Positions 1-64,000 of a DNA stretch of 64,000 nucleotides are shown in pieces. The notes under the pieces were generated by a model. The model saw only the letters and a list, made by a program, of their open reading frames with translations. It was not told the DNA's origin and made no database searches. A program made the position numbers and the translations under genes. Source of the stretch: Planctomycetota bacterium (GTDB lineage Bacteria > Planctomycetota > Phycisphaerae > Phycisphaerales > Phycisphaeraceae); the NCBI GenBank assembly GCA_016350165.1, contig CP066225.1:992001-1056000 (forward strand), in the 5' to 3' direction. The first letter of the stretch is position 1, and the number at the start of each line of letters is the position of its first letter.

Positions 1-47
1 CAAGCATGCCAGTGTCACCTTGACCTAGGATATTTCAAAATATAAAG

Positions 48-385
48 CCGAAGCTGATCAAAGACCACCCCATCCATAAGGCTGTTCAATGGGTTGACCA
101 TATCGCTCGCGTAGCCCTCAAACATTACCTCACAAAAAACAAAGCCGCCTCCTTTCCAAAACAGTCTTCGAAACCGAACTCGGATCCACCCCACCGAAAC
201 CCTCACCATCTAACACCTCAAAAGAGGCGCTGCAGAATCCGGTGCAGAACGTGCAGGAAATTAAGATATACAAGGGGAATCGACAGGAAATCGAAGAAAT
301 CAAAATCCGCCTTATTTTGCAAAAACTAGGCGTTTTACCGCCTGATAGCGCACAAAAAAAGCTTCCTGAATTTCAGGAAGCTTAA
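48..385 (+). pseudogene. Tyrosine recombinase (phage-type integrase) C-terminal relic
   Basis: In the plus frame containing codon 54-56 the sequence reads LIKDHPIHKAVQWVDHIA and then RVALKHYL. This matches the W-x-G-H box and catalytic-Tyr segment of tyrosine recombinases; the Tyr codon is TAC at 126-128. The usual Gly of the WxGH box is Asp here. Upstream reading is broken by stops. The tail only makes sense if the frame shifts between about 165 and 230, after which it stays open to a TAA at 383-385 (it reads EALQNPVQNVQEIK). The arm-binding and core catalytic Arg regions are absent, because they lie outside the window or have been lost. It is a dead fragment of an integrated element. Family assignment rests on the short motif only. 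Confidence 0.55.
353..383 (-). terminator. Rho-independent terminator, minus strand
   Basis: Perfect 12-bp arms (AAGCTTCCTGAA at 359-370 and its complement at 372-383) are followed on the minus strand by a T-tract, the complement of the A-run at 353-360. It lies just downstream, on the minus strand, of the tRNA-3'-end-like sequence at 391-409, as expected for a tRNA terminator. Confidence 0.65.
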
Positions 386-390
386 TCAAA

Positions 391-409
391 TGGGCCTGGC
401 AGGATTCGA
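391..409 (-). other. tRNA 3'-end-like fragment, candidate attachment site
   Basis: The minus strand reads TCGAATCCTGCCAGGCCCA, which has the form of a tRNA T-loop, T-stem 3' arm and acceptor 3' strand with discriminator A. The matching 5' T-stem arm, anticodon and D arms are not present upstream, so this is not a tRNA gene. A tRNA 3' end beside an integrase relic and a terminator is what an att site left by an island or prophage looks like. The plus-strand reading MGLAGFDT also resembles tails I remember at the ends of integrase genes, which fits the same explanation. Confidence 0.45.
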
Positions 410-436
410 TACACAAACGCCAAACCATTGATAAGT

Positions 437-673
437 ATGAACTTATCTAACCCCAACAACATTCTCCATGCAGAATTCGGCGCACTCTTGGATTTATTGC
501 TTAATCTCTCTCGAACTACCTTACATTCCACCTTACTCCTTGATTTTCTCACTGCAGAGCAGCAAGAACTGATACGATCTTTCCTAACCCAACTGATTCA
601 GGCACCATCACACAAACGTTCAATATTTCTTAGACAGATTCAGAATATCTCAAATATAGATAGAAATACGTAA
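437..673 (+). CDS. Small hypothetical protein (doubtful)
   Basis: A 78-codon plus-strand frame starts at ATG 437 (a TTG at 428 is also in frame) and ends at 673, two bases before the end of the opposing TPR lipoprotein relic. The product is rich in Leu and predicted helix, with no signal peptide, membrane segment or motif that I recognise. No convincing ribosome-binding site precedes it. It lies in a stretch where all neighbours are decayed, so it may be a chance frame or the tail of another lost gene. Confidence 0.25.
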   Translation: MNLSNPNNILHAEFGALLDLLLNLSRTTLHSTLLLDFLTAEQQELIRSFLTQLIQAPSHKRSIFLRQIQNISNIDRNT

Positions 674-675
674 AT

Positions 676-1236
676 TTATTTTCCTATTACCGCTCTTTGT
701 TCTTTAGCCCATTCAATCCAATCGGTGCGGATTTCACGCAGGATGGTCTCATCTAGTAGCTCTCGTAGTCCATCATTACGCTTCCTTTGCCGAACCTGAT
801 TGCGAGCGTAATTGCCGATGATCTGTACGTTGTTTGGATCAGCTTTATAAGCACGTTCGTAGTACCCATGTGCTTTCTCATACTGCCCAACTGCTTCGTA
901 AACCATTCCCAGATTGTTCAGCGGTTCGGATGCGTTATCAAGCAGTTTTACTTCATACTCAAACTCCCACGCGGCTGTGTTGTATTGCTGCAGATGATAA
1001 TAAACAAGCCCGAGGTTATTATGAGCTGGCGCGTAGGTCATATCTTCAGTTAAAGCTTCTTTGAGCAATATCTCTGCTTTTTGATACTGCCCCTGCTCAA
1101 TGTACATCGCGGCTTGTACAGTCTTTGCTTCTGCAGGTGACTCGTATACTTACTTGTCTTGCTTTGGATTTCCCATACAACCCGTGAAGATAATCGTAAT
1201 CATGAATAACGCTATATATCTTTGTTCAATACGCAT
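676..1236 (-). pseudogene. TPR lipoprotein (pilotin-like), inactivated by an in-frame stop
   Basis: The gene begins at ATG 1236 with an AGAGGG ribosome-binding site a few bases upstream. The first 28 codons encode a lipoprotein signal peptide, basic MRIEQR then a hydrophobic run ending IIFTGC, where Cys20 would be lipidated. Codon 29 is TAA (1150-1152). Reading continues in the same frame into about four tetratricopeptide repeats (for example AHNNLGLVYYHLQQYNTAAW, then PLNNLGMVYEAVGQYEKAHG) and stops at 676. A single CAA-to-TAA change would explain the stop. It is the last gene of a decayed minus-strand operon, 25 bases after the gspM-like relic. TPR lipoproteins in this position of pilus or type II secretion operons act as pilotins or assembly factors; that role is inferred from context. 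The segment from ATG 1107 could still be translated but would lack the export signal. Confidence 0.7.
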
Positions 1237-1261
1237 CAGTTCTGCTTTCCCTCTGTAATTT

Positions 1262-1783
1262 TTATTTTGCATCATCCGGCGAATAAATCAGATTAGTAAT
1301 CGTTAATTCGCTCTTCCAACTTTCATTCCGCTGCTGCTTGCGATCTTCTTTTTCAGACAACCTTAAACTGGACACCGTGAGTGACGGATTACTCTCTTCA
1401 ACATGCCAGAAGAACTCAAGCATCTGCCTCATAGACGTATCATCAATCGCAACACGCGTCCTTTGCATGAGATAAGATGGCTGATTAACACGCTGCATAT
1501 TCTCAGACCAAACACTACTCAGTGAATCTAGTTTTGCTTTTTATGCCGCTTTTTCAAGCCATATGCGCAGATCACTCATCGCCATATCACCAGCCTCAAC
1601 CAATTTGGGCTGATCTTGCAGCGTCTTAATCTGCTGAATCATTTCACGTGCATTCTGCTAATCTTGTCGAGCCAGCTGCGTTTCATACTTTGCGTTATAC
1701 ATATTCCAGCCGGACCATAGACAATCAATCATGAGCATCGCGACACAAACGATCATCAATGTAATTTTCGATCGCTCATTCAT
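1262..1783 (-). pseudogene. GspM/PilO-like inner-membrane secretion protein, two in-frame stops
   Basis: From ATG 1783 the frame encodes a short cytoplasmic start (MNERSK), one transmembrane segment (ITLMIVCVAMLMIDCLW), a periplasmic helical region and a C-terminal alpha/beta domain ending at 1262, about 173 codons. This is the layout and size of type II secretion GspM or type IV pilus PilO. Codon 42 is TAG (1658-1660) and codon 81 is TAA (1541-1543); both can come from Gln codons by one C-to-T change. The start overlaps the gspL-like stop by four bases (ATGA), the typical coupling of gspL and gspM. Only the downstream piece from ATG 1498 (78 codons) remains open. Assignment rests on topology, length and gene order more than on sequence motifs. 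Confidence 0.65.
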
Positions 1784-2216
1784 TTCTGCCCTCTTTCACT
1801 TAGTGGTTGCTTGGCAGTTTTAACACCTGCAATGCAAAACTCAACCGATCATCTATCTTGATTTTCTATACGCAGCAATTCGAATATGTAGCCCTCAACA
1901 CGATCCAGTGCTTTTACGATTTTGTTTGCATCAACATACGATCGTGCTGCACAATCCAAGCGGATCTGCTTCGGTTCTATCTGTACTTCCGTCAACTGAT
2001 ACCGCATTTTTTTGGCAGTTGATGAAGTATCTACGTAAGCGATTGCATGGCAGATTACTACTCAGGCGTTGCCTGTCCTGCCTGACTCATCCCTTTAATG
2101 CATTTAACTTCACTTTTCAACCGACCAATCACACCCAATGGTACAGATTTACCCGAGAACGCTTGCTGATAATGTTCTTCAATCGATGCTCTGGTCTGAA
2201 CAGTTTGTAATCCGTA
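1780..2216 (-). pseudogene. GspL/PilN-like secretion protein, C-terminal remnant
   Basis: Only the periplasmic C-terminal part remains. It reads VQTRASIEEHYQQAFSGKSV, then LGVIGRLKSEV, SAMQSL, ILHQLP, and after a frameshift MRYQLTEVQIEPKQIRLD and ANKIVKALDRVEGYIFELLR, ending in a TGA that overlaps the gspM start. The pattern (search for minima of L-x-x-L-P, then a beta-rich ferredoxin-like domain) matches the GspL C-terminus. Defects are TAG-TAA and TAG stops, a one-base frameshift at the seven-T run 2007-2013, and TGA at 1849-1851 in place of CGA. Upstream of about 2216 the frame runs without a break into an IS5-type transposase relic, so the ATPase-like cytoplasmic part and membrane segment are gone. 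Confidence 0.6.
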
Positions 2217-2519
2217 CTTGTATGCCCGAATGTTTGTGCCATCGATATTAAACTGTTCCCAATCATTGTAACCCTTTTCATCAAACTTTAGTTGCAGTGT
2301 CTCTTAGATGCGATCTAACAAACCGTCACGCGTCCAGCAGTGTGTAGATACTTTCCCCGCAGCCGTAGCGTCCAGGCCAAGCGAGATTCTGTTGAGGGTC
2401 CTGAAGATGCCGTTGAGTGTCTTACGGTGGCCGTTCCACGAGCTGCTGGGCTAATTGATCGGTGAAAGAAGTAATTCGATGCATAGCCAAGCTGTGTCGG
2501 TCAGCTCGTATCGTTTCAT
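2217..2519 (-). mobile_element. IS5-family transposase relic
   Basis: From ATG 2519 the frame begins MKRYELTD.AW..IE.LL and continues GHRKTLNGI, the start typical of IS5-group transposases (DUF4096-like N-terminus). It then has RYG-like and DG..DRI segments in shifted frames, and NIDGTNIRAYK, which resembles the first catalytic D-x-T of the DDE domain. TAG and TAA stops and at least one frameshift make it non-functional. The catalytic C-terminal half is missing, and reading passes directly into the gspL-like remnant. I could not identify terminal inverted repeats or a target duplication. Confidence 0.6.
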
Positions 2520-2611
2520 GATTCGCCTTTCGTAAAGGTGTATTGTAAACAATTGAAAAATAATGCTCATTACCCGATCAAACGCCAAGTAAACGAGTTT
2601 TCAAACAACGA

Positions 2612-5600
2612 CTAGAAGCTGATCCTGACACCTGCATAGACGTTATTCACGATGTAGTCATCCGGCGTAAACTCGACGTTATACTGCACGCTGAAGCTAA
2701 CCGGCGCTTCGTGGCTGATGCCGATGAGGTTCACGCCGATCAGGCCGGAGTCACGGCCGGTGCCGATGCCGGCATAGGAAAACGATTCGCCGCTAGCGGG
2801 CACGCCCACGTTCACCGTGTCAATCGGATCGAGGTATTCGTGCTCCCAAGAGCCGACTAATTCCGGCACAAACAGCATCGCAGAGGTGTCGTATTCGTAC
2901 GTTGCGCGGAAGCCGAGGCGGGTGACGAACGAATTGCCATTGAACGCGCCCACATCCAAGTTCATATCATCGGCGCCGGTTTCGCTGTGCGAACCGATCT
3001 GCAGGTTCACCCACTGCAACGCCAGCTGCGGGCCGATACCCCAATTGCCTTTCTTGAACTCGTAACCACCGGTCGCAAGCGTCTGCAGGTAAAAACCGGT
3101 TGGGTCGGACTCCGCAACGCGATCAATCGCACCAAAACGAATACGTCTATTATTCTCATAGAAGTTCACGCCGCCGCCGAACAAGCCTGATGCATAAAAA
3201 CCTTCGTCGTTAAACCACGTCATGTACATGCCGGTGTTGATGCTGCTGAATGAGCTGGTGCCAAAGCCGTTATCGACGGTAACGCCGGTGTTGGAGTAGC
3301 CGAGGAAAGCGCCAGCGGCGAGCGTGTCTAAAACCCTATAATCAAAGCCGAAAGTCACGCCGCCGGTATTGAATTCGTAACCGGCTTGGCTTTCCTGTGA
3401 ATCGAAGTCACCGAAGGTACCGAAGCCATTGGCCCATGCGCCCCAGAGGCCTTTTTCAGTAACATTCGTATCTTTTTCAGCAACACGGGTCTCTTTTTGA
3501 GTCCCGCTGAGACGTTCGGTTTCCTGCTGCTGTTCAAGCGTTTCCTGAGCTTGCATTGCAAAGTTGATCGCCACTTCGGGATCGGCAGATTCTTGAGCAG
3601 TGGCATCTTCTGGTGTTTGGACTTGCATGTTGTTAGACCAGAGTTTCGGCAGCCCATAACGTAATTCGTTGAGGCGGCCATTGAAGTTGTTGTTCTGCAC
3701 GTCGATGCCTTTGAACGTTGCTTGAGCCTGCGGAACAAGGTAGTTCGGCACCATTTGCTCAAACGCAGCGATTAACTGCGCATCCGTGAGGCCTTGAAGC
3801 TGCGTAATCACATCCACGATATCACCGGTCGGACTATTATCTGCGATTCGGGCAAATGCGTCTGCGACTGAGGTCAGGTGAGGTGGCGTTACAACATCAG
3901 TAAACGGAACGGCAACCAGTTGTATGGTAATATCATTCGCATCATAAATCGCTTTGACATCATATGCCCCGAAGTTTTCGAGGATTGTGCTGAATTCGCC
4001 GCTCACGCCGCCGTCAGCTTCTAATATCGTGAAAGTATCACCGCCGTTTGGCGTGTAGCCCGAAATGCTGATGATGTTGAGTGTGCCATCAACATCTGCG
4101 GTGCCACCTACATCAATCAGGTCGTTACCGACGCCTGCACCTGCGGTCGATTCGATCTCCATGTCATAGATGCTCGTATCGGTCAGTGTCAGGTTGCCGG
4201 CAACAGTGACGGTACCAATACTGTTGCCGGGTGAAATTGTGCCGGCGTTGTTGTAGTTACCGGCTAAGCTCATGACGCCTGCGAGCATCGCACCATTGGC
4301 CACATTCATGTTCGCGCTAGCCATGTTACCGTTGATAATCAAGATACCCTCGTTCACCGTGGTGCCACCGGTGTAGATATTGTCGCTGTTACTTAGGATC
4401 AGTGTGCCGTCGCCTTGCTTTACTAAACCGCCAGTGCCGGAAATCACACCATCAAAGGTCGTATCATTCGCGTCACCAACCGTCAACGTGTAGCTCTGGA
4501 GTTTGACTTCGCCGCCTGTAGAACCACCACCGGCAAGTGATCCGACCGTTTCGTCGGCATCGAGTTGCAACGTTGCACCATCGGTAATGGTTACGGTTCC
4601 GGTGTCACCGATCGCATTACCACCGTCCACAACGATCGTTCCCGCTTCAATATTGGTGCCGCCGCTGTATGTGTTTGTACCGCTGAGTGCCAGTGCGCCG
4701 TCGCCTTGCTTAACTAAACCGCCAGTGCCGGAAATCACACCATCAAAGGTCGTATCATTCACGTCACCAACCGTCAACGTGTAGCTCAACAAATTGACTT
4801 CGCCACCACCGGCAAGTGAGCCGATCGTTTCGTCGGCATTGAGTTGCAACGTTGCACCTGAAACATCGGCAAGTGTTACGGTTCCGATGTCCCCGATCGC
4901 GTTACCACCGGATGCAATCACTGTACCAGCATTAATATTGAAGCCACCACTGTATGTGTTTGTGCCACTGAGGGTCAGCGTGCCGCTGCCTTCTTTTACT
5001 AAACCGCCAGTACCTGAAATCACACCTGCGAATTCCGTATCATACTCGTCACCAACCGTCAACGTGTAGCTCTGGAGTTTGACTTCGCCGCCTGTAGAAC
5101 CACCACCAGTCAGTGAACCGATCGTCTCGTTGGCATTGAGTTGCAACGTTGCACCTAAAACGTTGGCAAGTGTCACAGCTCCACTGTTGTTAATCGCGTT
5201 GCCACCAGAAACGATAACGGTACCAGTTAAAATCGTTGTGTCGCCGCTATAAGTGTTTGCGCCCTTCAGTGTCAGTGTGCCGTCGCCTGCTTTTACCAAG
5301 GCGCCGGCGCCATCAATCGCACCGCCAAGCGTCAGGTCATTGTCGCCGGATATGGTTAAGTCATCATCCAACGTGATAGCGTTACCAAGCGTGATGCTGC
5401 TGGTGCCGGCACCTAATGCTGAGTCGCCCGAGACGGTTAATGTACCATCGCCGAGGGCGGTGTCGCTGCTGACCTCGATACCACCTGCGGTAAGCGTCGT
5501 GCCACCGTGGTAATCGTTGGCGCCGCTGAGCGTCAGCGTGCCGCTACCCACCTTGAGCAAGCTGCCATCGCCAGAGATCACGCCCGACAGCGTCATGTCG

Positions 5601-8600
5601 CCAAACTCACCCACCGTAAAGGTCTGACCGGGATCGATCGCGATGTCATTGCCAAGATCGGTGACGATGTCATCGACGATTAATTCCGCACTGCCCAAGA
5701 TGGTTAGCGTCCCGTCACCCAGTGCATCGTCGTTCATCACCTGCAGGATGCCACCGCTGACGAGGGTTGCGCCGGTGTAGGTGTTATTGCCACTGAGGGT
5801 CAGTGTGCCGTCGCCTATTTTGGTCAGTCCACCCTCGCCGTCTATGTCGCCGGTGAGTAGCAGGTCGAACAAACCGTCCACCGTCAGCGTGCTGTTCAGG
5901 CCAATGGTAAAATCGTTGCCCAGCATGCGGTCGTCGTGATCCGACTCTAAGCTTGTATTAGCCGTTACACTGACCAAACCTTCACTGTCACCGAAAGCAA
6001 TGTTGCTGCCGGCAATCACCGTCCCGCCCGACAGCGTCGTGCCGCCACTGTACGTGTTGGTGCCGGTGAGCGTGAGCGTGCCGTCGTCTTCTTTGACTAA
6101 ACCGCCCGTGCCGCCAATCGCACCGTCAAGGGTCAGATCGTTATCGCCGGTAACGGTTAATTCATCATTCAATGTGACTGCGTTATCAATCGTGACGCTG
6201 CTGATGTCTGCACTTAATTCTGAGGCACCGTCCACAGTTAATGAGCCATCACCGAGTGCGTCGTCGTCACCGACCGTAAGGCCACCACCCGACAGTGTCG
6301 TACCACCGCTGTACGTGTTGATGCCGCTGAGCGTCAGCGTGCCGCTGCCAACTTTGAGCAAGCTGCCGTCGCCTGAGATCACGCCCGACAGCGTCATGTC
6401 GCCAAGCTCACCCACCGTGAAGGTCTGGCCGGGGTCGATCGCGATGTCATTGCCAAGATCGGTGACGATGTCGGCAACGATCAGTTCCGCACTGCCCAAG
6501 ATGGTCAGCGTGCCGTTACCCAGCGCATCGTCGCCCATCACCTGCAGGATGCCGCCACTGACGAGGGTTGCGCCCGTGTAGGTGTTATTGCCGCTGAGGG
6601 TCAGCGTACCGTCGCCTTCTTTGGTCAGTCCGCCCTCGCCGTCGATGTCGCCGGTGAGTAACAGGCCGAACAGGCCGTCTACCGTCAGCGTGCTGTTCAG
6701 GTCAATGGTAAAATCGTTGCCCAGCATGCGGTCGTCGCGATCCGACTCTAAGCTTGTATTAGACGTCACAGTGACCAAACCGCCGCCGAAAGCGCTGTCG
6801 TTCCCAGCAATCACCGTCCCGCCCGATAGCGTCGTGCCGCCACTGTACGTGTTGGTGCCGGTGAGCGCCAGCGTGCCGACGTCTTCTTTGACTAAACCGC
6901 CCGCACCTGAAATCACACCTTCAAAGGCCGTATCATTCGCGTCGCCAACCGTCAGCGTGTAGTTTTGGAGATTAACTTCGCCGCCCATAGAACCACCGCC
7001 AGCCAGTGAGCCGATCGTTTCATTGGCATTGAGCTGCAGCGTTGCACCTAAAACATCAGCAATTGTCACAGTTCCGCTATCACTAATCGCACTACCACCG
7101 GAAACGATTATCGTTCCACCAGAAATGTTGGTATCGCCGCTGTACGTATTATCGCCGCTGAGCGTCAGCGTGCCGCTGCCTTCTTTTACTAAACCGCCAG
7201 TACCTAAAATCACACCTTCAAAGGTTGTATCGTTCACATCACCAACCGTCATCGTGTAGCTCTGCAAATTGACTTCGCCACCCGTGGAACCGCCACCGGC
7301 AAGTGAGCCGATCGTTTCATCGGCATTGAGCTGCAATGTTGCACCATCAACGTCAGCAATTGTCACAGTTCCGCTATCACTAATCGCACTACCACCGGAA
7401 GCAACCACTGTGCCTGCATTAATATTGGTACCACCACTATACGTATTGTCACCGCCCAACGTCAGCGTGCCGTCGCCTGCTTTGGTCAGCCCGCCTTCAC
7501 CATCAATGTCGCCAGTCAGCAGCAGATCGAATGCGCCATCCACTGTCAGTGTGCTGCCCGAGTTGATGTCAAAATTGTAGCCCAAGGTGCGGCCGTCGTC
7601 ATCCGACTCTAAGCTTGTATTAGCCGCCACGCTGATCACGCCGTCGCTGCTGCCGAAGGCGTTGTCGTTTCCGGCAATCACCGTCCCGCCCAACAGCGTC
7701 GTGCCACCGGTGTATGTGTTGGCGCCAGTAAACGTCAGTGTGCCGGTGCCGTCCTTGATCACGCCCAAGGGCGTATTCGTTTGGGAAAAACTACCGGAGA
7801 AAGTCGCGCTGTCGCTTCCAGCCACCGTGAAGGTGAAGTCCCCGAAGTTAGTCGGGAAGGTGATACTTTCGCTAATGTCGACGCCATCGGTCAACGTGAT
7901 CGAAGTGCGATAGACATCGAGCGTCACGTCGTTACCGTCGCCGCCGACCGTATCGACAGCCGAGAAGAAGTCGCCCTGAGTGTCCAGGCCGGTACCGGAG
8001 GTAAACATCCCAGTCACCGCATCGACGCCATCATTCTCGATGATCGTATGCGTGGTCAAAATCGCAAGGCTGCCGAGGGAGCCAAAGGGCTGAAGATCGA
8101 GCGTTGCACCGCTAATGTCGACCGTACCCGTGACGTCGATCAGGTCGGAATTACCTGCTGCATCGATTTCGATTTCGACAGTGCCAGCAACCGCAAGATC
8201 TCCGGTGTAAAGGGTGCCGATGGAATTGCCGGGCGCGATCGTGCCGCCACTGGCAACCGTCACCGCGTCTGAAAGCGTCCCCGTCCCAGCCAACGTGCCG
8301 CCGTTGACGGTTACCGCGCCGCCGAGTGCGTTGTTCACCGCCAGCGTACCGCCGCTGATCGTCGTCGGGCCGGTATAGGCACTGGAATCGCCGCTCAGCA
8401 CAAATGCGCCGCTACCCGTTTTTGCTAATGCGCCCGTGCCGCTTATCACATTGGTAAGCGTCAGATCATTGTCGCCGGAGATCGTTAGTGTATCACTCAA
8501 TGTGACAGCGTTCGCAAGCGTGACGCTGCTCGCACCTGCACTTAATTCTGAGACGCCGTTTACGGTTAATGAACCGGTGCTGATTGCGTCGTCGTTGCCG

Positions 8601-11600
8601 ACTGTGATGCCGCCAGCAGAAAGTGTTGTACCACCGCTGTAAGTATTGACACCGTTCATCGTCAGCGTGCCAGCATCTTCTTTGATCAAGGCACCTGTGC
8701 CGTCAATCACATCGTCAAGCGTCAGGTCATTGTCGCCGGAAATGGTTAAGTCATCATTGAGCGTAAAAGCGTTCACAAGCGTGATGCTGCTGGCACCTGC
8801 ACTTAATGCTGAGGCACCTGAAACGGTCAATGTACCATCGCCGAGGGCGGTGTCACTGCCGACCTCGATGCCACCGGCTGAAAGGTTCGTGCCGCCGTGG
8901 TAAGTGCTGTCGCCGCTGAGGGTCAGCGTGCCGTCGCCAACTTTGAGCAAGCTACCATCACCATTGATGTCGCCCGCCAGCGTCATGTCGCCGACCTCGC
9001 CCACCGTAAAGGTCTGGCCAAGGTCGATCACGATGTTATTGCCAAGCACGGTCACGATGTCGGCAACAATCAGTTCCGCACTGCCGAGGATAGTCAGTTC
9101 ACCGTTGCCAAGAGCGTCGTCACCCATCACCTGCAGGATGCCGCCGCTGACGAGGGTTGCGCCGGTGTAGGTGTTATTGCCGCTGAGGGTCAGCGTGCTG
9201 TCGCCTTCTTTGGTCAGCCCGCCCTCCCCGTCGATGTCGCCGGTGAGCCACAGGTCGAACAAACCATCCACTGTCAGCGTGCTGCCCAAGTCAATGGTAA
9301 AGTCGTTGCCCAACGTGCGGGCGTCGTCATCCGACTCTAAGCTTGTGTTAGCCGTCACGCTTACCAAGCCGCCGCTATCACCGAAAGCGCTGTCGCTGCC
9401 AGCAATCACCGCCCCGCCCGATAGCGTCGTCCCGCCGCTGTATGTGTTTATGCCAGTCAGCGTCAGCGTGCCGGCGCCTGCTTTGACAAATGAGCCGGAC
9501 GAGCCGGATGATTCGCTAATCACACCTGTGTAGATCAGATCATCCGAACGATTGAATGCAAGCGTACCATTATTAAGAATGTCACCCTGTATTGAACCGG
9601 TTGTACCGCCGTTACCAATCTGCAGCGTGCCGCCGGAGATCGTCGTGCCGCCGGTATAGGTGTTATTGCCAGTGAGGGTGAGGATACTGGTACCTTCTTT
9701 AGTGAACGCGCCAGCGCCATCTGACGCATCCTGAATCACGCCGCTGAAGGTGTACTCGTCGGTAGCGTTATCGATACCAACAGTCAGAGCATCGCTACCG
9801 GAAATACTGATGGTTCCGCTGCCATACAGATATTTGGTCTGGAACGTGCCATCGTCAGTAATGGTGAGGCTGCTGTTTGAAGTCATCGTGGTAACGTTCG
9901 AGACTTCAACCGCACCGCTATCCTTCACGGTGAGTGAGCCGGTGCGGTCAAATTCCAGCACATTGGCATCCAACTCACTACCGCTGCCGGTGACCCAACC
10001 TGTGCCGTACTCCTTCAAATAAACAGAGTTACCCGAGACCTTCCCGCCGCTTTGAACGGTCAGTTCACCTTCGTTATTCGTACCGATGAACAGGATATTA
10101 AAATCCAACGTCGCGCTATCTTCGACGATGAGACGGCCGGTGGTATCGAGGAGGGAGGGATCGCTTATGTCCAGGCGTTGCCGCACGTCTATTGTATGGA
10201 CGGTCAGCGACGCGCCGCTGGTAACGGTCAACGTGCTGCCTGTAACAAATCCCACGTTTAATGTGCCGCTAGTAAACTGAACATCCGCGTCATTCTGGAT
10301 GATGATATCGCCACCGTGAGCAAAGAGTGCTGGTTTGTCAAGGCCGTACGCGTAGCTGGTCAGGTCGAGGCGGGCGCCGTCCAGGATGACGGTGCCTTCT
10401 TCTGAGAAGAGGCTAGAAAAGGTTGAAGGATCATCGTCGGTGCCGCCGGTGAGCGTGAAGGTGCCGCTGCCTTGCTTGACTAACCTTGGATACCCTATAA
10501 ATGGATCATCAGTCCCTGTAATCACGCCCGCAAAGGTTGTATCACTGTCGTCAATAACCGTCAGGATGTTGCCCCCGAGATCGACCCGACCGCCCGTGGT
10601 ACCGCCACCAGCCAGTGCGCCGATGGTCTCGTCATTATTGAGTTGCAGGATGGCACCATCAACGTCGGCGATTGTCACGGTACCGCTGTCACCGATCGCG
10701 TTGCCGCCGGAAGCGATCACTGTTCCAGCCGAAATCGTTGTCCCGCCGCTATACGTGTTGTCACCGCTGAGCGTCAAGGTGCCGTCCCCGGTTTTTGCTA
10801 ATGCGCCCGTACCGCTAATCACATCTGTTAGCGTCAGGTCATTGTCGCCGGTAATCGTTAAGTCATCATCCAACGTGATAGCGTTACCAAGCGTGACGCT
10901 ACTGGCACCGGTACCTAATGCTGAGGCGCCCGAGACGGTTAATGTACCATCGCCGAGGGCGGTGTCACTGCCGACCGCAATGCCACCGGCTGAAAGGTTC
11001 GTGCCGCCGTGGTAAGTGCTGTCGCCGCTGAGGGTCAGCGTGCCGTCGCCAACTTTGAGCAAGCTACCGTCACCCGAAATGTCGCCCGACAACGTCATGT
11101 CACCCAACTCACCCACCGTAAAGGTCTGGCCAAGGTCGATCACGATGTCATTGCCAAGCACAGTCACGATGTCGGCAACAATCAGTTCCGCACTGCCGAG
11201 GATAGTCAGTTCACCGTTGCCAAGAGCGTCGTCGCCCATTACCTGCAGGATGCCGCCACTGACGAGGGTTGCGCTGGTGTAGGTGTTATTGCCGCTGAGT
11301 ACCAGCGTGCTGTCGCCTTCTTTGGTCAGTCCACCCTCGCCGTCGATGTCGCCGGTGAGCCACAGGTCGAACAAACCATCCACTGTCAGTGTGCTGCCCA
11401 AGTCAATTTCAAAGTCGTTGCCCAACGTGCGGGTGTCGTCATCCGACTCTAAGCTTGTGTTAGCTGTCACGCTTACCAAGCCGCCGCTATCACCGAAGGC
11501 GCTGTCGCTGCCAGCAATCACCGTCCCGCCCGATAGCGTCGTCCCGCCGCTGTATGTGTTGGTCCCGCTGAGCGTCAGTGTGCCAGCGCCTTCTTTAACT

Positions 11601-14600
11601 AAATTGCCAATGCCTAAAATCAGATTCGAGTAGGTCAGATCATCCGAGCGATTGAATGCAAGCGTAGCGTTATTGAGGATGCTGCCCTGAATCGAACCGG
11701 TTGTGCCGCCGTTACCAATCTGCAGCGTTCCACCCATGATCGTCGTGAGACCGCTGTACGTGTTGGTGCCGGTCAACGTCAGCGTGCCATCGCCTGCTTT
11801 GACAAATGAGCCGGACGAGCCGGATGATTCGCTAATCACACCTGTGTAGATCAGATCATCCGAACGATTGAATGCAAGCGTGCCATTATTAAGAACGTCA
11901 CCCAGAATCGAACCGGTCGTGCCACCGTCACCGATCTGCAACGTTCCAGCGGAGATCGTCGTACCGCCGCTGTATGTGTTCGTGCCCGTCAGCGTCAGCG
12001 CACCGTTGCCTTCTTTGATCAATGCGCCAGTGCCGGAAATCACATCGGTAAACGTCAGATTATTGTCGCCGGATATCGTCAAGTCATCATTTAAGATAAC
12101 GGCGTTGCCAAGCGTAACGCTGCTGACACCAGCGCTTAAATCTAGTGTGCTGTCCACAGTTACTGAACCAGTGCCGAACGCGCTGTCGTTGCCTACAACG
12201 ACCACAGTATCACCACTAAGAATCGTTGTACCTCCACCATACGTGTTCATACCATTAAGTGTGAGCGTACCATCTGAGAAATCTGCAACTCTCAACAAGC
12301 TCGAACCGCTAATCACACCGTCAAGGGTCATATCTCCGTAAATATCTAACTTGAGGCCGTAGTCAGATTCAATATTGATAGAGATATCATTTCCAAGCGT
12401 TATGTCCGCAATGGACTCTAAGTTCAAAGGTTCTTTTGCTGTAATTGTACCGGTGCCAAATACGTTATCAGCGTGAATCTCAATTTGACCACTCGCGGTC
12501 ACATCGCCGGTGAAGCCTGAGTTATCCTCGTACATTCTAATGTAATACAATATTCCCGCATCGCCATCGTATGCATCAAGAACAAGATTGCCTTCACCGC
12601 TGATCTCACCTTTAGAGAACAATTCATAATTATAGTTATACACGGTCAAGGTGGCAGTGGGATCAATCACAATATCATTTGATAAGTAAGTCTCACCTTG
12701 AAAATTAGTTCTATAGCTTTGAATTGTCGCATCGCCGGTAACAGTCACAGTACCGTAGTCGCCGTTGCCGTCAACACTGCCGAATGCATTGCTATTGCCA
12801 CTGATGTCGACTGTGCCGCCGGAAAGCGTCGTCCCGCCGGTGTACGTGTTTGTACCTGTGAGCGTTAGCGTGCCACTGCCGGTTTTGGTTAATGAGCCGA
12901 TACTGGCACCATCGCTAATCACACCGTCAAGCGTCAGATCATTGGTACCGGAGATGGTTAAGTCGTCATTCAAAGTAACTGCGTTACCAAGCGTAACACT
13001 GCTCGCGCCAGCACTTAACTCAGACGCGCCGCCCACGGTTAATGAGCCATCACCGAGTGCGTCATCGTCACCGACTGTAAGGCCACCGGCTGACAGCGTC
13101 GTACCGCCGGTGTATGTGTTGGTGCCGCTGAGTATAAGTGTGCCAGCGCCGGTTTTTGCTAATGCGCCGCTGCTGGTACCGTCGCTAATCACCTTGGTAA
13201 GGGTCAGATCATTGTCGCCGGAGATGGTTAAGCCCGCATTCAAGGTAATCGCATTATCAAGCGTAATGCTGCTCGCACCGGCACTTAATACGGAAGCACC
13301 CGAAACCGTTAATGTGCCATCGCCGAGGGCGGTGACGCTGCCGACTGTGATGCCACCTTCGGTCAGTGTCGTGCCACCGCTGTACGTGTTGACACCACTC
13401 AGCGTCAGCGTGCCACTGCCTTTCTTAATCACTTGGCCTGTTCCGCTGATCACACCAGCGAAGGTCAGATCATTATTGCGATAGAATGCAAACGTCGCAT
13501 TGTTAACGACATTCCCCTGAATCGAGCCCTTCAAACCCAAATTATCGCCAGCACTACCGAGTTGCAACGTTCCGCCATTGATGATGGTGCCGCCAGTGTA
13601 GGTATTTGCACCAGCTAAGTAGAAGGTGCCGCTGCCTTCTTTGGTAAGCGTGCCCGGCTCGCCAGCCACATCCTGAATCTTGCCATCAAAGGCGGAGCTG
13701 CCGTTATTGATCCCGACGACCAGAGCATCATCGCCGGAGATACTGATGATTGGGAGCGAGCGGCTGGATTCTGTGCTCAACTTGTCGGTTCGGAGCGTGC
13801 CGCCGTCAATGCTGATGCTGTTATCATTGCCCGTTATGTTGAGGGTATTCGACAGGACGGTTTCGCCTGCCACTTCAACCACGCTACCATCATCTATGTT
13901 GAGTGAGCCCATGACATATACAGTCAGTGCATTGGTCGACAACTCGCTGCCACTGTCGGTGACGGTTAATGTGTCATTCACCCACACGTTACCAGACGCA
14001 TCATCCAACTCTACAACCGAACCGTTCTGGAGTGTAATATCGCCGAAGTAAGCGCTAAGTGCTGACTGCGCATCAACATCAGTGCCGGTCAGGTTAATAT
14101 TAGCGCCATCTAGGATGACCGAGCCGCCATTTGAAATGAGAGAGTCGAAGCTCGTGGGGTTGGCATCAGTACCACCGGTGAGCGTTAAGATGCCGTCTCC
14201 AGTATTTGCTAATGCGCCCGTACCGCTAATCACGTTGGTAAAGGTCAGGTCATTGTCACCGATAACGGTCAAGGTATCATTCAAGGTGACGGTATTATCA
14301 AGCACAACACTGCTAATACCTGCGCTTAACTCTGATGCCCCTGATACGGTTAATGAACTGGTGCCGAGCGCATCGTCGTCGCCGACCGTGATGCCGCCGG
14401 CAGAAAGTGTCGTGCCGCCGCTGTATGTGTTGACACCGTTCAGTGTCAGCGTGCCGCTGCCTTCTTTGATCAATGCGCCTGTGCCGTCAATCACATCGTC
14501 AAGGGTCAGATCATTATCGCCGGAGATGGTTAAGTCGCCATTCAAGATAAAGGCGTTTGCAAGCGTGAAGCTGCTGAGGCCAGTTGTTGCGTTCAAGCCA

Positions 14601-17600
14601 GCACTTAAATCTACTGCGCCGTTCACGGTAACCGAACCAGTGCCGAACGCGCTGTCGTTGCCGACCACGACGATGCGGCCTGCATTTAGTTGGGTGCCGC
14701 CTTCATACGTGTTCGCACCATTTAGTGTTAGCGTACCGCTATAGCCCGGCCAAGTACTCAATCTGCCTGTACCGCTAATCACACCGTTAAGGGTCATATC
14801 ATTTTCAAGCACAAGCTGTAATTGGTTGTAAGGACCACCGTAATCGGTGACAACCATATTATTCTCAAGCACGACACTATTGCGAGCATATAATCTTAGA
14901 TACTTTCCGGACATATTTGTAAGTGTGCCGGTGCCAAGTACGTTGTCATTGTAAATCCCAACGGTACCTGACGCGGTTATATCACCGGCGAAAGACGAGT
15001 TATCACCCTTTAGGTCTATGATACGCAGATAGCCATCAAGATCTGCATCGAGAACAAGAAGGCTGTCTTCATCACCGGAAATATCACCATGGAAGTTTAG
15101 AGTAGCACCAGCTGGAGGATTACTCAGTCTTTTGAAGATTACGTCATGACTACCAATTTCAATGTTATTGTATACATCAATGCCATCAGAACTGGTATCT
15201 ATGGTCGCATCACCCGTAAAGGTCACGGTACCGTAATCGCCGTTGGCATCGGCACCGCCGAATGCTTGATCGGTGCCATCGATATAGATTGTGCCATCAG
15301 AAATGGTCGTGTCGCCGGTGTAGGTGTTGGTGCCGCTGAGTGTCAGTGTGCCGCTGCCATTTTTCACTAAGCTGCCCGTGCCTGAAATCACATCCGCATA
15401 GGTAATATCATCCGAACGATTGAATGCAAGTGTGCCACTATTAACGATATCACCCTGAATCGAACCGGTCGTGCCGCCGCTGCCATCGGTTGGATCATAG
15501 TCACCGATCTGCAGCGTTCCACCGGAAATGGTCGTACCGCCAGTAAAGGTATTGGTGCCAGTGAGTGTCAGCGTGCCAGCGCCTGCTTTGATTAATGCGC
15601 CGGATGAACCGGATGATTCGCTAATCACACCCGCGTAGGTCAGATCATCCGAACGATTGAATGCAAGCGTTGCGTTGTTGAGGATATCACCCTGAATCGA
15701 ACCGGTCGTACCGCCATCACCGATCTGCAGCGTTCCAGCCGAAATCGTCGTGTCGCCGCTGTACGTGTTCGTGCCGGTGAGGGTTAGTATGCCACTACCT
15801 TGTTTGATTAAGTTGCCAGTCCCTGTAATCACACCATCAAAGGTCGTACTGTTCGCGTCACCGACCGTCAACGTGTTGCTTTGAAGCCGAACCTCACCGC
15901 CCGTAGAACCGCCACCGGCCAGTGCTCCGATCGTTTCATCTGTATTGAGTTGCAACGTCGCATCTAAAACGTCGGCGATTGTCACGGTGCCGCTGTCGCC
16001 GATCGCGTTACCGCCGTAAGCGATCAATGTTCCAGATGAAATCGTTGTCCCGCCGCTATACGTGTTGGTGCCGGTGAGCATCAGGATGCCCGTACCGTTT
16101 TGGGTCAACTCACCAGTGCCGCTGATCATGCCTGTATAGGTTAGTGCATCCGAACGATTGAATTCCAGCGTTGCGTTGTTGAGGATATCACCCTGAATCG
16201 AACCGGTCATACCGCCGGAACCAATCTGAAGCGTTCCGCCGGAGATCGTCGTGCCGCCGGTATAGGTGTTATTGCCAGTGAGGGTGAGGATACTGGTACC
16301 TTCTTTAGTGAACGCGCCAGCGCCATCTGACGCATCCTGAATCACGCCGCTGAAGGTGTACTCGTCGGTAGCGTTATCGATACCAACAGTCAGAGCATCG
16401 CTACCGGAAATACTGATGGTTCCGCTGCCATACAGATATTTGGTCTGGAACGTGCCATCGTCAGTAATGGTGAGGCTGCTGCCTGAAGTCATCTTGATAT
16501 AGTTCGAGACTTCAACCGCACCGCTATCCTTCACGGTGAGTGTGCCGGTGCCGTTCAAATCCAGTATATTGGCATCCAACTCACTACCGCTGCCGGTGAC
16601 CCAACCTGTGCCGTACTCCTTCAAATAAACAAAGTTACCCGAGACCTTCCCGCCGCTTTGCACCGTCAGTTCACCACTGTTAGTACTCGAACCGATGAAC
16701 AGGGTATTGAGATCCAACGTCGCGCTATCTTCGACGATGATGCGGCCATCGCGGAGGGCGCTTTGCCGCACCTCAATTGCGTTGCCGGTCAGTGACGCGC
16801 CGCTGGTAACGGTCAACGTGCTGCCTGTAACCAATCCAATGTTAGCTGTGCCGCCAGTAAACTGAACATCCGCGCCGTTCTGAAGGATGACGTCACCGCC
16901 GGAAGCAGAGAGCGCTGGATTGACCGAGTTGTATTCGTTGCTGGTCAGGTCGAGGCGGGCGCCGTCCAAGGTGATTGTGCCTTCTTCTGAGAAGAGGCTA
17001 TAGATGGTTGAGGGATCACCGTCGGTGCCACCGGTGAGCGTAAAGGTGCCGCTGCCTTGCTTGACTAACCTGCTGGACGCTGAAAATGCATCACCAGTCC
17101 CTGTAATCACGCCCGCAAAGGTTGTATCACTGTCGTCAGTAACCGTCAGGGTGTTGTCTCCGAGATTGACCAAACCGCCCGTGGTACCGCCACCGGCCAG
17201 TGCGCCGATCGTCTCGTCATTATTGAGCTGCAAGATGGCACCATCAACGTCGGCGATTGTCACGGTACCACTGTCACCGATCGCATTGCCGCCGGAAGCG
17301 ATCACTGTTCCAGCCGAAATCGTTGTCCCGCCGCTATACGTGTTGTCACCGCTGAGCGTCAAGGTGCCGGTGCCGTTTTTGACCAGTGCGCCAGCACCGC
17401 CTGCGGCATCCTCAATCGCGCCGTCAATGGAGGAATCGCTGTCATTGGTGCCGATGATCAGGGCATCATCGCCGGAGATGCTGAAGTCAGTGGCGCCGCT
17501 GATCTGGCCAATTTCAAGCGTACCGCCATTGACCGTAATATTGTTGTCTGAACCAGTGATAAGCAGCAGGTTTGCGACATCAACCGTACCACCGTCTTCC

Positions 17601-18610
17601 ACGGTGAAGATAAAGGGAGCCGTCAGAGACAGATTATTCACCGACAACAGACTGCCGTCGCCGGTGACTGTACTTGAACTGGAACTTTGAGTGGAGCTGG
17701 AACCTCGGATTAAAAAGCGGTCTGCCGATACTTGTGCACCACTCTGAATGGCGATGCCACCATCATTGCCATCACCAGCACCGACAGATAGATCCCCGCT
17801 GAGGGTTAACGTTGCATTCTCTTTAACAATGAGGCTTCCATCGCTGCTGCCATTGTCCCATACGAGCACGTCGTTACCAGTCAATGATGTGCCATTACCG
17901 GTTATCGTCAACGTATTGCCTCTAGCCCATGCGCGGCCTGATGTGTTGTCCAATGTAACAACCGCGCCGGCTTGAAGGGTGATATCGCCGCCAAAGGCAT
18001 GCAACGCTATGTCATTCGTGTTGGTCAGATTGACATGGGCGCCATCCAGGATGACCGTGCCGCTTGCTGATGTAAGGGTATCAAAGGTTGAGGAGGTAAA
18101 TTCGTCACCACCGCTGAGGGTGAGGGTGCCGGTACCGGTCTTCTCAAAGGTAGAATTACCGTTGATCGTGCCTGAAACTTTAAGTTCGGCGTTCTCACTA
18201 ATAGACCAGTTGCTGAGGGTGCTTCCCAGATTGATGTTATTAAAGATGCGGTGTGTAGCCGTTCCCGTGACAATGATGTCGCCGGTAATGAGCGTAAGGG
18301 TGTCGGAGCTTATCGTATCAGATAGGGAATAATTGGTGGTGCCACCAAAGTTCAGTTCTTGGATTGTGCGGCTGCCATTAAGCTCGACAAATGTATGGGA
18401 GGCAGGACCGCTGAAAACGACGATGTCGTCGCTGTCAGGCACACCGCTGGAGGTGCTCCAGTTGCCGGATGTGCTCCACAGCGAGTTCTCACTGCCATCC
18501 CATGTGAAGGTAGCAGCTGAAGCGGGAGACGCAGTAAAATTGGCCGTATTAATAGCAATTAATGCCATAGCGGCAGGCAGCAAAGATGCTGTTCGAACAG
18601 GAGTTTTCAT
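2612..18610 (-). CDS. Giant autotransporter A, beta-strand repeat passenger with C-terminal beta-barrel
   Basis: About 5,332 aa. ATG 18610 is preceded by GGAGGT at the right distance; an upstream in-frame TTG at 18628 would lie on that site. A Sec signal peptide (MKTPVRTASLLPAAMALIAI, then TASPASA) is followed by the WDGSENSLW motif usual at the start of these passengers. The body is made of autotransporter-associated beta-strand repeats of the form GTLTLSGTNTYSGGTT, expected to fold as a long beta-helix. A passenger-end module with APGNSIGTL occurs near residue 3,460 and another (SPGNSIGT) near 4,795. A helical linker precedes the barrel (about residues 5,054-5,332), which starts GLWGAWANGFG and ends in Phe, as outer-membrane proteins do. 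It is probably exported by Sec and displayed on the surface; adhesion is the usual inferred role. The leader is B/D-type, not C/E-type. No terminator was recognised downstream. Confidence 0.93.
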   Translation of the reverse strand: MKTPVRTASLLPAAMALIAINTANFTASPASAATFTWDGSENSLWSTSGNWSTSSGVPDSDDIVVFSGPASHTFVELNGSRTIQELNFGGTTNYSLSDTISSDTLTLITGDIIVTGTATHRIFNNINLGSTLSNWSISENAELKVSGTINGNSTFEKTGTGTLTLSGGDEFTSSTFDTLTSASGTVILDGAHVNLTNTNDIALHAFGGDITLQAGAVVTLDNTSGRAWARGNTLTITGNGTSLTGNDVLVWDNGSSDGSLIVKENATLTLSGDLSVGAGDGNDGGIAIQSGAQVSADRFLIRGSSSTQSSSSSTVTGDGSLLSVNNLSLTAPFIFTVEDGGTVDVANLLLITGSDNNITVNGGTLEIGQISGATDFSISGDDALIIGTNDSDSSIDGAIEDAAGGAGALVKNGTGTLTLSGDNTYSGGTTISAGTVIASGGNAIGDSGTVTIADVDGAILQLNNDETIGALAGGGTTGGLVNLGDNTLTVTDDSDTTFAGVITGTGDAFSASSRLVKQGSGTFTLTGGTDGDPSTIYSLFSEEGTITLDGARLDLTSNEYNSVNPALSASGGDVILQNGADVQFTGGTANIGLVTGSTLTVTSGASLTGNAIEVRQSALRDGRIIVEDSATLDLNTLFIGSSTNSGELTVQSGGKVSGNFVYLKEYGTGWVTGSGSELDANILDLNGTGTLTVKDSGAVEVSNYIKMTSGSSLTITDDGTFQTKYLYGSGTISISGSDALTVGIDNATDEYTFSGVIQDASDGAGAFTKEGTSILTLTGNNTYTGGTTISGGTLQIGSGGMTGSIQGDILNNATLEFNRSDALTYTGMISGTGELTQNGTGILMLTGTNTYSGGTTISSGTLIAYGGNAIGDSGTVTIADVLDATLQLNTDETIGALAGGGSTGGEVRLQSNTLTVGDANSTTFDGVITGTGNLIKQGSGILTLTGTNTYSGDTTISAGTLQIGDGGTTGSIQGDILNNATLAFNRSDDLTYAGVISESSGSSGALIKAGAGTLTLTGTNTFTGGTTISGGTLQIGDYDPTDGSGGTTGSIQGDIVNSGTLAFNRSDDITYADVISGTGSLVKNGSGTLTLSGTNTYTGDTTISDGTIYIDGTDQAFGGADANGDYGTVTFTGDATIDTSSDGIDVYNNIEIGSHDVIFKRLSNPPAGATLNFHGDISGDEDSLLVLDADLDGYLRIIDLKGDNSSFAGDITASGTVGIYNDNVLGTGTLTNMSGKYLRLYARNSVVLENNMVVTDYGGPYNQLQLVLENDMTLNGVISGTGRLSTWPGYSGTLTLNGANTYEGGTQLNAGRIVVVGNDSAFGTGSVTVNGAVDLSAGLNATTGLSSFTLANAFILNGDLTISGDNDLTLDDVIDGTGALIKEGSGTLTLNGVNTYSGGTTLSAGGITVGDDDALGTSSLTVSGASELSAGISSVVLDNTVTLNDTLTVIGDNDLTFTNVISGTGALANTGDGILTLTGGTDANPTSFDSLISNGGSVILDGANINLTGTDVDAQSALSAYFGDITLQNGSVVELDDASGNVWVNDTLTVTDSGSELSTNALTVYVMGSLNIDDGSVVEVAGETVLSNTLNITGNDNSISIDGGTLRTDKLSTESSRSLPIISISGDDALVVGINNGSSAFDGKIQDVAGEPGTLTKEGSGTFYLAGANTYTGGTIINGGTLQLGSAGDNLGLKGSIQGNVVNNATFAFYRNNDLTFAGVISGTGQVIKKGSGTLTLSGVNTYSGGTTLTEGGITVGSVTALGDGTLTVSGASVLSAGASSITLDNAITLNAGLTISGDNDLTLTKVISDGTSSGALAKTGAGTLILSGTNTYTGGTTLSAGGLTVGDDDALGDGSLTVGGASELSAGASSVTLGNAVTLNDDLTISGTNDLTLDGVISDGASIGSLTKTGSGTLTLTGTNTYTGGTTLSGGTVDISGNSNAFGSVDGNGDYGTVTVTGDATIQSYRTNFQGETYLSNDIVIDPTATLTVYNYNYELFSKGEISGEGNLVLDAYDGDAGILYYIRMYEDNSGFTGDVTASGQIEIHADNVFGTGTITAKEPLNLESIADITLGNDISINIESDYGLKLDIYGDMTLDGVISGSSLLRVADFSDGTLTLNGMNTYGGGTTILSGDTVVVVGNDSAFGTGSVTVDSTLDLSAGVSSVTLGNAVILNDDLTISGDNNLTFTDVISGTGALIKEGNGALTLTGTNTYSGGTTISAGTLQIGDGGTTGSILGDVLNNGTLAFNRSDDLIYTGVISESSGSSGSFVKAGDGTLTLTGTNTYSGLTTIMGGTLQIGNGGTTGSIQGSILNNATLAFNRSDDLTYSNLILGIGNLVKEGAGTLTLSGTNTYSGGTTLSGGTVIAGSDSAFGDSGGLVSVTANTSLESDDDTRTLGNDFEIDLGSTLTVDGLFDLWLTGDIDGEGGLTKEGDSTLVLSGNNTYTSATLVSGGILQVMGDDALGNGELTILGSAELIVADIVTVLGNDIVIDLGQTFTVGELGDMTLSGDISGDGSLLKVGDGTLTLSGDSTYHGGTNLSAGGIAVGSDTALGDGTLTVSGASALGTGASSVTLGNAITLDDDLTITGDNDLTLTDVISGTGALAKTGDGTLTLSGDNTYSGGTTISAGTVIASGGNAIGDSGTVTIADVDGAILQLNNDETIGALAGGGTTGGRVDLGGNILTVIDDSDTTFAGVITGTDDPFIGYPRLVKQGSGTFTLTGGTDDDPSTFSSLFSEEGTVILDGARLDLTSYAYGLDKPALFAHGGDIIIQNDADVQFTSGTLNVGFVTGSTLTVTSGASLTVHTIDVRQRLDISDPSLLDTTGRLIVEDSATLDFNILFIGTNNEGELTVQSGGKVSGNSVYLKEYGTGWVTGSGSELDANVLEFDRTGSLTVKDSGAVEVSNVTTMTSNSSLTITDDGTFQTKYLYGSGTISISGSDALTVGIDNATDEYTFSGVIQDASDGAGAFTKEGTSILTLTGNNTYTGGTTISGGTLQIGNGGTTGSIQGDILNNGTLAFNRSDDLIYTGVISESSGSSGSFVKAGAGTLTLTGINTYSGGTTLSGGAVIAGSDSAFGDSGGLVSVTANTSLESDDDARTLGNDFTIDLGSTLTVDGLFDLWLTGDIDGEGGLTKEGDSTLTLSGNNTYTGATLVSGGILQVMGDDALGNGELTILGSAELIVADIVTVLGNNIVIDLGQTFTVGEVGDMTLAGDINGDGSLLKVGDGTLTLSGDSTYHGGTNLSAGGIEVGSDTALGDGTLTVSGASALSAGASSITLVNAFTLNDDLTISGDNDLTLDDVIDGTGALIKEDAGTLTMNGVNTYSGGTTLSAGGITVGNDDAISTGSLTVNGVSELSAGASSVTLANAVTLSDTLTISGDNDLTLTNVISGTGALAKTGSGAFVLSGDSSAYTGPTTISGGTLAVNNALGGAVTVNGGTLAGTGTLSDAVTVASGGTIAPGNSIGTLYTGDLAVAGTVEIEIDAAGNSDLIDVTGTVDISGATLDLQPFGSLGSLAILTTHTIIENDGVDAVTGMFTSGTGLDTQGDFFSAVDTVGGDGNDVTLDVYRTSITLTDGVDISESITFPTNFGDFTFTVAGSDSATFSGSFSQTNTPLGVIKDGTGTLTFTGANTYTGGTTLLGGTVIAGNDNAFGSSDGVISVAANTSLESDDDGRTLGYNFDINSGSTLTVDGAFDLLLTGDIDGEGGLTKAGDGTLTLGGDNTYSGGTNINAGTVVASGGSAISDSGTVTIADVDGATLQLNADETIGSLAGGGSTGGEVNLQSYTMTVGDVNDTTFEGVILGTGGLVKEGSGTLTLSGDNTYSGDTNISGGTIIVSGGSAISDSGTVTIADVLGATLQLNANETIGSLAGGGSMGGEVNLQNYTLTVGDANDTAFEGVISGAGGLVKEDVGTLALTGTNTYSGGTTLSGGTVIAGNDSAFGGGLVTVTSNTSLESDRDDRMLGNDFTIDLNSTLTVDGLFGLLLTGDIDGEGGLTKEGDGTLTLSGNNTYTGATLVSGGILQVMGDDALGNGTLTILGSAELIVADIVTDLGNDIAIDPGQTFTVGELGDMTLSGVISGDGSLLKVGSGTLTLSGINTYSGGTTLSGGGLTVGDDDALGDGSLTVDGASELSADISSVTIDNAVTLNDELTVTGDNDLTLDGAIGGTGGLVKEDDGTLTLTGTNTYSGGTTLSGGTVIAGSNIAFGDSEGLVSVTANTSLESDHDDRMLGNDFTIGLNSTLTVDGLFDLLLTGDIDGEGGLTKIGDGTLTLSGNNTYTGATLVSGGILQVMNDDALGDGTLTILGSAELIVDDIVTDLGNDIAIDPGQTFTVGEFGDMTLSGVISGDGSLLKVGSGTLTLSGANDYHGGTTLTAGGIEVSSDTALGDGTLTVSGDSALGAGTSSITLGNAITLDDDLTISGDNDLTLGGAIDGAGALVKAGDGTLTLKGANTYSGDTTILTGTVIVSGGNAINNSGAVTLANVLGATLQLNANETIGSLTGGGSTGGEVKLQSYTLTVGDEYDTEFAGVISGTGGLVKEGSGTLTLSGTNTYSGGFNINAGTVIASGGNAIGDIGTVTLADVSGATLQLNADETIGSLAGGGEVNLLSYTLTVGDVNDTTFDGVISGTGGLVKQGDGALALSGTNTYSGGTNIEAGTIVVDGGNAIGDTGTVTITDGATLQLDADETVGSLAGGGSTGGEVKLQSYTLTVGDANDTTFDGVISGTGGLVKQGDGTLILSNSDNIYTGGTTVNEGILIINGNMASANMNVANGAMLAGVMSLAGNYNNAGTISPGNSIGTVTVAGNLTLTDTSIYDMEIESTAGAGVGNDLIDVGGTADVDGTLNIISISGYTPNGGDTFTILEADGGVSGEFSTILENFGAYDVKAIYDANDITIQLVAVPFTDVVTPPHLTSVADAFARIADNSPTGDIVDVITQLQGLTDAQLIAAFEQMVPNYLVPQAQATFKGIDVQNNNFNGRLNELRYGLPKLWSNNMQVQTPEDATAQESADPEVAINFAMQAQETLEQQQETERLSGTQKETRVAEKDTNVTEKGLWGAWANGFGTFGDFDSQESQAGYEFNTGGVTFGFDYRVLDTLAAGAFLGYSNTGVTVDNGFGTSSFSSINTGMYMTWFNDEGFYASGLFGGGVNFYENNRRIRFGAIDRVAESDPTGFYLQTLATGGYEFKKGNWGIGPQLALQWVNLQIGSHSETGADDMNLDVGAFNGNSFVTRLGFRATYEYDTSAMLFVPELVGSWEHEYLDPIDTVNVGVPASGESFSYAGIGTGRDSGLIGVNLIGISHEAPVSFSVQYNVEFTPDDYIVNNVYAGVRISF
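9630..9875 (-). repeat. 246-bp perfect repeat inside gene A, copy 1
   Basis: Identical to 16236-16481 (offset 6,606). It encodes the end of one repeat block (TISISGSDALTVGIDNATDE, GVIQDASDGAGAFTKEG). Similarity continues, with substitutions, for roughly another kilobase on the high-coordinate side, so a module of about 1.2 kb was duplicated within the gene and then diverged, or was partly homogenised. Confidence 0.85.
16236..16481 (-). repeat. 246-bp perfect repeat inside gene A, copy 2
   Basis: Partner of 9630-9875. The neighbouring blocks on both sides (EEGT..LDGARLDLTS upstream in the protein) are also related between the two sites, showing a block duplication and not a chance match. Confidence 0.85.
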
Positions 18611-18620
18611 CTGCTTATTA

Positions 18621-18626
18621 ACCTCC
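18621..18626 (-). promoter_or_regulatory. Ribosome-binding site of gene A
   Basis: GGAGGT on the minus strand, with 10 bases between it and ATG 18610. It decides the start: the alternative TTG at 18628 would overlap the Shine-Dalgarno and add six residues ahead of a good signal peptide. Confidence 0.75.
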
Positions 18627-18677
18627 AAAACAAGCGATTACACCGGGCAGGATCGGATGCATTCGATTGAATGAGAT

Positions 18678-19328
18678 TCAAGTATTTTTTGGTAAAGCTT
18701 TTTGAAACCCCCGAATAACCCATCTGATTTGCATCAATCTGTGTGCGTCGCTGTAATAACAGTCACGATTCGCAAACCGCTGCCTGAGAAATGCATGAAG
18801 AACACAGATGGAACGACGCAACAAGCAATTAGGACTAATGAATGGGATGATGCCCGCACTGAGATCAACCGCACCGTTGATGCCGAGTGATCCATTTGCA
18901 GCGTTGAATTCCAATGTGCCTGACGCACCAGCAATATCCACGCTCACATCAGCATTCGATGTTTTGCTGTTCGTGATAGACGCATTGGGATTAAACGTGA
19001 GTGAGCCAGTGCCTTGTAGGTCATAGGTACTGTCTACGCCGGTACTGAGAAATTCCAAGCCGTTGATATTGGTGTAGGCTGTGTCAAGACCCGTAATGGG
19101 AATCGCGGGATCGCCGCCTGTATCGAAACCGGACTGAACGAAGATGCTACCGTCGACATCAGCTGTTGGTGCTGTGCTATTTATCCAGTTCGCGCTATCC
19201 TGCCAACTGTTGTTGTTTTGCGTATCAAAAAATGTAACATCAGCGCCAATAGTACTACTGCTCAACAACAAACCGACCGCGCCAAGGCTCATGCCTATAC
19301 GACTGATAGTGATCATTCCGTTGATCAT
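18678..19328 (-). pseudogene. A': truncated 5' end of a C/E-type autotransporter gene
   Basis: The start (MINGM, then SRIGMSLGAVGLLLSSSTIG) and the first about 110 residues match gene C almost perfectly; after that the relic follows the E-type sequence (LQGTGSLTFN, ITNSKTSNADVSV, DLSAG). Homology stops at about 18853. The remaining roughly 58 codons encode unrelated sequence up to a stop at 18678, so the passenger and barrel are missing. If translated it would give a short secreted peptide of about 216 aa. An in-frame GTG at 19409 is possible, but it lacks a ribosome-binding site and would put extra residues before the signal peptide. It lies directly upstream of gene A on the same strand and looks like the original front end of an autotransporter that gene A's B/D-type leader has replaced. 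Confidence 0.8.
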
Positions 19329-19992
19329 GACACTTATTCCATTATTAAAGACTGCAACCACATTGAAATAAGAAACCAACACACAGATACCGGCAGCAAA
19401 CTGATGCACTAAAGAACTGAAAGAACAAAATCCTGCCGAATGTTAAACCCGACACAACAAGTAATATTAAGACAAAAGATATGGAAATACCTGTAGCAAG
19501 CACATCATGTCCTGTATCTATCTACAGGCGATAATGTACATGCCAAATCTTCATCATGTTACGCAGAAACCCTTGTAAATTTAGCACCTGTGCAACCACA
19601 TAAGATCACACAACACGAATTTGAAATCAGCTTGTTTGTCTTTCCTGACCCAACACCAATAAGTAAATATCAATCCAATCAGTACGATAACCGTTATCGT
19701 CTGTAAGCTTTACCGGCTATACCATCGCCTTCTATGCTACCTACATTTACTTTCTCACCTAACCGACACAATGGCACACATAGGTTTGTGTGCTGACGAA
19801 TGTCTCCATCAAAAATGGACAGACTAATCTGCTCTACTTGCGTGTAGGTTTGCTTAGGCACCGCAGCAAGGAAAGCCTAGCCCCTCGATAGAGATTTAGC
19901 GGTGTTTGACCGTGTCTCCAGCAGTGCCTACGCGACTGGTGAAGAAGTACGATGGGAATGAGGATGTGAAGGGCCGAAGGAGGAGCCCCAAA

Positions 19993-20034
19993 CAATTAAA
20001 TTAGTTAATCAATTGGGATTAACTAATTTAATTG
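19993..20034. promoter_or_regulatory. Perfect 18-bp palindrome in the divergent spacer, copy 1
   Basis: Arms 19993-20010 (CAATTAAATTAGTTAATC) and 20017-20034 are exact reverse complements around the 6-base loop AATTGG. There is no T-tract on either strand, so it is not a standard terminator. Its place between two divergent surface-protein genes makes an operator for a dimeric regulator, or an RNA hairpin in a leader, the likeliest readings. The regulator is unknown. Confidence 0.6.
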
Positions 20035-20336
20035 AAGCAGTTTTAAATATAAGCAAAATATCACAAACTACTCACATCATAAGTACTGTAAAAATCCAGT
20101 TGTATGTTTTTTTGGTAAGAGTATGTTTCTTTAGATGTGCAAGTCATGCAAAAATTTAGAGCTGCTTCATATAACGGATTAAAACTTTTGATTTTATTTT
20201 CATTTGTGGTAAATATCATGTCCTGATTTTTAGCTCGAATACGTATTGTTATGCGGAGCTTGGGCAAACTCAGTGCGTCTCATTGAAAGATAGAGCGCAT
20301 CTGAATTTATTGCATGCAACGGCATGCTTCTATTCA

Positions 20337-20345
20337 AAGGAGAGG
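20337..20345 (+). promoter_or_regulatory. Ribosome-binding site of gene B
   Basis: AAGGAGAGG, seven bases before ATG 20353. It selects this start over the in-frame ATG at 20314, which would add 13 basic residues (QRHASIQRRGR) ahead of a normal signal peptide. The same site precedes gene D at 44209-44217. Confidence 0.75.
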
Positions 20346-20352
20346 AAGAAAG

Positions 20353-23300
20353 ATGAAAGCACCCCTTCAAACGAGTTCATTGCTACCTGCAGCAATGGCG
20401 TTGATCACCATCGGTACAGTCGGCTTCACCGCGAGTCCCGCATCGGCGACTATTTGCGCATGGGACGGTAGTGAAAACAGCCTGTGGGGAACGGAAAACA
20501 ACTGGAAATATGTCAATGCTTCTAATGTACTCGTCGATGGTATTGTGCCTGATAGCAATGACATCGTCACTTTCAACGACTTGCAAAGCCCTCAAACGAC
20601 ATACGTCGAGCTTGATGGCAGCCGCGTCGTTGATGAATTATGGTTTGAGGGCGCTACTGGTTACACCCTTACGGATTCGACCAGTCTTGACACCCTGACC
20701 ATCAGCAGTGGCAACATCACCACGATCGGTTCAGCCACACATCATATCTGGAATACGATCAATTTGGGTGGCGAAGGTACATGGAACATTGGTGAGGAAA
20801 GTGCACTCAGGGTCTACAGCACTATCAACTTCAACCACAAATTAACCAAAACAGGTACCGGCACACTCACATTCACAGGCGGCAACGTTGATGATCCGTC
20901 AAGTGTTGACAGCCTTGTATCTTCAGAAGGTCATCTGATCCTAGATGGTGCCTACATAAACGTTACGTTTGGCAATCCGTTTCCAGCGACAGGGGGAGTT
21001 AAGGCAAATGGCGGCGACATTACACTAAAGAATGGGACGCAGGTCGCCATGAATCAATTCGGCGGAGTCAAGAATGGGACACTGATTCTTACCGGCAACG
21101 GCACGAAACTGTCGGGGAGGGGCCTCGATGTGGCTGAAAGTAACAACAGCACCGGCAGTGTTGTGGTGAAAGATGGTGCTAAGCTAGACATTAGTAGCCT
21201 CATGTATATTGCGTACGCTGGTGATGCCGATTTGACTGTGCAAAACGGTGGAACCGTTTCGACAGGGATCGTTACGGCTGGCGTCCTTGAATCTGCAAGT
21301 GGCAGCATTTTGGTAGATGGTAACAATAGCACGTTAACTGCAGGCGGCATGAATTTAGGTGGGCAAACATCGGCGCAATCTAAGGGTACAGGCACATTGA
21401 CCGTGCAGAATGGCGGCAAAGTTACAAGCGAAGATATCACACATGTATGGTCGACCACCAGCAACATCACTCTCGACGGCGGTACATTCGAGACCAACCG
21501 GCTTTTTGGTAAAGGGACAATTAACATCTCCGGTGGTGACAACGCCTTGACCGTCGGCATCAATAACGGGAGTTCCACCTTTGATGGTCTTTTTAAAGAT
21601 ATAAGTGATCCGATTCACGATGTAGGCTATGAATTTGGCAGGATTACTAAAGCCGGTACCGGCACGTTCACCCTCACAGGTGGCACCGATGACGATCCTT
21701 CAGAGATCGGTATCCTTTCATCAGAAGATGGTGAGGTTATTCTGGATGGTGCTCATGTTAACCTCAAAAGTATTTATTCCAATACCAAATCGGCATTGTA
21801 TGCCAACGGCGGCAACGTTACGCTCCAGAACGGTGCGGATGTAGAGTTGCATCCACTCAGTGGTTATGCATGGGTTCAAGACGGCGCATTGAGCATCACT
21901 GGCGAAGGTAGCCAATTATCTGCCTATACGACGTATCTGCACAATAACGGTTCACTCGTTGTAGATGCTGGTGGCGCATTGCAAACCGCTCGGCTCACCG
22001 GCAACGGCACGGTCAATATCTCCGGCGACGATGCGTTGACCGTTGGCCTCTATAACAACAGCTCCACCTTCCACGGCACGATTACCGGCACGGGCACGCT
22101 GACCAAGACCGGCAGTGGCGTCTTCGCCCTCACCGGCGGTAGCGCCAACAATCCTTCAAACTTCGGCTACCTCAGTTCTGAAGGCGGCTCGGTCACCCTC
22201 GATGGCGCCAATGTCAACCTGACCGGGTCATCGTATTCTCTCACCCTCGACGGCGGTAATGTCACCCTCAGAGGCGGCTCAGGTGTTCAGTTGTCGAGTA
22301 CGCAGATTACGGACGGCGCGTTGACAATTACCGGCAGTGGCACGTCAATGAATGGCACGAGCCTGGTTTTATTGGATGAAAACGGCAGCCTCGTCGTCGA
22401 GGATCAGGCGGCCTTGGACCTCACGGGTGGCCTGCAGATCGGCCTCATCGGCACTGGCAATCTGGCGGTGCAAAGCGGCGCAGCAGTCTCGGCGGATAAT
22501 GTGAACATCGCCGGATCAGACGCGGGTCTGGTGACCGGTAGCGGCAGCAAGCTGTCGGCCAATTGGCTGCATATAAGTACATACGACGGCAATAGCCGCA
22601 TACTCACCGTGAGCGATGGCGCTACAGTTGAGGTCGCAGATACAACCTATTTGTCATACGACGGCATCGCCCTGAACATCGATAGCGGCACGCTTAAGAC
22701 GGATAAGCTGAACTCCGACCTTAACACCTTGAAGCAGCCAACGATCAATCTCTCCGGCAACAGTGAGCTGATCGTCGGCATCAACAACGGCGACTCAATC
22801 TACAAGGGCGTGATCCAGGATGATGCAAGTGGTTTGAGCACGTTCACCAAAACCGGTACCGGCACATTTACGCTCTCCGGCGACTATATCGATGCCCCCT
22901 CAAGCATCGGCCGCCTCGTTGCCACAGACGGCACCGTCATTCTGGATGAGGTTCACGTCAACCTGACCGGCACCGCCTTCGATGCACAATCTGCCCTCTC
23001 CGCTGACGGCGGCGACATCACCCTCCAGAACGGCGCGGTTGTTCAGCTCAATAACACATCTGGTGCAGCGTGGGTCAACGGCAGTGCTGTGACTGTCACA
23101 GGTAACGGTACCTCGCTAAATGCTGGTCTTGGCATGACCGTGCAAAACAACAACGGTAATACTGGCAGTCTCATTGTGAAAGACGGAGCCGCATTAGATC
23201 TCACTTATCTGAGCATCGGCGACGATGAATCTGGTGAGATGACTGTTGAAAGCGGCGCAACAGTGTCGGTTGACTACGCGACCTTCACCAATTCCAGCAC

Positions 23301-24237
23301 AGGTTCGGTTACTGGCAGTCAATTGTCAGCTAAGGAACTGACGCTACGCGATGCCAGTGCACTGACCGTGAACAATGGCAGTACTGTTGAAATCGCAGAT
23401 GTGACGAATGTATGGTCCTCCGCAGACAACAGCCTCACTATTGATGACAGCACACTACGAACCAATCGCCTTAACGGTAGCGGAACGGTAAGTATCTCCG
23501 GCAATGATGCCCTGACCGTCGGCATCAACAACGGCAGTTCCACCTTCTATGGTCAAATTCAAGATGCTGCAGGCGGTGCGGGCAGTCTTACTAAAACAGG
23601 CTCGGGCACTTTCACCCTTACCGGCAACAACACCTACACCGGCAACACTTTTGTCACCGACGGCACGTTGCTGGCGAGCAACACAACAGGCTCGGCAACC
23701 GGCAGCGGAGAGGTCGCTGTATTTGATGGCGGCACACTCGGCGGTAACGGCATGATTGCTAGCAAGGTCTTCATTAATGATGGCGGCACGCTCGCTCCCG
23801 GTGAGTCGGCAGGCCATCTGACGGTGAATGATGTTGTATTCGGCATGGGTTCAACTTTTGAAGTCGAACTCGGCGGATTGGAAGCCAGCACCGAATACGA
23901 CGTCTTGTCGGTACTCGGCTATGCCATACTTGACAACGGGCCATTGCTGGAAGTTTCGCTGATTGACGGGTTCGAACTCGACTTCGGTCAGCATTTCGAG
24001 ATCGTTAATGTTGGCGATAGACTGATTGGCGGGTTTAATAGTCTGGTCGAAGGCGCACGCGTGAGCAGTTTCAATGACATTGATTTGTTCATCACGTATC
24101 AAGCTGGTGATGGCAACGACATCGCACTATATACCACCGCGATTCCCGAACCCGCTTCCTTCGTGCTGCTTGGACTTGGGGGGCTCACTTTTATTCTTCG
24201 AGAAAAACGTTGTACTCCCGAAAGGCGTTCCGCTTAA
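20353..24237 (+). CDS. PEP-CTERM surface protein B with beta-strand repeats
   Basis: About 1,294 aa. The signal peptide MKAPLQTSSLLPAAMALITI ends TASPASA and is followed by WDGSENSLW, as in gene A. The body has several blocks of roughly 200 residues, each with LILDGA/VILDGAHVNL, GGDITLQNGA, DALTVGINNGSSTF and GTGTFTLTGG motifs, so it is the same repeat scaffold as the autotransporters without a barrel. Near the end lie TLGGNGMIASKVFINDGGTL and APGESAGHL (passenger-end module). The last about 31 residues are a PEP-CTERM signal: IPEPASF, a hydrophobic helix VLLGLGGLTFIL and a basic tail REKR. Such proteins are cut and anchored or released by an exosortase, which is not in the window. A terminator follows at 24274. 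From codon about 1,113 onward it is identical to gene D. Confidence 0.92.
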   Translation: MKAPLQTSSLLPAAMALITIGTVGFTASPASATICAWDGSENSLWGTENNWKYVNASNVLVDGIVPDSNDIVTFNDLQSPQTTYVELDGSRVVDELWFEGATGYTLTDSTSLDTLTISSGNITTIGSATHHIWNTINLGGEGTWNIGEESALRVYSTINFNHKLTKTGTGTLTFTGGNVDDPSSVDSLVSSEGHLILDGAYINVTFGNPFPATGGVKANGGDITLKNGTQVAMNQFGGVKNGTLILTGNGTKLSGRGLDVAESNNSTGSVVVKDGAKLDISSLMYIAYAGDADLTVQNGGTVSTGIVTAGVLESASGSILVDGNNSTLTAGGMNLGGQTSAQSKGTGTLTVQNGGKVTSEDITHVWSTTSNITLDGGTFETNRLFGKGTINISGGDNALTVGINNGSSTFDGLFKDISDPIHDVGYEFGRITKAGTGTFTLTGGTDDDPSEIGILSSEDGEVILDGAHVNLKSIYSNTKSALYANGGNVTLQNGADVELHPLSGYAWVQDGALSITGEGSQLSAYTTYLHNNGSLVVDAGGALQTARLTGNGTVNISGDDALTVGLYNNSSTFHGTITGTGTLTKTGSGVFALTGGSANNPSNFGYLSSEGGSVTLDGANVNLTGSSYSLTLDGGNVTLRGGSGVQLSSTQITDGALTITGSGTSMNGTSLVLLDENGSLVVEDQAALDLTGGLQIGLIGTGNLAVQSGAAVSADNVNIAGSDAGLVTGSGSKLSANWLHISTYDGNSRILTVSDGATVEVADTTYLSYDGIALNIDSGTLKTDKLNSDLNTLKQPTINLSGNSELIVGINNGDSIYKGVIQDDASGLSTFTKTGTGTFTLSGDYIDAPSSIGRLVATDGTVILDEVHVNLTGTAFDAQSALSADGGDITLQNGAVVQLNNTSGAAWVNGSAVTVTGNGTSLNAGLGMTVQNNNGNTGSLIVKDGAALDLTYLSIGDDESGEMTVESGATVSVDYATFTNSSTGSVTGSQLSAKELTLRDASALTVNNGSTVEIADVTNVWSSADNSLTIDDSTLRTNRLNGSGTVSISGNDALTVGINNGSSTFYGQIQDAAGGAGSLTKTGSGTFTLTGNNTYTGNTFVTDGTLLASNTTGSATGSGEVAVFDGGTLGGNGMIASKVFINDGGTLAPGESAGHLTVNDVVFGMGSTFEVELGGLEASTEYDVLSVLGYAILDNGPLLEVSLIDGFELDFGQHFEIVNVGDRLIGGFNSLVEGARVSSFNDIDLFITYQAGDGNDIALYTTAIPEPASFVLLGLGGLTFILREKRCTPERRSA

Positions 24238-24273
24238 CACAGGCTGCAACACTGAATCAAAATTGAAACACAT

Positions 24274-24307
24274 GGCCGTCTTGAAAAACAAGGCGGCCTT
24301 TCTTGTT
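24274..24307 (+). terminator. Rho-independent terminator of gene B
   Basis: Stem GGCCGTCTTG / CAAGGCGGCC (one G-T wobble) around an A5 loop, followed by TTTCTTGTT. It starts 36 bases after the B stop codon. Confidence 0.8.
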
Positions 24308-24354
24308 GAACCAACCAAGTGAAGGATATAGATTCAGTCAAACGAAGAATGTTT

Positions 24355-24745
24355 CATAGCTGCTGGTCAAGAAAAGAAGATACTCCAATGTTTTGACCTG
24401 CTGTTTGCTCGGTACAAAAATGATCCAGGAGATTCAAATACCTCAGGTTGTAAATGTATATTAGAGTTGACGCTGCCTCAATATTCAACCGTACCTAGCA
24501 ATGTACCCATACCCATTTTTATAGCCATCTAAGAGTTGCTTTGCGGGAGCAAAAACTGGCATGTCTAAGTATTCAATATTTATAAGAGGCTTCAAAAATA
24601 CGATAGATCACAACTTTTCTGTTTAACCTGCTAATAGCCAATTGTTGTACAAACTCGCATCAATAACACAATACACACCAGCTCTCGTAAGTATTTCAAA
24701 AAATTGCTCTGCTGACTTTTGCGTAGAACAATTAGAGCCACCTCG
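24355..24745 (-). pseudogene. DUF488-family gene relic, copy 1
   Basis: In one minus frame the sequence reads TQKSAEQFFEILTRAGV, CVIDASLYNNWLLAG, stop, a second stop, FLKPLINIEYLDMPV and FAPAKQLLDGYKNG, then a third stop. This follows DUF488 proteins: the KSAEEFF start, V-D-V-R..N..S.LAGF, NIEY.H.P.LAPTKELLDGY. Towards 24355 a shifted frame gives LLDHFCTEQTAGQN, resembling the C-terminal LLCSE.....CHR segment. At least three stops and one frameshift kill it, and the functional Arg residues after IDV are lost. DUF488 has no settled function. Identical damage occurs in the copy at 48380-48770. Confidence 0.6.
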
Positions 24746-25123
24746 GTAGCAGATGCAAAGGCAAGCATGCCACGGTGCTGCCGGAGAGATACCGCTGTTT
24801 GGCATTTTGAATGCATTGAATTGGGGTTTTACTAAGATAATCTCAAACGCTCAAGCCAAGACGCTGGTACTGATCATGTAAAGCAATACCAACCCGACAG
24901 CATTGTCTGCACTGTTGATCTTAATAGTCTCTTTATTTATGTAATAACTTTGCAGCAAGATGAAATACACTAAACTAATCTAGAATCACAGCTTTATCGA
25001 ATCTCTAATAGTACTAGTAATATCCATGTATCAATTTTCGTCAACTCACAGTATCCATGTTTAATAATGATTCTGTTTGCGGCTTCACATGAGCTACGAC
25101 TTGCTTATTATTACAATTAAAGA

Positions 25124-25181
25124 TTTGAGGTTCCCCCCACGTATAATGGTGGCTCCGGGCGAGAAGGGGAGGAACCTCAAA
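25124..25181. repeat. Long hairpin between convergent genes B and C, copy 1
   Basis: Perfect 11-bp arms TTTGAGGTTCC (25124-25134) and GGAACCTCAAA (25171-25181), extended inward by C4/G4 runs across one mismatch, around a loop of about 26 bases. It lies about 40 bases downstream of the C stop on the minus strand. There is no T-tract, so it may be a bidirectional terminator, an RNA-stabilising stem or the remains of an inverted-repeat element. Copy 2 is at 49149-49206. Confidence 0.6.
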
Positions 25182-25221
25182 CTGTCAGCAAGTACGCAAT
25201 CGATTGACGCTCAGAAGAAAG

Positions 25222-28200
25222 TTAGAAGCTGATCCTAACACCTGCATAGATGTTGCTCACGATAAAGTCATCCGGCGTAAACTCGGTGTTATACTGAACC
25301 GTAAAACTGATCGGTGCCTTGTGGCTGATGCCGATCAGGTTCACGCCGATCAGCCCCGAGTCACGGCCAGTGCCGATACCTGTGTAACTAAACGACTCAC
25401 CACCTGCCGGCATACCCACGTTAACTGTATCAATCGGATCAAGGTATTCATGTTCCCACGAACCAACCAGTTCCGGCACAAACAGCATCTCTGAGGTGTC
25501 ATACTCATACGTCGCTCTAAAACCAAGCCGGGTCACAAACGAGTTACCGTTGAACGCACCCACATCAAGGTTCAGGTCTTCTGCACCCGTTTCACTGTGT
25601 GAACCGATCTGCAGGTTCACCCACTGCAACGCCAGCTGCGGACCGATACCCCAATTGCCTTTCTTGAACTCGTAACCACCGGTCGCAAGCGTCTGCAGGT
25701 AAAAACCGGTTGGGTCCGACTCCGCTACGCGATCAATCGCACCAAAACGAATACGCCTGTTGTTTTCATAGAAGTTAACGCCGCCGCCAAACAGCCCTGA
25801 GGCATAAAAACCATCCTCGTTAAACCACGTCATGTACATGCCCGTGTTAATGCTGTTGAACGAGCTGGTGCCCAGGCCATTGTCCACCGTGATCCCGGTG
25901 TTTGAATAACCTAAAAAGGCGCCTGCTGCTAGCGTATCCAAAACCCTGTAGTCAAAGCCCAGGGTCACACCACCGGTGTTGAATTCAAAACCCGCCTGGC
26001 TTTCCTGTGAATCAAAATCGCCGAACGTGCCAAAACCATTTACCCATGCGCCCCAGACATCCTTACCAGTACCACTAAAGCGATTGGTCTCCTGCTGCTG
26101 CTCAAGCGTCTGCTGAGTTTGCATTGCTAAACCGATTGCAACCTCGGGATCGGCGGATTCTTCAGCAGTGGATGCTTGTGGTGTCTGAACTTGCAGGTTA
26201 TTAGACCACAACTGCGGCAGACCGTAACGCAATTCGTTGAGCCGGCCGTTGAAGTTGTTGTTCTGCACGTCGATGCCTTTGAACGTCGCTTGAGCCTGCG
26301 GAACAAGATAGTGCGGCACCAACTGATCGAATGCGGCAACCAACTGTGCATCCGTGAGTGTTTGCAGCTGGCTAATCACTGTCGCGATATCGCCTGTTGG
26401 ATTGCTATCTGCAATTTGCGCAAAGGCTGCGGCCGCAGAGGCAAGGCGAGGATCCGTCACAACCTCTGTAAATGAAACTCCAATCAGTTCAATCATAATG
26501 TCGTTGGCGTTGTAAATAGCTTTGACATTAAATGAACCTAAGTTCTCGAAGATCGAACTGAAGGTGCCGCTCACACCACCATCGGATTCGAGGATCGTGA
26601 AGGTGTCGCCGTCGGTTGGCGTGTAACCTGGCAACCCAATAACGTTCAGCGTGCCATCAACATCGGCTGTGCCATCTACATCAATCAGGTCGTTGCCGAC
26701 GCCTGCACCTGCGGTCGATTCGATCTCCATGTCGTACACGCTGGTGCCGGTCAGTGTCAGGTTGCCGCCAATCGCCATGGTTCCCGGACTATTGCCCGGT
26801 GACATCCTGCCGGAGTTGTTGTAGTTACCGGCTAAACTCATCGCACCACTGAGCATCGCGCCGTTGGCCACATTTATGTTGGCGCTGGCCATGTTGCCAT
26901 TAACGATCAAGATGCCCTCATTAACCGTTGTGTCACCGGTGTAGGTATTGTCGTTGTGGCTTAGAACCAGTGTGCCACTGCCTTCTTTAATGAAGTCGCC
27001 AGTCCCTGATATCACACCGGCATAAGTTGCATCATTCTCGTCGCCGACCGTCAGCGTGTTACTCTGCAGGCTGACCTCGCCGCCTGTAGAGCCGCCACCG
27101 ACCAGTGAGCCGATCGTCTCATCCGCATCCAGTAGCAACGTTGCACCATCAACATCAGCGAGTGTCACGGTGCCGCTGTCAATAATCGCATTACCACCAC
27201 TAGCAACGACAGTACCTTCATTAATATCGGTACCACCACTATAGGTATTTTGACCAGTAAGTGTCAGCGTACTAATGCCTTCTTTGGTTAAGCCACTCGT
27301 ACCGCTAATCACACCATCAAGGGTCAGGTCATTGTCGCCGGTAATCGTTAAGTCATTATTCAACGTCACAGCATTACCAAGCGTGACGCTGCTAATCCCT
27401 GTACTTAACTCTGATACGCCTGACACGGTTAATAAGCCATCGCCGATTGCATTATCGCTACTGACCGCAATACCACCGGCTGAAAGCGTCGTGCCACCAC
27501 TGTAGGTGTTGGTGCCGCTAAGCGTCAGTGTGCCAACGCCTTCTTTGATTAATCCACTCGTACCGCTAATCACACCATCAAGGGTCAAGTCATTGTCGCC
27601 GGTAATCGTTAAGTCGTCATTCAACGTCACAGCGTTACCAAGCGTAACACTGCTGATACCGGCACTTAACTCTGATACGCCTGACACGGTTAATGTACCG
27701 GAGCCAATCGCATCGTCGCTACCGATCGTAATACCACCAGATGAAAGCGTCGTACCGCCGCTGTACGTGTTGTCATTGGTAAGCGTCAGCGTGGAATCAC
27801 CGTTTTTGGTGAAACCGCCATCGCCTGAGATCACACCGTCAAGCGTCAGGTCATTATCGCCTTCAAATGTCAGGGTGATTTGATCGTCGATGCTGATATC
27901 GTTCGCAATCATACGTTCATCAGCAGACGACTGAAGGATCGAATCGCCGACGACTTGCACATCGCCTGAACTAAAGGCAGTATCGCTGGAAAGCATAACG
28001 GTTACGCCGTCCAATGTGGTGTTGCCTGCAAATGTGTTGTTGCCACTGAGTGTCACAAAAATGTTGGGTGACACGGTCAGATCCCCATCGCCAACAATAT
28101 TGCCAGAAATCTCAAAGTCGAATTCACCGAACAGGTCTAAGGTTATGCCATCAGCAATGGTGAAGTTATTGGTCATATTGATATCGTCGGTCGAAACGGA

Positions 28201-31200
28201 CAACTCAAAATCGCCGGTCACGTCCACATCGCCGGTGCCTAGGGCACTGCTATGGCCGATGACAACGCCGCCACTCTGGAAAGTGGTGCCTCCCTCATAA
28301 GTGTTAACGCCGTTGAGGGTGAGGGTGCCATCTGTATCGATTTCCAGACCGCCGAGGCCACTGAGAACACCGTCGAGTGCAAGGTCATTGTCGCCGGAGA
28401 CGGTTAGGGCGATTTGATCGTCGATGCTGATATTGTTGCCAACAGTACGCTCGTCAGCGGACGACTGAAGATTCGCATTGCCTGTAACACTCACGCTACC
28501 CTCGCCGAGTGCATCGTCATGACCGAGCACGACATCGCCATCTGCAAGCGTGAAACCGCCGGCAAATGTATTGTCGCCGCTTAACGTTAGTGTACCGCTG
28601 CCTTCTTTGGTTAACGCGCCTGTGCTGCCAATCGTACCGTCGAGTGTCAGATCATTGTCGCCAGTAACGGTTAAATCACCACTTAGAGTGATCGCGTTAT
28701 CAATCGTAATGCCGTCGGAGCCAGCCTGTAATATTTTTGGTGCAATGTTCGATACCACCGTCAGCGTGCCACTGCCAAATGCATTATCGTGTCCTACCGT
28801 GAGTGTACCAATACTAAGCGTTGTACCCCCGCTATATGTATTGTCACCATTCAGCACTAGCACGTCATTGTTAGTACCCGTTTCTCGAACTAGCGCGCCC
28901 TCGCCACTAATCACACCGTTAAATGTTGTGTCTATACCAGTATTAACAACCCAGTTTGCATTCAATACCATATCGTTATCAAACGTTTCAGTACCGCTAG
29001 AGTAGAAGTATGAAGTGTCATTGATTGTTATTGTGCCGGTACCGAGCGCGCCTGTGGTGGCGGAGACGAGTGTGGCACCATTCAGAGTAATCCCGCCGGA
29101 GAAACTGTGAGTATTTGAACCCAGATAAACGCTCCCACTATTGATGGTAATACCGCCACCACCACCACTACCATCGTCAGTGATCGTACCACGGAAGTCT
29201 ATACTGCCTTCGATCGTCATGACGGAATTACCCAAATCAATATCATTATCAATTTGTGGGCCGTAATGATGTACTGGGCCTACAGTTTCCCCGCTTTGAA
29301 GTGTCGCATCACCGGTAAAATTCACGGTGCCAGTGCCAAGCCGATTGTAATTAAGGCCACTATCTGGCACGCCCTTAAGTACGATAGTGCCGCCAGCAAT
29401 CGTCGTGTCGCCGCTATAAATATTAACGCCGTTCAACGTCAACGTGCCGCTATCATTTTTCACTAATCCACTCGTACCGCTAATCACACCATCAAGGGTC
29501 AAGTCATTGTCGCCGGTAATCGTTAAGTCGTCATTCAACGTCACAGCGTTACCAAGCGTAACACTGCTGATACCGGCACTTAACTCTGATACGCCTGACA
29601 CGGTTAATGTACCGGAGCCAATCGCATCGTCGCTACCGATCGTAATACCACCAGATGAAAGCGTCGTACCGCCGCTGTACGTGTTGTCATTGGTAAGCGT
29701 CAGCGTGGAATCACCGTTTTTGGTGAAACCGCCATCGCCTGAGATCACACCGTCAAGCGTCAGGTCATTATCGCCTTCAAATGTCAGGGTGATTTGATCG
29801 TCGATGCTGATATCGTTCGCAATCATACGTTCATCAGCAGACGACTGAAGGATCGAATCGCCGACGACTTGCACATCGCCTGAACTAAAGGCAGTATCGC
29901 TGGAAAGCATAACGGTTACGCCGTCCAATGTGGTGTTGCCTGCAAATGTGTTGTTGCCACTGAGTGTCACAAAAATGTTGGGTGACACGGTCAGATCCCC
30001 ATCGCCAACAATATTGCCAGAAATCTCAAAGTCGAATTCACCGAACAGGTCTAAGGTTATGCCATCAGCAATGGTGAAGTTATTGGTCATATTGATATCG
30101 TCGGTCGAAACGGACAACTCAAAATCGCCGGTCACGTCCACATCGCCGGTGCCTAGGGCACTGCTATGGCCGATGACAACGCCGCCACTCTGGAAAGTGG
30201 TGCCTCCCTCATAAGTGTTAACGCCGTTGAGGGTGAGGGTGCCATCTGTATCGATTTCCAGACCGCCGAGGCCACTGAGAACACCGTCGAGTGCAAGGTC
30301 ATTGTCGCCGGAGACGGTTAGGGTATCGTTCAAGGTAAAAGTGTTCGCAAGCGTCACGCTGCTGATGCCAGCAGTTAATCCTGATGCGCCTGCTACTGTG
30401 ACAGAGCCGGTGCCGAACGCGTCGTCACTGTTGACTGTGGTCACGCCGCCATTCAGCGTCGTGCCGCCGGTAAACGTATTGGCACCGCCGAGCGTCAACG
30501 TACCGGTTCCTGTTATCGCCAATGAACCCGTGCCTGAGATCACACCATCAAAGATCGTATCGCCACCAATCGTGAGCGTGTTGTCTTGAAGATTGACTTC
30601 ACCGCCTGTGGAACCGCCGCCGGTCAGCCCGCCGATTGTCTCATCTGCATTGAGTTGCAACATTGCGCCGGCAACGTCGGCAATGGTCACGATTCCGGTG
30701 TCGCCGATCGCGTTACCACCCGAAGCGATGATCGTGCCAGCATTAATATTAGTGCCACCACTGTAGGTGTTGGTGCCGCTGAGCGTTAATGTGCCGCTGT
30801 CTTCTTTTATTAATCCACTCGTGCCGCTAATCACACCATCAAGTGTCAGATCATTAGAACCGATAGCGATCAAGTCACCATTCAATGTGACATCATTATC
30901 AATGGTAATACCGCTACTACCAGCGCTTAATGATGTTGTAAAAGCTGGATGTATTGACTCTGCCACGGTTAATGCGCCGGTGCCGAGTGCGTTATGGCTG
31001 CCGACCTGGATGACACCGACGTTAAGCGTCGTACCGCCGCTGTATGTATTGTTACCGTTCAGTATCAGCACATAATCGCTAGCTGTCTCATCTATTGTTA
31101 ATGCGCCCGTACCACTAATCACGCCGTTTACTGTTGAACCTTTATTGGGATCCATCATGAGATCCGCATTCAATACGACATCGTTATCAAACGTGAGATA

Positions 31201-34200
31201 ATCAACTTCAAACTCGAGTTCCGACTCGCCTGCAATCGTCAGCACACCAGAGCCGAGAGCATTGTCGTCGCGGATGGCGAGTACACCACTGTTCACAGTC
31301 ACACCGCCGGTGAATGTGTTACTGCCGCCCAGATAGAGCTTCCCTGGCCCGTCGTGGACAATACTGCCGCCATCACCGGAAATATCACCAGAGAAATTCA
31401 GATCGCACTCAACAGTGGTCGTGGTCATGACATGATCATTCAGATTAATATCATTATCAATCCAAACGTTGGCCCAATTGCTCGGATTTGTTCCTCCTTG
31501 AATTCCTGCATCACCGGTAAAGATCACGGTGCCGGTACCAAGTCGGTGGTAGTTTATACCGGAACTATTGACGCCAAGGAGTTCGATTGTGCCGCCAGCA
31601 ATCGTTGTATCACCGCTGTAAGTGTTGTAGCCGTTCAGCACAAGCGTGCCGTCGCCCTCTTTCACTAATCCGCTCGTGCCGCTGATATTACCGTCAAAGG
31701 TCAAATCGTTATCGCCGGATACGGTTAGGGTATCGTTCAAGGTAAAGGTGTTCGCAAGCGTGACGCTGCTGAGGCCAGCAGTTAATCCTGATGCGCCTGC
31801 TACTGTGACAGAGCCGGTGCCAAACGCGTCGTCGCTGTTGACTGTGGTCACGCCGCCATTCAGCGTAGTGCCGCCAGTAAACGTATTGGCACCGCCGAGT
31901 GCCAGCGTGCCGGTTCCTGTTATCGCCAATGAACCCGTGCCTGAAATCACACCATCAAATGTCGTATCGTCATCGCCGCCAATCGTGAGCGTGTTGTCTT
32001 GAAGATTGACTTCACCGCCTGTAGAACCACCGCCGGTCAGCCCGCCGATCGTCTCGTTTGCATTGAGTTGCAACATTGCACCGGCAACATCAGCAATAAC
32101 CACGAGGCTACTATCACCAATCGCGTTACCACCTTCAGCGATGATTGCGCCAGCATCAATATTGGTACCGCCGCTGTATGTGTTGGTTCCGGTCAGCGTT
32201 AACGTGTGATCCCCATCTGTTTTATTTAATCCGCTCACGCCACTAATATCACCGCCGAGTGTCAGATCATTGGAACCAATAACCTGCAATTCAGTTTCCA
32301 ATACGATGTCATTCGCAATCGCAACACCATCGACGCCAGCACGTAATGATGCTGTTGCAGGAGGATCAGTTGGCAAACCTGATATCGGTGTTGTGTCCAC
32401 CGTGAGCGTGCCGGTGCCGAGTGCATTATCGTGGCTAACTTGGAGTATGCCCGTATCAAACGTCGTACCACCGGTATACGAGTTGTCACCACTTAGCGTC
32501 AGCGTGACGTCATTACTACTATCTTGTGTTAAGGCGCCATCGCCACTAATCACACCCGTCAAGTTCATATACGAGGAATAGTAATCAAGCTCTAAATCCG
32601 CATTCAATACGATATCGTTATCAAGCGTTAGGTTCTTAAAATAAGATGACATTCGCGAGGCACTATTAATCGTCAACACGCCGGTGCCGAGACCGGTATC
32701 AGTATAAACGTAAAGTGTACCACCGTTCATTGTCACACCGCCAGTGAATGTGTTATCAGCATCCAGGACTAGTCTCAATGGCCCGTTGTGAACAATACTG
32801 CCGCCATCACCGGAGATACTACCGTAAAATCTCAAAATGGTCTCATCAGTGGAAGTAGTCAAGGTATAACTATCCAGATCAATATCATTATAAATATTAA
32901 CTACCTCCGAAGACTGCTTTTCTCCAGATCGAATTTCCGCATCACCCATCAATTCCACGGTGCCGAAGCCAAGTCTATTTCCCATCTGGCCACTATCACG
33001 TCCACCCAAGAGTACGACCGTACCACCATGAATTTCTGTGCCGCCGCTATAAAGGTTGAAACCGTTTAGATAAAGCGTGCCACCACCCTTTTTTATCAAT
33101 CTGCCGTTGCCGACGTTTGTGGTGATGTTGCCAAATTCGCTGATGACGTCGCCGTCGTCGAAGATGTTAGCGTTAAGGGTTAAATCAAGGTCGCCATCAA
33201 CCGTTAAGGTACTATCCTCACTCATGGTAAAGGCATTAGCGACCCACACGCCATCTTCGTCATCGACGCCGGAGAGTAGTGATACCGCTCCGTTCAAGGT
33301 GATTGATTCGGTGCCGAACGCGCTGTCGCTGCCGATAACGACGATGCTACCATCATTCATCGTGGTGTCGCCAGTGTACGTGTTTGCACCATTCAACGTG
33401 AGCGTGCCGCCGCCGCCGTTAATGATCAATGGACCAAAACTGCTAATCACACCGTTGAGTGTCATATCATTGTTCTGATAAAAATGTAATCCTCCGCCGT
33501 AATCGATAGCAAAATTATTATCAAGTATTGCGCCGGTGTTTTCGCGAGAGTGTACGGCTACATACGATGTCGTTGTAAGTGTGCCGGTGCCAAATGCGTT
33601 GTCACTGTAAACGTACATTTGACCTTCTGCGTTCACATCGCCAGCGAAGCCTGAGTTATCGCCGTGCAATTTTATGATAGCACTCACGGTTGAATATCTT
33701 GCATCAAGAACAAGAAGAGCCTCGTCATTACCGATGATATCGCCATACAATTCTATGGTATGACCTTTATTTTCCACAGTTACTGCATGACTATTGATAT
33801 TGATGTTGTTATTTATATAAATCTGATCTGATTTATTAGGATCATCGGTTTGAATTGTCGCATCACCCGTAAAGGTGATGGTACCGTAATCGCCGTTACC
33901 GTCGGCACCGCCGAATGCACTGCTGTTGCCAGTTATATCGATAATGCCATCAGAAATGGTCGTATCGCCGGTGTATGTGTTGGTGCCGCTGAGTGTCAGT
34001 GTGCCGCTACCCACCTTCAGCAGCTCGCCATCACCTGAGATCACACCCGACAGCGTCATGTCGCCCAGCTCACCCACCGTAAAGGTCTGGCCAGGATCAA
34101 TCGCGATGTCATTATCAAGATCGGTCACGATGTCGGCAACGATCAATTCCGCGCTGCCAAGGATGGTTAGCGTCCCGTCGCCCAGTGCATCGTCGTTCAT

Positions 34201-37200
34201 CACCTGCAGGATGCCGCCGCTGACGAGCGTCGCGCCCGTATACGTATTATGACCGCTCAGTGTCAGCGTGCTGTCGCCTTCTTTGGTCAGCCCGCCTTCT
34301 CCATCGATGTCGCCTGTGAGCAGCAGGTCGTAGGCCCCGCTCACTGTCAGGATGCTGTTCAGGCCAATGGTAAAATCGTTGCTCAGAGTGCGGTCGTCGT
34401 GATCTGACTCTAAGCTTGTATTAGCCGTCACGCTGATAACGCCAGCGCTGTCGCCGAAGGCGCTGTCGCTCCCCGCAATCACCGCACCACCCGACAGCGT
34501 TGTGTCGCCGGTGTACGTGTTGGTACCGCTGAGCGTCAGCGTGCCAGCGCCTTCTTTGATCAATGCGCCCGTGCCGGAAATAACATCGGTAAGCGTCAGA
34601 TCATTATCGCCGGAGATGGTTAAGTCGTCATTCAACGTAAAAGCGTTCGCAAGCGAGATGCTGCTGAGGCCGGCACTTAAATCTGCTGCGCTGTTCAGGG
34701 TTACCGAGCCAGTGCCGAACGCGCTGTCGTTGCCGACCACGACGATGCTGCCAGCATTTAGTTCGGTGCCGCCTTGATACGTGTTCGCACCATTTAGTGT
34801 TAGCGTACCGCTAGCGCCTGGGCGAGTACCCAATCTGCCTGTACCGCTAATCACACCGTTGAGGGTCATATCATTGCCAACATCAAGCTGTAATAGGTTG
34901 TAAGGACCACCGTAATCGGTGACAACCATATTATTATCAAGCACGACACTACTGCCAGAAATTAAGGTTAGATACTTTCCGGACATATTTGTAAGTGTGC
35001 CGGTGCCAAGTGCGTCGTCATTGTAAACCCAAATATGACCTGACGCGGTTATATCACCAGCGAAAGACGAGTTATCGCCAAATAGGCTTATGATACGCAG
35101 AGAGCCTGCAAGATCTGCATCGAGAACAAGAAGGCTGTCTTCATCACCGGAAATATCACCATTGAGTTGTAGAGTACCAGATACAGAACTACCCAGTCTC
35201 TTGACGGTTACGTCATGACTACCAAGATCAATGTCATTATATACATCAATGTTAACCATACTGGTATCTATGGTCGCATCACCCGTAAAGGTCACGGTAC
35301 CGTAATCGCCGTTACCGTCGGTACCGCCGAATGCTTGATTGGTGCCATCGATATAGACTGTGCCACCGGAAATGGTCGTGTTGCCGGTGTATGTGTTGGT
35401 GCCGCTGAGTGTCAGTGTGCCGCTGCCTGTTTTGGCTAATGCGCCCGTACCGCTAATCACATTGGAAAGCGTCAGATCATTGTCGCCGGAGATGGTTAAG
35501 TCGTCATTCAACGTCACAGCGTTACCAAGCGTAACACTGCTCGTACCTGCGCTTAATTCAGAAGCGCCATCCACGGTTAATGAACCAGTGCCAATCGCAT
35601 TATCGTTGCCGACGGCAATGCCGCCAGCAGACAGCGTCGTGCCACCGGTGTATGTGTTGGTACCAGTCATCGCCAGTGTGCCGGTGCCGTCCTTGATCAC
35701 GCCCACCGGCGTACTCGTTTGGGAAAAGCTCCCGGAGAAGGTCGCACTGTCGCTTCCGGCTACCGTGAAGGTGAAGTCCCCGAAGTTAGTCGGGAAGGTG
35801 ACGTTTTCGCTATTGTCGTCGCCATCAGCCAGCGTGATCGAAGTGCGATAGACATCGAGCGTCACATCGTTACCGTCGCCGCCGACCGTATTGACAGCCG
35901 AAAAAAAGTCGCTCTGAGTATTCAGGTCGGTTCCGGAGGCAAACGTCCCGGTCACCGCATCGACGCCATCATTCTCGATGATCGTATGCGCGGTCAAAAT
36001 CGCAAGGCTGCCGATGGAGCCAAAGGATTGAAGATCGAGTGTTGCATCGGTAATGTCGACCGTGCCCGTGACGTCGATCGTATCGGAAGCACCTGCGGCA
36101 TCGATTTCGATTTCGACTGTGCCAGCAACCGCAAGATCCCCGGTGTAAAGGGTGCCGATGGAATTGCCGGGCGCGATCGTGCCGCCGCTGGCAACCGTCA
36201 CTGCGTCTGAAAGCGTCCCCGTCCCAGCCAACGTGCCGCCGTTAACGGTTACTGCGCCGCCGAGCGCATTGTTCACCGCCAGCGTGCCGCCGCTGATCGT
36301 CGTCGGGCCGGTAAAGATATTGGTGCCGCTGAGTGTCAGTGTGCCGCTGCCATTTTTCACTAAGCTGCCCGTGCCGGAAATCACATCCGCGTAGGTCAGA
36401 TCATTCGAACGATTGAATGCAAGCGTGCCATTATTAAGAACGTCACCCAGAATCGAACCGGTCGTACCACCGTTACCAATCTGCAGCGTTCCCGCGGAGA
36501 TCGTCGTGCCACCGCTGTAGATGTTGGTGCCGCTCAGCACAAGCGTACCAGCGCCTTCTTTGGTTAAGACGCCGCTGCCATCAATCACGCCGGTAAGTGC
36601 CAAATCATGACCTGTATCGCCGGAGATGGTTAAGTCATCATTCAGCGTGAAAGCATTCGCAAGCGAGATGCTGCTCGCACCAGCACTTAAATCTGTTGTG
36701 CCATTCACGGTTACCGAACCGGTGCTGAACGCGCTGTCGTTGCCGACCACGATGTTGCCTGCATATAGCGTGGTGCCGCCTTCATACGTGTTCGCACCAT
36801 TTAGTGTTAGCGTACCGCTAGAGCTCGGGTGAGTAGCCAATCTACCTGTACCACTAATCACACCGTTAAGGGTCATATCACTTTGAACCCTAAGCTGTAA
36901 TAGGTCGTAAAAAGGATGGTGATCGGTGACCTCCATATTATTCTCAAGCACGACACTACTGCCAGAAGCTAAGGTTAGATCCTTGTCGGACATATTTCTA
37001 AGTGTGCCGGTGCCAAGCGCGTTGTCATTGTAAACGTAAAGGTTACCTGACGCGGTTATATCACCAGCGAAAGACGAGTTATCGCCACGTAGGATTATGA
37101 CATTCAGATTGCCCGTAATTTCATTGTATGCATCGAGAACAAGATGGCTGTCGTCTTCACCGGAAATATCACCATGGAGTCCCAGGGGGAGACCACCAGT

Positions 37201-40200
37201 AAGGTTCTCGAAGGTTACCTCATGACTACCAAGATTGATGTCATTATGTACAGAAATACCATCAGTACTGCTATCTATGGTCGCATTACCCGTAAAGGTC
37301 ATGGTACCGTAATCGCCGTTGACGTCGGTACCGCCGAATGCAGCGTTGGTGTTATCGATATAGATTGTGCCACCAGAAATGGTCGTGTCGCCGGTGTACG
37401 TGTTGATGCCGCTAAGCGTCAGCGTGTTGCTGCCATTTTTCACTAAGCTGCCCGTGCCGGAAATCACATCCGCATAGGTCAGATCATCCGAACGATTGAA
37501 TGCAAGTGTGCCATTATTAAGAACGTCACCCTGAATCGAACCCGTCGTGCCGCCGTCGCCGATCTGTAGCGTTCCACCGGAGATCGTCGTGCCGCCGCTG
37601 TACGTGTTGGTGCCGCTGAGCACAAGCGTACCAGCGCCGGTTTTTGCTAATGCGCCGCTGCTGGTACCGTCGCTAATCACATTGGTAAGCGTCAGATCAT
37701 TGTCGCCGGAGATCGTTAGTGTATCACTCAATGTGACAGCGTTCGCAAGTGTGACGCTGCTCGCACCAGCGCTTAGTTCAGAAGCGCCGTCTACGGTTAA
37801 TGAACCTGTGCTGATCGCATCGTCGTTGCCGACTGTGATGCCACCGGCTGAAAGTGTCGTGCCGCCGCTGTAAGTATTGACACCGTTCAGCGTCAGCGTG
37901 CCGCTGCCTGTTTTTATCAAGGCGCCTGTGCCGTCAATCACATCGTCAAGCGTCAGATCATTGTCGCCGGAGATGGTTAAGTCATCATTCAACGTAAAAG
38001 CGTTCGCAAGCGTGATGCTGCTGATGCCGGCACTTAAATCTGTTGTGCCATCCACAGCGACTAAGCCGGTGCCGAACGCGCTGTCGTTGCCGACCACGAC
38101 GATGTTGCCTGCATATAGCGCGGTGCCACCTTCATACGTATTCGCACCATTTAGTGTTAGCGTACCGCTATAGCCTGGATCAGTACCCAATCTGCCTGTA
38201 CCGCTAATCACACCGTTAAGGGTCATATCATGACCAACCCTAAGCTTTAATAGGCTGTGAGCTTTACTGTAATAGGTGACCTCCATGTTATTATTAAGCA
38301 CTACACTACTGGCAGCAGTTAAGGTTAGATACTTTCCGGACATATTTTTAAATGTGCCGGTGCCAAGTGCGTCGTCATTGTAAACCTTAATAATACCTGA
38401 CGCGGCTATATCACCAGCGAAAGACGAGTTATCACCATGTATTGCCATGTCATACAGAACGGTTCCAAGATTTGCATCGAGAACAAGAAGACTGTTTGCA
38501 TCGCCGGAAATATCACCCTCGAAGAATAGGGAGTTACTACCAGTATGGTTCGTGAAGGTTACGCCATAACTACCAAGATCGATGTCATTATGTATATTAA
38601 TGCCATCACTGGCATCTACGCTCGTGTCACCTTCAAATATCACGGTGCCATATTCGCCGTTGCCATCGGTACCGCCGAATGCTTGATCGGTGCGATCGAT
38701 ATAGATTGCGCCACCGGAAATGGTCGTGTCGCCGGTGTACGTGTTGATGCCGCTGAGTGTCAGCGTGTTGCTGCCATTTTTCACTAAGCCGCCCGTACCT
38801 GAAATCACACCCGCATAGGTAATATCATCCGAACGATTGAATGCAAGTGTGCCATTATTAAGAACGTCACCCTGAATCGAACCGGTCGTGCCGCCGTCAC
38901 CGATCTGCAACGTTCCCGCAGAGATCGTCGTACCGCCGGTGTATGTGTTGGTGCCGCTGAGTACAAGTGTGCCAGCGCCTGTTTTGGTTAATGCGCCGCT
39001 GCTGGTACCGTCACTAATCACATTGGAAAGCGTCAGATCATTGTCGCCCGAAACAGTTAAGGTATCGCTCAAAGCGATTGCATTCGCAAGTGTGACGCTG
39101 CTCGCGCCTGCACTTAATTCAGATGCGCCGTCCACGGTTAATGAACCTGTGCTGATCGCGTTGTCGTTGCCGACCGTGATGCCACCGGCTGAAAGTGTCG
39201 TACCGCCGCTGTAAGTATTGACACCGTTCAGCGTCAGCGTGCCAGCGCCTGTTTTTATTAAGGCGCCTGTGCCGCTGATCACATCGGTAAGCGTCAGATC
39301 ATTGTCGCCGGAGATGGTTAAGTCGTCATTCAACGTGAAAGCGTTCGCAAGCGTGAAGCTGCTGAGGCCAGTATTTGCATTGAAACCAGCACTTAAATCT
39401 GCTGCGCTGTTCAGGGTGACCGAGCCGGTGCCGAACGCGCTGTCGTTGCCGACCACGACAATGCTGCCTGATCTTAGCGTGGTGCCGCCTTCATACGTGT
39501 TCGCACCATTTAATGTTAGCGTACCGCTAGTGCTCGGCCCAGTCCACAACCTGCCTGTTCCGCTAATCACACCGTTAAGGGTCATATCATTCTTAAGCCA
39601 AAGTATTAATAGGTCATAACCACCGTGTTTGGTGACAGTCATATCGTTATCAAGCACTACACTAGAGCCAGCAACTAAGCTTAGATACTTTCCGGGCATA
39701 TTTGTAAGTGTGGCGTCGCCAAGTGCGTTGTCATTGTGAACGTAAAGGTCGCCTGACGCGGTTATATCACCAGCAAAAGACGAGTTATCGCCTTCTAGGC
39801 TTATGATACGCAGATAGCCATCAAGATCTGCATCGAGAACAAGATGGCTGTCTTCATCACCGGAGATATCACCTTTGAGGATTAGATCACCAGATATATC
39901 ACTACTCAGTCTCTCGATGGTTACCTCATGACTATCAAGATCGATGTCATTATGTACATCAATGCCAACAGGACCGATCTCTATGGTCGCATCACCCGTA
40001 AAGGTCACGATACCGTAATCGCCGTTACCGTCGGCACCGCCGAATGCAGCATTGGTGTTATCGATATAGATTGTGCCATCAGAAATGGTCGTGTCGCCGG
40101 TGTACGTGTTAATGCCGCTGAGTGTCAGCTTGTTGCTGCCATTTTTCACTAAGCCGCCCGTGCCGGAAATCACATCCGCATAGGTAATATCATCCGAACG

Positions 40201-43200
40201 ATTGAATGCAAGTGTGCCATTATTAACGATATCACCCTGAATCGAACCCGTCGTACCACCGTCACCGATCTGCAACGTTCCCGCAGAGATCGTCGTACCG
40301 CCGGTGTATGTGTTGGTACCGCTGAGTACAAGTGTGCCAGCGCCTGTTTTTGCTAATGCGCCGCTGCTGGTACCGTCGCTAATCACATTGGTAAGCGTCA
40401 GATCATTGTCGCCGGAGATCGTTAGTGTATCACTCAATGTGACAGCGTTCGCAAGTGTGACGCTGCTCGCACCTGCACTTAATTCAGATGCGCCGTCCAC
40501 GGTTAATGAACCGGTGCTGATCGCGTCGTCGTTGCCGACCGTGATGCCACCGGCTGAAAGCGTCGTGCCGCCGCTGTAAGTATTGACACCGTTCAGCGTC
40601 AGCGTGCCGCTGCCCTCTTTGATCAAGGCACCTGTGCCGTCAATCACATCGTCAAGCGTCAGATCATTGTCGCCGGAGATGACCAAGTCGTCATTCAACG
40701 TAAAAGCGTTCGCAAGCGAGATGCTGCTCGCACCAGCACTTAAATCTGCTACGCTGTTCACGGTTACCACGCCGTAGTTATTGTTGCTGTCGGCGCCGCC
40801 GAACGCACTGTCCGTGCCGACGACAACTTTGATGCCAGCATCATTTATCCTAGTGTCGGCAGTATACGTGTTATCACCATTCAGTGTGAGTGTGACGTCA
40901 CCACCACTATCATTTCTAATGTCCAGAATATACGCGTCGCTCCAATGTGAGCCGCTAATATCACCGTTCAAGGTCAGGTTATTGTTAACATAAAAATCCA
41001 CGCCATCGTAATATTCGAGTACGAAATGATTGTTAAGTGTTGCCTCGCTACTTACCTTTATATCCAAATAACCCTTTGTCGCCAGCGTGCCGGTGCCAAA
41101 TACATCATTATTGAAAACCTTCAATATACCACTTGCTTCGACATTGCCGGTGAAGGATGAGTTATCGCCGTGCAGTTCTATGCTCTTCTTATTACCGGTG
41201 CCAACTAGTGCATCGAGAACAAGAGTGCCTGTACCTGAGATATCACCTTCGAGGTATATAAAACCAAAAGTGGGCTCAATGGTCGTGGTATAACCATTGA
41301 TATGAATATCATTCCATATCGTAGGAAAATCTGAAGTGTTTAGAATTGTCGCATCACCTTCAAATATTACGGTGCCGTAGTTGCCGCTAGCGTCGGTGCC
41401 ACCGAACGCGCTGCTATTGCCACTGATATCGACTATGCCATCAGAAATGGTCGTGTCGCCGGTGTAGGTGTTGGTGCCGCTGAGTGTCAGTGTGCCGCTG
41501 CCATTTTTCACTAAGGCGCCCGTGCCTGAAATCACATCCGCATAGGTAATATCATCCGAACGATTGAATGCAAGTGTGCCACTATTAACGATATCACCCT
41601 GAATCGAACCCGTCGTACCACCGTCGCCGATCTGCAACGTTCCACCGGAAAGTGTCGTGCCACCGGTAAAGATATTGGTGCCAGTGAGTGTTAGCGTGCC
41701 AGCGCCTTCTTTGGTTAAGGCGCCCGTGCCTGAAATCACATCCGCGTAGGTCAGATCATCCGAACGATTGAATGCAATCGTGCCGCTATTCGCGATATCA
41801 CCCTGAATCGAACCCGTCGTGCCGCCGCTACCATCGATTGGATCATAGTTACCGATCTGCAGCGTTCCATCGGAAAGTGTCGTGCCACCGGTAAAGGTAT
41901 TGGTGCCGGTGAGGATGAAGGTGCCGCTGCCTTCTTTGATCAATGAACCATCATCTTGAATCAATCCGCCATAAGTGGAACTGCCACCATTGAAACCGAC
42001 AGTCAGGGTGTTGCCATCAGCTATGCTTGTCGTCCCACCGCCTGTAAGTTGATCGATTTTGAGTGTGCCGCCATCAATGTTGAGGGTGTTAAATCCCCAC
42101 TGTGTGGTTATGCCTGAAACTTCAACCGCACCAGACACAGTGAGTGTGCCACGTTCTAAAAGAACCGAGCCGAGGACAGAAGGAGTATCAACGGTACCAC
42201 CGGCGAGAGTGGTGTTACCGGTACCACTATGAACCAATTGACCTGATCCGCTGATCACACCAGCATACGTATAATCATCCGAGCGTCTGAATTGAAGAAA
42301 GGAATAGTTGACAATGTCACCCCCAATCGAACCGGTTGTGCCGCCGTCACCGATCTGTAAGATGCCGTAATTAAGCGTGGTGCCGCCGGTATAAGTGTTC
42401 GCACCAGTGAGAATCAGGCGGCTGGCACCGCTATTGAGAACCAACTCGCCTACTCCGCTGATGTTGCCGTCATATGTGAGGCTATTTGCGCTGTGTTTGA
42501 ATGCAAGCGTGCCATGATTAACGATGTCACCCTGAACCGAGCCGGTCGTGCCGCCGTTACCGATCTGCAGCGTTCCGGCTAAGATCGTGGTACCGCCGGC
42601 ATAGGTGTTGTCGCCAGTGAGGATTAAAGTGTTGCTGGCTTGCTTGGTTAATGAGCCGCCTGCGCCGCTAATGATGCCGGTGATCTCTGTGTCATAACTT
42701 CCGGTCACTATCAGTTCTGTACCTGCACTGAGGTCAACATCGCTACCAATGCCGAGCGCCCCACTGGCAGTGTGGAATGTCAGCGTGCCTGCCGAACCAA
42801 TAATCTTGTCGACGCTGACATTGTTGGTCGCTGATTTGTAGTTGTAGATTATCCCGCCGCTATTGAATGTGAGCGAGCCGGTGCCTTGGAGATCGTAGGT
42901 ATTGTCGACGCCAGCAATGATAAATCGCAAGGTATCGATGTTGTGGTAATCATTGTCAATACCCGTAATAGGCATCGCGGGATCGCCGCCTGTATCGAAA
43001 CCGGACTGAACGAAGATGCTACCGTCGACATCAGCTGTTGGTGCTGTGCTATTTATCCAGTTCGCGCTATCCTGCCAACTGTTGTTGTTTTGCGTATCAA
43101 AAAATGTAACATCAGCGCCAATAGTACTACTGCTCAACAACAAACCGACCGCGCCAAGGCTCATGCCTATACGACTGATAGTGATCATTCCGTTGATCAT
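25222..43200 (-). CDS. Giant autotransporter C, about 6,000 residues
   Basis: About 5,992 aa from ATG 43200, which has a weak GGAA upstream. An in-frame GTG at 43281 is less likely because it lacks a ribosome-binding site and would put 27 residues before the signal peptide. Signal peptide SRIGMSLGAVGLLLSSSTIG is followed by TFFDTQNNNSWQDSANW. The passenger is a long run of beta-strand repeats with three zones: a higher-order tandem array (roughly residues 570-2,220), a passenger-end module with APGNSIGTL (near 2,345), and a C-terminal half that is colinear with gene E and carries a perfect 860-bp tandem duplication. Linker motif NNNFNGRLNELRYGLPQLW precedes the barrel (about residues 5,713-5,992), which starts VWGAWVNGFG and ends in Phe. 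Expected role: outer-membrane, surface-displayed adhesin-like fibre. It is transcribed divergently from D and convergently with B. Confidence 0.92.
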   Translation of the reverse strand: MINGMITISRIGMSLGAVGLLLSSSTIGADVTFFDTQNNNSWQDSANWINSTAPTADVDGSIFVQSGFDTGGDPAMPITGIDNDYHNIDTLRFIIAGVDNTYDLQGTGSLTFNSGGIIYNYKSATNNVSVDKIIGSAGTLTFHTASGALGIGSDVDLSAGTELIVTGSYDTEITGIISGAGGSLTKQASNTLILTGDNTYAGGTTILAGTLQIGNGGTTGSVQGDIVNHGTLAFKHSANSLTYDGNISGVGELVLNSGASRLILTGANTYTGGTTLNYGILQIGDGGTTGSIGGDIVNYSFLQFRRSDDYTYAGVISGSGQLVHSGTGNTTLAGGTVDTPSVLGSVLLERGTLTVSGAVEVSGITTQWGFNTLNIDGGTLKIDQLTGGGTTSIADGNTLTVGFNGGSSTYGGLIQDDGSLIKEGSGTFILTGTNTFTGGTTLSDGTLQIGNYDPIDGSGGTTGSIQGDIANSGTIAFNRSDDLTYADVISGTGALTKEGAGTLTLTGTNIFTGGTTLSGGTLQIGDGGTTGSIQGDIVNSGTLAFNRSDDITYADVISGTGALVKNGSGTLTLSGTNTYTGDTTISDGIVDISGNSSAFGGTDASGNYGTVIFEGDATILNTSDFPTIWNDIHINGYTTTIEPTFGFIYLEGDISGTGTLVLDALVGTGNKKSIELHGDNSSFTGNVEASGILKVFNNDVFGTGTLATKGYLDIKVSSEATLNNHFVLEYYDGVDFYVNNNLTLNGDISGSHWSDAYILDIRNDSGGDVTLTLNGDNTYTADTRINDAGIKVVVGTDSAFGGADSNNNYGVVTVNSVADLSAGASSISLANAFTLNDDLVISGDNDLTLDDVIDGTGALIKEGSGTLTLNGVNTYSGGTTLSAGGITVGNDDAISTGSLTVDGASELSAGASSVTLANAVTLSDTLTISGDNDLTLTNVISDGTSSGALAKTGAGTLVLSGTNTYTGGTTISAGTLQIGDGGTTGSIQGDIVNNGTLAFNRSDDITYADVISGTGGLVKNGSNKLTLSGINTYTGDTTISDGTIYIDNTNAAFGGADGNGDYGIVTFTGDATIEIGPVGIDVHNDIDLDSHEVTIERLSSDISGDLILKGDISGDEDSHLVLDADLDGYLRIISLEGDNSSFAGDITASGDLYVHNDNALGDATLTNMPGKYLSLVAGSSVVLDNDMTVTKHGGYDLLILWLKNDMTLNGVISGTGRLWTGPSTSGTLTLNGANTYEGGTTLRSGSIVVVGNDSAFGTGSVTLNSAADLSAGFNANTGLSSFTLANAFTLNDDLTISGDNDLTLTDVISGTGALIKTGAGTLTLNGVNTYSGGTTLSAGGITVGNDNAISTGSLTVDGASELSAGASSVTLANAIALSDTLTVSGDNDLTLSNVISDGTSSGALTKTGAGTLVLSGTNTYTGGTTISAGTLQIGDGGTTGSIQGDVLNNGTLAFNRSDDITYAGVISGTGGLVKNGSNTLTLSGINTYTGDTTISGGAIYIDRTDQAFGGTDGNGEYGTVIFEGDTSVDASDGINIHNDIDLGSYGVTFTNHTGSNSLFFEGDISGDANSLLVLDANLGTVLYDMAIHGDNSSFAGDIAASGIIKVYNDDALGTGTFKNMSGKYLTLTAASSVVLNNNMEVTYYSKAHSLLKLRVGHDMTLNGVISGTGRLGTDPGYSGTLTLNGANTYEGGTALYAGNIVVVGNDSAFGTGLVAVDGTTDLSAGISSITLANAFTLNDDLTISGDNDLTLDDVIDGTGALIKTGSGTLTLNGVNTYSGGTTLSAGGITVGNDDAISTGSLTVDGASELSAGASSVTLANAVTLSDTLTISGDNDLTLTNVISDGTSSGALAKTGAGTLVLSGTNTYSGGTTISGGTLQIGDGGTTGSIQGDVLNNGTLAFNRSDDLTYADVISGTGSLVKNGSNTLTLSGINTYTGDTTISGGTIYIDNTNAAFGGTDVNGDYGTMTFTGNATIDSSTDGISVHNDINLGSHEVTFENLTGGLPLGLHGDISGEDDSHLVLDAYNEITGNLNVIILRGDNSSFAGDITASGNLYVYNDNALGTGTLRNMSDKDLTLASGSSVVLENNMEVTDHHPFYDLLQLRVQSDMTLNGVISGTGRLATHPSSSGTLTLNGANTYEGGTTLYAGNIVVGNDSAFSTGSVTVNGTTDLSAGASSISLANAFTLNDDLTISGDTGHDLALTGVIDGSGVLTKEGAGTLVLSGTNIYSGGTTISAGTLQIGNGGTTGSILGDVLNNGTLAFNRSNDLTYADVISGTGSLVKNGSGTLTLSGTNIFTGPTTISGGTLAVNNALGGAVTVNGGTLAGTGTLSDAVTVASGGTIAPGNSIGTLYTGDLAVAGTVEIEIDAAGASDTIDVTGTVDITDATLDLQSFGSIGSLAILTAHTIIENDGVDAVTGTFASGTDLNTQSDFFSAVNTVGGDGNDVTLDVYRTSITLADGDDNSENVTFPTNFGDFTFTVAGSDSATFSGSFSQTSTPVGVIKDGTGTLAMTGTNTYTGGTTLSAGGIAVGNDNAIGTGSLTVDGASELSAGTSSVTLGNAVTLNDDLTISGDNDLTLSNVISGTGALAKTGSGTLTLSGTNTYTGNTTISGGTVYIDGTNQAFGGTDGNGDYGTVTFTGDATIDTSMVNIDVYNDIDLGSHDVTVKRLGSSVSGTLQLNGDISGDEDSLLVLDADLAGSLRIISLFGDNSSFAGDITASGHIWVYNDDALGTGTLTNMSGKYLTLISGSSVVLDNNMVVTDYGGPYNLLQLDVGNDMTLNGVISGTGRLGTRPGASGTLTLNGANTYQGGTELNAGSIVVVGNDSAFGTGSVTLNSAADLSAGLSSISLANAFTLNDDLTISGDNDLTLTDVISGTGALIKEGAGTLTLSGTNTYTGDTTLSGGAVIAGSDSAFGDSAGVISVTANTSLESDHDDRTLSNDFTIGLNSILTVSGAYDLLLTGDIDGEGGLTKEGDSTLTLSGHNTYTGATLVSGGILQVMNDDALGDGTLTILGSAELIVADIVTDLDNDIAIDPGQTFTVGELGDMTLSGVISGDGELLKVGSGTLTLSGTNTYTGDTTISDGIIDITGNSSAFGGADGNGDYGTITFTGDATIQTDDPNKSDQIYINNNININSHAVTVENKGHTIELYGDIIGNDEALLVLDARYSTVSAIIKLHGDNSGFAGDVNAEGQMYVYSDNAFGTGTLTTTSYVAVHSRENTGAILDNNFAIDYGGGLHFYQNNDMTLNGVISSFGPLIINGGGGTLTLNGANTYTGDTTMNDGSIVVIGSDSAFGTESITLNGAVSLLSGVDDEDGVWVANAFTMSEDSTLTVDGDLDLTLNANIFDDGDVISEFGNITTNVGNGRLIKKGGGTLYLNGFNLYSGGTEIHGGTVVLLGGRDSGQMGNRLGFGTVELMGDAEIRSGEKQSSEVVNIYNDIDLDSYTLTTSTDETILRFYGSISGDGGSIVHNGPLRLVLDADNTFTGGVTMNGGTLYVYTDTGLGTGVLTINSASRMSSYFKNLTLDNDIVLNADLELDYYSSYMNLTGVISGDGALTQDSSNDVTLTLSGDNSYTGGTTFDTGILQVSHDNALGTGTLTVDTTPISGLPTDPPATASLRAGVDGVAIANDIVLETELQVIGSNDLTLGGDISGVSGLNKTDGDHTLTLTGTNTYSGGTNIDAGAIIAEGGNAIGDSSLVVIADVAGAMLQLNANETIGGLTGGGSTGGEVNLQDNTLTIGGDDDTTFDGVISGTGSLAITGTGTLALGGANTFTGGTTLNGGVTTVNSDDAFGTGSVTVAGASGLTAGLSSVTLANTFTLNDTLTVSGDNDLTFDGNISGTSGLVKEGDGTLVLNGYNTYSGDTTIAGGTIELLGVNSSGINYHRLGTGTVIFTGDAGIQGGTNPSNWANVWIDNDINLNDHVMTTTTVECDLNFSGDISGDGGSIVHDGPGKLYLGGSNTFTGGVTVNSGVLAIRDDNALGSGVLTIAGESELEFEVDYLTFDNDVVLNADLMMDPNKGSTVNGVISGTGALTIDETASDYVLILNGNNTYSGGTTLNVGVIQVGSHNALGTGALTVAESIHPAFTTSLSAGSSGITIDNDVTLNGDLIAIGSNDLTLDGVISGTSGLIKEDSGTLTLSGTNTYSGGTNINAGTIIASGGNAIGDTGIVTIADVAGAMLQLNADETIGGLTGGGSTGGEVNLQDNTLTIGGDTIFDGVISGTGSLAITGTGTLTLGGANTFTGGTTLNGGVTTVNSDDAFGTGSVTVAGASGLTAGISSVTLANTFTLNDTLTVSGDNDLALDGVLSGLGGLEIDTDGTLTLNGVNTYEGGTTFQSGGVVIGHSSALGTGDVDVTGDFELSVSTDDINMTNNFTIADGITLDLFGEFDFEISGNIVGDGDLTVSPNIFVTLSGNNTFAGNTTLDGVTVMLSSDTAFSSGDVQVVGDSILQSSADERMIANDISIDDQITLTFEGDNDLTLDGVISGDGGFTKNGDSTLTLTNDNTYSGGTTLSSGGITIGSDDAIGSGTLTVSGVSELSAGISSVTLGNAVTLNDDLTITGDNDLTLDGVISGTSGLVKNDSGTLTLNGVNIYSGDTTIAGGTIVLKGVPDSGLNYNRLGTGTVNFTGDATLQSGETVGPVHHYGPQIDNDIDLGNSVMTIEGSIDFRGTITDDGSGGGGGITINSGSVYLGSNTHSFSGGITLNGATLVSATTGALGTGTITINDTSYFYSSGTETFDNDMVLNANWVVNTGIDTTFNGVISGEGALVRETGTNNDVLVLNGDNTYSGGTTLSIGTLTVGHDNAFGSGTLTVVSNIAPKILQAGSDGITIDNAITLSGDLTVTGDNDLTLDGTIGSTGALTKEGSGTLTLSGDNTFAGGFTLADGDVVLGHDDALGEGSVSVTGNANLQSSADERTVGNNISIDDQIALTVSGDNDLALDGVLSGLGGLEIDTDGTLTLNGVNTYEGGTTFQSGGVVIGHSSALGTGDVDVTGDFELSVSTDDINMTNNFTIADGITLDLFGEFDFEISGNIVGDGDLTVSPNIFVTLSGNNTFAGNTTLDGVTVMLSSDTAFSSGDVQVVGDSILQSSADERMIANDISIDDQITLTFEGDNDLTLDGVISGDGGFTKNGDSTLTLTNDNTYSGGTTLSSGGITIGSDDAIGSGTLTVSGVSELSAGISSVTLGNAVTLNDDLTITGDNDLTLDGVISGTSGLIKEGVGTLTLSGTNTYSGGTTLSAGGIAVSSDNAIGDGLLTVSGVSELSTGISSVTLGNAVTLNNDLTITGDNDLTLDGVISGTSGLTKEGISTLTLTGQNTYSGGTDINEGTVVASGGNAIIDSGTVTLADVDGATLLLDADETIGSLVGGGSTGGEVSLQSNTLTVGDENDATYAGVISGTGDFIKEGSGTLVLSHNDNTYTGDTTVNEGILIVNGNMASANINVANGAMLSGAMSLAGNYNNSGRMSPGNSPGTMAIGGNLTLTGTSVYDMEIESTAGAGVGNDLIDVDGTADVDGTLNVIGLPGYTPTDGDTFTILESDGGVSGTFSSIFENLGSFNVKAIYNANDIMIELIGVSFTEVVTDPRLASAAAAFAQIADSNPTGDIATVISQLQTLTDAQLVAAFDQLVPHYLVPQAQATFKGIDVQNNNFNGRLNELRYGLPQLWSNNLQVQTPQASTAEESADPEVAIGLAMQTQQTLEQQQETNRFSGTGKDVWGAWVNGFGTFGDFDSQESQAGFEFNTGGVTLGFDYRVLDTLAAGAFLGYSNTGITVDNGLGTSSFNSINTGMYMTWFNEDGFYASGLFGGGVNFYENNRRIRFGAIDRVAESDPTGFYLQTLATGGYEFKKGNWGIGPQLALQWVNLQIGSHSETGAEDLNLDVGAFNGNSFVTRLGFRATYEYDTSEMLFVPELVGSWEHEYLDPIDTVNVGMPAGGESFSYTGIGTGRDSGLIGVNLIGISHKAPISFTVQYNTEFTPDDFIVSNIYAGVRISF
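27550..28409 (-). repeat. 860-bp perfect repeat in gene C, copy 1
   Basis: Identical to 29464-30323 (offset 1,914). It encodes about 287 residues, including GLGGLEIDTDGTLTLNGVNT and SSADERMIANDISIDDQ. The absence of any difference over 860 bp inside a gene whose other repeats are strongly diverged points to very recent duplication or gene conversion. Confidence 0.9.
29464..30323 (-). repeat. 860-bp perfect repeat in gene C, copy 2
   Basis: Partner of 27550-28409. The two copies are separated by 1,054 bp of related but non-identical repeat sequence and are in the same orientation and frame, so loss or gain of one 1,914-bp unit would keep the reading frame (1,914 = 3 x 638). Confidence 0.9.
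36540..41500 (-). repeat. Higher-order tandem array in gene C, period 1,341-1,365 bp
   Basis: Related blocks follow each other at about 37.5, 38.9 and 40.2 kb, with a further partial copy at about 41.4 kb. Landmarks recur at 37877, 39218 and 40583, giving spacings of 1,341 and 1,365 bp, both multiples of three. Each block contains AFGGTDGNGDYGTV, GDISGDEDSLLVLDAD, GDNSSFAGDITASG, MTLNGVISGTGRL and NDSAFGTGSVT motifs and differs most in the stretch between GDISG and MTLNG. Related blocks also lie at about 33.5-35.4 kb and in gene A at about 12.2-12.8 and 14.6-15.4 kb. Confidence 0.75.
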
Positions 43201-43281
43201 GACACTTATTCCATTATTAAAGACTGCAACCACATTGAAATAAGAAACCAACACACAGATACCGGCAGCAAACTGATGCAC

Positions 43282-44224
43282 TAAAGAACTGAAAGAACAA
43301 AATCCTGCCGAATGTTAAACCCGACACAACAAGTAATATTAAGACAAAAGATATGGAAATACCTGTAGCAAGCACATCATGTCCTGTATCTATCTACAGG
43401 CGATAATGTACATGCCAAATCTTCATCATGTTACGCAGAAACCCTTGTAAATTTAGCACCTGTGCAACCACATAAGATCACACAACACGAATTTGAAATC
43501 AGCTTGTTTGTCTTTCCTGACCCAACACCAATAAGTAAATATCAATCCAATCAGTACGATAACCGTTATCGTCTGTAAGCTTTACCGGCTATACCATCGC
43601 CTTCTATGCTACCTACATTTACTTTCTCACCTAACCGACACAATGGCACACATAGGTTTGTGTGCTGACGAATGTCTCCATCAAAAATGGACAGACTAAT
43701 CTGCTCTACTTGCGTGTAGGTTTGCTTAGGCACCGCAGCAAGGAAAGCCTAGCCCCTCGATAGAGATTTAGCGGTGTTTGACCGTGTCTCCAGCAGTGCC
43801 TACGCGACTGGTGAAGAAGTACGATGGGAATGAGGATGTGAAGGGCCGAAGGAGGAGCCCCAAACAATTAAATTAGTTAATCAATTGGGATTAACTAATT
43901 TAATTGAAGCAGTTTTAAATATAAGCAAAATATCACAAACTACTCACATCATAAGTACTGTAAAAATCCAGTTGTATGTTTTTTTGGTAAGAGTATGTTT
44001 CTTTAGATGTGCAAGTCATGCAAAAATTTAGAGCTGCTTCATATAACGGATTAAAACTTTTGATTTTATTTTCATTTGTGGTAAATATCATGTCCTGATT
44101 TTTAGCTCGAATACGTATTGTTATGCGGAGCTTGGGCAAACTCAGTGCGTCTCATTGAAAGATAGAGCGCATCTGAATTTATTGCATGCAACGGCATGCT
44201 TCTATTCAAAGGAGAGGAAGAAAG
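43282..44224. other. Divergent spacer between C and D, no intact gene seen
   Basis: Same sequence as 19410-20352, including the unexplained minus-strand open stretch and the palindrome. It must contain the promoters for the giant gene C (minus) and for D (plus). Confidence 0.6.
43865..43906. promoter_or_regulatory. Perfect 18-bp palindrome in the divergent spacer, copy 2
   Basis: Arms 43865-43882 and 43889-43906 with loop AATTGG, identical to 19993-20034. It lies between genes C and D. Confidence 0.6.
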
Positions 44225-47200
44225 ATGAAAGCACCCCTTCAAACGAGTTCATTGCTACCTGCAGCAATGGCGTTGATCACCATCGGTACGGTTTTCAGTA
44301 CCACGTGCCCCGCCTCGGCTGATACCGTCAGATGGGACGGTAGTGAAAATTTATACTGGGACGAAAACAGTAACTGGACGCCTCTCGGCGCACCTGACGG
44401 CGATGATATTGCTCTTTTCAGCGGCGATACGCCTAATACGCATGTTGAGCTAAATGAAGACGTGACGGTTTGGGAGCTTTTATTTGAGGGCAACACCAAT
44501 TACATCTTGTCCAATGCGACCAGCATGGGTAAACAGATAAGCCTCGGCAATGGCATTATCACCACTACCGGATCGGGTTCACACCGCATTGATAACGACT
44601 TGCTATTGCAGAGCCACGCCGACTGGGCCATCGAGGCCGATCTTGAGATACGCGGCAATATCAACGCGGGCAATAACATGCTGGACAAGTATGGCAGCGG
44701 CACGCTGACCCTCACAGGCGGCACTGAAGCCAACCCGTCAAGCGTTGGCCTCCTTCACGCCAGAGACGGCCATCTCATCTTCGATGGCGCTCGTATGAAT
44801 ATCACCGACACCGTCAGTTCACAGAGAGCATTCGCAGCCTATGGTGGGGATATCACACTGCAGAATGGAGCAAATGTTCAACTATCGCATAGCGGACAAG
44901 TTGATAGAAACTCCACATTGACCGTTACTGGCAGCGGCACGACATTGTCAGGGTATATTTTGGATGCGGGTTTTACCGGAGAGCCTGCAAGTAGCTACAT
45001 CAAGGTGCACGATGGTGCTGCGATAGACTTCACCGGTGTGAAAATCGGATTATACAGTGATGGCGCTATGACTGTGCATAACGGTGGAACCGTTCGCACT
45101 GATTACTTCATGATTGGTGTCGATGAAGCCGTTACAGGTAAAGTTTTTGTGAGGGGGAACGGCAGTCTGATTGAATCAAACAGTCTTGAACTGGGCGGAG
45201 GGGAATTCCTGGATCTTTCAGATGGCAAAGGTTTTCTGACCGTAGAAAATGGTGGCTTGGTTCGGAATACAGATATAACGACACTATGGACCCCAAGCAG
45301 CAGTATTACCATTAATAACGGCGGCATGTTCGAGACCGATCAGCTGATCGGCGAAGGAACGATATACCTCTCCGGCGATGATGCGATGACCGTTGGCATC
45401 AATAATGGTAATTCCACTTTCGATGGCCAGATCCAGGACGCGGGCGGCTCTGTACCCGGCAGGCTAACTAAAACCGGCACCGGCAACTTCACCCTCACCG
45501 GTGGCACAGCTGAGAACCCGATGAGCTTCGACATCCTCGACTCAGAAGGCGGCGAGGTCATTCTCGACGGTACCCACATCAACCTGACCGGCGCCGGTTG
45601 GTATGATCAATCACCGCTCATAGCCGAAGGTGGCGATATCACCATCCAGAACGGTGCGGTGGTGCGTACAGATGCAGAAGAGGGGAATATGTGGGTTAAT
45701 GGCAATACCTTGACCACCACCGGCAGCAACACCTCATTGACCGGCTCCAGAATTGATGTGACCGGAGGCACCGGTAAACTGATTGTCACAGACAACGCAG
45801 AGGTGGATCTCGCGACAACCCTCTACCTCGGTGGCTACTATGGCGATGGTCAGATGGAAGTTCGAGGCGGTGGAACCCTGTCATCTGACGTGGCTTATTT
45901 TAGAGACTCCAGCACTGCTCAAATCACCGGCTATAACAGCCGCTTGTTAACCCAACAGATATATGTCACCGGCAACAGCACACTCACCGTGGATGATAAC
46001 GGTGCTGTTGAGGTTGCAGATTTTATCGACCTATCGTCTTCCGCTAACAGCAGCCTCACCATTGATGATGGTGGCTCAGTACGAGTCAACCAAATCAAGG
46101 GCAATGGAACGATCAGTTTTGTTGGCGACGATGCATTGACCGTAGGCATCAATAACGGTAGTTCTACTTTTAGTGGCCTGATTCAGGACGCGGGCGGGGA
46201 TGAACCTAGCAGACTGACCAAGGTTGGCAGCGGCACCTTCACCCTCGCCGGCGGCACCGCTGCGAACCCCATGAACTTCGGCATCCTCGATTCTGAAGAC
46301 GGCGAGGTCGTCTTGGATGGCGCTCACATTAACCTGAGCAGCACCGAATACATAAACCGAGCAGCGTTGTTAGTCAGCGGCGGTGATATCACCCTCCAGA
46401 ACGGTGCAGCTGTTCAGTTGGATGAGCAAAACGGGCACGCGTTTGTTGATGAAAACACCCTGACCATCACTGGCAGCAACACATTACTGACCGGCTCCCG
46501 GCTTGATGTGTTCGGAGACACAGGCAACGTCATCGTCCAAGACAATGCGAAGCTTGATCTCGCAAATTTCTTGTTTCTCGGTGATACCTTTGGCGGTAGT
46601 GGCCAAATGACCGTACAAAGCGGCGCAGAGGTAGAAGTTTTTGCGATGTACATTGAAGATTCCAGCACACTCAACGCAATAGATGGCGGCTCAGTTAAAA
46701 CAAATACGCTCACCGGCACTGGAACGATCAATCTCTCCGGAAACAGTGAGCTGATCGTCGGCATCAACAATGGCGGCTCAATCTACAAGGGCGTGATCCA
46801 GGATGATGCAAGTGGTTTGAGCACGCTTACCAAAACCGGTACCGGCACATTCACCCTCTCTGGCAACTATATCGATGCCTCCTCAAGCATCGGCCGTCTC
46901 GTTTCTACAGACGGCACCGTCATTCTAGATGAGGTGCACGTCAACCTGACTGGTACTGGTACGGGTACTGATGACCAATACTCGCTCTCCGCTGACGGTG
47001 GCGACATCACCCTCCAGAACGGCGCGGTTGTTGAGTTGGATGATACGTCTGGCAATGTGTGGGTTAATAGCACATTAAGCGTGATCGACAGTGGTAGCCA
47101 GTTGTCAGTCAGTACACTGACTGTCGATGCCACGGGCACGCTCATCATTGATGATGGCAGCACGGTTGAAGTGGCAGATGAAACCATCCTGTCGAGGACC

Positions 47201-48262
47201 ATCAAACAGACAAGCGATGAGAGCAGCATCAGCATTGACGGCGGCGTGTTCCGAACCAACAAGTTGAACACAAGTACCACCTATATGTCCCCAATCATCA
47301 GTATCTCCGGCGATGATGCCCTGACCGTCGGTATCAATAACGGCAGTTCCACTTTTGATGGCGCAATTCGGGATGTGGCTGGCAAGTCGGGCACGCTTAC
47401 CAAAGAAGGCAGCGGTACCTTCTTCTTAACCAACGAGAATACCTACACAGGCGGCACCATCATCAATGGCGGAACGCTGCAACTCGGTAGTGATACCTCT
47501 AGTTCTGGTTGGTCCGGTTCGATTAAGGGCGATGTCATTAATAATGCGACGCTTGCATTCAATCGCTCGAATGATCTGACTTACGCTGGCGTGATCAGTG
47601 GAACAGGCCAGGTGATTCAACAAGGTACGGGTTCCTTAACTCTAACCGGAGCCAACACCTATGGTGGTGGTACAAAAGTCACCGACGGAACGTTGATTGT
47701 CAGCAACACCATCGGCTCGGCAACCGGCAGCGGAGAGGTCGCTGTATTTGATGGCGGCACACTCGGCGGTAACGGCATGATTGCTAGCAAGGTCTTCATT
47801 AATGATGGCGGCACGCTCGCTCCCGGTGAGTCGGCAGGCCATCTGACGGTGAATGATGTTGTATTCGGCATGGGTTCAACTTTTGAAGTCGAACTCGGCG
47901 GATTGGAAGCCAGCACCGAATACGACGTCTTGTCGGTACTCGGCTATGCCATACTTGACAACGGGCCATTGCTGGAAGTTTCGCTGATTGACGGGTTCGA
48001 ACTCGACTTCGGTCAGCATTTCGAGATCGTTAATGTTGGCGATAGACTGATTGGCGGGTTTAATAGTCTGGTCGAAGGCGCACGCGTGAGCAGTTTCAAT
48101 GACATTGATTTGTTCATCACGTATCAAGCTGGTGATGGCAACGACATCGCACTATATACCACCGCGATTCCCGAACCCGCTTCCTTCGTGCTGCTTGGAC
48201 TTGGGGGGCTCACTTTTATTCTTCGAGAAAAACGTTGTACTCCCGAAAGGCGTTCCGCTTAA
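44225..48262 (+). CDS. PEP-CTERM surface protein D with beta-strand repeats
   Basis: About 1,345 aa and paralogue of B. It has the same ribosome-binding site and the same first 21 codons; the signal peptide then diverges (ends TTCPASA) before RWDGSENLYW. The passenger has the same block design (VILDGTHINLTG, GGDITLQNGA, DALTVGINNGSSTF) but a different sequence. Some stretches are close to B, for example NSELIVGINNG and GVIQDDASGLST at 46,740-46,820 against 22,760-22,850. Near the end it carries autotransporter-type repeats (NTYTGGTIINGGTLQLGS, IKGDVINNATLAFNRS) that B lacks but gene A has. From codon about 1,164 it is identical to B through the PEP-CTERM motif (IPEPASF, VLLGLGGLTFIL, REKR). 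Expected to be exported and processed by an exosortase encoded elsewhere. Confidence 0.92.
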   Translation: MKAPLQTSSLLPAAMALITIGTVFSTTCPASADTVRWDGSENLYWDENSNWTPLGAPDGDDIALFSGDTPNTHVELNEDVTVWELLFEGNTNYILSNATSMGKQISLGNGIITTTGSGSHRIDNDLLLQSHADWAIEADLEIRGNINAGNNMLDKYGSGTLTLTGGTEANPSSVGLLHARDGHLIFDGARMNITDTVSSQRAFAAYGGDITLQNGANVQLSHSGQVDRNSTLTVTGSGTTLSGYILDAGFTGEPASSYIKVHDGAAIDFTGVKIGLYSDGAMTVHNGGTVRTDYFMIGVDEAVTGKVFVRGNGSLIESNSLELGGGEFLDLSDGKGFLTVENGGLVRNTDITTLWTPSSSITINNGGMFETDQLIGEGTIYLSGDDAMTVGINNGNSTFDGQIQDAGGSVPGRLTKTGTGNFTLTGGTAENPMSFDILDSEGGEVILDGTHINLTGAGWYDQSPLIAEGGDITIQNGAVVRTDAEEGNMWVNGNTLTTTGSNTSLTGSRIDVTGGTGKLIVTDNAEVDLATTLYLGGYYGDGQMEVRGGGTLSSDVAYFRDSSTAQITGYNSRLLTQQIYVTGNSTLTVDDNGAVEVADFIDLSSSANSSLTIDDGGSVRVNQIKGNGTISFVGDDALTVGINNGSSTFSGLIQDAGGDEPSRLTKVGSGTFTLAGGTAANPMNFGILDSEDGEVVLDGAHINLSSTEYINRAALLVSGGDITLQNGAAVQLDEQNGHAFVDENTLTITGSNTLLTGSRLDVFGDTGNVIVQDNAKLDLANFLFLGDTFGGSGQMTVQSGAEVEVFAMYIEDSSTLNAIDGGSVKTNTLTGTGTINLSGNSELIVGINNGGSIYKGVIQDDASGLSTLTKTGTGTFTLSGNYIDASSSIGRLVSTDGTVILDEVHVNLTGTGTGTDDQYSLSADGGDITLQNGAVVELDDTSGNVWVNSTLSVIDSGSQLSVSTLTVDATGTLIIDDGSTVEVADETILSRTIKQTSDESSISIDGGVFRTNKLNTSTTYMSPIISISGDDALTVGINNGSSTFDGAIRDVAGKSGTLTKEGSGTFFLTNENTYTGGTIINGGTLQLGSDTSSSGWSGSIKGDVINNATLAFNRSNDLTYAGVISGTGQVIQQGTGSLTLTGANTYGGGTKVTDGTLIVSNTIGSATGSGEVAVFDGGTLGGNGMIASKVFINDGGTLAPGESAGHLTVNDVVFGMGSTFEVELGGLEASTEYDVLSVLGYAILDNGPLLEVSLIDGFELDFGQHFEIVNVGDRLIGGFNSLVEGARVSSFNDIDLFITYQAGDGNDIALYTTAIPEPASFVLLGLGGLTFILREKRCTPERRSA

Positions 48263-48298
48263 CACAGGCTGCAACACTGAATCAAAATTGAAACACAT

Positions 48299-48332
48299 GG
48301 CCGTCTTGAAAAACAAGGCGGCCTTTCTTGTT
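48299..48332 (+). terminator. Rho-independent terminator of gene D
   Basis: Identical to the gene B terminator at 24274-24307: GGCCGTCTTG / CAAGGCGGCC stem, A5 loop, T-rich tail. Confidence 0.8.
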
Positions 48333-48379
48333 GAACCAACCAAGTGAAGGATATAGATTCAGTCAAACGAAGAATGTTT

Positions 48380-48770
48380 CATAGCTGCTGGTCAAGAAAA
48401 GAAGATACTCCAATGTTTTGACCTGCTGTTTGCTCGGTACAAAAATGATCCAGGAGATTCAAATACCTCAGGTTGTAAATGTATATTAGAGTTGACGCTG
48501 CCTCAATATTCAACCGTACCTAGCAATGTACCCATACCCATTTTTATAGCCATCTAAGAGTTGCTTTGCGGGAGCAAAAACTGGCATGTCTAAGTATTCA
48601 ATATTTATAAGAGGCTTCAAAAATACGATAGATCACAACTTTTCTGTTTAACCTGCTAATAGCCAATTGTTGTACAAACTCGCATCAATAACACAATACA
48701 CACCAGCTCTCGTAAGTATTTCAAAAAATTGCTCTGCTGACTTTTGCGTAGAACAATTAGAGCCACCTCG
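48380..48770 (-). pseudogene. DUF488-family gene relic, copy 2
   Basis: Same sequence as the relic at 24355-24745 with the same stops and frameshift. Shared damage shows that the gene was already dead when the block was copied or last homogenised. Confidence 0.6.
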
Positions 48771-49148
48771 GTAGCAGATGCAAAGGCAAGCATGCCACGG
48801 TGCTGCCGGAGAGATACCGCTGTTTGGCATTTTGAATGCATTGAATTGGGGTTTTACTAAGATAATCTCAAACGCTCAAGCCAAGACGCTGGTACTGATC
48901 ATGTAAAGCAATACCAACCCGACAGCATTGTCTGCACTGTTGATCTTAATAGTCTCTTTATTTATGTAATAACTTTGCAGCAAGATGAAATACACTAAAC
49001 TAATCTAGAATCACAGCTTTATCGAATCTCTAATAGTACTAGTAATATCCATGTATCAATTTTCGTCAACTCACAGTATCCATGTTTAATAATGATTCTG
49101 TTTGCGGCTTCACATGAGCTACGACTTGCTTATTATTACAATTAAAGA

Positions 49149-49206
49149 TTTGAGGTTCCCCCCACGTATAATGGTGGCTCCGGGCGAGAAGGGGAGGAAC
49201 CTCAAA
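49149..49206. repeat. Long hairpin between convergent genes D and E, copy 2
   Basis: Identical to 25124-25181, here about 40 bases downstream of the gene E stop on the minus strand. Confidence 0.6.
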
Positions 49207-49246
49207 CTGTCAGCAAGTACGCAATCGATTGACGCTCAGAAGAAAG

Positions 49247-52200
49247 TTAGAAGCTGATCCTAACACCTGCATAGATGTTGCTCACGATAAAGTCATCCGG
49301 CGTAAACTCGGTGTTATACTGAACCGTAAAACTGATCGGTGCCTTGTGGCTGATGCCGATCAGGTTCACGCCGATCAGCCCCGAGTCACGGCCAGTGCCG
49401 ATACCTGTGTAACTAAACGACTCACCACCTGCCGGCATACCCACGTTAACTGTATCAATCGGATCAAGGTATTCATGTTCCCACGAACCAACCAGTTCCG
49501 GCACAAACAGCATCTCTGAGGTGTCATACTCATACGTCGCTCTAAAACCAAGCCGGGTCACAAACGAGTTACCGTTGAACGCACCCACATCAAGGTTCAG
49601 GTCTTCTGCACCCGTTTCACTGTGTGAACCGATCTGCAGGTTCACCCACTGCAACGCCAGCTGCGGACCGATACCCCAATTGCCTTTCTTGAACTCGTAA
49701 CCACCGGTCGCAAGCGTCTGCAGGTAAAAACCGGTTGGGTCCGACTCCGCTACGCGATCAATCGCACCAAAACGAATACGCCTGTTGTTTTCATAGAAGT
49801 TAACGCCGCCGCCAAACAGCCCTGAGGCATAAAAACCATCCTCGTTAAACCACGTCATGTACATGCCCGTGTTAATGCTGTTGAACGAGCTGGTGCCCAG
49901 GCCATTGTCCACCGTGATCCCGGTGTTTGAATAACCTAAAAAGGCGCCTGCTGCTAGCGTATCCAAAACCCTGTAGTCAAAGCCCAGGGTCACACCACCG
50001 GTGTTGAATTCAAAACCCGCCTGGCTTTCCTGTGAATCAAAATCGCCGAACGTGCCAAAACCATTTACCCATGCGCCCCAGACATCCTTACCAGTACCAC
50101 TAAAGCGATTGGTCTCCTGCTGCTGCTCAAGCGTCTGCTGAGTTTGCATTGCTAAACCGATTGCAACCTCGGGATCGGCGGATTCTTCAGCAGTGGATGC
50201 TTGTGGTGTCTGAACTTGCAGGTTATTAGACCACAACTGCGGCAGACCGTAACGCAATTCGTTGAGCCGGCCGTTGAAGTTGTTGTTCTGCACGTCGATG
50301 CCTTTGAACGTCGCTTGAGCCTGCGGAACAAGATAGTGCGGCACCAACTGATCGAATGCGGCAACCAACTGTGCATCCGTGAGTGTTTGCAGCTGGCTAA
50401 TCACTGTCGCGATATCGCCTGTTGGATTGCTATCTGCAATTTGCGCAAAGGCTGCGGCCGCTGGGGCAAGATGAGGCTGCGTTACAACATCCGTAAACGG
50501 AACTTCAATCAATTCAATCGTAATGTCATTTGTGGTATAAGTCGCTTCAACATTAAACGATCCTAAGTTGTCAACGATTGAACTGAATTCACCGTTTATG
50601 CCACCACCTGCTTCTAATATCATGAAGGTGTCACCTTCAGTTGGCGTGTAACCCGAAAGGCCGATGACGTTCAGCGTGCCATCAATATCTGCAGTGCCAT
50701 CGACATCAATCAGGTCGTTACCGACACCTTTACCCGCTGTTGATTCGATCTCCATGTCATACACGCTGGTGCCGGTCAGTGTAAGATTGCCCATCATGCT
50801 GATGGTTCCGATGCTGTTGCCGGGTGAAATCGTGCCGGCGTTGGTGAAGTTGCCCGCAAAATAGCCCGAGCCACCGAACATCGCACCGCTGGCAACATTC
50901 ATATTCGGACTGGCCATGTTGCCATTCACGATCAATGCACCCCCATTCACCGTGGTATCACCGGTATAGGTGTTGTCGCCGTCCAACGTCAAAGTGCCGA
51001 TGCCTTGCTTGATTAAGTCGCCGGTCCCTGAAATTACACCTGCGAATTCTGTATTGTTCTCGTCGCCGACCGTGAGCGTGTTGTCCTGCATGCTAACATC
51101 ACCGCCGGTAGAACCACCACCAGCCAAGGCGCCGATTGTTTCGTCATCATTGAGCTGCAACGTTGCACCATCAACATCAGCGAGTGTCACGGTGCTGCTG
51201 TCACCGATCGCATCACCACCACTCGCAATGACAGTACCTTCATTGATATTTGTATCACCACTATAGGTATTTTGCCCATTAAGTGTCAGCGTGCTAATGC
51301 CTTCTTTGGTTAAGCCGCCTGTACCGCTGATCACACTGTCAAGATTCAGGCTGTAGTCGCCAGTAACAGATAAGGTTTTATCCAAGACGATGGCATTATT
51401 AATCGTGATGCCGTCGGAGCCAGCTATTAATTGTTTTGTTCCACCTGTCGATGACACTGTTAGCGTGCCAGTACCGAGAGCGTTATCGTGACCGACCTGG
51501 ATGACACCTTGGTTAAGCGTTGTGCCGCCCTCATATGTATTGTCATTGGTCAGTGCTAACGTGTAATTGTTAGGATTATCCTGTATTACTAATGCGCCCT
51601 CGCCACTAATCACACCGTTAAGTTCAGTGACATAACCACCAGGTTTAACAGCTAGATCCGCGTTCAATGTGATATTGTTGGCAAGTTCGACAAAATCGTG
51701 TAATGCTAGGCTCGAATCGCCCTCAATTGTTAATGCGCCGGTGCCGAGTGAATCATCAGAACTGGCAATAAGGTAACCACCGTTCATCGTCACACCGCCG
51801 GTGAATGATGCGTTGTCGTTGCCCAGGTAGAGACTCCCTTCATTGTGAACAATGTTGCCATCGCCGGAGATTTCACCAAAGAAATATATATGGCCTTCGG
51901 TCGTCATGACGTGGCCATCCAGATTAACACTGTTCTCAACCCAAACTTCATTTGTTTGAGCTTCTACCACACCATTGTGATTTTCTGCATATGAGCGTAT
52001 AGCGCGAAGTGTCGCATCACCGGTAAATATCACAGTGCCGGTACCAAGCCTGTCATAATCTAAGCCGTTGTTATGGTGCCCGGCAAGTTCGATGATGCCG
52101 CCGGCAATATAGGTGTCACCGATGAAGTTGTTGTAGCCGTTCAGCGTCAACGTACCGTCGCCCTCTTTGGTGAATGAACTGTTGCCACTGATATCACCGT

Positions 52201-55200
52201 TTAATGTCAGGGCGTTGCTGCCGGTAACGGTAAAGTCATCATTCAATATCACATCGTTATCAAGCGCAACGCCATCGACATTGGCACTTAATTCTGAGAC
52301 ACTTACGGCACCATCCACGGTTAATGTGCCGGTGCCAAGCGCGCTGTCGCTGCCGACCGCGATGAGGCCGCCATAGTGCGTCGTGCCACCGCTATACGTA
52401 TTGTCGCCACTCAGCGTCAGTGTATTGGCATCTTCTTTGACTAATGAGCCCGTGCCCTCAACCACACCGTCAAGGGTTAAGTCATGGTCAGCGGTGACGC
52501 TTGCCACCGTTAATTGATCATTCAATGCGATCGTGTTATCAAGTGTGACACTGCTTCCCTGAATGAATAATGCTGACTCGCCTCCAATTGTTAATGTGCC
52601 GGTGCCGAAGGCGAGGTCATTGTTGATGCGAAGTGTACCGCTGTTATTAGTTACACCGCCGGTGAACGTGTTCGCATTATTCAACTCGAGCGCCCCTGCG
52701 CCATCGTGCACAATACTGCCAGCACCACTGTCTTCCGCACCGAAGATCGTACCCTCAAAAATCAGATCATGGTCACCCGTCACGGTCATTGTATGACCGT
52801 TCAGCTTGATATTATCATTGGCCACCACACGATTGGCTGCATATGCTTCCAGCCCTGCATCACCTGCAAAGATGATGTCACCTTCGCTACCGAATGCATA
52901 GTCATTGCCGATGCCGATTGTGCCAGCAAAAATCGTGGTATTGCCGTAATACACATTACTGCCGGTGAGCGTCAGCATGCCGGCACCTTGCTTAATCAAA
53001 TGACCATCCCCGATACCGGTTGTAGTGATCGTCCCCTCAAAAATCGTATCGTTCGCATCACCAACCGTCAGAGTGTGGCCTTGGAGATCAACCACGCCAC
53101 TCGTACCACCCGCCAGTGAGCCGATCGTCTCGTCATCCTCAAGTTGCAACTTTGCACCATCAACGTCAGCAATGGTCACGGTTCCTGTATCACCGATTGC
53201 ATTACCGCCGGACGCAACCACGGTGCCGGCATTAATATTGGTGCCACCGCTGTAAGTGTTGGTGCCGCTGAGCGTCAGTGTGCCGTCGTCTTCTTTTGTT
53301 AATGCGCCCGTACCGTCAATCACACCGCCAAGGGTCAAATCGTTATCGCCGGAAACGGTTAAGTCGTCATTCAACGTGAAGATGTTCGCAAGCGTCACAC
53401 TACTGATGCCTGCAGTTAATCCTGATGCGCCTGCCACGGTGACGGAGCCGGTGCCGAACGCGTCGTCGCTGTTGACTGTGGTCACGCCGCCATTCAGCGT
53501 CGTGCCGCCGGTAAACGTATTGGCACCGGTAAGTGTCAGCGTACCGGTGCCTGTCATCGCGATTGACCCTGTACCTGAAATCACACCACCAAAGGTCGTG
53601 TCATCTGCACCGCTAATTGACAGTATGTAGTTTTGAAGATCGACTTCGCCGCCTGTGGAACCGCCACCGGTCAGCCCGCCGATCGTTTCATCTGCATTGA
53701 GTTGCAACATTGCACCGGCAACATCAGCAATGGTCACGAGGCTACTATCACCAATCGCATTGCCACCAGAAGCGATGATCGTGCCAGCATTAATTGTTGT
53801 GTCGCCGGTATATGTGTTTGTGCCGCTCAGCGCCAGCGTGCTGCTGCCTTCTTTAATTAAGCCGCCTGTACTGTCAATCGCACCGGTCAACATCAGATCA
53901 TTGTCGCCGGTAACAGTTAAGTCACCATTCAATGTGACATCATTATCAACAGTAATGCCGCTACTGCCAGCACGTAATGATTTTGTAATATCTGGATGTA
54001 CTTCCTCTTCAACCGTTAACGCGCCTGTGCCGAGGGCGTTATTGCTGCCGACTTCGATGGTGCCTTGTGCATGTGCAATGCCGCCTGCAAATGTGTTGTC
54101 ACCAACGAGCGTTAGTACACCGTCATCAGTTTTTCTGATTGATCCGTCACCGCTAATATCACCGTCAAGCCGTGTTTGAGTATTACTATAAACAGTCCAT
54201 GCCGCGTTCAATTCAATCTCGTTATCAAACTCTTGGGTTCCATTACCGTGGAAATATGAATCGCCGTCAATCGTTATTACGCCTGTACCGAGCGTACCAG
54301 TTTCAACGGAACCAAGTCCACCACCGTTCATAGTAATTCCGCCAGAGAAACTGTTAGCCTCTGAACCCAGATAAACTGTCCCACTGTTGATGGTAATACC
54401 GCCGCCACTACCACTATCATCGTCAGTGATATTACCAAGGAAACGCATATTGCCATCGATCGTCACGACGGAATTACCTAAATTTACATCATTATCCACC
54501 TGAGAGAAGAGATTCGTGGCGCTCGGAAATTCTCCTGCTTTCAGCGTCGCATCACCGGTAAAATTCACGGTGCCGGTACCAAGCCTGTCGTAATTCGCGA
54601 TTGCATCATTTACGCCTTTGAGTACGATAGTACCGCCAGCAATCGTCGTGTCGCCGCTGTAGCTGTTGTAGCCGTTCAGCGTCAACGTGCCGTCACCTGT
54701 TTTTGTTAATCCGCTAGTGCCACTGATATTGCCGTCAAGGGTCAAATCATTGTCGCCGGCAACGGTAAAGTCGTCATTCAAGATCACAGCATTATCCAGC
54801 GCAACACCGCTGACGCTAGCACTTAACTCTGAATCATATGCTGCGCCATCCACGGTTAATGCGCCACTGCCGAGCGCATCGTCACTACCGACCTGGATGA
54901 GGCCGCCATAATGCGTTGTACCGCCGCTGTATGTATTGTCGTTGTTCAACGTCAATGTGCCGATGGCTTCCCCTTTAATCAAGGCACCCGTACCACTGAC
55001 TACACCATCAAGAGTCAAGTCATTGTCGCCGGAGATGGTTAAGGTATCATTCAACGTGAAGGTGTTCGCAAGCGTGACGCTGCTGATGCCCGCAGTTAAT
55101 CCTGATGCGCCTGCTACTGTGACAGAGCCGGTGCCGAACGCGTCGTCGCTGTTGACTGTGGTCACGCCGCCATTCAGCGTGGTACCGCCGGTAAAAGTAT

Positions 55201-57556
55201 TGGTGCCGGTGAGTGTCAGCGTGCCGGTTCCAGTTATCGCTAATGAACCCGTTCCGGACACCACACCATCAAAGGTCGTATCGTCATCGCCGCCAATCGT
55301 AAGCGTGTTGGCTTGAAGAATGAGTTCGCCGCCTGTAGAGCCACCGCCGGTCAGCCCGCCGATCGTCTCGTTTGCATTGAGTTGCAACATTGCACCGGCA
55401 ACGTCGGCAATGGTCACAAGACTACTATCACCAATCGCGTTACCACCTTCAGCGATGATTGCGCCAGCATCAATATTGGTACCGCCGCTGTATGTGTTGG
55501 TTCCGGTCAGCGTTAACGTGTGATCCCCATCTGTTTTATTTAATCCGCTCACGCCACTAATATCACCGTCGAGTGTCATATCATTGGAACCAATAACCTG
55601 CAATTCAGTTTCCAATACGATGTCATTCGCAATCGCAACATCATCGATGCCAGCACCTAATGATGCTGTTGCAGGAGGATCAGTTGGCAAACCTGATATC
55701 GGTGTTGTGTCCACCGTGAACGTGCCGGTGCCGAGTGCATTATCGTGGCTAACTTGGAGTACGCCCGCATCAAATATTGTGCCGCCGGTATACGTATTGT
55801 CACCGCTCAGCGTCAGCGTGAAACCCATACCATCATCTGATATTAATGCGCCATCGCCACTAATCACACCCGCCAAGTTTGCAGTCGCATATCTATCCAG
55901 CTCTAAATCCGCATTCAATACGATATCGTTACCAAGCGTAATACTTTGATTAATATACAATCTCGATGCGCCATCAATCGTCAGATCGCCGGTGCCAAGA
56001 CCGCCATCATTAAAGACTCTAAGTGTACCAGCGTTCATTGTCACACCGCCGGTGAACGTGTTGTTATCGCCATCCAGTAAGAGCCACAGTGGCCCGTCAT
56101 GAACAATTTTGCCGTCACCGGAGATATCGCCGGCAAACATCAGATAGATCTCATCATTGGAAGTGGTCAAGGTATAACTATTCAATTCAATATCATTATC
56201 AATCTGAGCTCTATAAGAATAGATGCTATTATCTTCTCCAGATCGAATTTCCGCATCACCCATCAATTCCACGGTACCGAAACCAAATCTTTCTCTATTA
56301 CTGTCGCTAGAAGGTGGGCCAGCGATTACGATCACACCACCATGAATTTCTGTACCGCCGCTATAAAGATTGTGACCGTTTAGATAAAGCGTGCCCTCAC
56401 CCTTTTTTATCAATCTGCCGTTGCCGACGTTTGCGGTGATGTTGCCAAATTCATCTCTGGCGTCGCCGTCGTCGAAGATGTTAGCGTTAAGGGTTAAATC
56501 AAGGTCGCCATCAACCGTTAAGGTACTATCCTCACTCATGGTAAAGGCATTAGCGACCCACACGCCATCTTCGTCATCGACGCCGGAGAGTAATGATACC
56601 GCTCCGTTCAAGGTAACCGAACCAGTGCTGTCACCGAACGCGCTATCGCTTCCGGCAATCACCGTGCCACCCGACAGCGTCGTGCCGCCGCTGTACGTGT
56701 TGATGCCGCTCAGCACAAGCGTGCCAGCGCCTGTTTTGGTTAATGCGCCAGTGCTGGCACCATCGCTAATCACACCACTCAGGGTCAAATTATTATCGCC
56801 GGAGATGGTTAAGGTATCATTCAACGTGAAGGTGTTCGCAAGCGTGACGCTGCTGATGCCCGCAGTTAATCCTGATGCGCCTGCTACTGTGACAGAGCCG
56901 GTGCCGAACGCGTCGTCGCTGTTGACTGTGGTCACGCCGCCATTCAGCGTCGTGCCGCCGGTAAAAGTATTGGTGCCGGTAAGCGTCAGTGTGCCGCTAC
57001 CAGTTTTTATTAAAGAACCCGTGTCGCCGCTGATGATGCCGTCGATTTCGGTGTCATTGCTACCAGTCACAGTCAATGCAGTGCCTGCACTGAGATCAAC
57101 CGCACTGTTGATGCCGAGTGATCCATTTGCAGCATCAAGTGTCAATGTGCCTGATGAACCCGCAATACCCACGCTCACATCAGCATTCGATGTTTTGCTG
57201 TTCGTGATAGACGCACCGGTATTGAACGTGAATGAACCGGTGCCTTGGAGATCGTAGGTATCGTCGACGCCAGCACTGGTAAACTCCAAACCGTTCATAT
57301 TGAAATGATCCATGTTAATGTCAGTAATGGGAATCGCGGGATCGAGGCCAGTATTGAAAGCGGACTGAATAAAAATGCTCCCATCAACATCCGCTGGCGG
57401 TGCGATCATACCTATCCAGTTTCCACCAAGGTCCCAACGCGAGCTATTCGGATCCCAAAATGTATAATCAGCAGCAAAAGTGCTACTGCTCAACAACAAA
57501 CCGACCGCGCCAAGGCTCATGCCTATACGATTGATATTGACCATTCCGTTGATCAT
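49247..57556 (-). CDS. Autotransporter E, shorter paralogue of C
   Basis: About 2,769 aa from ATG 57556; a GTG at 57637 is in frame but less likely, as for C. Signal peptide NRIGMSLGAVGLLLSSSTFA is followed by ADYTFWDPNSSRWDLGGNW. The passenger consists of beta-strand repeats (TLTLTGTNTFTGGTTLNGG and variants) with one passenger-end module (SPGNSIGTI) before the linker. The barrel (about residues 2,490-2,769) is identical to that of C. Between about 54.9 and 56.6 kb it runs colinear with C (31.6-33.3 kb), including VSLLSGVDDEDGVWV, and then joins almost directly to the N-terminus. The zone of about 9 kb that fills the N-terminal half of C is therefore missing. Role as for C: outer-membrane surface display, function inferred. 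Confidence 0.92.
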   Translation of the reverse strand: MINGMVNINRIGMSLGAVGLLLSSSTFAADYTFWDPNSSRWDLGGNWIGMIAPPADVDGSIFIQSAFNTGLDPAIPITDINMDHFNMNGLEFTSAGVDDTYDLQGTGSFTFNTGASITNSKTSNADVSVGIAGSSGTLTLDAANGSLGINSAVDLSAGTALTVTGSNDTEIDGIISGDTGSLIKTGSGTLTLTGTNTFTGGTTLNGGVTTVNSDDAFGTGSVTVAGASGLTAGISSVTLANTFTLNDTLTISGDNNLTLSGVISDGASTGALTKTGAGTLVLSGINTYSGGTTLSGGTVIAGSDSAFGDSTGSVTLNGAVSLLSGVDDEDGVWVANAFTMSEDSTLTVDGDLDLTLNANIFDDGDARDEFGNITANVGNGRLIKKGEGTLYLNGHNLYSGGTEIHGGVIVIAGPPSSDSNRERFGFGTVELMGDAEIRSGEDNSIYSYRAQIDNDIELNSYTLTTSNDEIYLMFAGDISGDGKIVHDGPLWLLLDGDNNTFTGGVTMNAGTLRVFNDGGLGTGDLTIDGASRLYINQSITLGNDIVLNADLELDRYATANLAGVISGDGALISDDGMGFTLTLSGDNTYTGGTIFDAGVLQVSHDNALGTGTFTVDTTPISGLPTDPPATASLGAGIDDVAIANDIVLETELQVIGSNDMTLDGDISGVSGLNKTDGDHTLTLTGTNTYSGGTNIDAGAIIAEGGNAIGDSSLVTIADVAGAMLQLNANETIGGLTGGGSTGGELILQANTLTIGGDDDTTFDGVVSGTGSLAITGTGTLTLTGTNTFTGGTTLNGGVTTVNSDDAFGTGSVTVAGASGLTAGISSVTLANTFTLNDTLTISGDNDLTLDGVVSGTGALIKGEAIGTLTLNNDNTYSGGTTHYGGLIQVGSDDALGSGALTVDGAAYDSELSASVSGVALDNAVILNDDFTVAGDNDLTLDGNISGTSGLTKTGDGTLTLNGYNSYSGDTTIAGGTIVLKGVNDAIANYDRLGTGTVNFTGDATLKAGEFPSATNLFSQVDNDVNLGNSVVTIDGNMRFLGNITDDDSGSGGGITINSGTVYLGSEANSFSGGITMNGGGLGSVETGTLGTGVITIDGDSYFHGNGTQEFDNEIELNAAWTVYSNTQTRLDGDISGDGSIRKTDDGVLTLVGDNTFAGGIAHAQGTIEVGSNNALGTGALTVEEEVHPDITKSLRAGSSGITVDNDVTLNGDLTVTGDNDLMLTGAIDSTGGLIKEGSSTLALSGTNTYTGDTTINAGTIIASGGNAIGDSSLVTIADVAGAMLQLNADETIGGLTGGGSTGGEVDLQNYILSISGADDTTFGGVISGTGSIAMTGTGTLTLTGANTFTGGTTLNGGVTTVNSDDAFGTGSVTVAGASGLTAGISSVTLANIFTLNDDLTVSGDNDLTLGGVIDGTGALTKEDDGTLTLSGTNTYSGGTNINAGTVVASGGNAIGDTGTVTIADVDGAKLQLEDDETIGSLAGGTSGVVDLQGHTLTVGDANDTIFEGTITTTGIGDGHLIKQGAGMLTLTGSNVYYGNTTIFAGTIGIGNDYAFGSEGDIIFAGDAGLEAYAANRVVANDNIKLNGHTMTVTGDHDLIFEGTIFGAEDSGAGSIVHDGAGALELNNANTFTGGVTNNSGTLRINNDLAFGTGTLTIGGESALFIQGSSVTLDNTIALNDQLTVASVTADHDLTLDGVVEGTGSLVKEDANTLTLSGDNTYSGGTTHYGGLIAVGSDSALGTGTLTVDGAVSVSELSANVDGVALDNDVILNDDFTVTGSNALTLNGDISGNSSFTKEGDGTLTLNGYNNFIGDTYIAGGIIELAGHHNNGLDYDRLGTGTVIFTGDATLRAIRSYAENHNGVVEAQTNEVWVENSVNLDGHVMTTEGHIYFFGEISGDGNIVHNEGSLYLGNDNASFTGGVTMNGGYLIASSDDSLGTGALTIEGDSSLALHDFVELANNITLNADLAVKPGGYVTELNGVISGEGALVIQDNPNNYTLALTNDNTYEGGTTLNQGVIQVGHDNALGTGTLTVSSTGGTKQLIAGSDGITINNAIVLDKTLSVTGDYSLNLDSVISGTGGLTKEGISTLTLNGQNTYSGDTNINEGTVIASGGDAIGDSSTVTLADVDGATLQLNDDETIGALAGGGSTGGDVSMQDNTLTVGDENNTEFAGVISGTGDLIKQGIGTLTLDGDNTYTGDTTVNGGALIVNGNMASPNMNVASGAMFGGSGYFAGNFTNAGTISPGNSIGTISMMGNLTLTGTSVYDMEIESTAGKGVGNDLIDVDGTADIDGTLNVIGLSGYTPTEGDTFMILEAGGGINGEFSSIVDNLGSFNVEATYTTNDITIELIEVPFTDVVTQPHLAPAAAAFAQIADSNPTGDIATVISQLQTLTDAQLVAAFDQLVPHYLVPQAQATFKGIDVQNNNFNGRLNELRYGLPQLWSNNLQVQTPQASTAEESADPEVAIGLAMQTQQTLEQQQETNRFSGTGKDVWGAWVNGFGTFGDFDSQESQAGFEFNTGGVTLGFDYRVLDTLAAGAFLGYSNTGITVDNGLGTSSFNSINTGMYMTWFNEDGFYASGLFGGGVNFYENNRRIRFGAIDRVAESDPTGFYLQTLATGGYEFKKGNWGIGPQLALQWVNLQIGSHSETGAEDLNLDVGAFNGNSFVTRLGFRATYEYDTSEMLFVPELVGSWEHEYLDPIDTVNVGMPAGGESFSYTGIGTGRDSGLIGVNLIGISHKAPISFTVQYNTEFTPDDFIVSNIYAGVRISF

Positions 57557-57637
57557 GACACCTATTCCATTATTAAAGATTGCAACCACATTGAAATAAG
57601 AAACCAACACACAGATACCGGCAGCAAACTGATGCAC

Positions 57638-58841
57638 TAAAGAACTGAAAGAACAAAATCCTGCCGAACGTTAAACCCGACACAACAGGTAACATAAAGA
57701 CAAAACTAAAGACAAAACCTAATTCAAAGCAAAAATCTTCTACCCTACATAGGGCCAGCACCTATGCGTCTAATTGAAGAAAACCTTACATAATAAAGCG
57801 AGTTTTGTGATCATTTACTTCAAACGATAATGGTTTAAATGCATTTTTTGATAGACCAACAACTGAAATAGCTAAAGCAGATGAATCCAATATTCAAATG
57901 GCTTTGATTCGATGTTACAGTTGGTAAAATTAAAATAACAAGATGTCGATCAATGTCTCCACAACTACTGGCGTACTGCCACGATAGCCAACACGATCCA
58001 ATCTAATCAAAGAATTGAATATGTAGTAATTCTGTTAGATGGCATATTGAAGCCTAAATATTACGAAATCTATAATAAGGTGTTATCTGGTTCCAATTTT
58101 GCTTCTGCACAAGATCGGATTTACAGACAATTTATGGGTTCACAAAGAAGCAAAAGTATACGAGCTAATTGGGAGGATGGATTGTGACTTACGATATCAA
58201 CCAACTTTTCCTCGGACCATCTTATATAGTATCAATGCGTTATCTAGAAAGACTCTAGCTATATATAGATGTATATCTAAAGAAGTAGATTTCCTAGAAA
58301 CTATTAGATATGCTAGATGCAAATTCTATATCTTCCTCTTAAAACAAATGATTCAAATGGAAAATATAACATTAGAAATATTTATTACTGGCCAAAACTG
58401 ACAGTCTTTATCTAGTGCATGGATAAAGCTATAGTAAAAATGAATACTTATTATTGACACAGACAACGAGAGATCATAACAAATCAATTGGTGTCTCTGG
58501 ACATTTTCAAGTATTTCTAAAGTGTTTTAAATGGGTGCTTCAAATCCTACCGAGAAAATTGAACACACAAAAACTGACTATCCTTGCTTACATTAAATGA
58601 TATTATATTGGATAATCACACTATACACATAGCGATCAGATCGCTAAAAATAAACTCATCGATGAACTTCACTACCAACACCTTAACTTGCTACATACGC
58701 CGCTAAAAAAGGACATTAAGGTACGGAAAAAAAGTCATACTTTATGACAAAAACCCACAAGCAACTTTCAAAAAAACACACGCCATTCAATTCCGCTCTT
58801 TGCATACAGTAAAAGTATGCTATTCAGAATCATTTTTAGTT
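57638..58841. other. Spacer between E and the sigma factor gene
   Basis: About 1.2 kb, AT-rich. The first about 70 bases match the region upstream of C (CCTGCCGAA.GTTAAACCCG), then similarity stops, so E does not share the palindrome-bearing spacer of C. A 100-codon plus frame (58099-58401) begins with TTG, lacks a ribosome-binding site and has no recognisable domain; I do not count it as a gene. A small palindrome at 58734-58748 is listed separately. Nothing else was recognised. Confidence 0.55.
58734..58748. promoter_or_regulatory. Small palindrome upstream of the sigma factor gene
   Basis: GTCATA-CTT-TATGAC, perfect 6-bp arms, about 95 bases before the chosen start codon of the ECF sigma gene. 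It could be an operator; it is short enough to be chance in AT-rich DNA. Confidence 0.3.
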
Positions 58842-59438
58842 ATGCAAAAGAAAACATCACCCGAATCGTTGAAGCAATATACGACTGAAACCCTGTTTCC
58901 AGTGGTTTATGATGCTCTGCGTGAATTAGCGACATATCAACTGAAGCATCGGCAACCCGGACATTCGATTTCGGGAACTGAACTTGTGCATGAGGTCTAT
59001 CTCAGATTAAGCAAAATAAAAGATACACCAAAATGGAACAGCCCAAACCACTTTTTTAGTGTTGCAGCCGAGGCAATGCGTCGAATTTTAATAGATCGGC
59101 TACGAGCCAAAAAATCTCTCAAACGAGGTGGTGATCGTCGGCGGATTGAGATTGATCCAAAGGACTTGGCAACCCCGATGGATGATCAACAGTTGATAGA
59201 GATCAACGCGGCACTTGATGATTTAGCTGTTTCAGATCCCAATAGCGCAGATCTGATCAAAATGCGGTTCTTCGTAGGTATGACGATTGAACAAATCGCA
59301 AAAATATACGGCGTTACGGGTAGGACAATTACTCGCCGGTGGGCTTACGCTCGGGCACAATTAGTAGAACACATGTCGGAAGATCCTCCCAAAAAAATGC
59401 ACGGTAATGTAAATTCGAACATTATTTCCAATTCCTAA
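58842..59438 (+). CDS. ECF-type RNA polymerase sigma factor (planctomycete Sig-70_X6-like)
   Basis: 198 aa from ATG 58842. An in-frame TTG at 58800 would add 14 residues with no clear signal; no strong ribosome-binding site is seen for either. Region 2 shows LFPVVYDALRELATYQL, GHSISGTELVHEVYLRL and NHFFSVAAEAMRRILIDRLR followed by KRGGDRRR, the hallmark order of the ECF group common in planctomycetes. Region 4 is a helix-turn-helix, MTIEQIAKIYGVTGRTITRR, preceded by LIKMRFFVG. It would direct RNA polymerase to a regulon and has no anti-sigma gene nearby. The kinase gene follows 45 bases later, a pairing well known in this phylum, where the kinase is thought to control the sigma factor by phosphorylation. 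Targets are unknown. Confidence 0.9.
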   Translation: MQKKTSPESLKQYTTETLFPVVYDALRELATYQLKHRQPGHSISGTELVHEVYLRLSKIKDTPKWNSPNHFFSVAAEAMRRILIDRLRAKKSLKRGGDRRRIEIDPKDLATPMDDQQLIEINAALDDLAVSDPNSADLIKMRFFVGMTIEQIAKIYGVTGRTITRRWAYARAQLVEHMSEDPPKKMHGNVNSNIISNS

Positions 59439-59483
59439 TTTTCTACCTATAAACTATAAATCAACATATAGAAGTTTTTCAGG

Positions 59484-62400
59484 ATGAGTAATTTAAATCT
59501 GACTCTAAATTCACGTACAAAAATCTTGTTTTTTCAAGCACTAGATATTGAATCCCATGAAGATCGTGTTCGTTTTTTAAGCGAAGCATGCGAAAATGAT
59601 AGCCAACTTAGAGCTACTCTCGAGAGATTGCTCACCAATTTTGAAGCAGCAGAAGAACTTCTTGATCCTGATCGGTACGATTGGCTGATACAAGAACGTG
59701 AAATCTTGGCAAAGGAACTGGCCGAAGGGTGTCAATTTTTAAGCAATCTTGATCACGGTGTTCGCCAATTCGGAGACGATTACGAGCTTTATGAAGAACT
59801 CGGTCGCGGAACGACTGGCGTTGTATTTCGAGCTCGCCAGCTCAGTTTGAACCGGGAAGTAGCAATCAAAATCCTTATCGGTTCTGCTTTTGTGCTACCT
59901 ACTGAACGTAAACGCTTCCAAATTGAAGCCGAAGCAACAGCAGCACTGAAGCATCCCAACATTGTCCCAATCTATGAAATCGGGAGTCAAAATAATTACG
60001 ACTTCTACAGCATGGCACTACTACCTGGCGGTACACTGAGAAAACGAATGGCTACGAAAAATATAGGCCATCGAGACGCAGTTAAACTCATGCAAAAGGT
60101 CATACACACGGTACAAGCTGCTCACCGTAACGGAATCATTCATCGCGATTTAAAACCAGATAATCTTCTGTTGGATGAAAACGGCGAACCCCACATAAGT
60201 GACTTCGGCTTAGCTTATAGGCTCGAACACCAAAGTTCGTTGACTTTAATAGGCCAAATCGTTGGCACACCTCAGTATATGGCTCCAGAACAAATTGACC
60301 CCAGTCTCGGCACGATTACCACTGCAGTCGATGTCTATAGCCTTGGCGTTATCCTTTATGAATTATTGACAGGCATTCCGCCACTTTATGACAACTCGGT
60401 CCTACACACGATGCAGATGGTGAGGAATACACCGCCAAAATCATTACGGACACAGACATCATCAATTGATCGTGATCTCGAAACAATTGTAATGAAGTGC
60501 TTGGAAAAAGACCCTGCCCTGCGTTACCAAACCGCGAAGGCACTCGCTGATGATCTAGATGCATGGTTGGAGTATCGTCCAATCACTGCCCGCGCACCAA
60601 GTTTTACTGAATGCATAATGAAATGGGTTCGTAGGAAGCCGATTCATGCGGCGCTGATAGGAATGACCGCCCTATTACTATTGACGCATGGTATTGCAGC
60701 AACACTTACAGCAATAATACAGATAGATTTGCTTGGTCAAACTGAACAGGCGCGAGAAGAAGCAGAGCTTGAAAAAAAGATGGCACTAAAAGCCAAAGCA
60801 AAAGCAGAAAGACTTGTCGTAGATAACCGAAGACTTGAGTACTCACATAACATGCGACTTGCAGCCAAGATAGGACGTACTAATAGGCTTTCCTCGCAAA
60901 ATATCCTCCGCACGCTCACGCCAACGATAGAACAGGTTGATCTTCGTGGGTGGGAATGGTACTTCAACTTCGCCAAAGTATATCATGAACCGCTGTATCT
61001 TCAGGTCGGATCAAACGCAGTAAAAACTCTCAGCTTTTCACCAACTGGTCGGCTCTTTGCGGTTGCTTCAGCGCAGAGTGAAGGATGTGCGCTACGTGAT
61101 GGATTTAATGGCACTGCGGTGCACACACTCTATGATTCAACCGGTAGTCATTTACAAATCTTATGGAAAAAAGATGGTAAACACCTCGCAACAGTATCGG
61201 CTTCGGGTATAGCATGTGTTTGGAATGCAGAGACCGGCAAACAAGAAGCGACATTGCATACTGAGTTCCCAATTCTCTCTCTATCGTGGGATGACCACAA
61301 CGATCAGATCATCGCACTGACTAATGATAATGCAATCAGCATTTGGGACGTATCGAACCTTGATAAAATAAGCAAAGTCTCTCGCACCCAGGCTAGTATT
61401 GAAGGACTAACCAAGATTGCATTGAGTCCAGACGGATACTACTTAGCGGGTCTCACTAATGATTCGAAAGTCTATGTGTGGTACGCCAATCAACTGACAC
61501 AACAGCCTCTGATTCTAGACGGCCATCGCGATACCGTCACTTCGTTTGTATGGCACCAAGATGGCCGATGGCTTGCAACCATCAGCCGCGATAAGATTAT
61601 CCATATCTGGGAAGTACCCAACGGCACTCAGTTGATTAAACTCCACGGCGATGAGCAGGGCCTGATCAGGGCACCGAATGGGTTGCGTCTGCTGTTTGGT
61701 GGGGAACGTGGGCTGTTGCGAGACTTCGATTTGATAGCTGGTAAGCAATCAATCCAAATGCATGATTCTGAAAAAGATTACCCCGCGCCTATCACAACCT
61801 TAGATTGGAGCCCCAATACCAATTCTTATGTTGTAGGTCTTGCTAATGGTCAGATCGTGTTACAACGCATCGGCTTGCCAGTACCAAAACGCGTCTTACT
61901 GGGACGTAAAGAATCGCTTCGTTCAGTCGCCTGGAGCAGTGACGGCGGTGTGGTAGCTAGCGTAAGCGAAACCGGTAGATTTTTTTTCATTGATGCAATC
62001 ACTGGTATCGCGCAAAAGAAAGTCTATCATAAGCCCATTCATCCGATTCGATTACTGGCCTGGGAAACGGCGGGCCGCCGGATTGCTACCATTACAACTG
62101 CTCCTGATGGAGATCAAATGTTTTTGATCAACCCTGAACCACGAAAGCTACAGCAAATAATGCGTTTCGATGGTCAGAAAGTCTGGGCAATCGCATGGAG
62201 GTCAGACCTGGAGCTCTTTGCAACCCTGACTGATAATGGCGTAATCATGCTCCACAATCCAGACACGGGCAAAATAATTCGAGTATTAGATGTTTCTGAA
62301 TTTGAATTGACAAACGATGGAAATATCTCAATCGATCCGAATGGTGAAATATTAGTGGCAACCGGTGACCGCGATCAAATTGGTTTTTGGCAAATTGCTG

Positions 62401-62822
62401 ATGGTCGTGTTGATTCGATTGTATTACCTCAAAATTCACCACGTCCCGTCAAACACACTTGGAGCCCTGACGGTAAATTACTAGCAACCGGCAACGATGA
62501 TGGTAGCATCTCTATATGGAAAATTTCAGATAAAACTCTGCTCAATCATATCACAACATCCCTAACCCAAGCTCCTAAAGTAGCGTGGCACCCCAACGGC
62601 GACCGATTGGCAAGCCCATGCAAAGACCATACGATTTACATCTGGGACTGGCAAAACGGTGAACCGACAATGAATCTAGTTGGGCACCGCGGAAATGTCA
62701 CTGATCTAGCATGGGAACCGAATGGACGTCTACTTGCTTCAGTAAGCCAAGATGGCACAATTCGTATATGGGATGCGACCACAGGTTATATAATTGATCA
62801 AAATAAGTTAACAGCGAATTAG
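59484..62822 (+). CDS. Membrane Ser/Thr protein kinase with WD40 domain
   Basis: 1,112 aa from ATG 59484 with a short AGG upstream. Residues 1-95 form the helical N-terminal region usual in planctomycete kinases (DRVRFLSEACENDSQLRATL). The Hanks-type kinase domain is about 100-365: Gly loop GRGTTGVV (107-114), Lys129 in VAIKI, catalytic HRDLKPDN with Asp222, DFG at 240-242, and APE at 267-269. All key residues are present, so it should be active. A single transmembrane helix lies at about 389-413, then a charged coiled coil (418-455). A WD40 beta-propeller region runs from about 470 to the end (repeated SPDG...LA......I.IWD units; the last is GHRGNVTDLAWEPNGRLLAS). The propeller should be outside the cytoplasmic membrane and act as a sensor or protein-binding part. 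Likely co-transcribed with the sigma factor. Confidence 0.93.
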   Translation: MSNLNLTLNSRTKILFFQALDIESHEDRVRFLSEACENDSQLRATLERLLTNFEAAEELLDPDRYDWLIQEREILAKELAEGCQFLSNLDHGVRQFGDDYELYEELGRGTTGVVFRARQLSLNREVAIKILIGSAFVLPTERKRFQIEAEATAALKHPNIVPIYEIGSQNNYDFYSMALLPGGTLRKRMATKNIGHRDAVKLMQKVIHTVQAAHRNGIIHRDLKPDNLLLDENGEPHISDFGLAYRLEHQSSLTLIGQIVGTPQYMAPEQIDPSLGTITTAVDVYSLGVILYELLTGIPPLYDNSVLHTMQMVRNTPPKSLRTQTSSIDRDLETIVMKCLEKDPALRYQTAKALADDLDAWLEYRPITARAPSFTECIMKWVRRKPIHAALIGMTALLLLTHGIAATLTAIIQIDLLGQTEQAREEAELEKKMALKAKAKAERLVVDNRRLEYSHNMRLAAKIGRTNRLSSQNILRTLTPTIEQVDLRGWEWYFNFAKVYHEPLYLQVGSNAVKTLSFSPTGRLFAVASAQSEGCALRDGFNGTAVHTLYDSTGSHLQILWKKDGKHLATVSASGIACVWNAETGKQEATLHTEFPILSLSWDDHNDQIIALTNDNAISIWDVSNLDKISKVSRTQASIEGLTKIALSPDGYYLAGLTNDSKVYVWYANQLTQQPLILDGHRDTVTSFVWHQDGRWLATISRDKIIHIWEVPNGTQLIKLHGDEQGLIRAPNGLRLLFGGERGLLRDFDLIAGKQSIQMHDSEKDYPAPITTLDWSPNTNSYVVGLANGQIVLQRIGLPVPKRVLLGRKESLRSVAWSSDGGVVASVSETGRFFFIDAITGIAQKKVYHKPIHPIRLLAWETAGRRIATITTAPDGDQMFLINPEPRKLQQIMRFDGQKVWAIAWRSDLELFATLTDNGVIMLHNPDTGKIIRVLDVSEFELTNDGNISIDPNGEILVATGDRDQIGFWQIADGRVDSIVLPQNSPRPVKHTWSPDGKLLATGNDDGSISIWKISDKTLLNHITTSLTQAPKVAWHPNGDRLASPCKDHTIYIWDWQNGEPTMNLVGHRGNVTDLAWEPNGRLLASVSQDGTIRIWDATTGYIIDQNKLTAN

Positions 62823-62878
62823 TATATTAGTTTTTAACTATATTTTTTCCAAGCCAATCTATCTATTTCTCATTCGTT

Positions 62879-62920
62879 CATATCGGTAACAAATAAAGAT
62901 ATTTGTACCGATATGATTTT
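62879..62920 (+). terminator. Inverted repeat after the kinase gene, probable terminator
   Basis: CATATCGGTAACAAAT (62879-62894) pairs with ATTTGTACCGATATG (62901-62915) with one bulged A, followed by ATTTTGCTG. The T-tract is short, so termination is likely but not certain. Confidence 0.55.
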
Positions 62921-63146
62921 GCTGTAATTGTATGTCAAAAATCAGATAAACGCTTCACGTATGCTTACGATAGTTTACGGTCGATGCTATCACATAAGAA
63001 AACACATAGTCTCAGCAAGAAAACACAATCCAACTCTGTCTAATCGCCCTAATTCTTACCCTTGTCTTACTTTTACAAGATTATCCGAGTTTATAGTAGT
63101 GCTGTTACATATGCAATTTTCATGATCTAAATTAGCAAGACTTATG

Positions 63147-63184
63147 AGGCTTTGTCGCACTTAGGGGGGAGTGCGACAAAGCCT
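63147..63184. repeat. Perfect 15-bp hairpin with G-rich loop
   Basis: AGGCTTTGTCGCACT (63147-63161) and its exact reverse complement (63170-63184) around the loop TAGGGGGG. There is no T-tract. It may be fused terminal inverted repeats of a vanished insertion sequence or a protein-binding site. The rest of 62,823-63,696 shows no gene that I can support. Confidence 0.55.
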
Positions 63185-63696
63185 ATACCAACAACCACAT
63201 TGATAGATTGAAAGTTCAATGCTCAAATGCGAGTGCGTAACAATACAGAAAAGTCATCACGCAAAATCGTCAAACTTATATTCAAGCAATAATAAAGTAG
63301 ATAAACCGCAGATTGTGTGGATAAACAAATCTATTGCAGTGTGTTATTAATACCTCTGATACCACCCTAGTTCTCATGCCATTTGCCGAAACTCAATCGT
63401 GAGCAAGTTATTCCAAACATAATTACAGCGAAACGTTGCTCTTTTATTTGGCCATGCAAGTATCTTTTACTTCCTTTGTTTTACCATGTCCCAAATCTCA
63501 CGAAAAATACGTACTAATTGGTAGAAAATAGTTTATTTTTTATCAATTCAGACGAGTAATACAAAGCTATCAAAAACAGATGATAGTGCATACTTAAATA
63601 TTACCACACAAAGTTATTAGTGCTATGCCACAGTATCAATTTCTATTTACCGAACATACCTAGCTATATATTCCATGCCATTGACAAGCTTCTTAT

Positions 63697-63810
63697 GAGG
63701 AGAAAAAGACAAATCAAAACTCGCCTCTAAACAAGCTTTTTGTCGTCTGCAGCAATAGCGTTGATCACTCTCAGTATGATTACCGAAAGGGTGAATCCCA
63801 ACACCGCTTA
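63697..63810 (+). pseudogene. Start-less relic of the B/D leader
   Basis: Aligns with the first about 75 bases of genes B and D: GAGGAG site, then ATC in place of ATG (63713), and in frame KTRL, stop, TSFL, then AAIALITLS against MKAPLQTSSLLPAAMALITI. The near-identical stretch TGCAGCAAT.GCGTTGATCAC is shared. The start codon is lost, a CAA has become TAA, and nothing of the passenger follows. This is a third, dead trace of the surface-gene 5' end outside the main locus. Confidence 0.65.
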
Positions 63811-63831
63811 AAAAAACTCGTAAGGTCTATC

Positions 63832-64000
63832 ATGAAGCATTCCAAGCTTGGTCTCACATCATTCTATATCAGCAGCACATCCATTCTCTGTTTGGGCCTC
63901 ATGTTTGTTGCCATTATTGTTTCTGTCATCATTCAAGATAACAGCAACAGCAGCTATGATCTCGTCGAAATAACTATAGGGTGCAGTATATTCATCATTT
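63832..64000 (+). CDS. Small membrane protein, cut by the window end
   Basis: ATG 63832 with AAGG about eight bases upstream opens a frame that is still open at the last base (56 codons). It starts MKHSKLGLTSFYISSTSILC and continues into a hydrophobic segment (LGLMFVAIIVSVII), a short polar loop QDNSNSS and the start of a second hydrophobic segment. The MKHS-G-LG-x-S-F start is common in small multi-pass planctomycete membrane proteins of unknown function. The C-terminus is missing, so no function can be given. Confidence 0.6.
   Translation, partial: MKHSKLGLTSFYISSTSILCLGLMFVAIIVSVIIQDNSNSSYDLVEITIGCSIFII

Follow-up and report, generated by a model that had tools for sequence, protein, structure and literature searches.

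A pseudogene-bearing tract identical in two diverged surface-protein gene pairs of a planctomycete, and its probable origin by gene conversion

The closest described systems are the babA/babB and homA/homB pairs of Helicobacter pylori, for which two reports describe concerted evolution by intragenomic gene conversion (PMC4552749, PMC2795765). According to these reports, they are outer-membrane paralogues whose 3' regions are converted (in bab also the 5' region) and whose middle is variable. We found a like arrangement in the window, by which we mean the whole 64-kb stretch of DNA that was analysed, and, as far as one genome shows, its tracts would reflect the same manner of conversion. Unlike bab and hom, the genes concerned here are planctomycete giant autotransporters and PEP-CTERM-type proteins, and one of the tracts carries two dead genes. 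The conversion process is already known elsewhere. A limited literature search found no paper on planctomycete autotransporters or on the conversion of autotransporter passengers. The story of the pseudogene is an ordinary one; more interest attaches to the exchange among the giant autotransporter genes.

Dead filler between convergent surface-protein genes

The relic is flanked by two convergent genes, a plus-strand gene and a giant minus-strand autotransporter gene. We refer to the two gene pairs, each with its relic copy, as A and B. Their genes are the following.

20314-24237, plus strand: plus gene A, 1307 aa, with T5SS/PEP-CTERM-associated repeats and a PATR repeat
25222-43281, minus strand: giant autotransporter P2 (pair A), ORF of 6019 aa, with PATR repeats and an autotransporter beta-domain
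44186-48262, plus strand: plus gene B, 1358 aa, with the repeat families of plus gene A
49247-57637, minus strand: giant autotransporter P3 (pair B), ORF of 2796 aa, with PATR repeats and an autotransporter beta-domain

The PF03797 beta-domain was detected in P2 (E 3.3e-51, scanned as two pieces) and in P3 (E 7.6e-51). The C-terminus of plus gene A ends in what we take to be a PEP-CTERM-like signal. The stretch between the genes holds two relics and two hairpins.

24274-24298, plus strand: terminator-like hairpin behind the plus gene, from a hairpin search
24393-24718, minus strand: DUF488 pseudogene, copy A, about residues 10-121 of about 143 in two of three alignments
24731-24912, plus strand: IS1595-type (ISXO2-like) transposase fragment, copy A, with a DNA and a protein match and one stop
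25123-25182, minus strand: hairpin behind the giant gene (z -2.85)
48418-48743, minus strand: DUF488 pseudogene, copy B, identical to copy A and placed by the +24025 offset of the tract
48756-48937, plus strand: IS1595-type transposase fragment, copy B, placed by the same offset

An earlier note on this DNA had assigned the relic to DUF488 and had ascribed to it at least three stops and a frameshift. The assignment failed with the PF04343 profile but stood with a profile made from closer relatives. When the relic was read through with an X for each stop and scanned with hmmscan, Pfam returned nothing at E<=10 and NCBIfam likewise nothing; the relic thus stays below the PF04343 gathering cut-off of 22.2 bits, whereas the two tested of eight intact homologues score 72.7 and 74.1 bits (E 1.9e-20 and 5.4e-20). 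An HMM built from the eight intact homologues was searched against 12 frame translations of 168 kb of the source genome, taken to be that of Poriferisphaera heterotrophicis ZRK32. It found both relic copies at 56.8 bits (i-E 1.3e-18), and the two remaining rows had E 0.87 and 4.2. In addition, a frameshift-aware alignment of the relic with three intact DUF488 proteins scored 163-183, and 12 single-base shuffles scored 24-37 against the protein that had given 183. The damage is real and common to both copies, although the stops number 2-3. Frameshifts fall in the second half: the two alignments that reach it require 2 and 4, and the third ends at residue 78 and requires none. The start region and the C-terminal CHRR motif are absent. 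Judged by these direct comparisons, 24355-24745 and 48380-48770 each carry a dead DUF488 gene on the minus strand. Within the source genome the relic was found in these two places only; three further DNA matches to the stretch, the longest of 105 bp, take in only its last ~100 bp, at the giant-gene end.

Homologues of the relic were found elsewhere. A tblastn search of plasmids matched 109 records (best E 4e-9); among the best 10 of these 109, nine are annotated as DUF488 and one record is without annotation, with identities of 39-44%. When the source genome and 100 relatives were searched (101 genomes in all), intact homologues came up at 8 sites in 7 of the relatives, the best at 52% and E 1e-17. 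These DUF488 genes of plasmids and same-order genomes resemble the relic over 69-112 residues, at up to 52% in the genome search; both window copies are broken. The single gene that PF04343 finds in the whole source genome lies away from the relic, at 5058496-5058822 (5.06 Mb). We rejected it as the parent: its locus and the relic are 25% identical over 57 residues (E 0.23), and it gave no match better than E 5.5 to an intact relative of the relic.

The transposase fragment adjoins the DUF488 relic and had been missed by the earlier note; each of the two relics is truncated at their junction. The fragment matches a transposase gene of the sister genome at 76% DNA identity over 184 bp. The DNA match covers residues ~66-126 and the protein match residues ~80-124, at E 4e-13 and with one stop. 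Two matching transposase genes of other genomes contain the PF12762 (ISXO2-like) domain that marks IS1595-type insertion sequences, whereas the window keeps only an internal piece with a stop. The sister-genome gene lies in region 4030-6423 of the fetched sister sequence, next to what are presumably genes for a Vsr endonuclease and a cytosine methyltransferase, from their translations.

The filler is bounded by the two hairpins (24274-24298 and 25123-25182). Terminator-like sites number 3 in 24200-25260, against a mean of 0.9 in shuffles, and the hairpin region at the giant-gene end is partly common to other giant genes that have no relic. Rfam at gathering scores and ARAGORN returned nothing in the 64-kb window.

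The earlier note had proposed that relatives be searched for the intact gene at the same place. The DUF488 gene is present in all 8 fetched neighbourhoods, yet none of the 8, from 7 genomes, matched any of five window proteins (tblastn, E<=1e-3); as a positive control, the same proteins gave 393 rows in the 490-545 kb region of the source genome. The sister genome has no DUF488 match, and its DNA matches to the filler are confined to the transposase part. It does have a giant gene whose barrel shows 81% identity, and 6 kb around the end of this nearest giant gene held neither DUF488 nor a matching transposase. An intact DUF488 precursor at the same place was thus not found in the 8 neighbourhoods or behind the sister's nearest giant gene.

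Extent and borders of the identical tracts

As the earlier note had claimed, the relic stretch 24355-24745 and its counterpart at 48380-48770 show zero differences. The identity belongs to an exact run of 2,748 bp (by blastn, 24230-25230 and 48255-49255 are 100% identical over 1001 bp), and a second exact run, of 1,316 bp, lies over 5' ends and upstream sequence.

23689-26436: tail tract, copy A, equal to 47714-50461 over 2,748 bp
47714-50461: tail tract, copy B, from the exact-run comparison
19102-20417: head tract, copy A, equal to 42974-44289 over 1,316 bp
42974-44289: head tract, copy B, from the exact-run comparison

The tail tract comprises the 3' end of the plus gene, the intergenic relics and the 3' end of the giant gene, that is, the anchoring ends of both genes together with the dead filler. 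The head tract comprises the 5' end of a giant-gene head, the divergent upstream region and the first 104 bp of the plus gene. Both tracts end abruptly, the tail tract at 23688/23689 on the left and at 26436/26437 on the right, and the sequence beside both tracts differs by ~15-60% or more per 100 bp.

Inside the tail tract, A and B show 0 differences in 984 noncoding bases and 0 in 299 fourfold sites. Outside the tracts, the plus genes agree in 52% of 945 aligned residues and differ at 125/289 fourfold sites; for the giant genes, the 300 codons adjoining the tail tract show differences at 48/128 fourfold sites. The fourfold difference of the two gene pairs is thus 38-43%. Because fourfold sites have diverged outside the tracts and none inside, the paralogous gene pairs are much older than their last exchange. 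The dead filler contributes sites that are not kept alike by protein function. The barrel-end sites of the tail tract are able to vary too, since 14/117 fourfold sites of the same barrel end are different between A and a further giant gene, D (genome 1062110 on), counted over the 735 bp that lie outside D's own exact run.

Zero differences put the 95% upper bound on divergence below 0.77% for the relic (391 bp), at 0.30% for the noncoding stretch and below 0.11% for the whole tail tract. The earlier claim of a recent last exchange agrees with these values. These bounds concern divergence and give no absolute time.

Exact runs among the family loci

We compared nine genes from two genome regions (490-545 kb and 975-1088 kb). 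Within these regions, direct comparison gave 127 exact runs of at least 60 bp, a count that describes the giant-gene family alone; further family copies lie at 606.7 kb and 3732 kb. Among the 16 runs of at least 200 bp, 8 link the two regions, which lie about half a megabase apart; some rows of the run list overlap or repeat one stretch common to three loci. In this deep-sea planctomycete, members of a giant autotransporter family thus share exact runs although some half a megabase separates their loci.

A and B are not the only partners, nor are these the only ends involved. Where A and B part, a run of 1,386 bp common to B and D spans the point, and a run of 275 bp common to A and locus C (26435-26709) begins. 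At the head, 769 bp are common to A, B and C. Further runs lie inside passengers, two of them 860 and 853 bp long and one of 194 bp that plus genes B and C have in common, so exchange is not confined to gene ends. The 853-bp run stands at window 32455-33307 and again at genome 516426-517278, in passengers of two giants that lie some half a megabase from each other. The 860-bp run is a direct repeat within the P2 passenger (window 27550-28409 and 29464-30323). Compared with one another, plus genes A, B and C share 41-65% of their amino acids and differ at 24-49% of fourfold sites, in alignments that include the similar ends.

Locus C also contains an insertion sequence (genome about 506200-507400) with a DDE_Tnp_1/DUF772 transposase of 324 aa, which led us to reject it as a member of the family of the transposase scrap. 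It interrupts a palindrome that is uninterrupted in A and B (window 19993-20034).

Probable gene conversion and its alternatives

We consider it very probable that the last exchange between A and B took place by gene conversion between already diverged paralogues, with the relic as a passenger. The identity, its sharp ends, the diverged flanks, the set of exact runs and the nature of the relics are direct observations, and a tract that is identical up to sharp limits, in older paralogues whose flanks have diverged, is what marks interlocus gene conversion. From these we infer that the event was a recent, non-reciprocal conversion. Both the DUF488 relic and the IS1595 scrap are dead filler between two convergent surface-protein genes, and homologous recombination would recently have carried a 2,748-bp copy from one of the gene pairs to the other, its paralogue at a distance of 24 kb. 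The 1,316-bp head stretch, which takes in 5' ends and their common upstream region, is identical in like manner. Exchange within the family would recur, mostly at the export and anchoring ends and in part inside passengers.

The earlier note had taken the identity of the damaged copies to date the duplication. Given the diverged flanks (125/289 and 48/128 fourfold sites), this was not borne out: the identity of the relic bears on the age of the last exchange, not on that of the duplication. Two dates that are easily confused are thereby set apart.

The two ends of the tail tract point to different donors. At the left end, A resembles C across the border and B does so only inside, which suggests from the alignment that A was the donor. 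At the right end, the exact A-C match starts at the border (26435), which suggests that A was the recipient. Both borders fall on limits of homology that were there already, and at such limits a conversion tract would be expected to end. Because of this coincidence and the conflicting signals, neither end decides the donor.

The foremost alternative is that the ~24-kb unit as a whole, with its relic, was recently duplicated in tandem and that the passenger middles were afterwards replaced from other family members. Both units have the same gene order and the same orientation, the A-C and B-D runs show piecewise replacement from other loci, and the exact runs in the middles (up to 194 bp for the plus genes of B and C, and 853 and 860 bp for the passengers of giants) would fit as well. 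However, replacements made later should be about as close to their donors as A is to B, and with plus genes A, B and C at only 41-65% amino acid identity, much of the middles would need donors that are not seen. We therefore regard this account as improbable.

Short reads that map to several places can level differences within repeats, and the polishing of long repeats could conceal a few true differences. The source genome was built, according to its report, from Illumina PE150 and Nanopore reads (PMC10945688). It is nonetheless highly improbable that distinct tails were evened out in this way, or that the assembler duplicated a repeat. The flanks of each copy are unique to it, and long reads are able to span 2.7 kb. 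A divergence of 15-30% is not expected to fall to 0 over 2.7 kb by polishing, and the pattern repeats with other partners and ends (B-D, A-C).

Selection on the stretch itself, for example for a regulatory RNA or a terminator, has a negligible chance of explaining the identity: hairpins do stand at both intergenic edges, but the identity ends within genes and takes in fourfold sites as well as the pseudogene and the transposase scrap, Rfam gives nothing at gathering scores in the window, and copy D differs at 14/117 fourfold sites in the same gene end.

Beyond gene conversion as the last exchange, the array and the sister locus (490-545 kb) might form an active diversification system in which giant passengers are shuffled between loci, a reading that we hold only tentatively and think rather unlikely. 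Frequent conversion would then keep the ends of the genes interchangeable: the signal peptides, the upstream regions, the PEP-CTERM ends and the beta-barrels. If this were true, the dead filler would serve as a neutral clock of exchange.

Two further open reading frames of the family lie to the left of pair A.

2612-18628, minus strand: giant P1, ORF of 5338 aa, with a plus-gene-like signal peptide and a barrel-type tail
18678-19409, minus strand: stub of 243 aa, a P2-type giant-gene N-terminus cut after roughly 205 residues

P1 begins behind the 243-aa stub with a signal peptide resembling those of the plus genes, its tail is 88% identical in amino acids to the P2 tail, and no relic lies behind the gene. 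From its two ends, P1 looks like a chimera of a plus-gene head and a giant-gene tail. The array is adjoined by a gene for a 1112-aa protein (59484-62822, plus strand) with a protein kinase domain and WD40 repeats.
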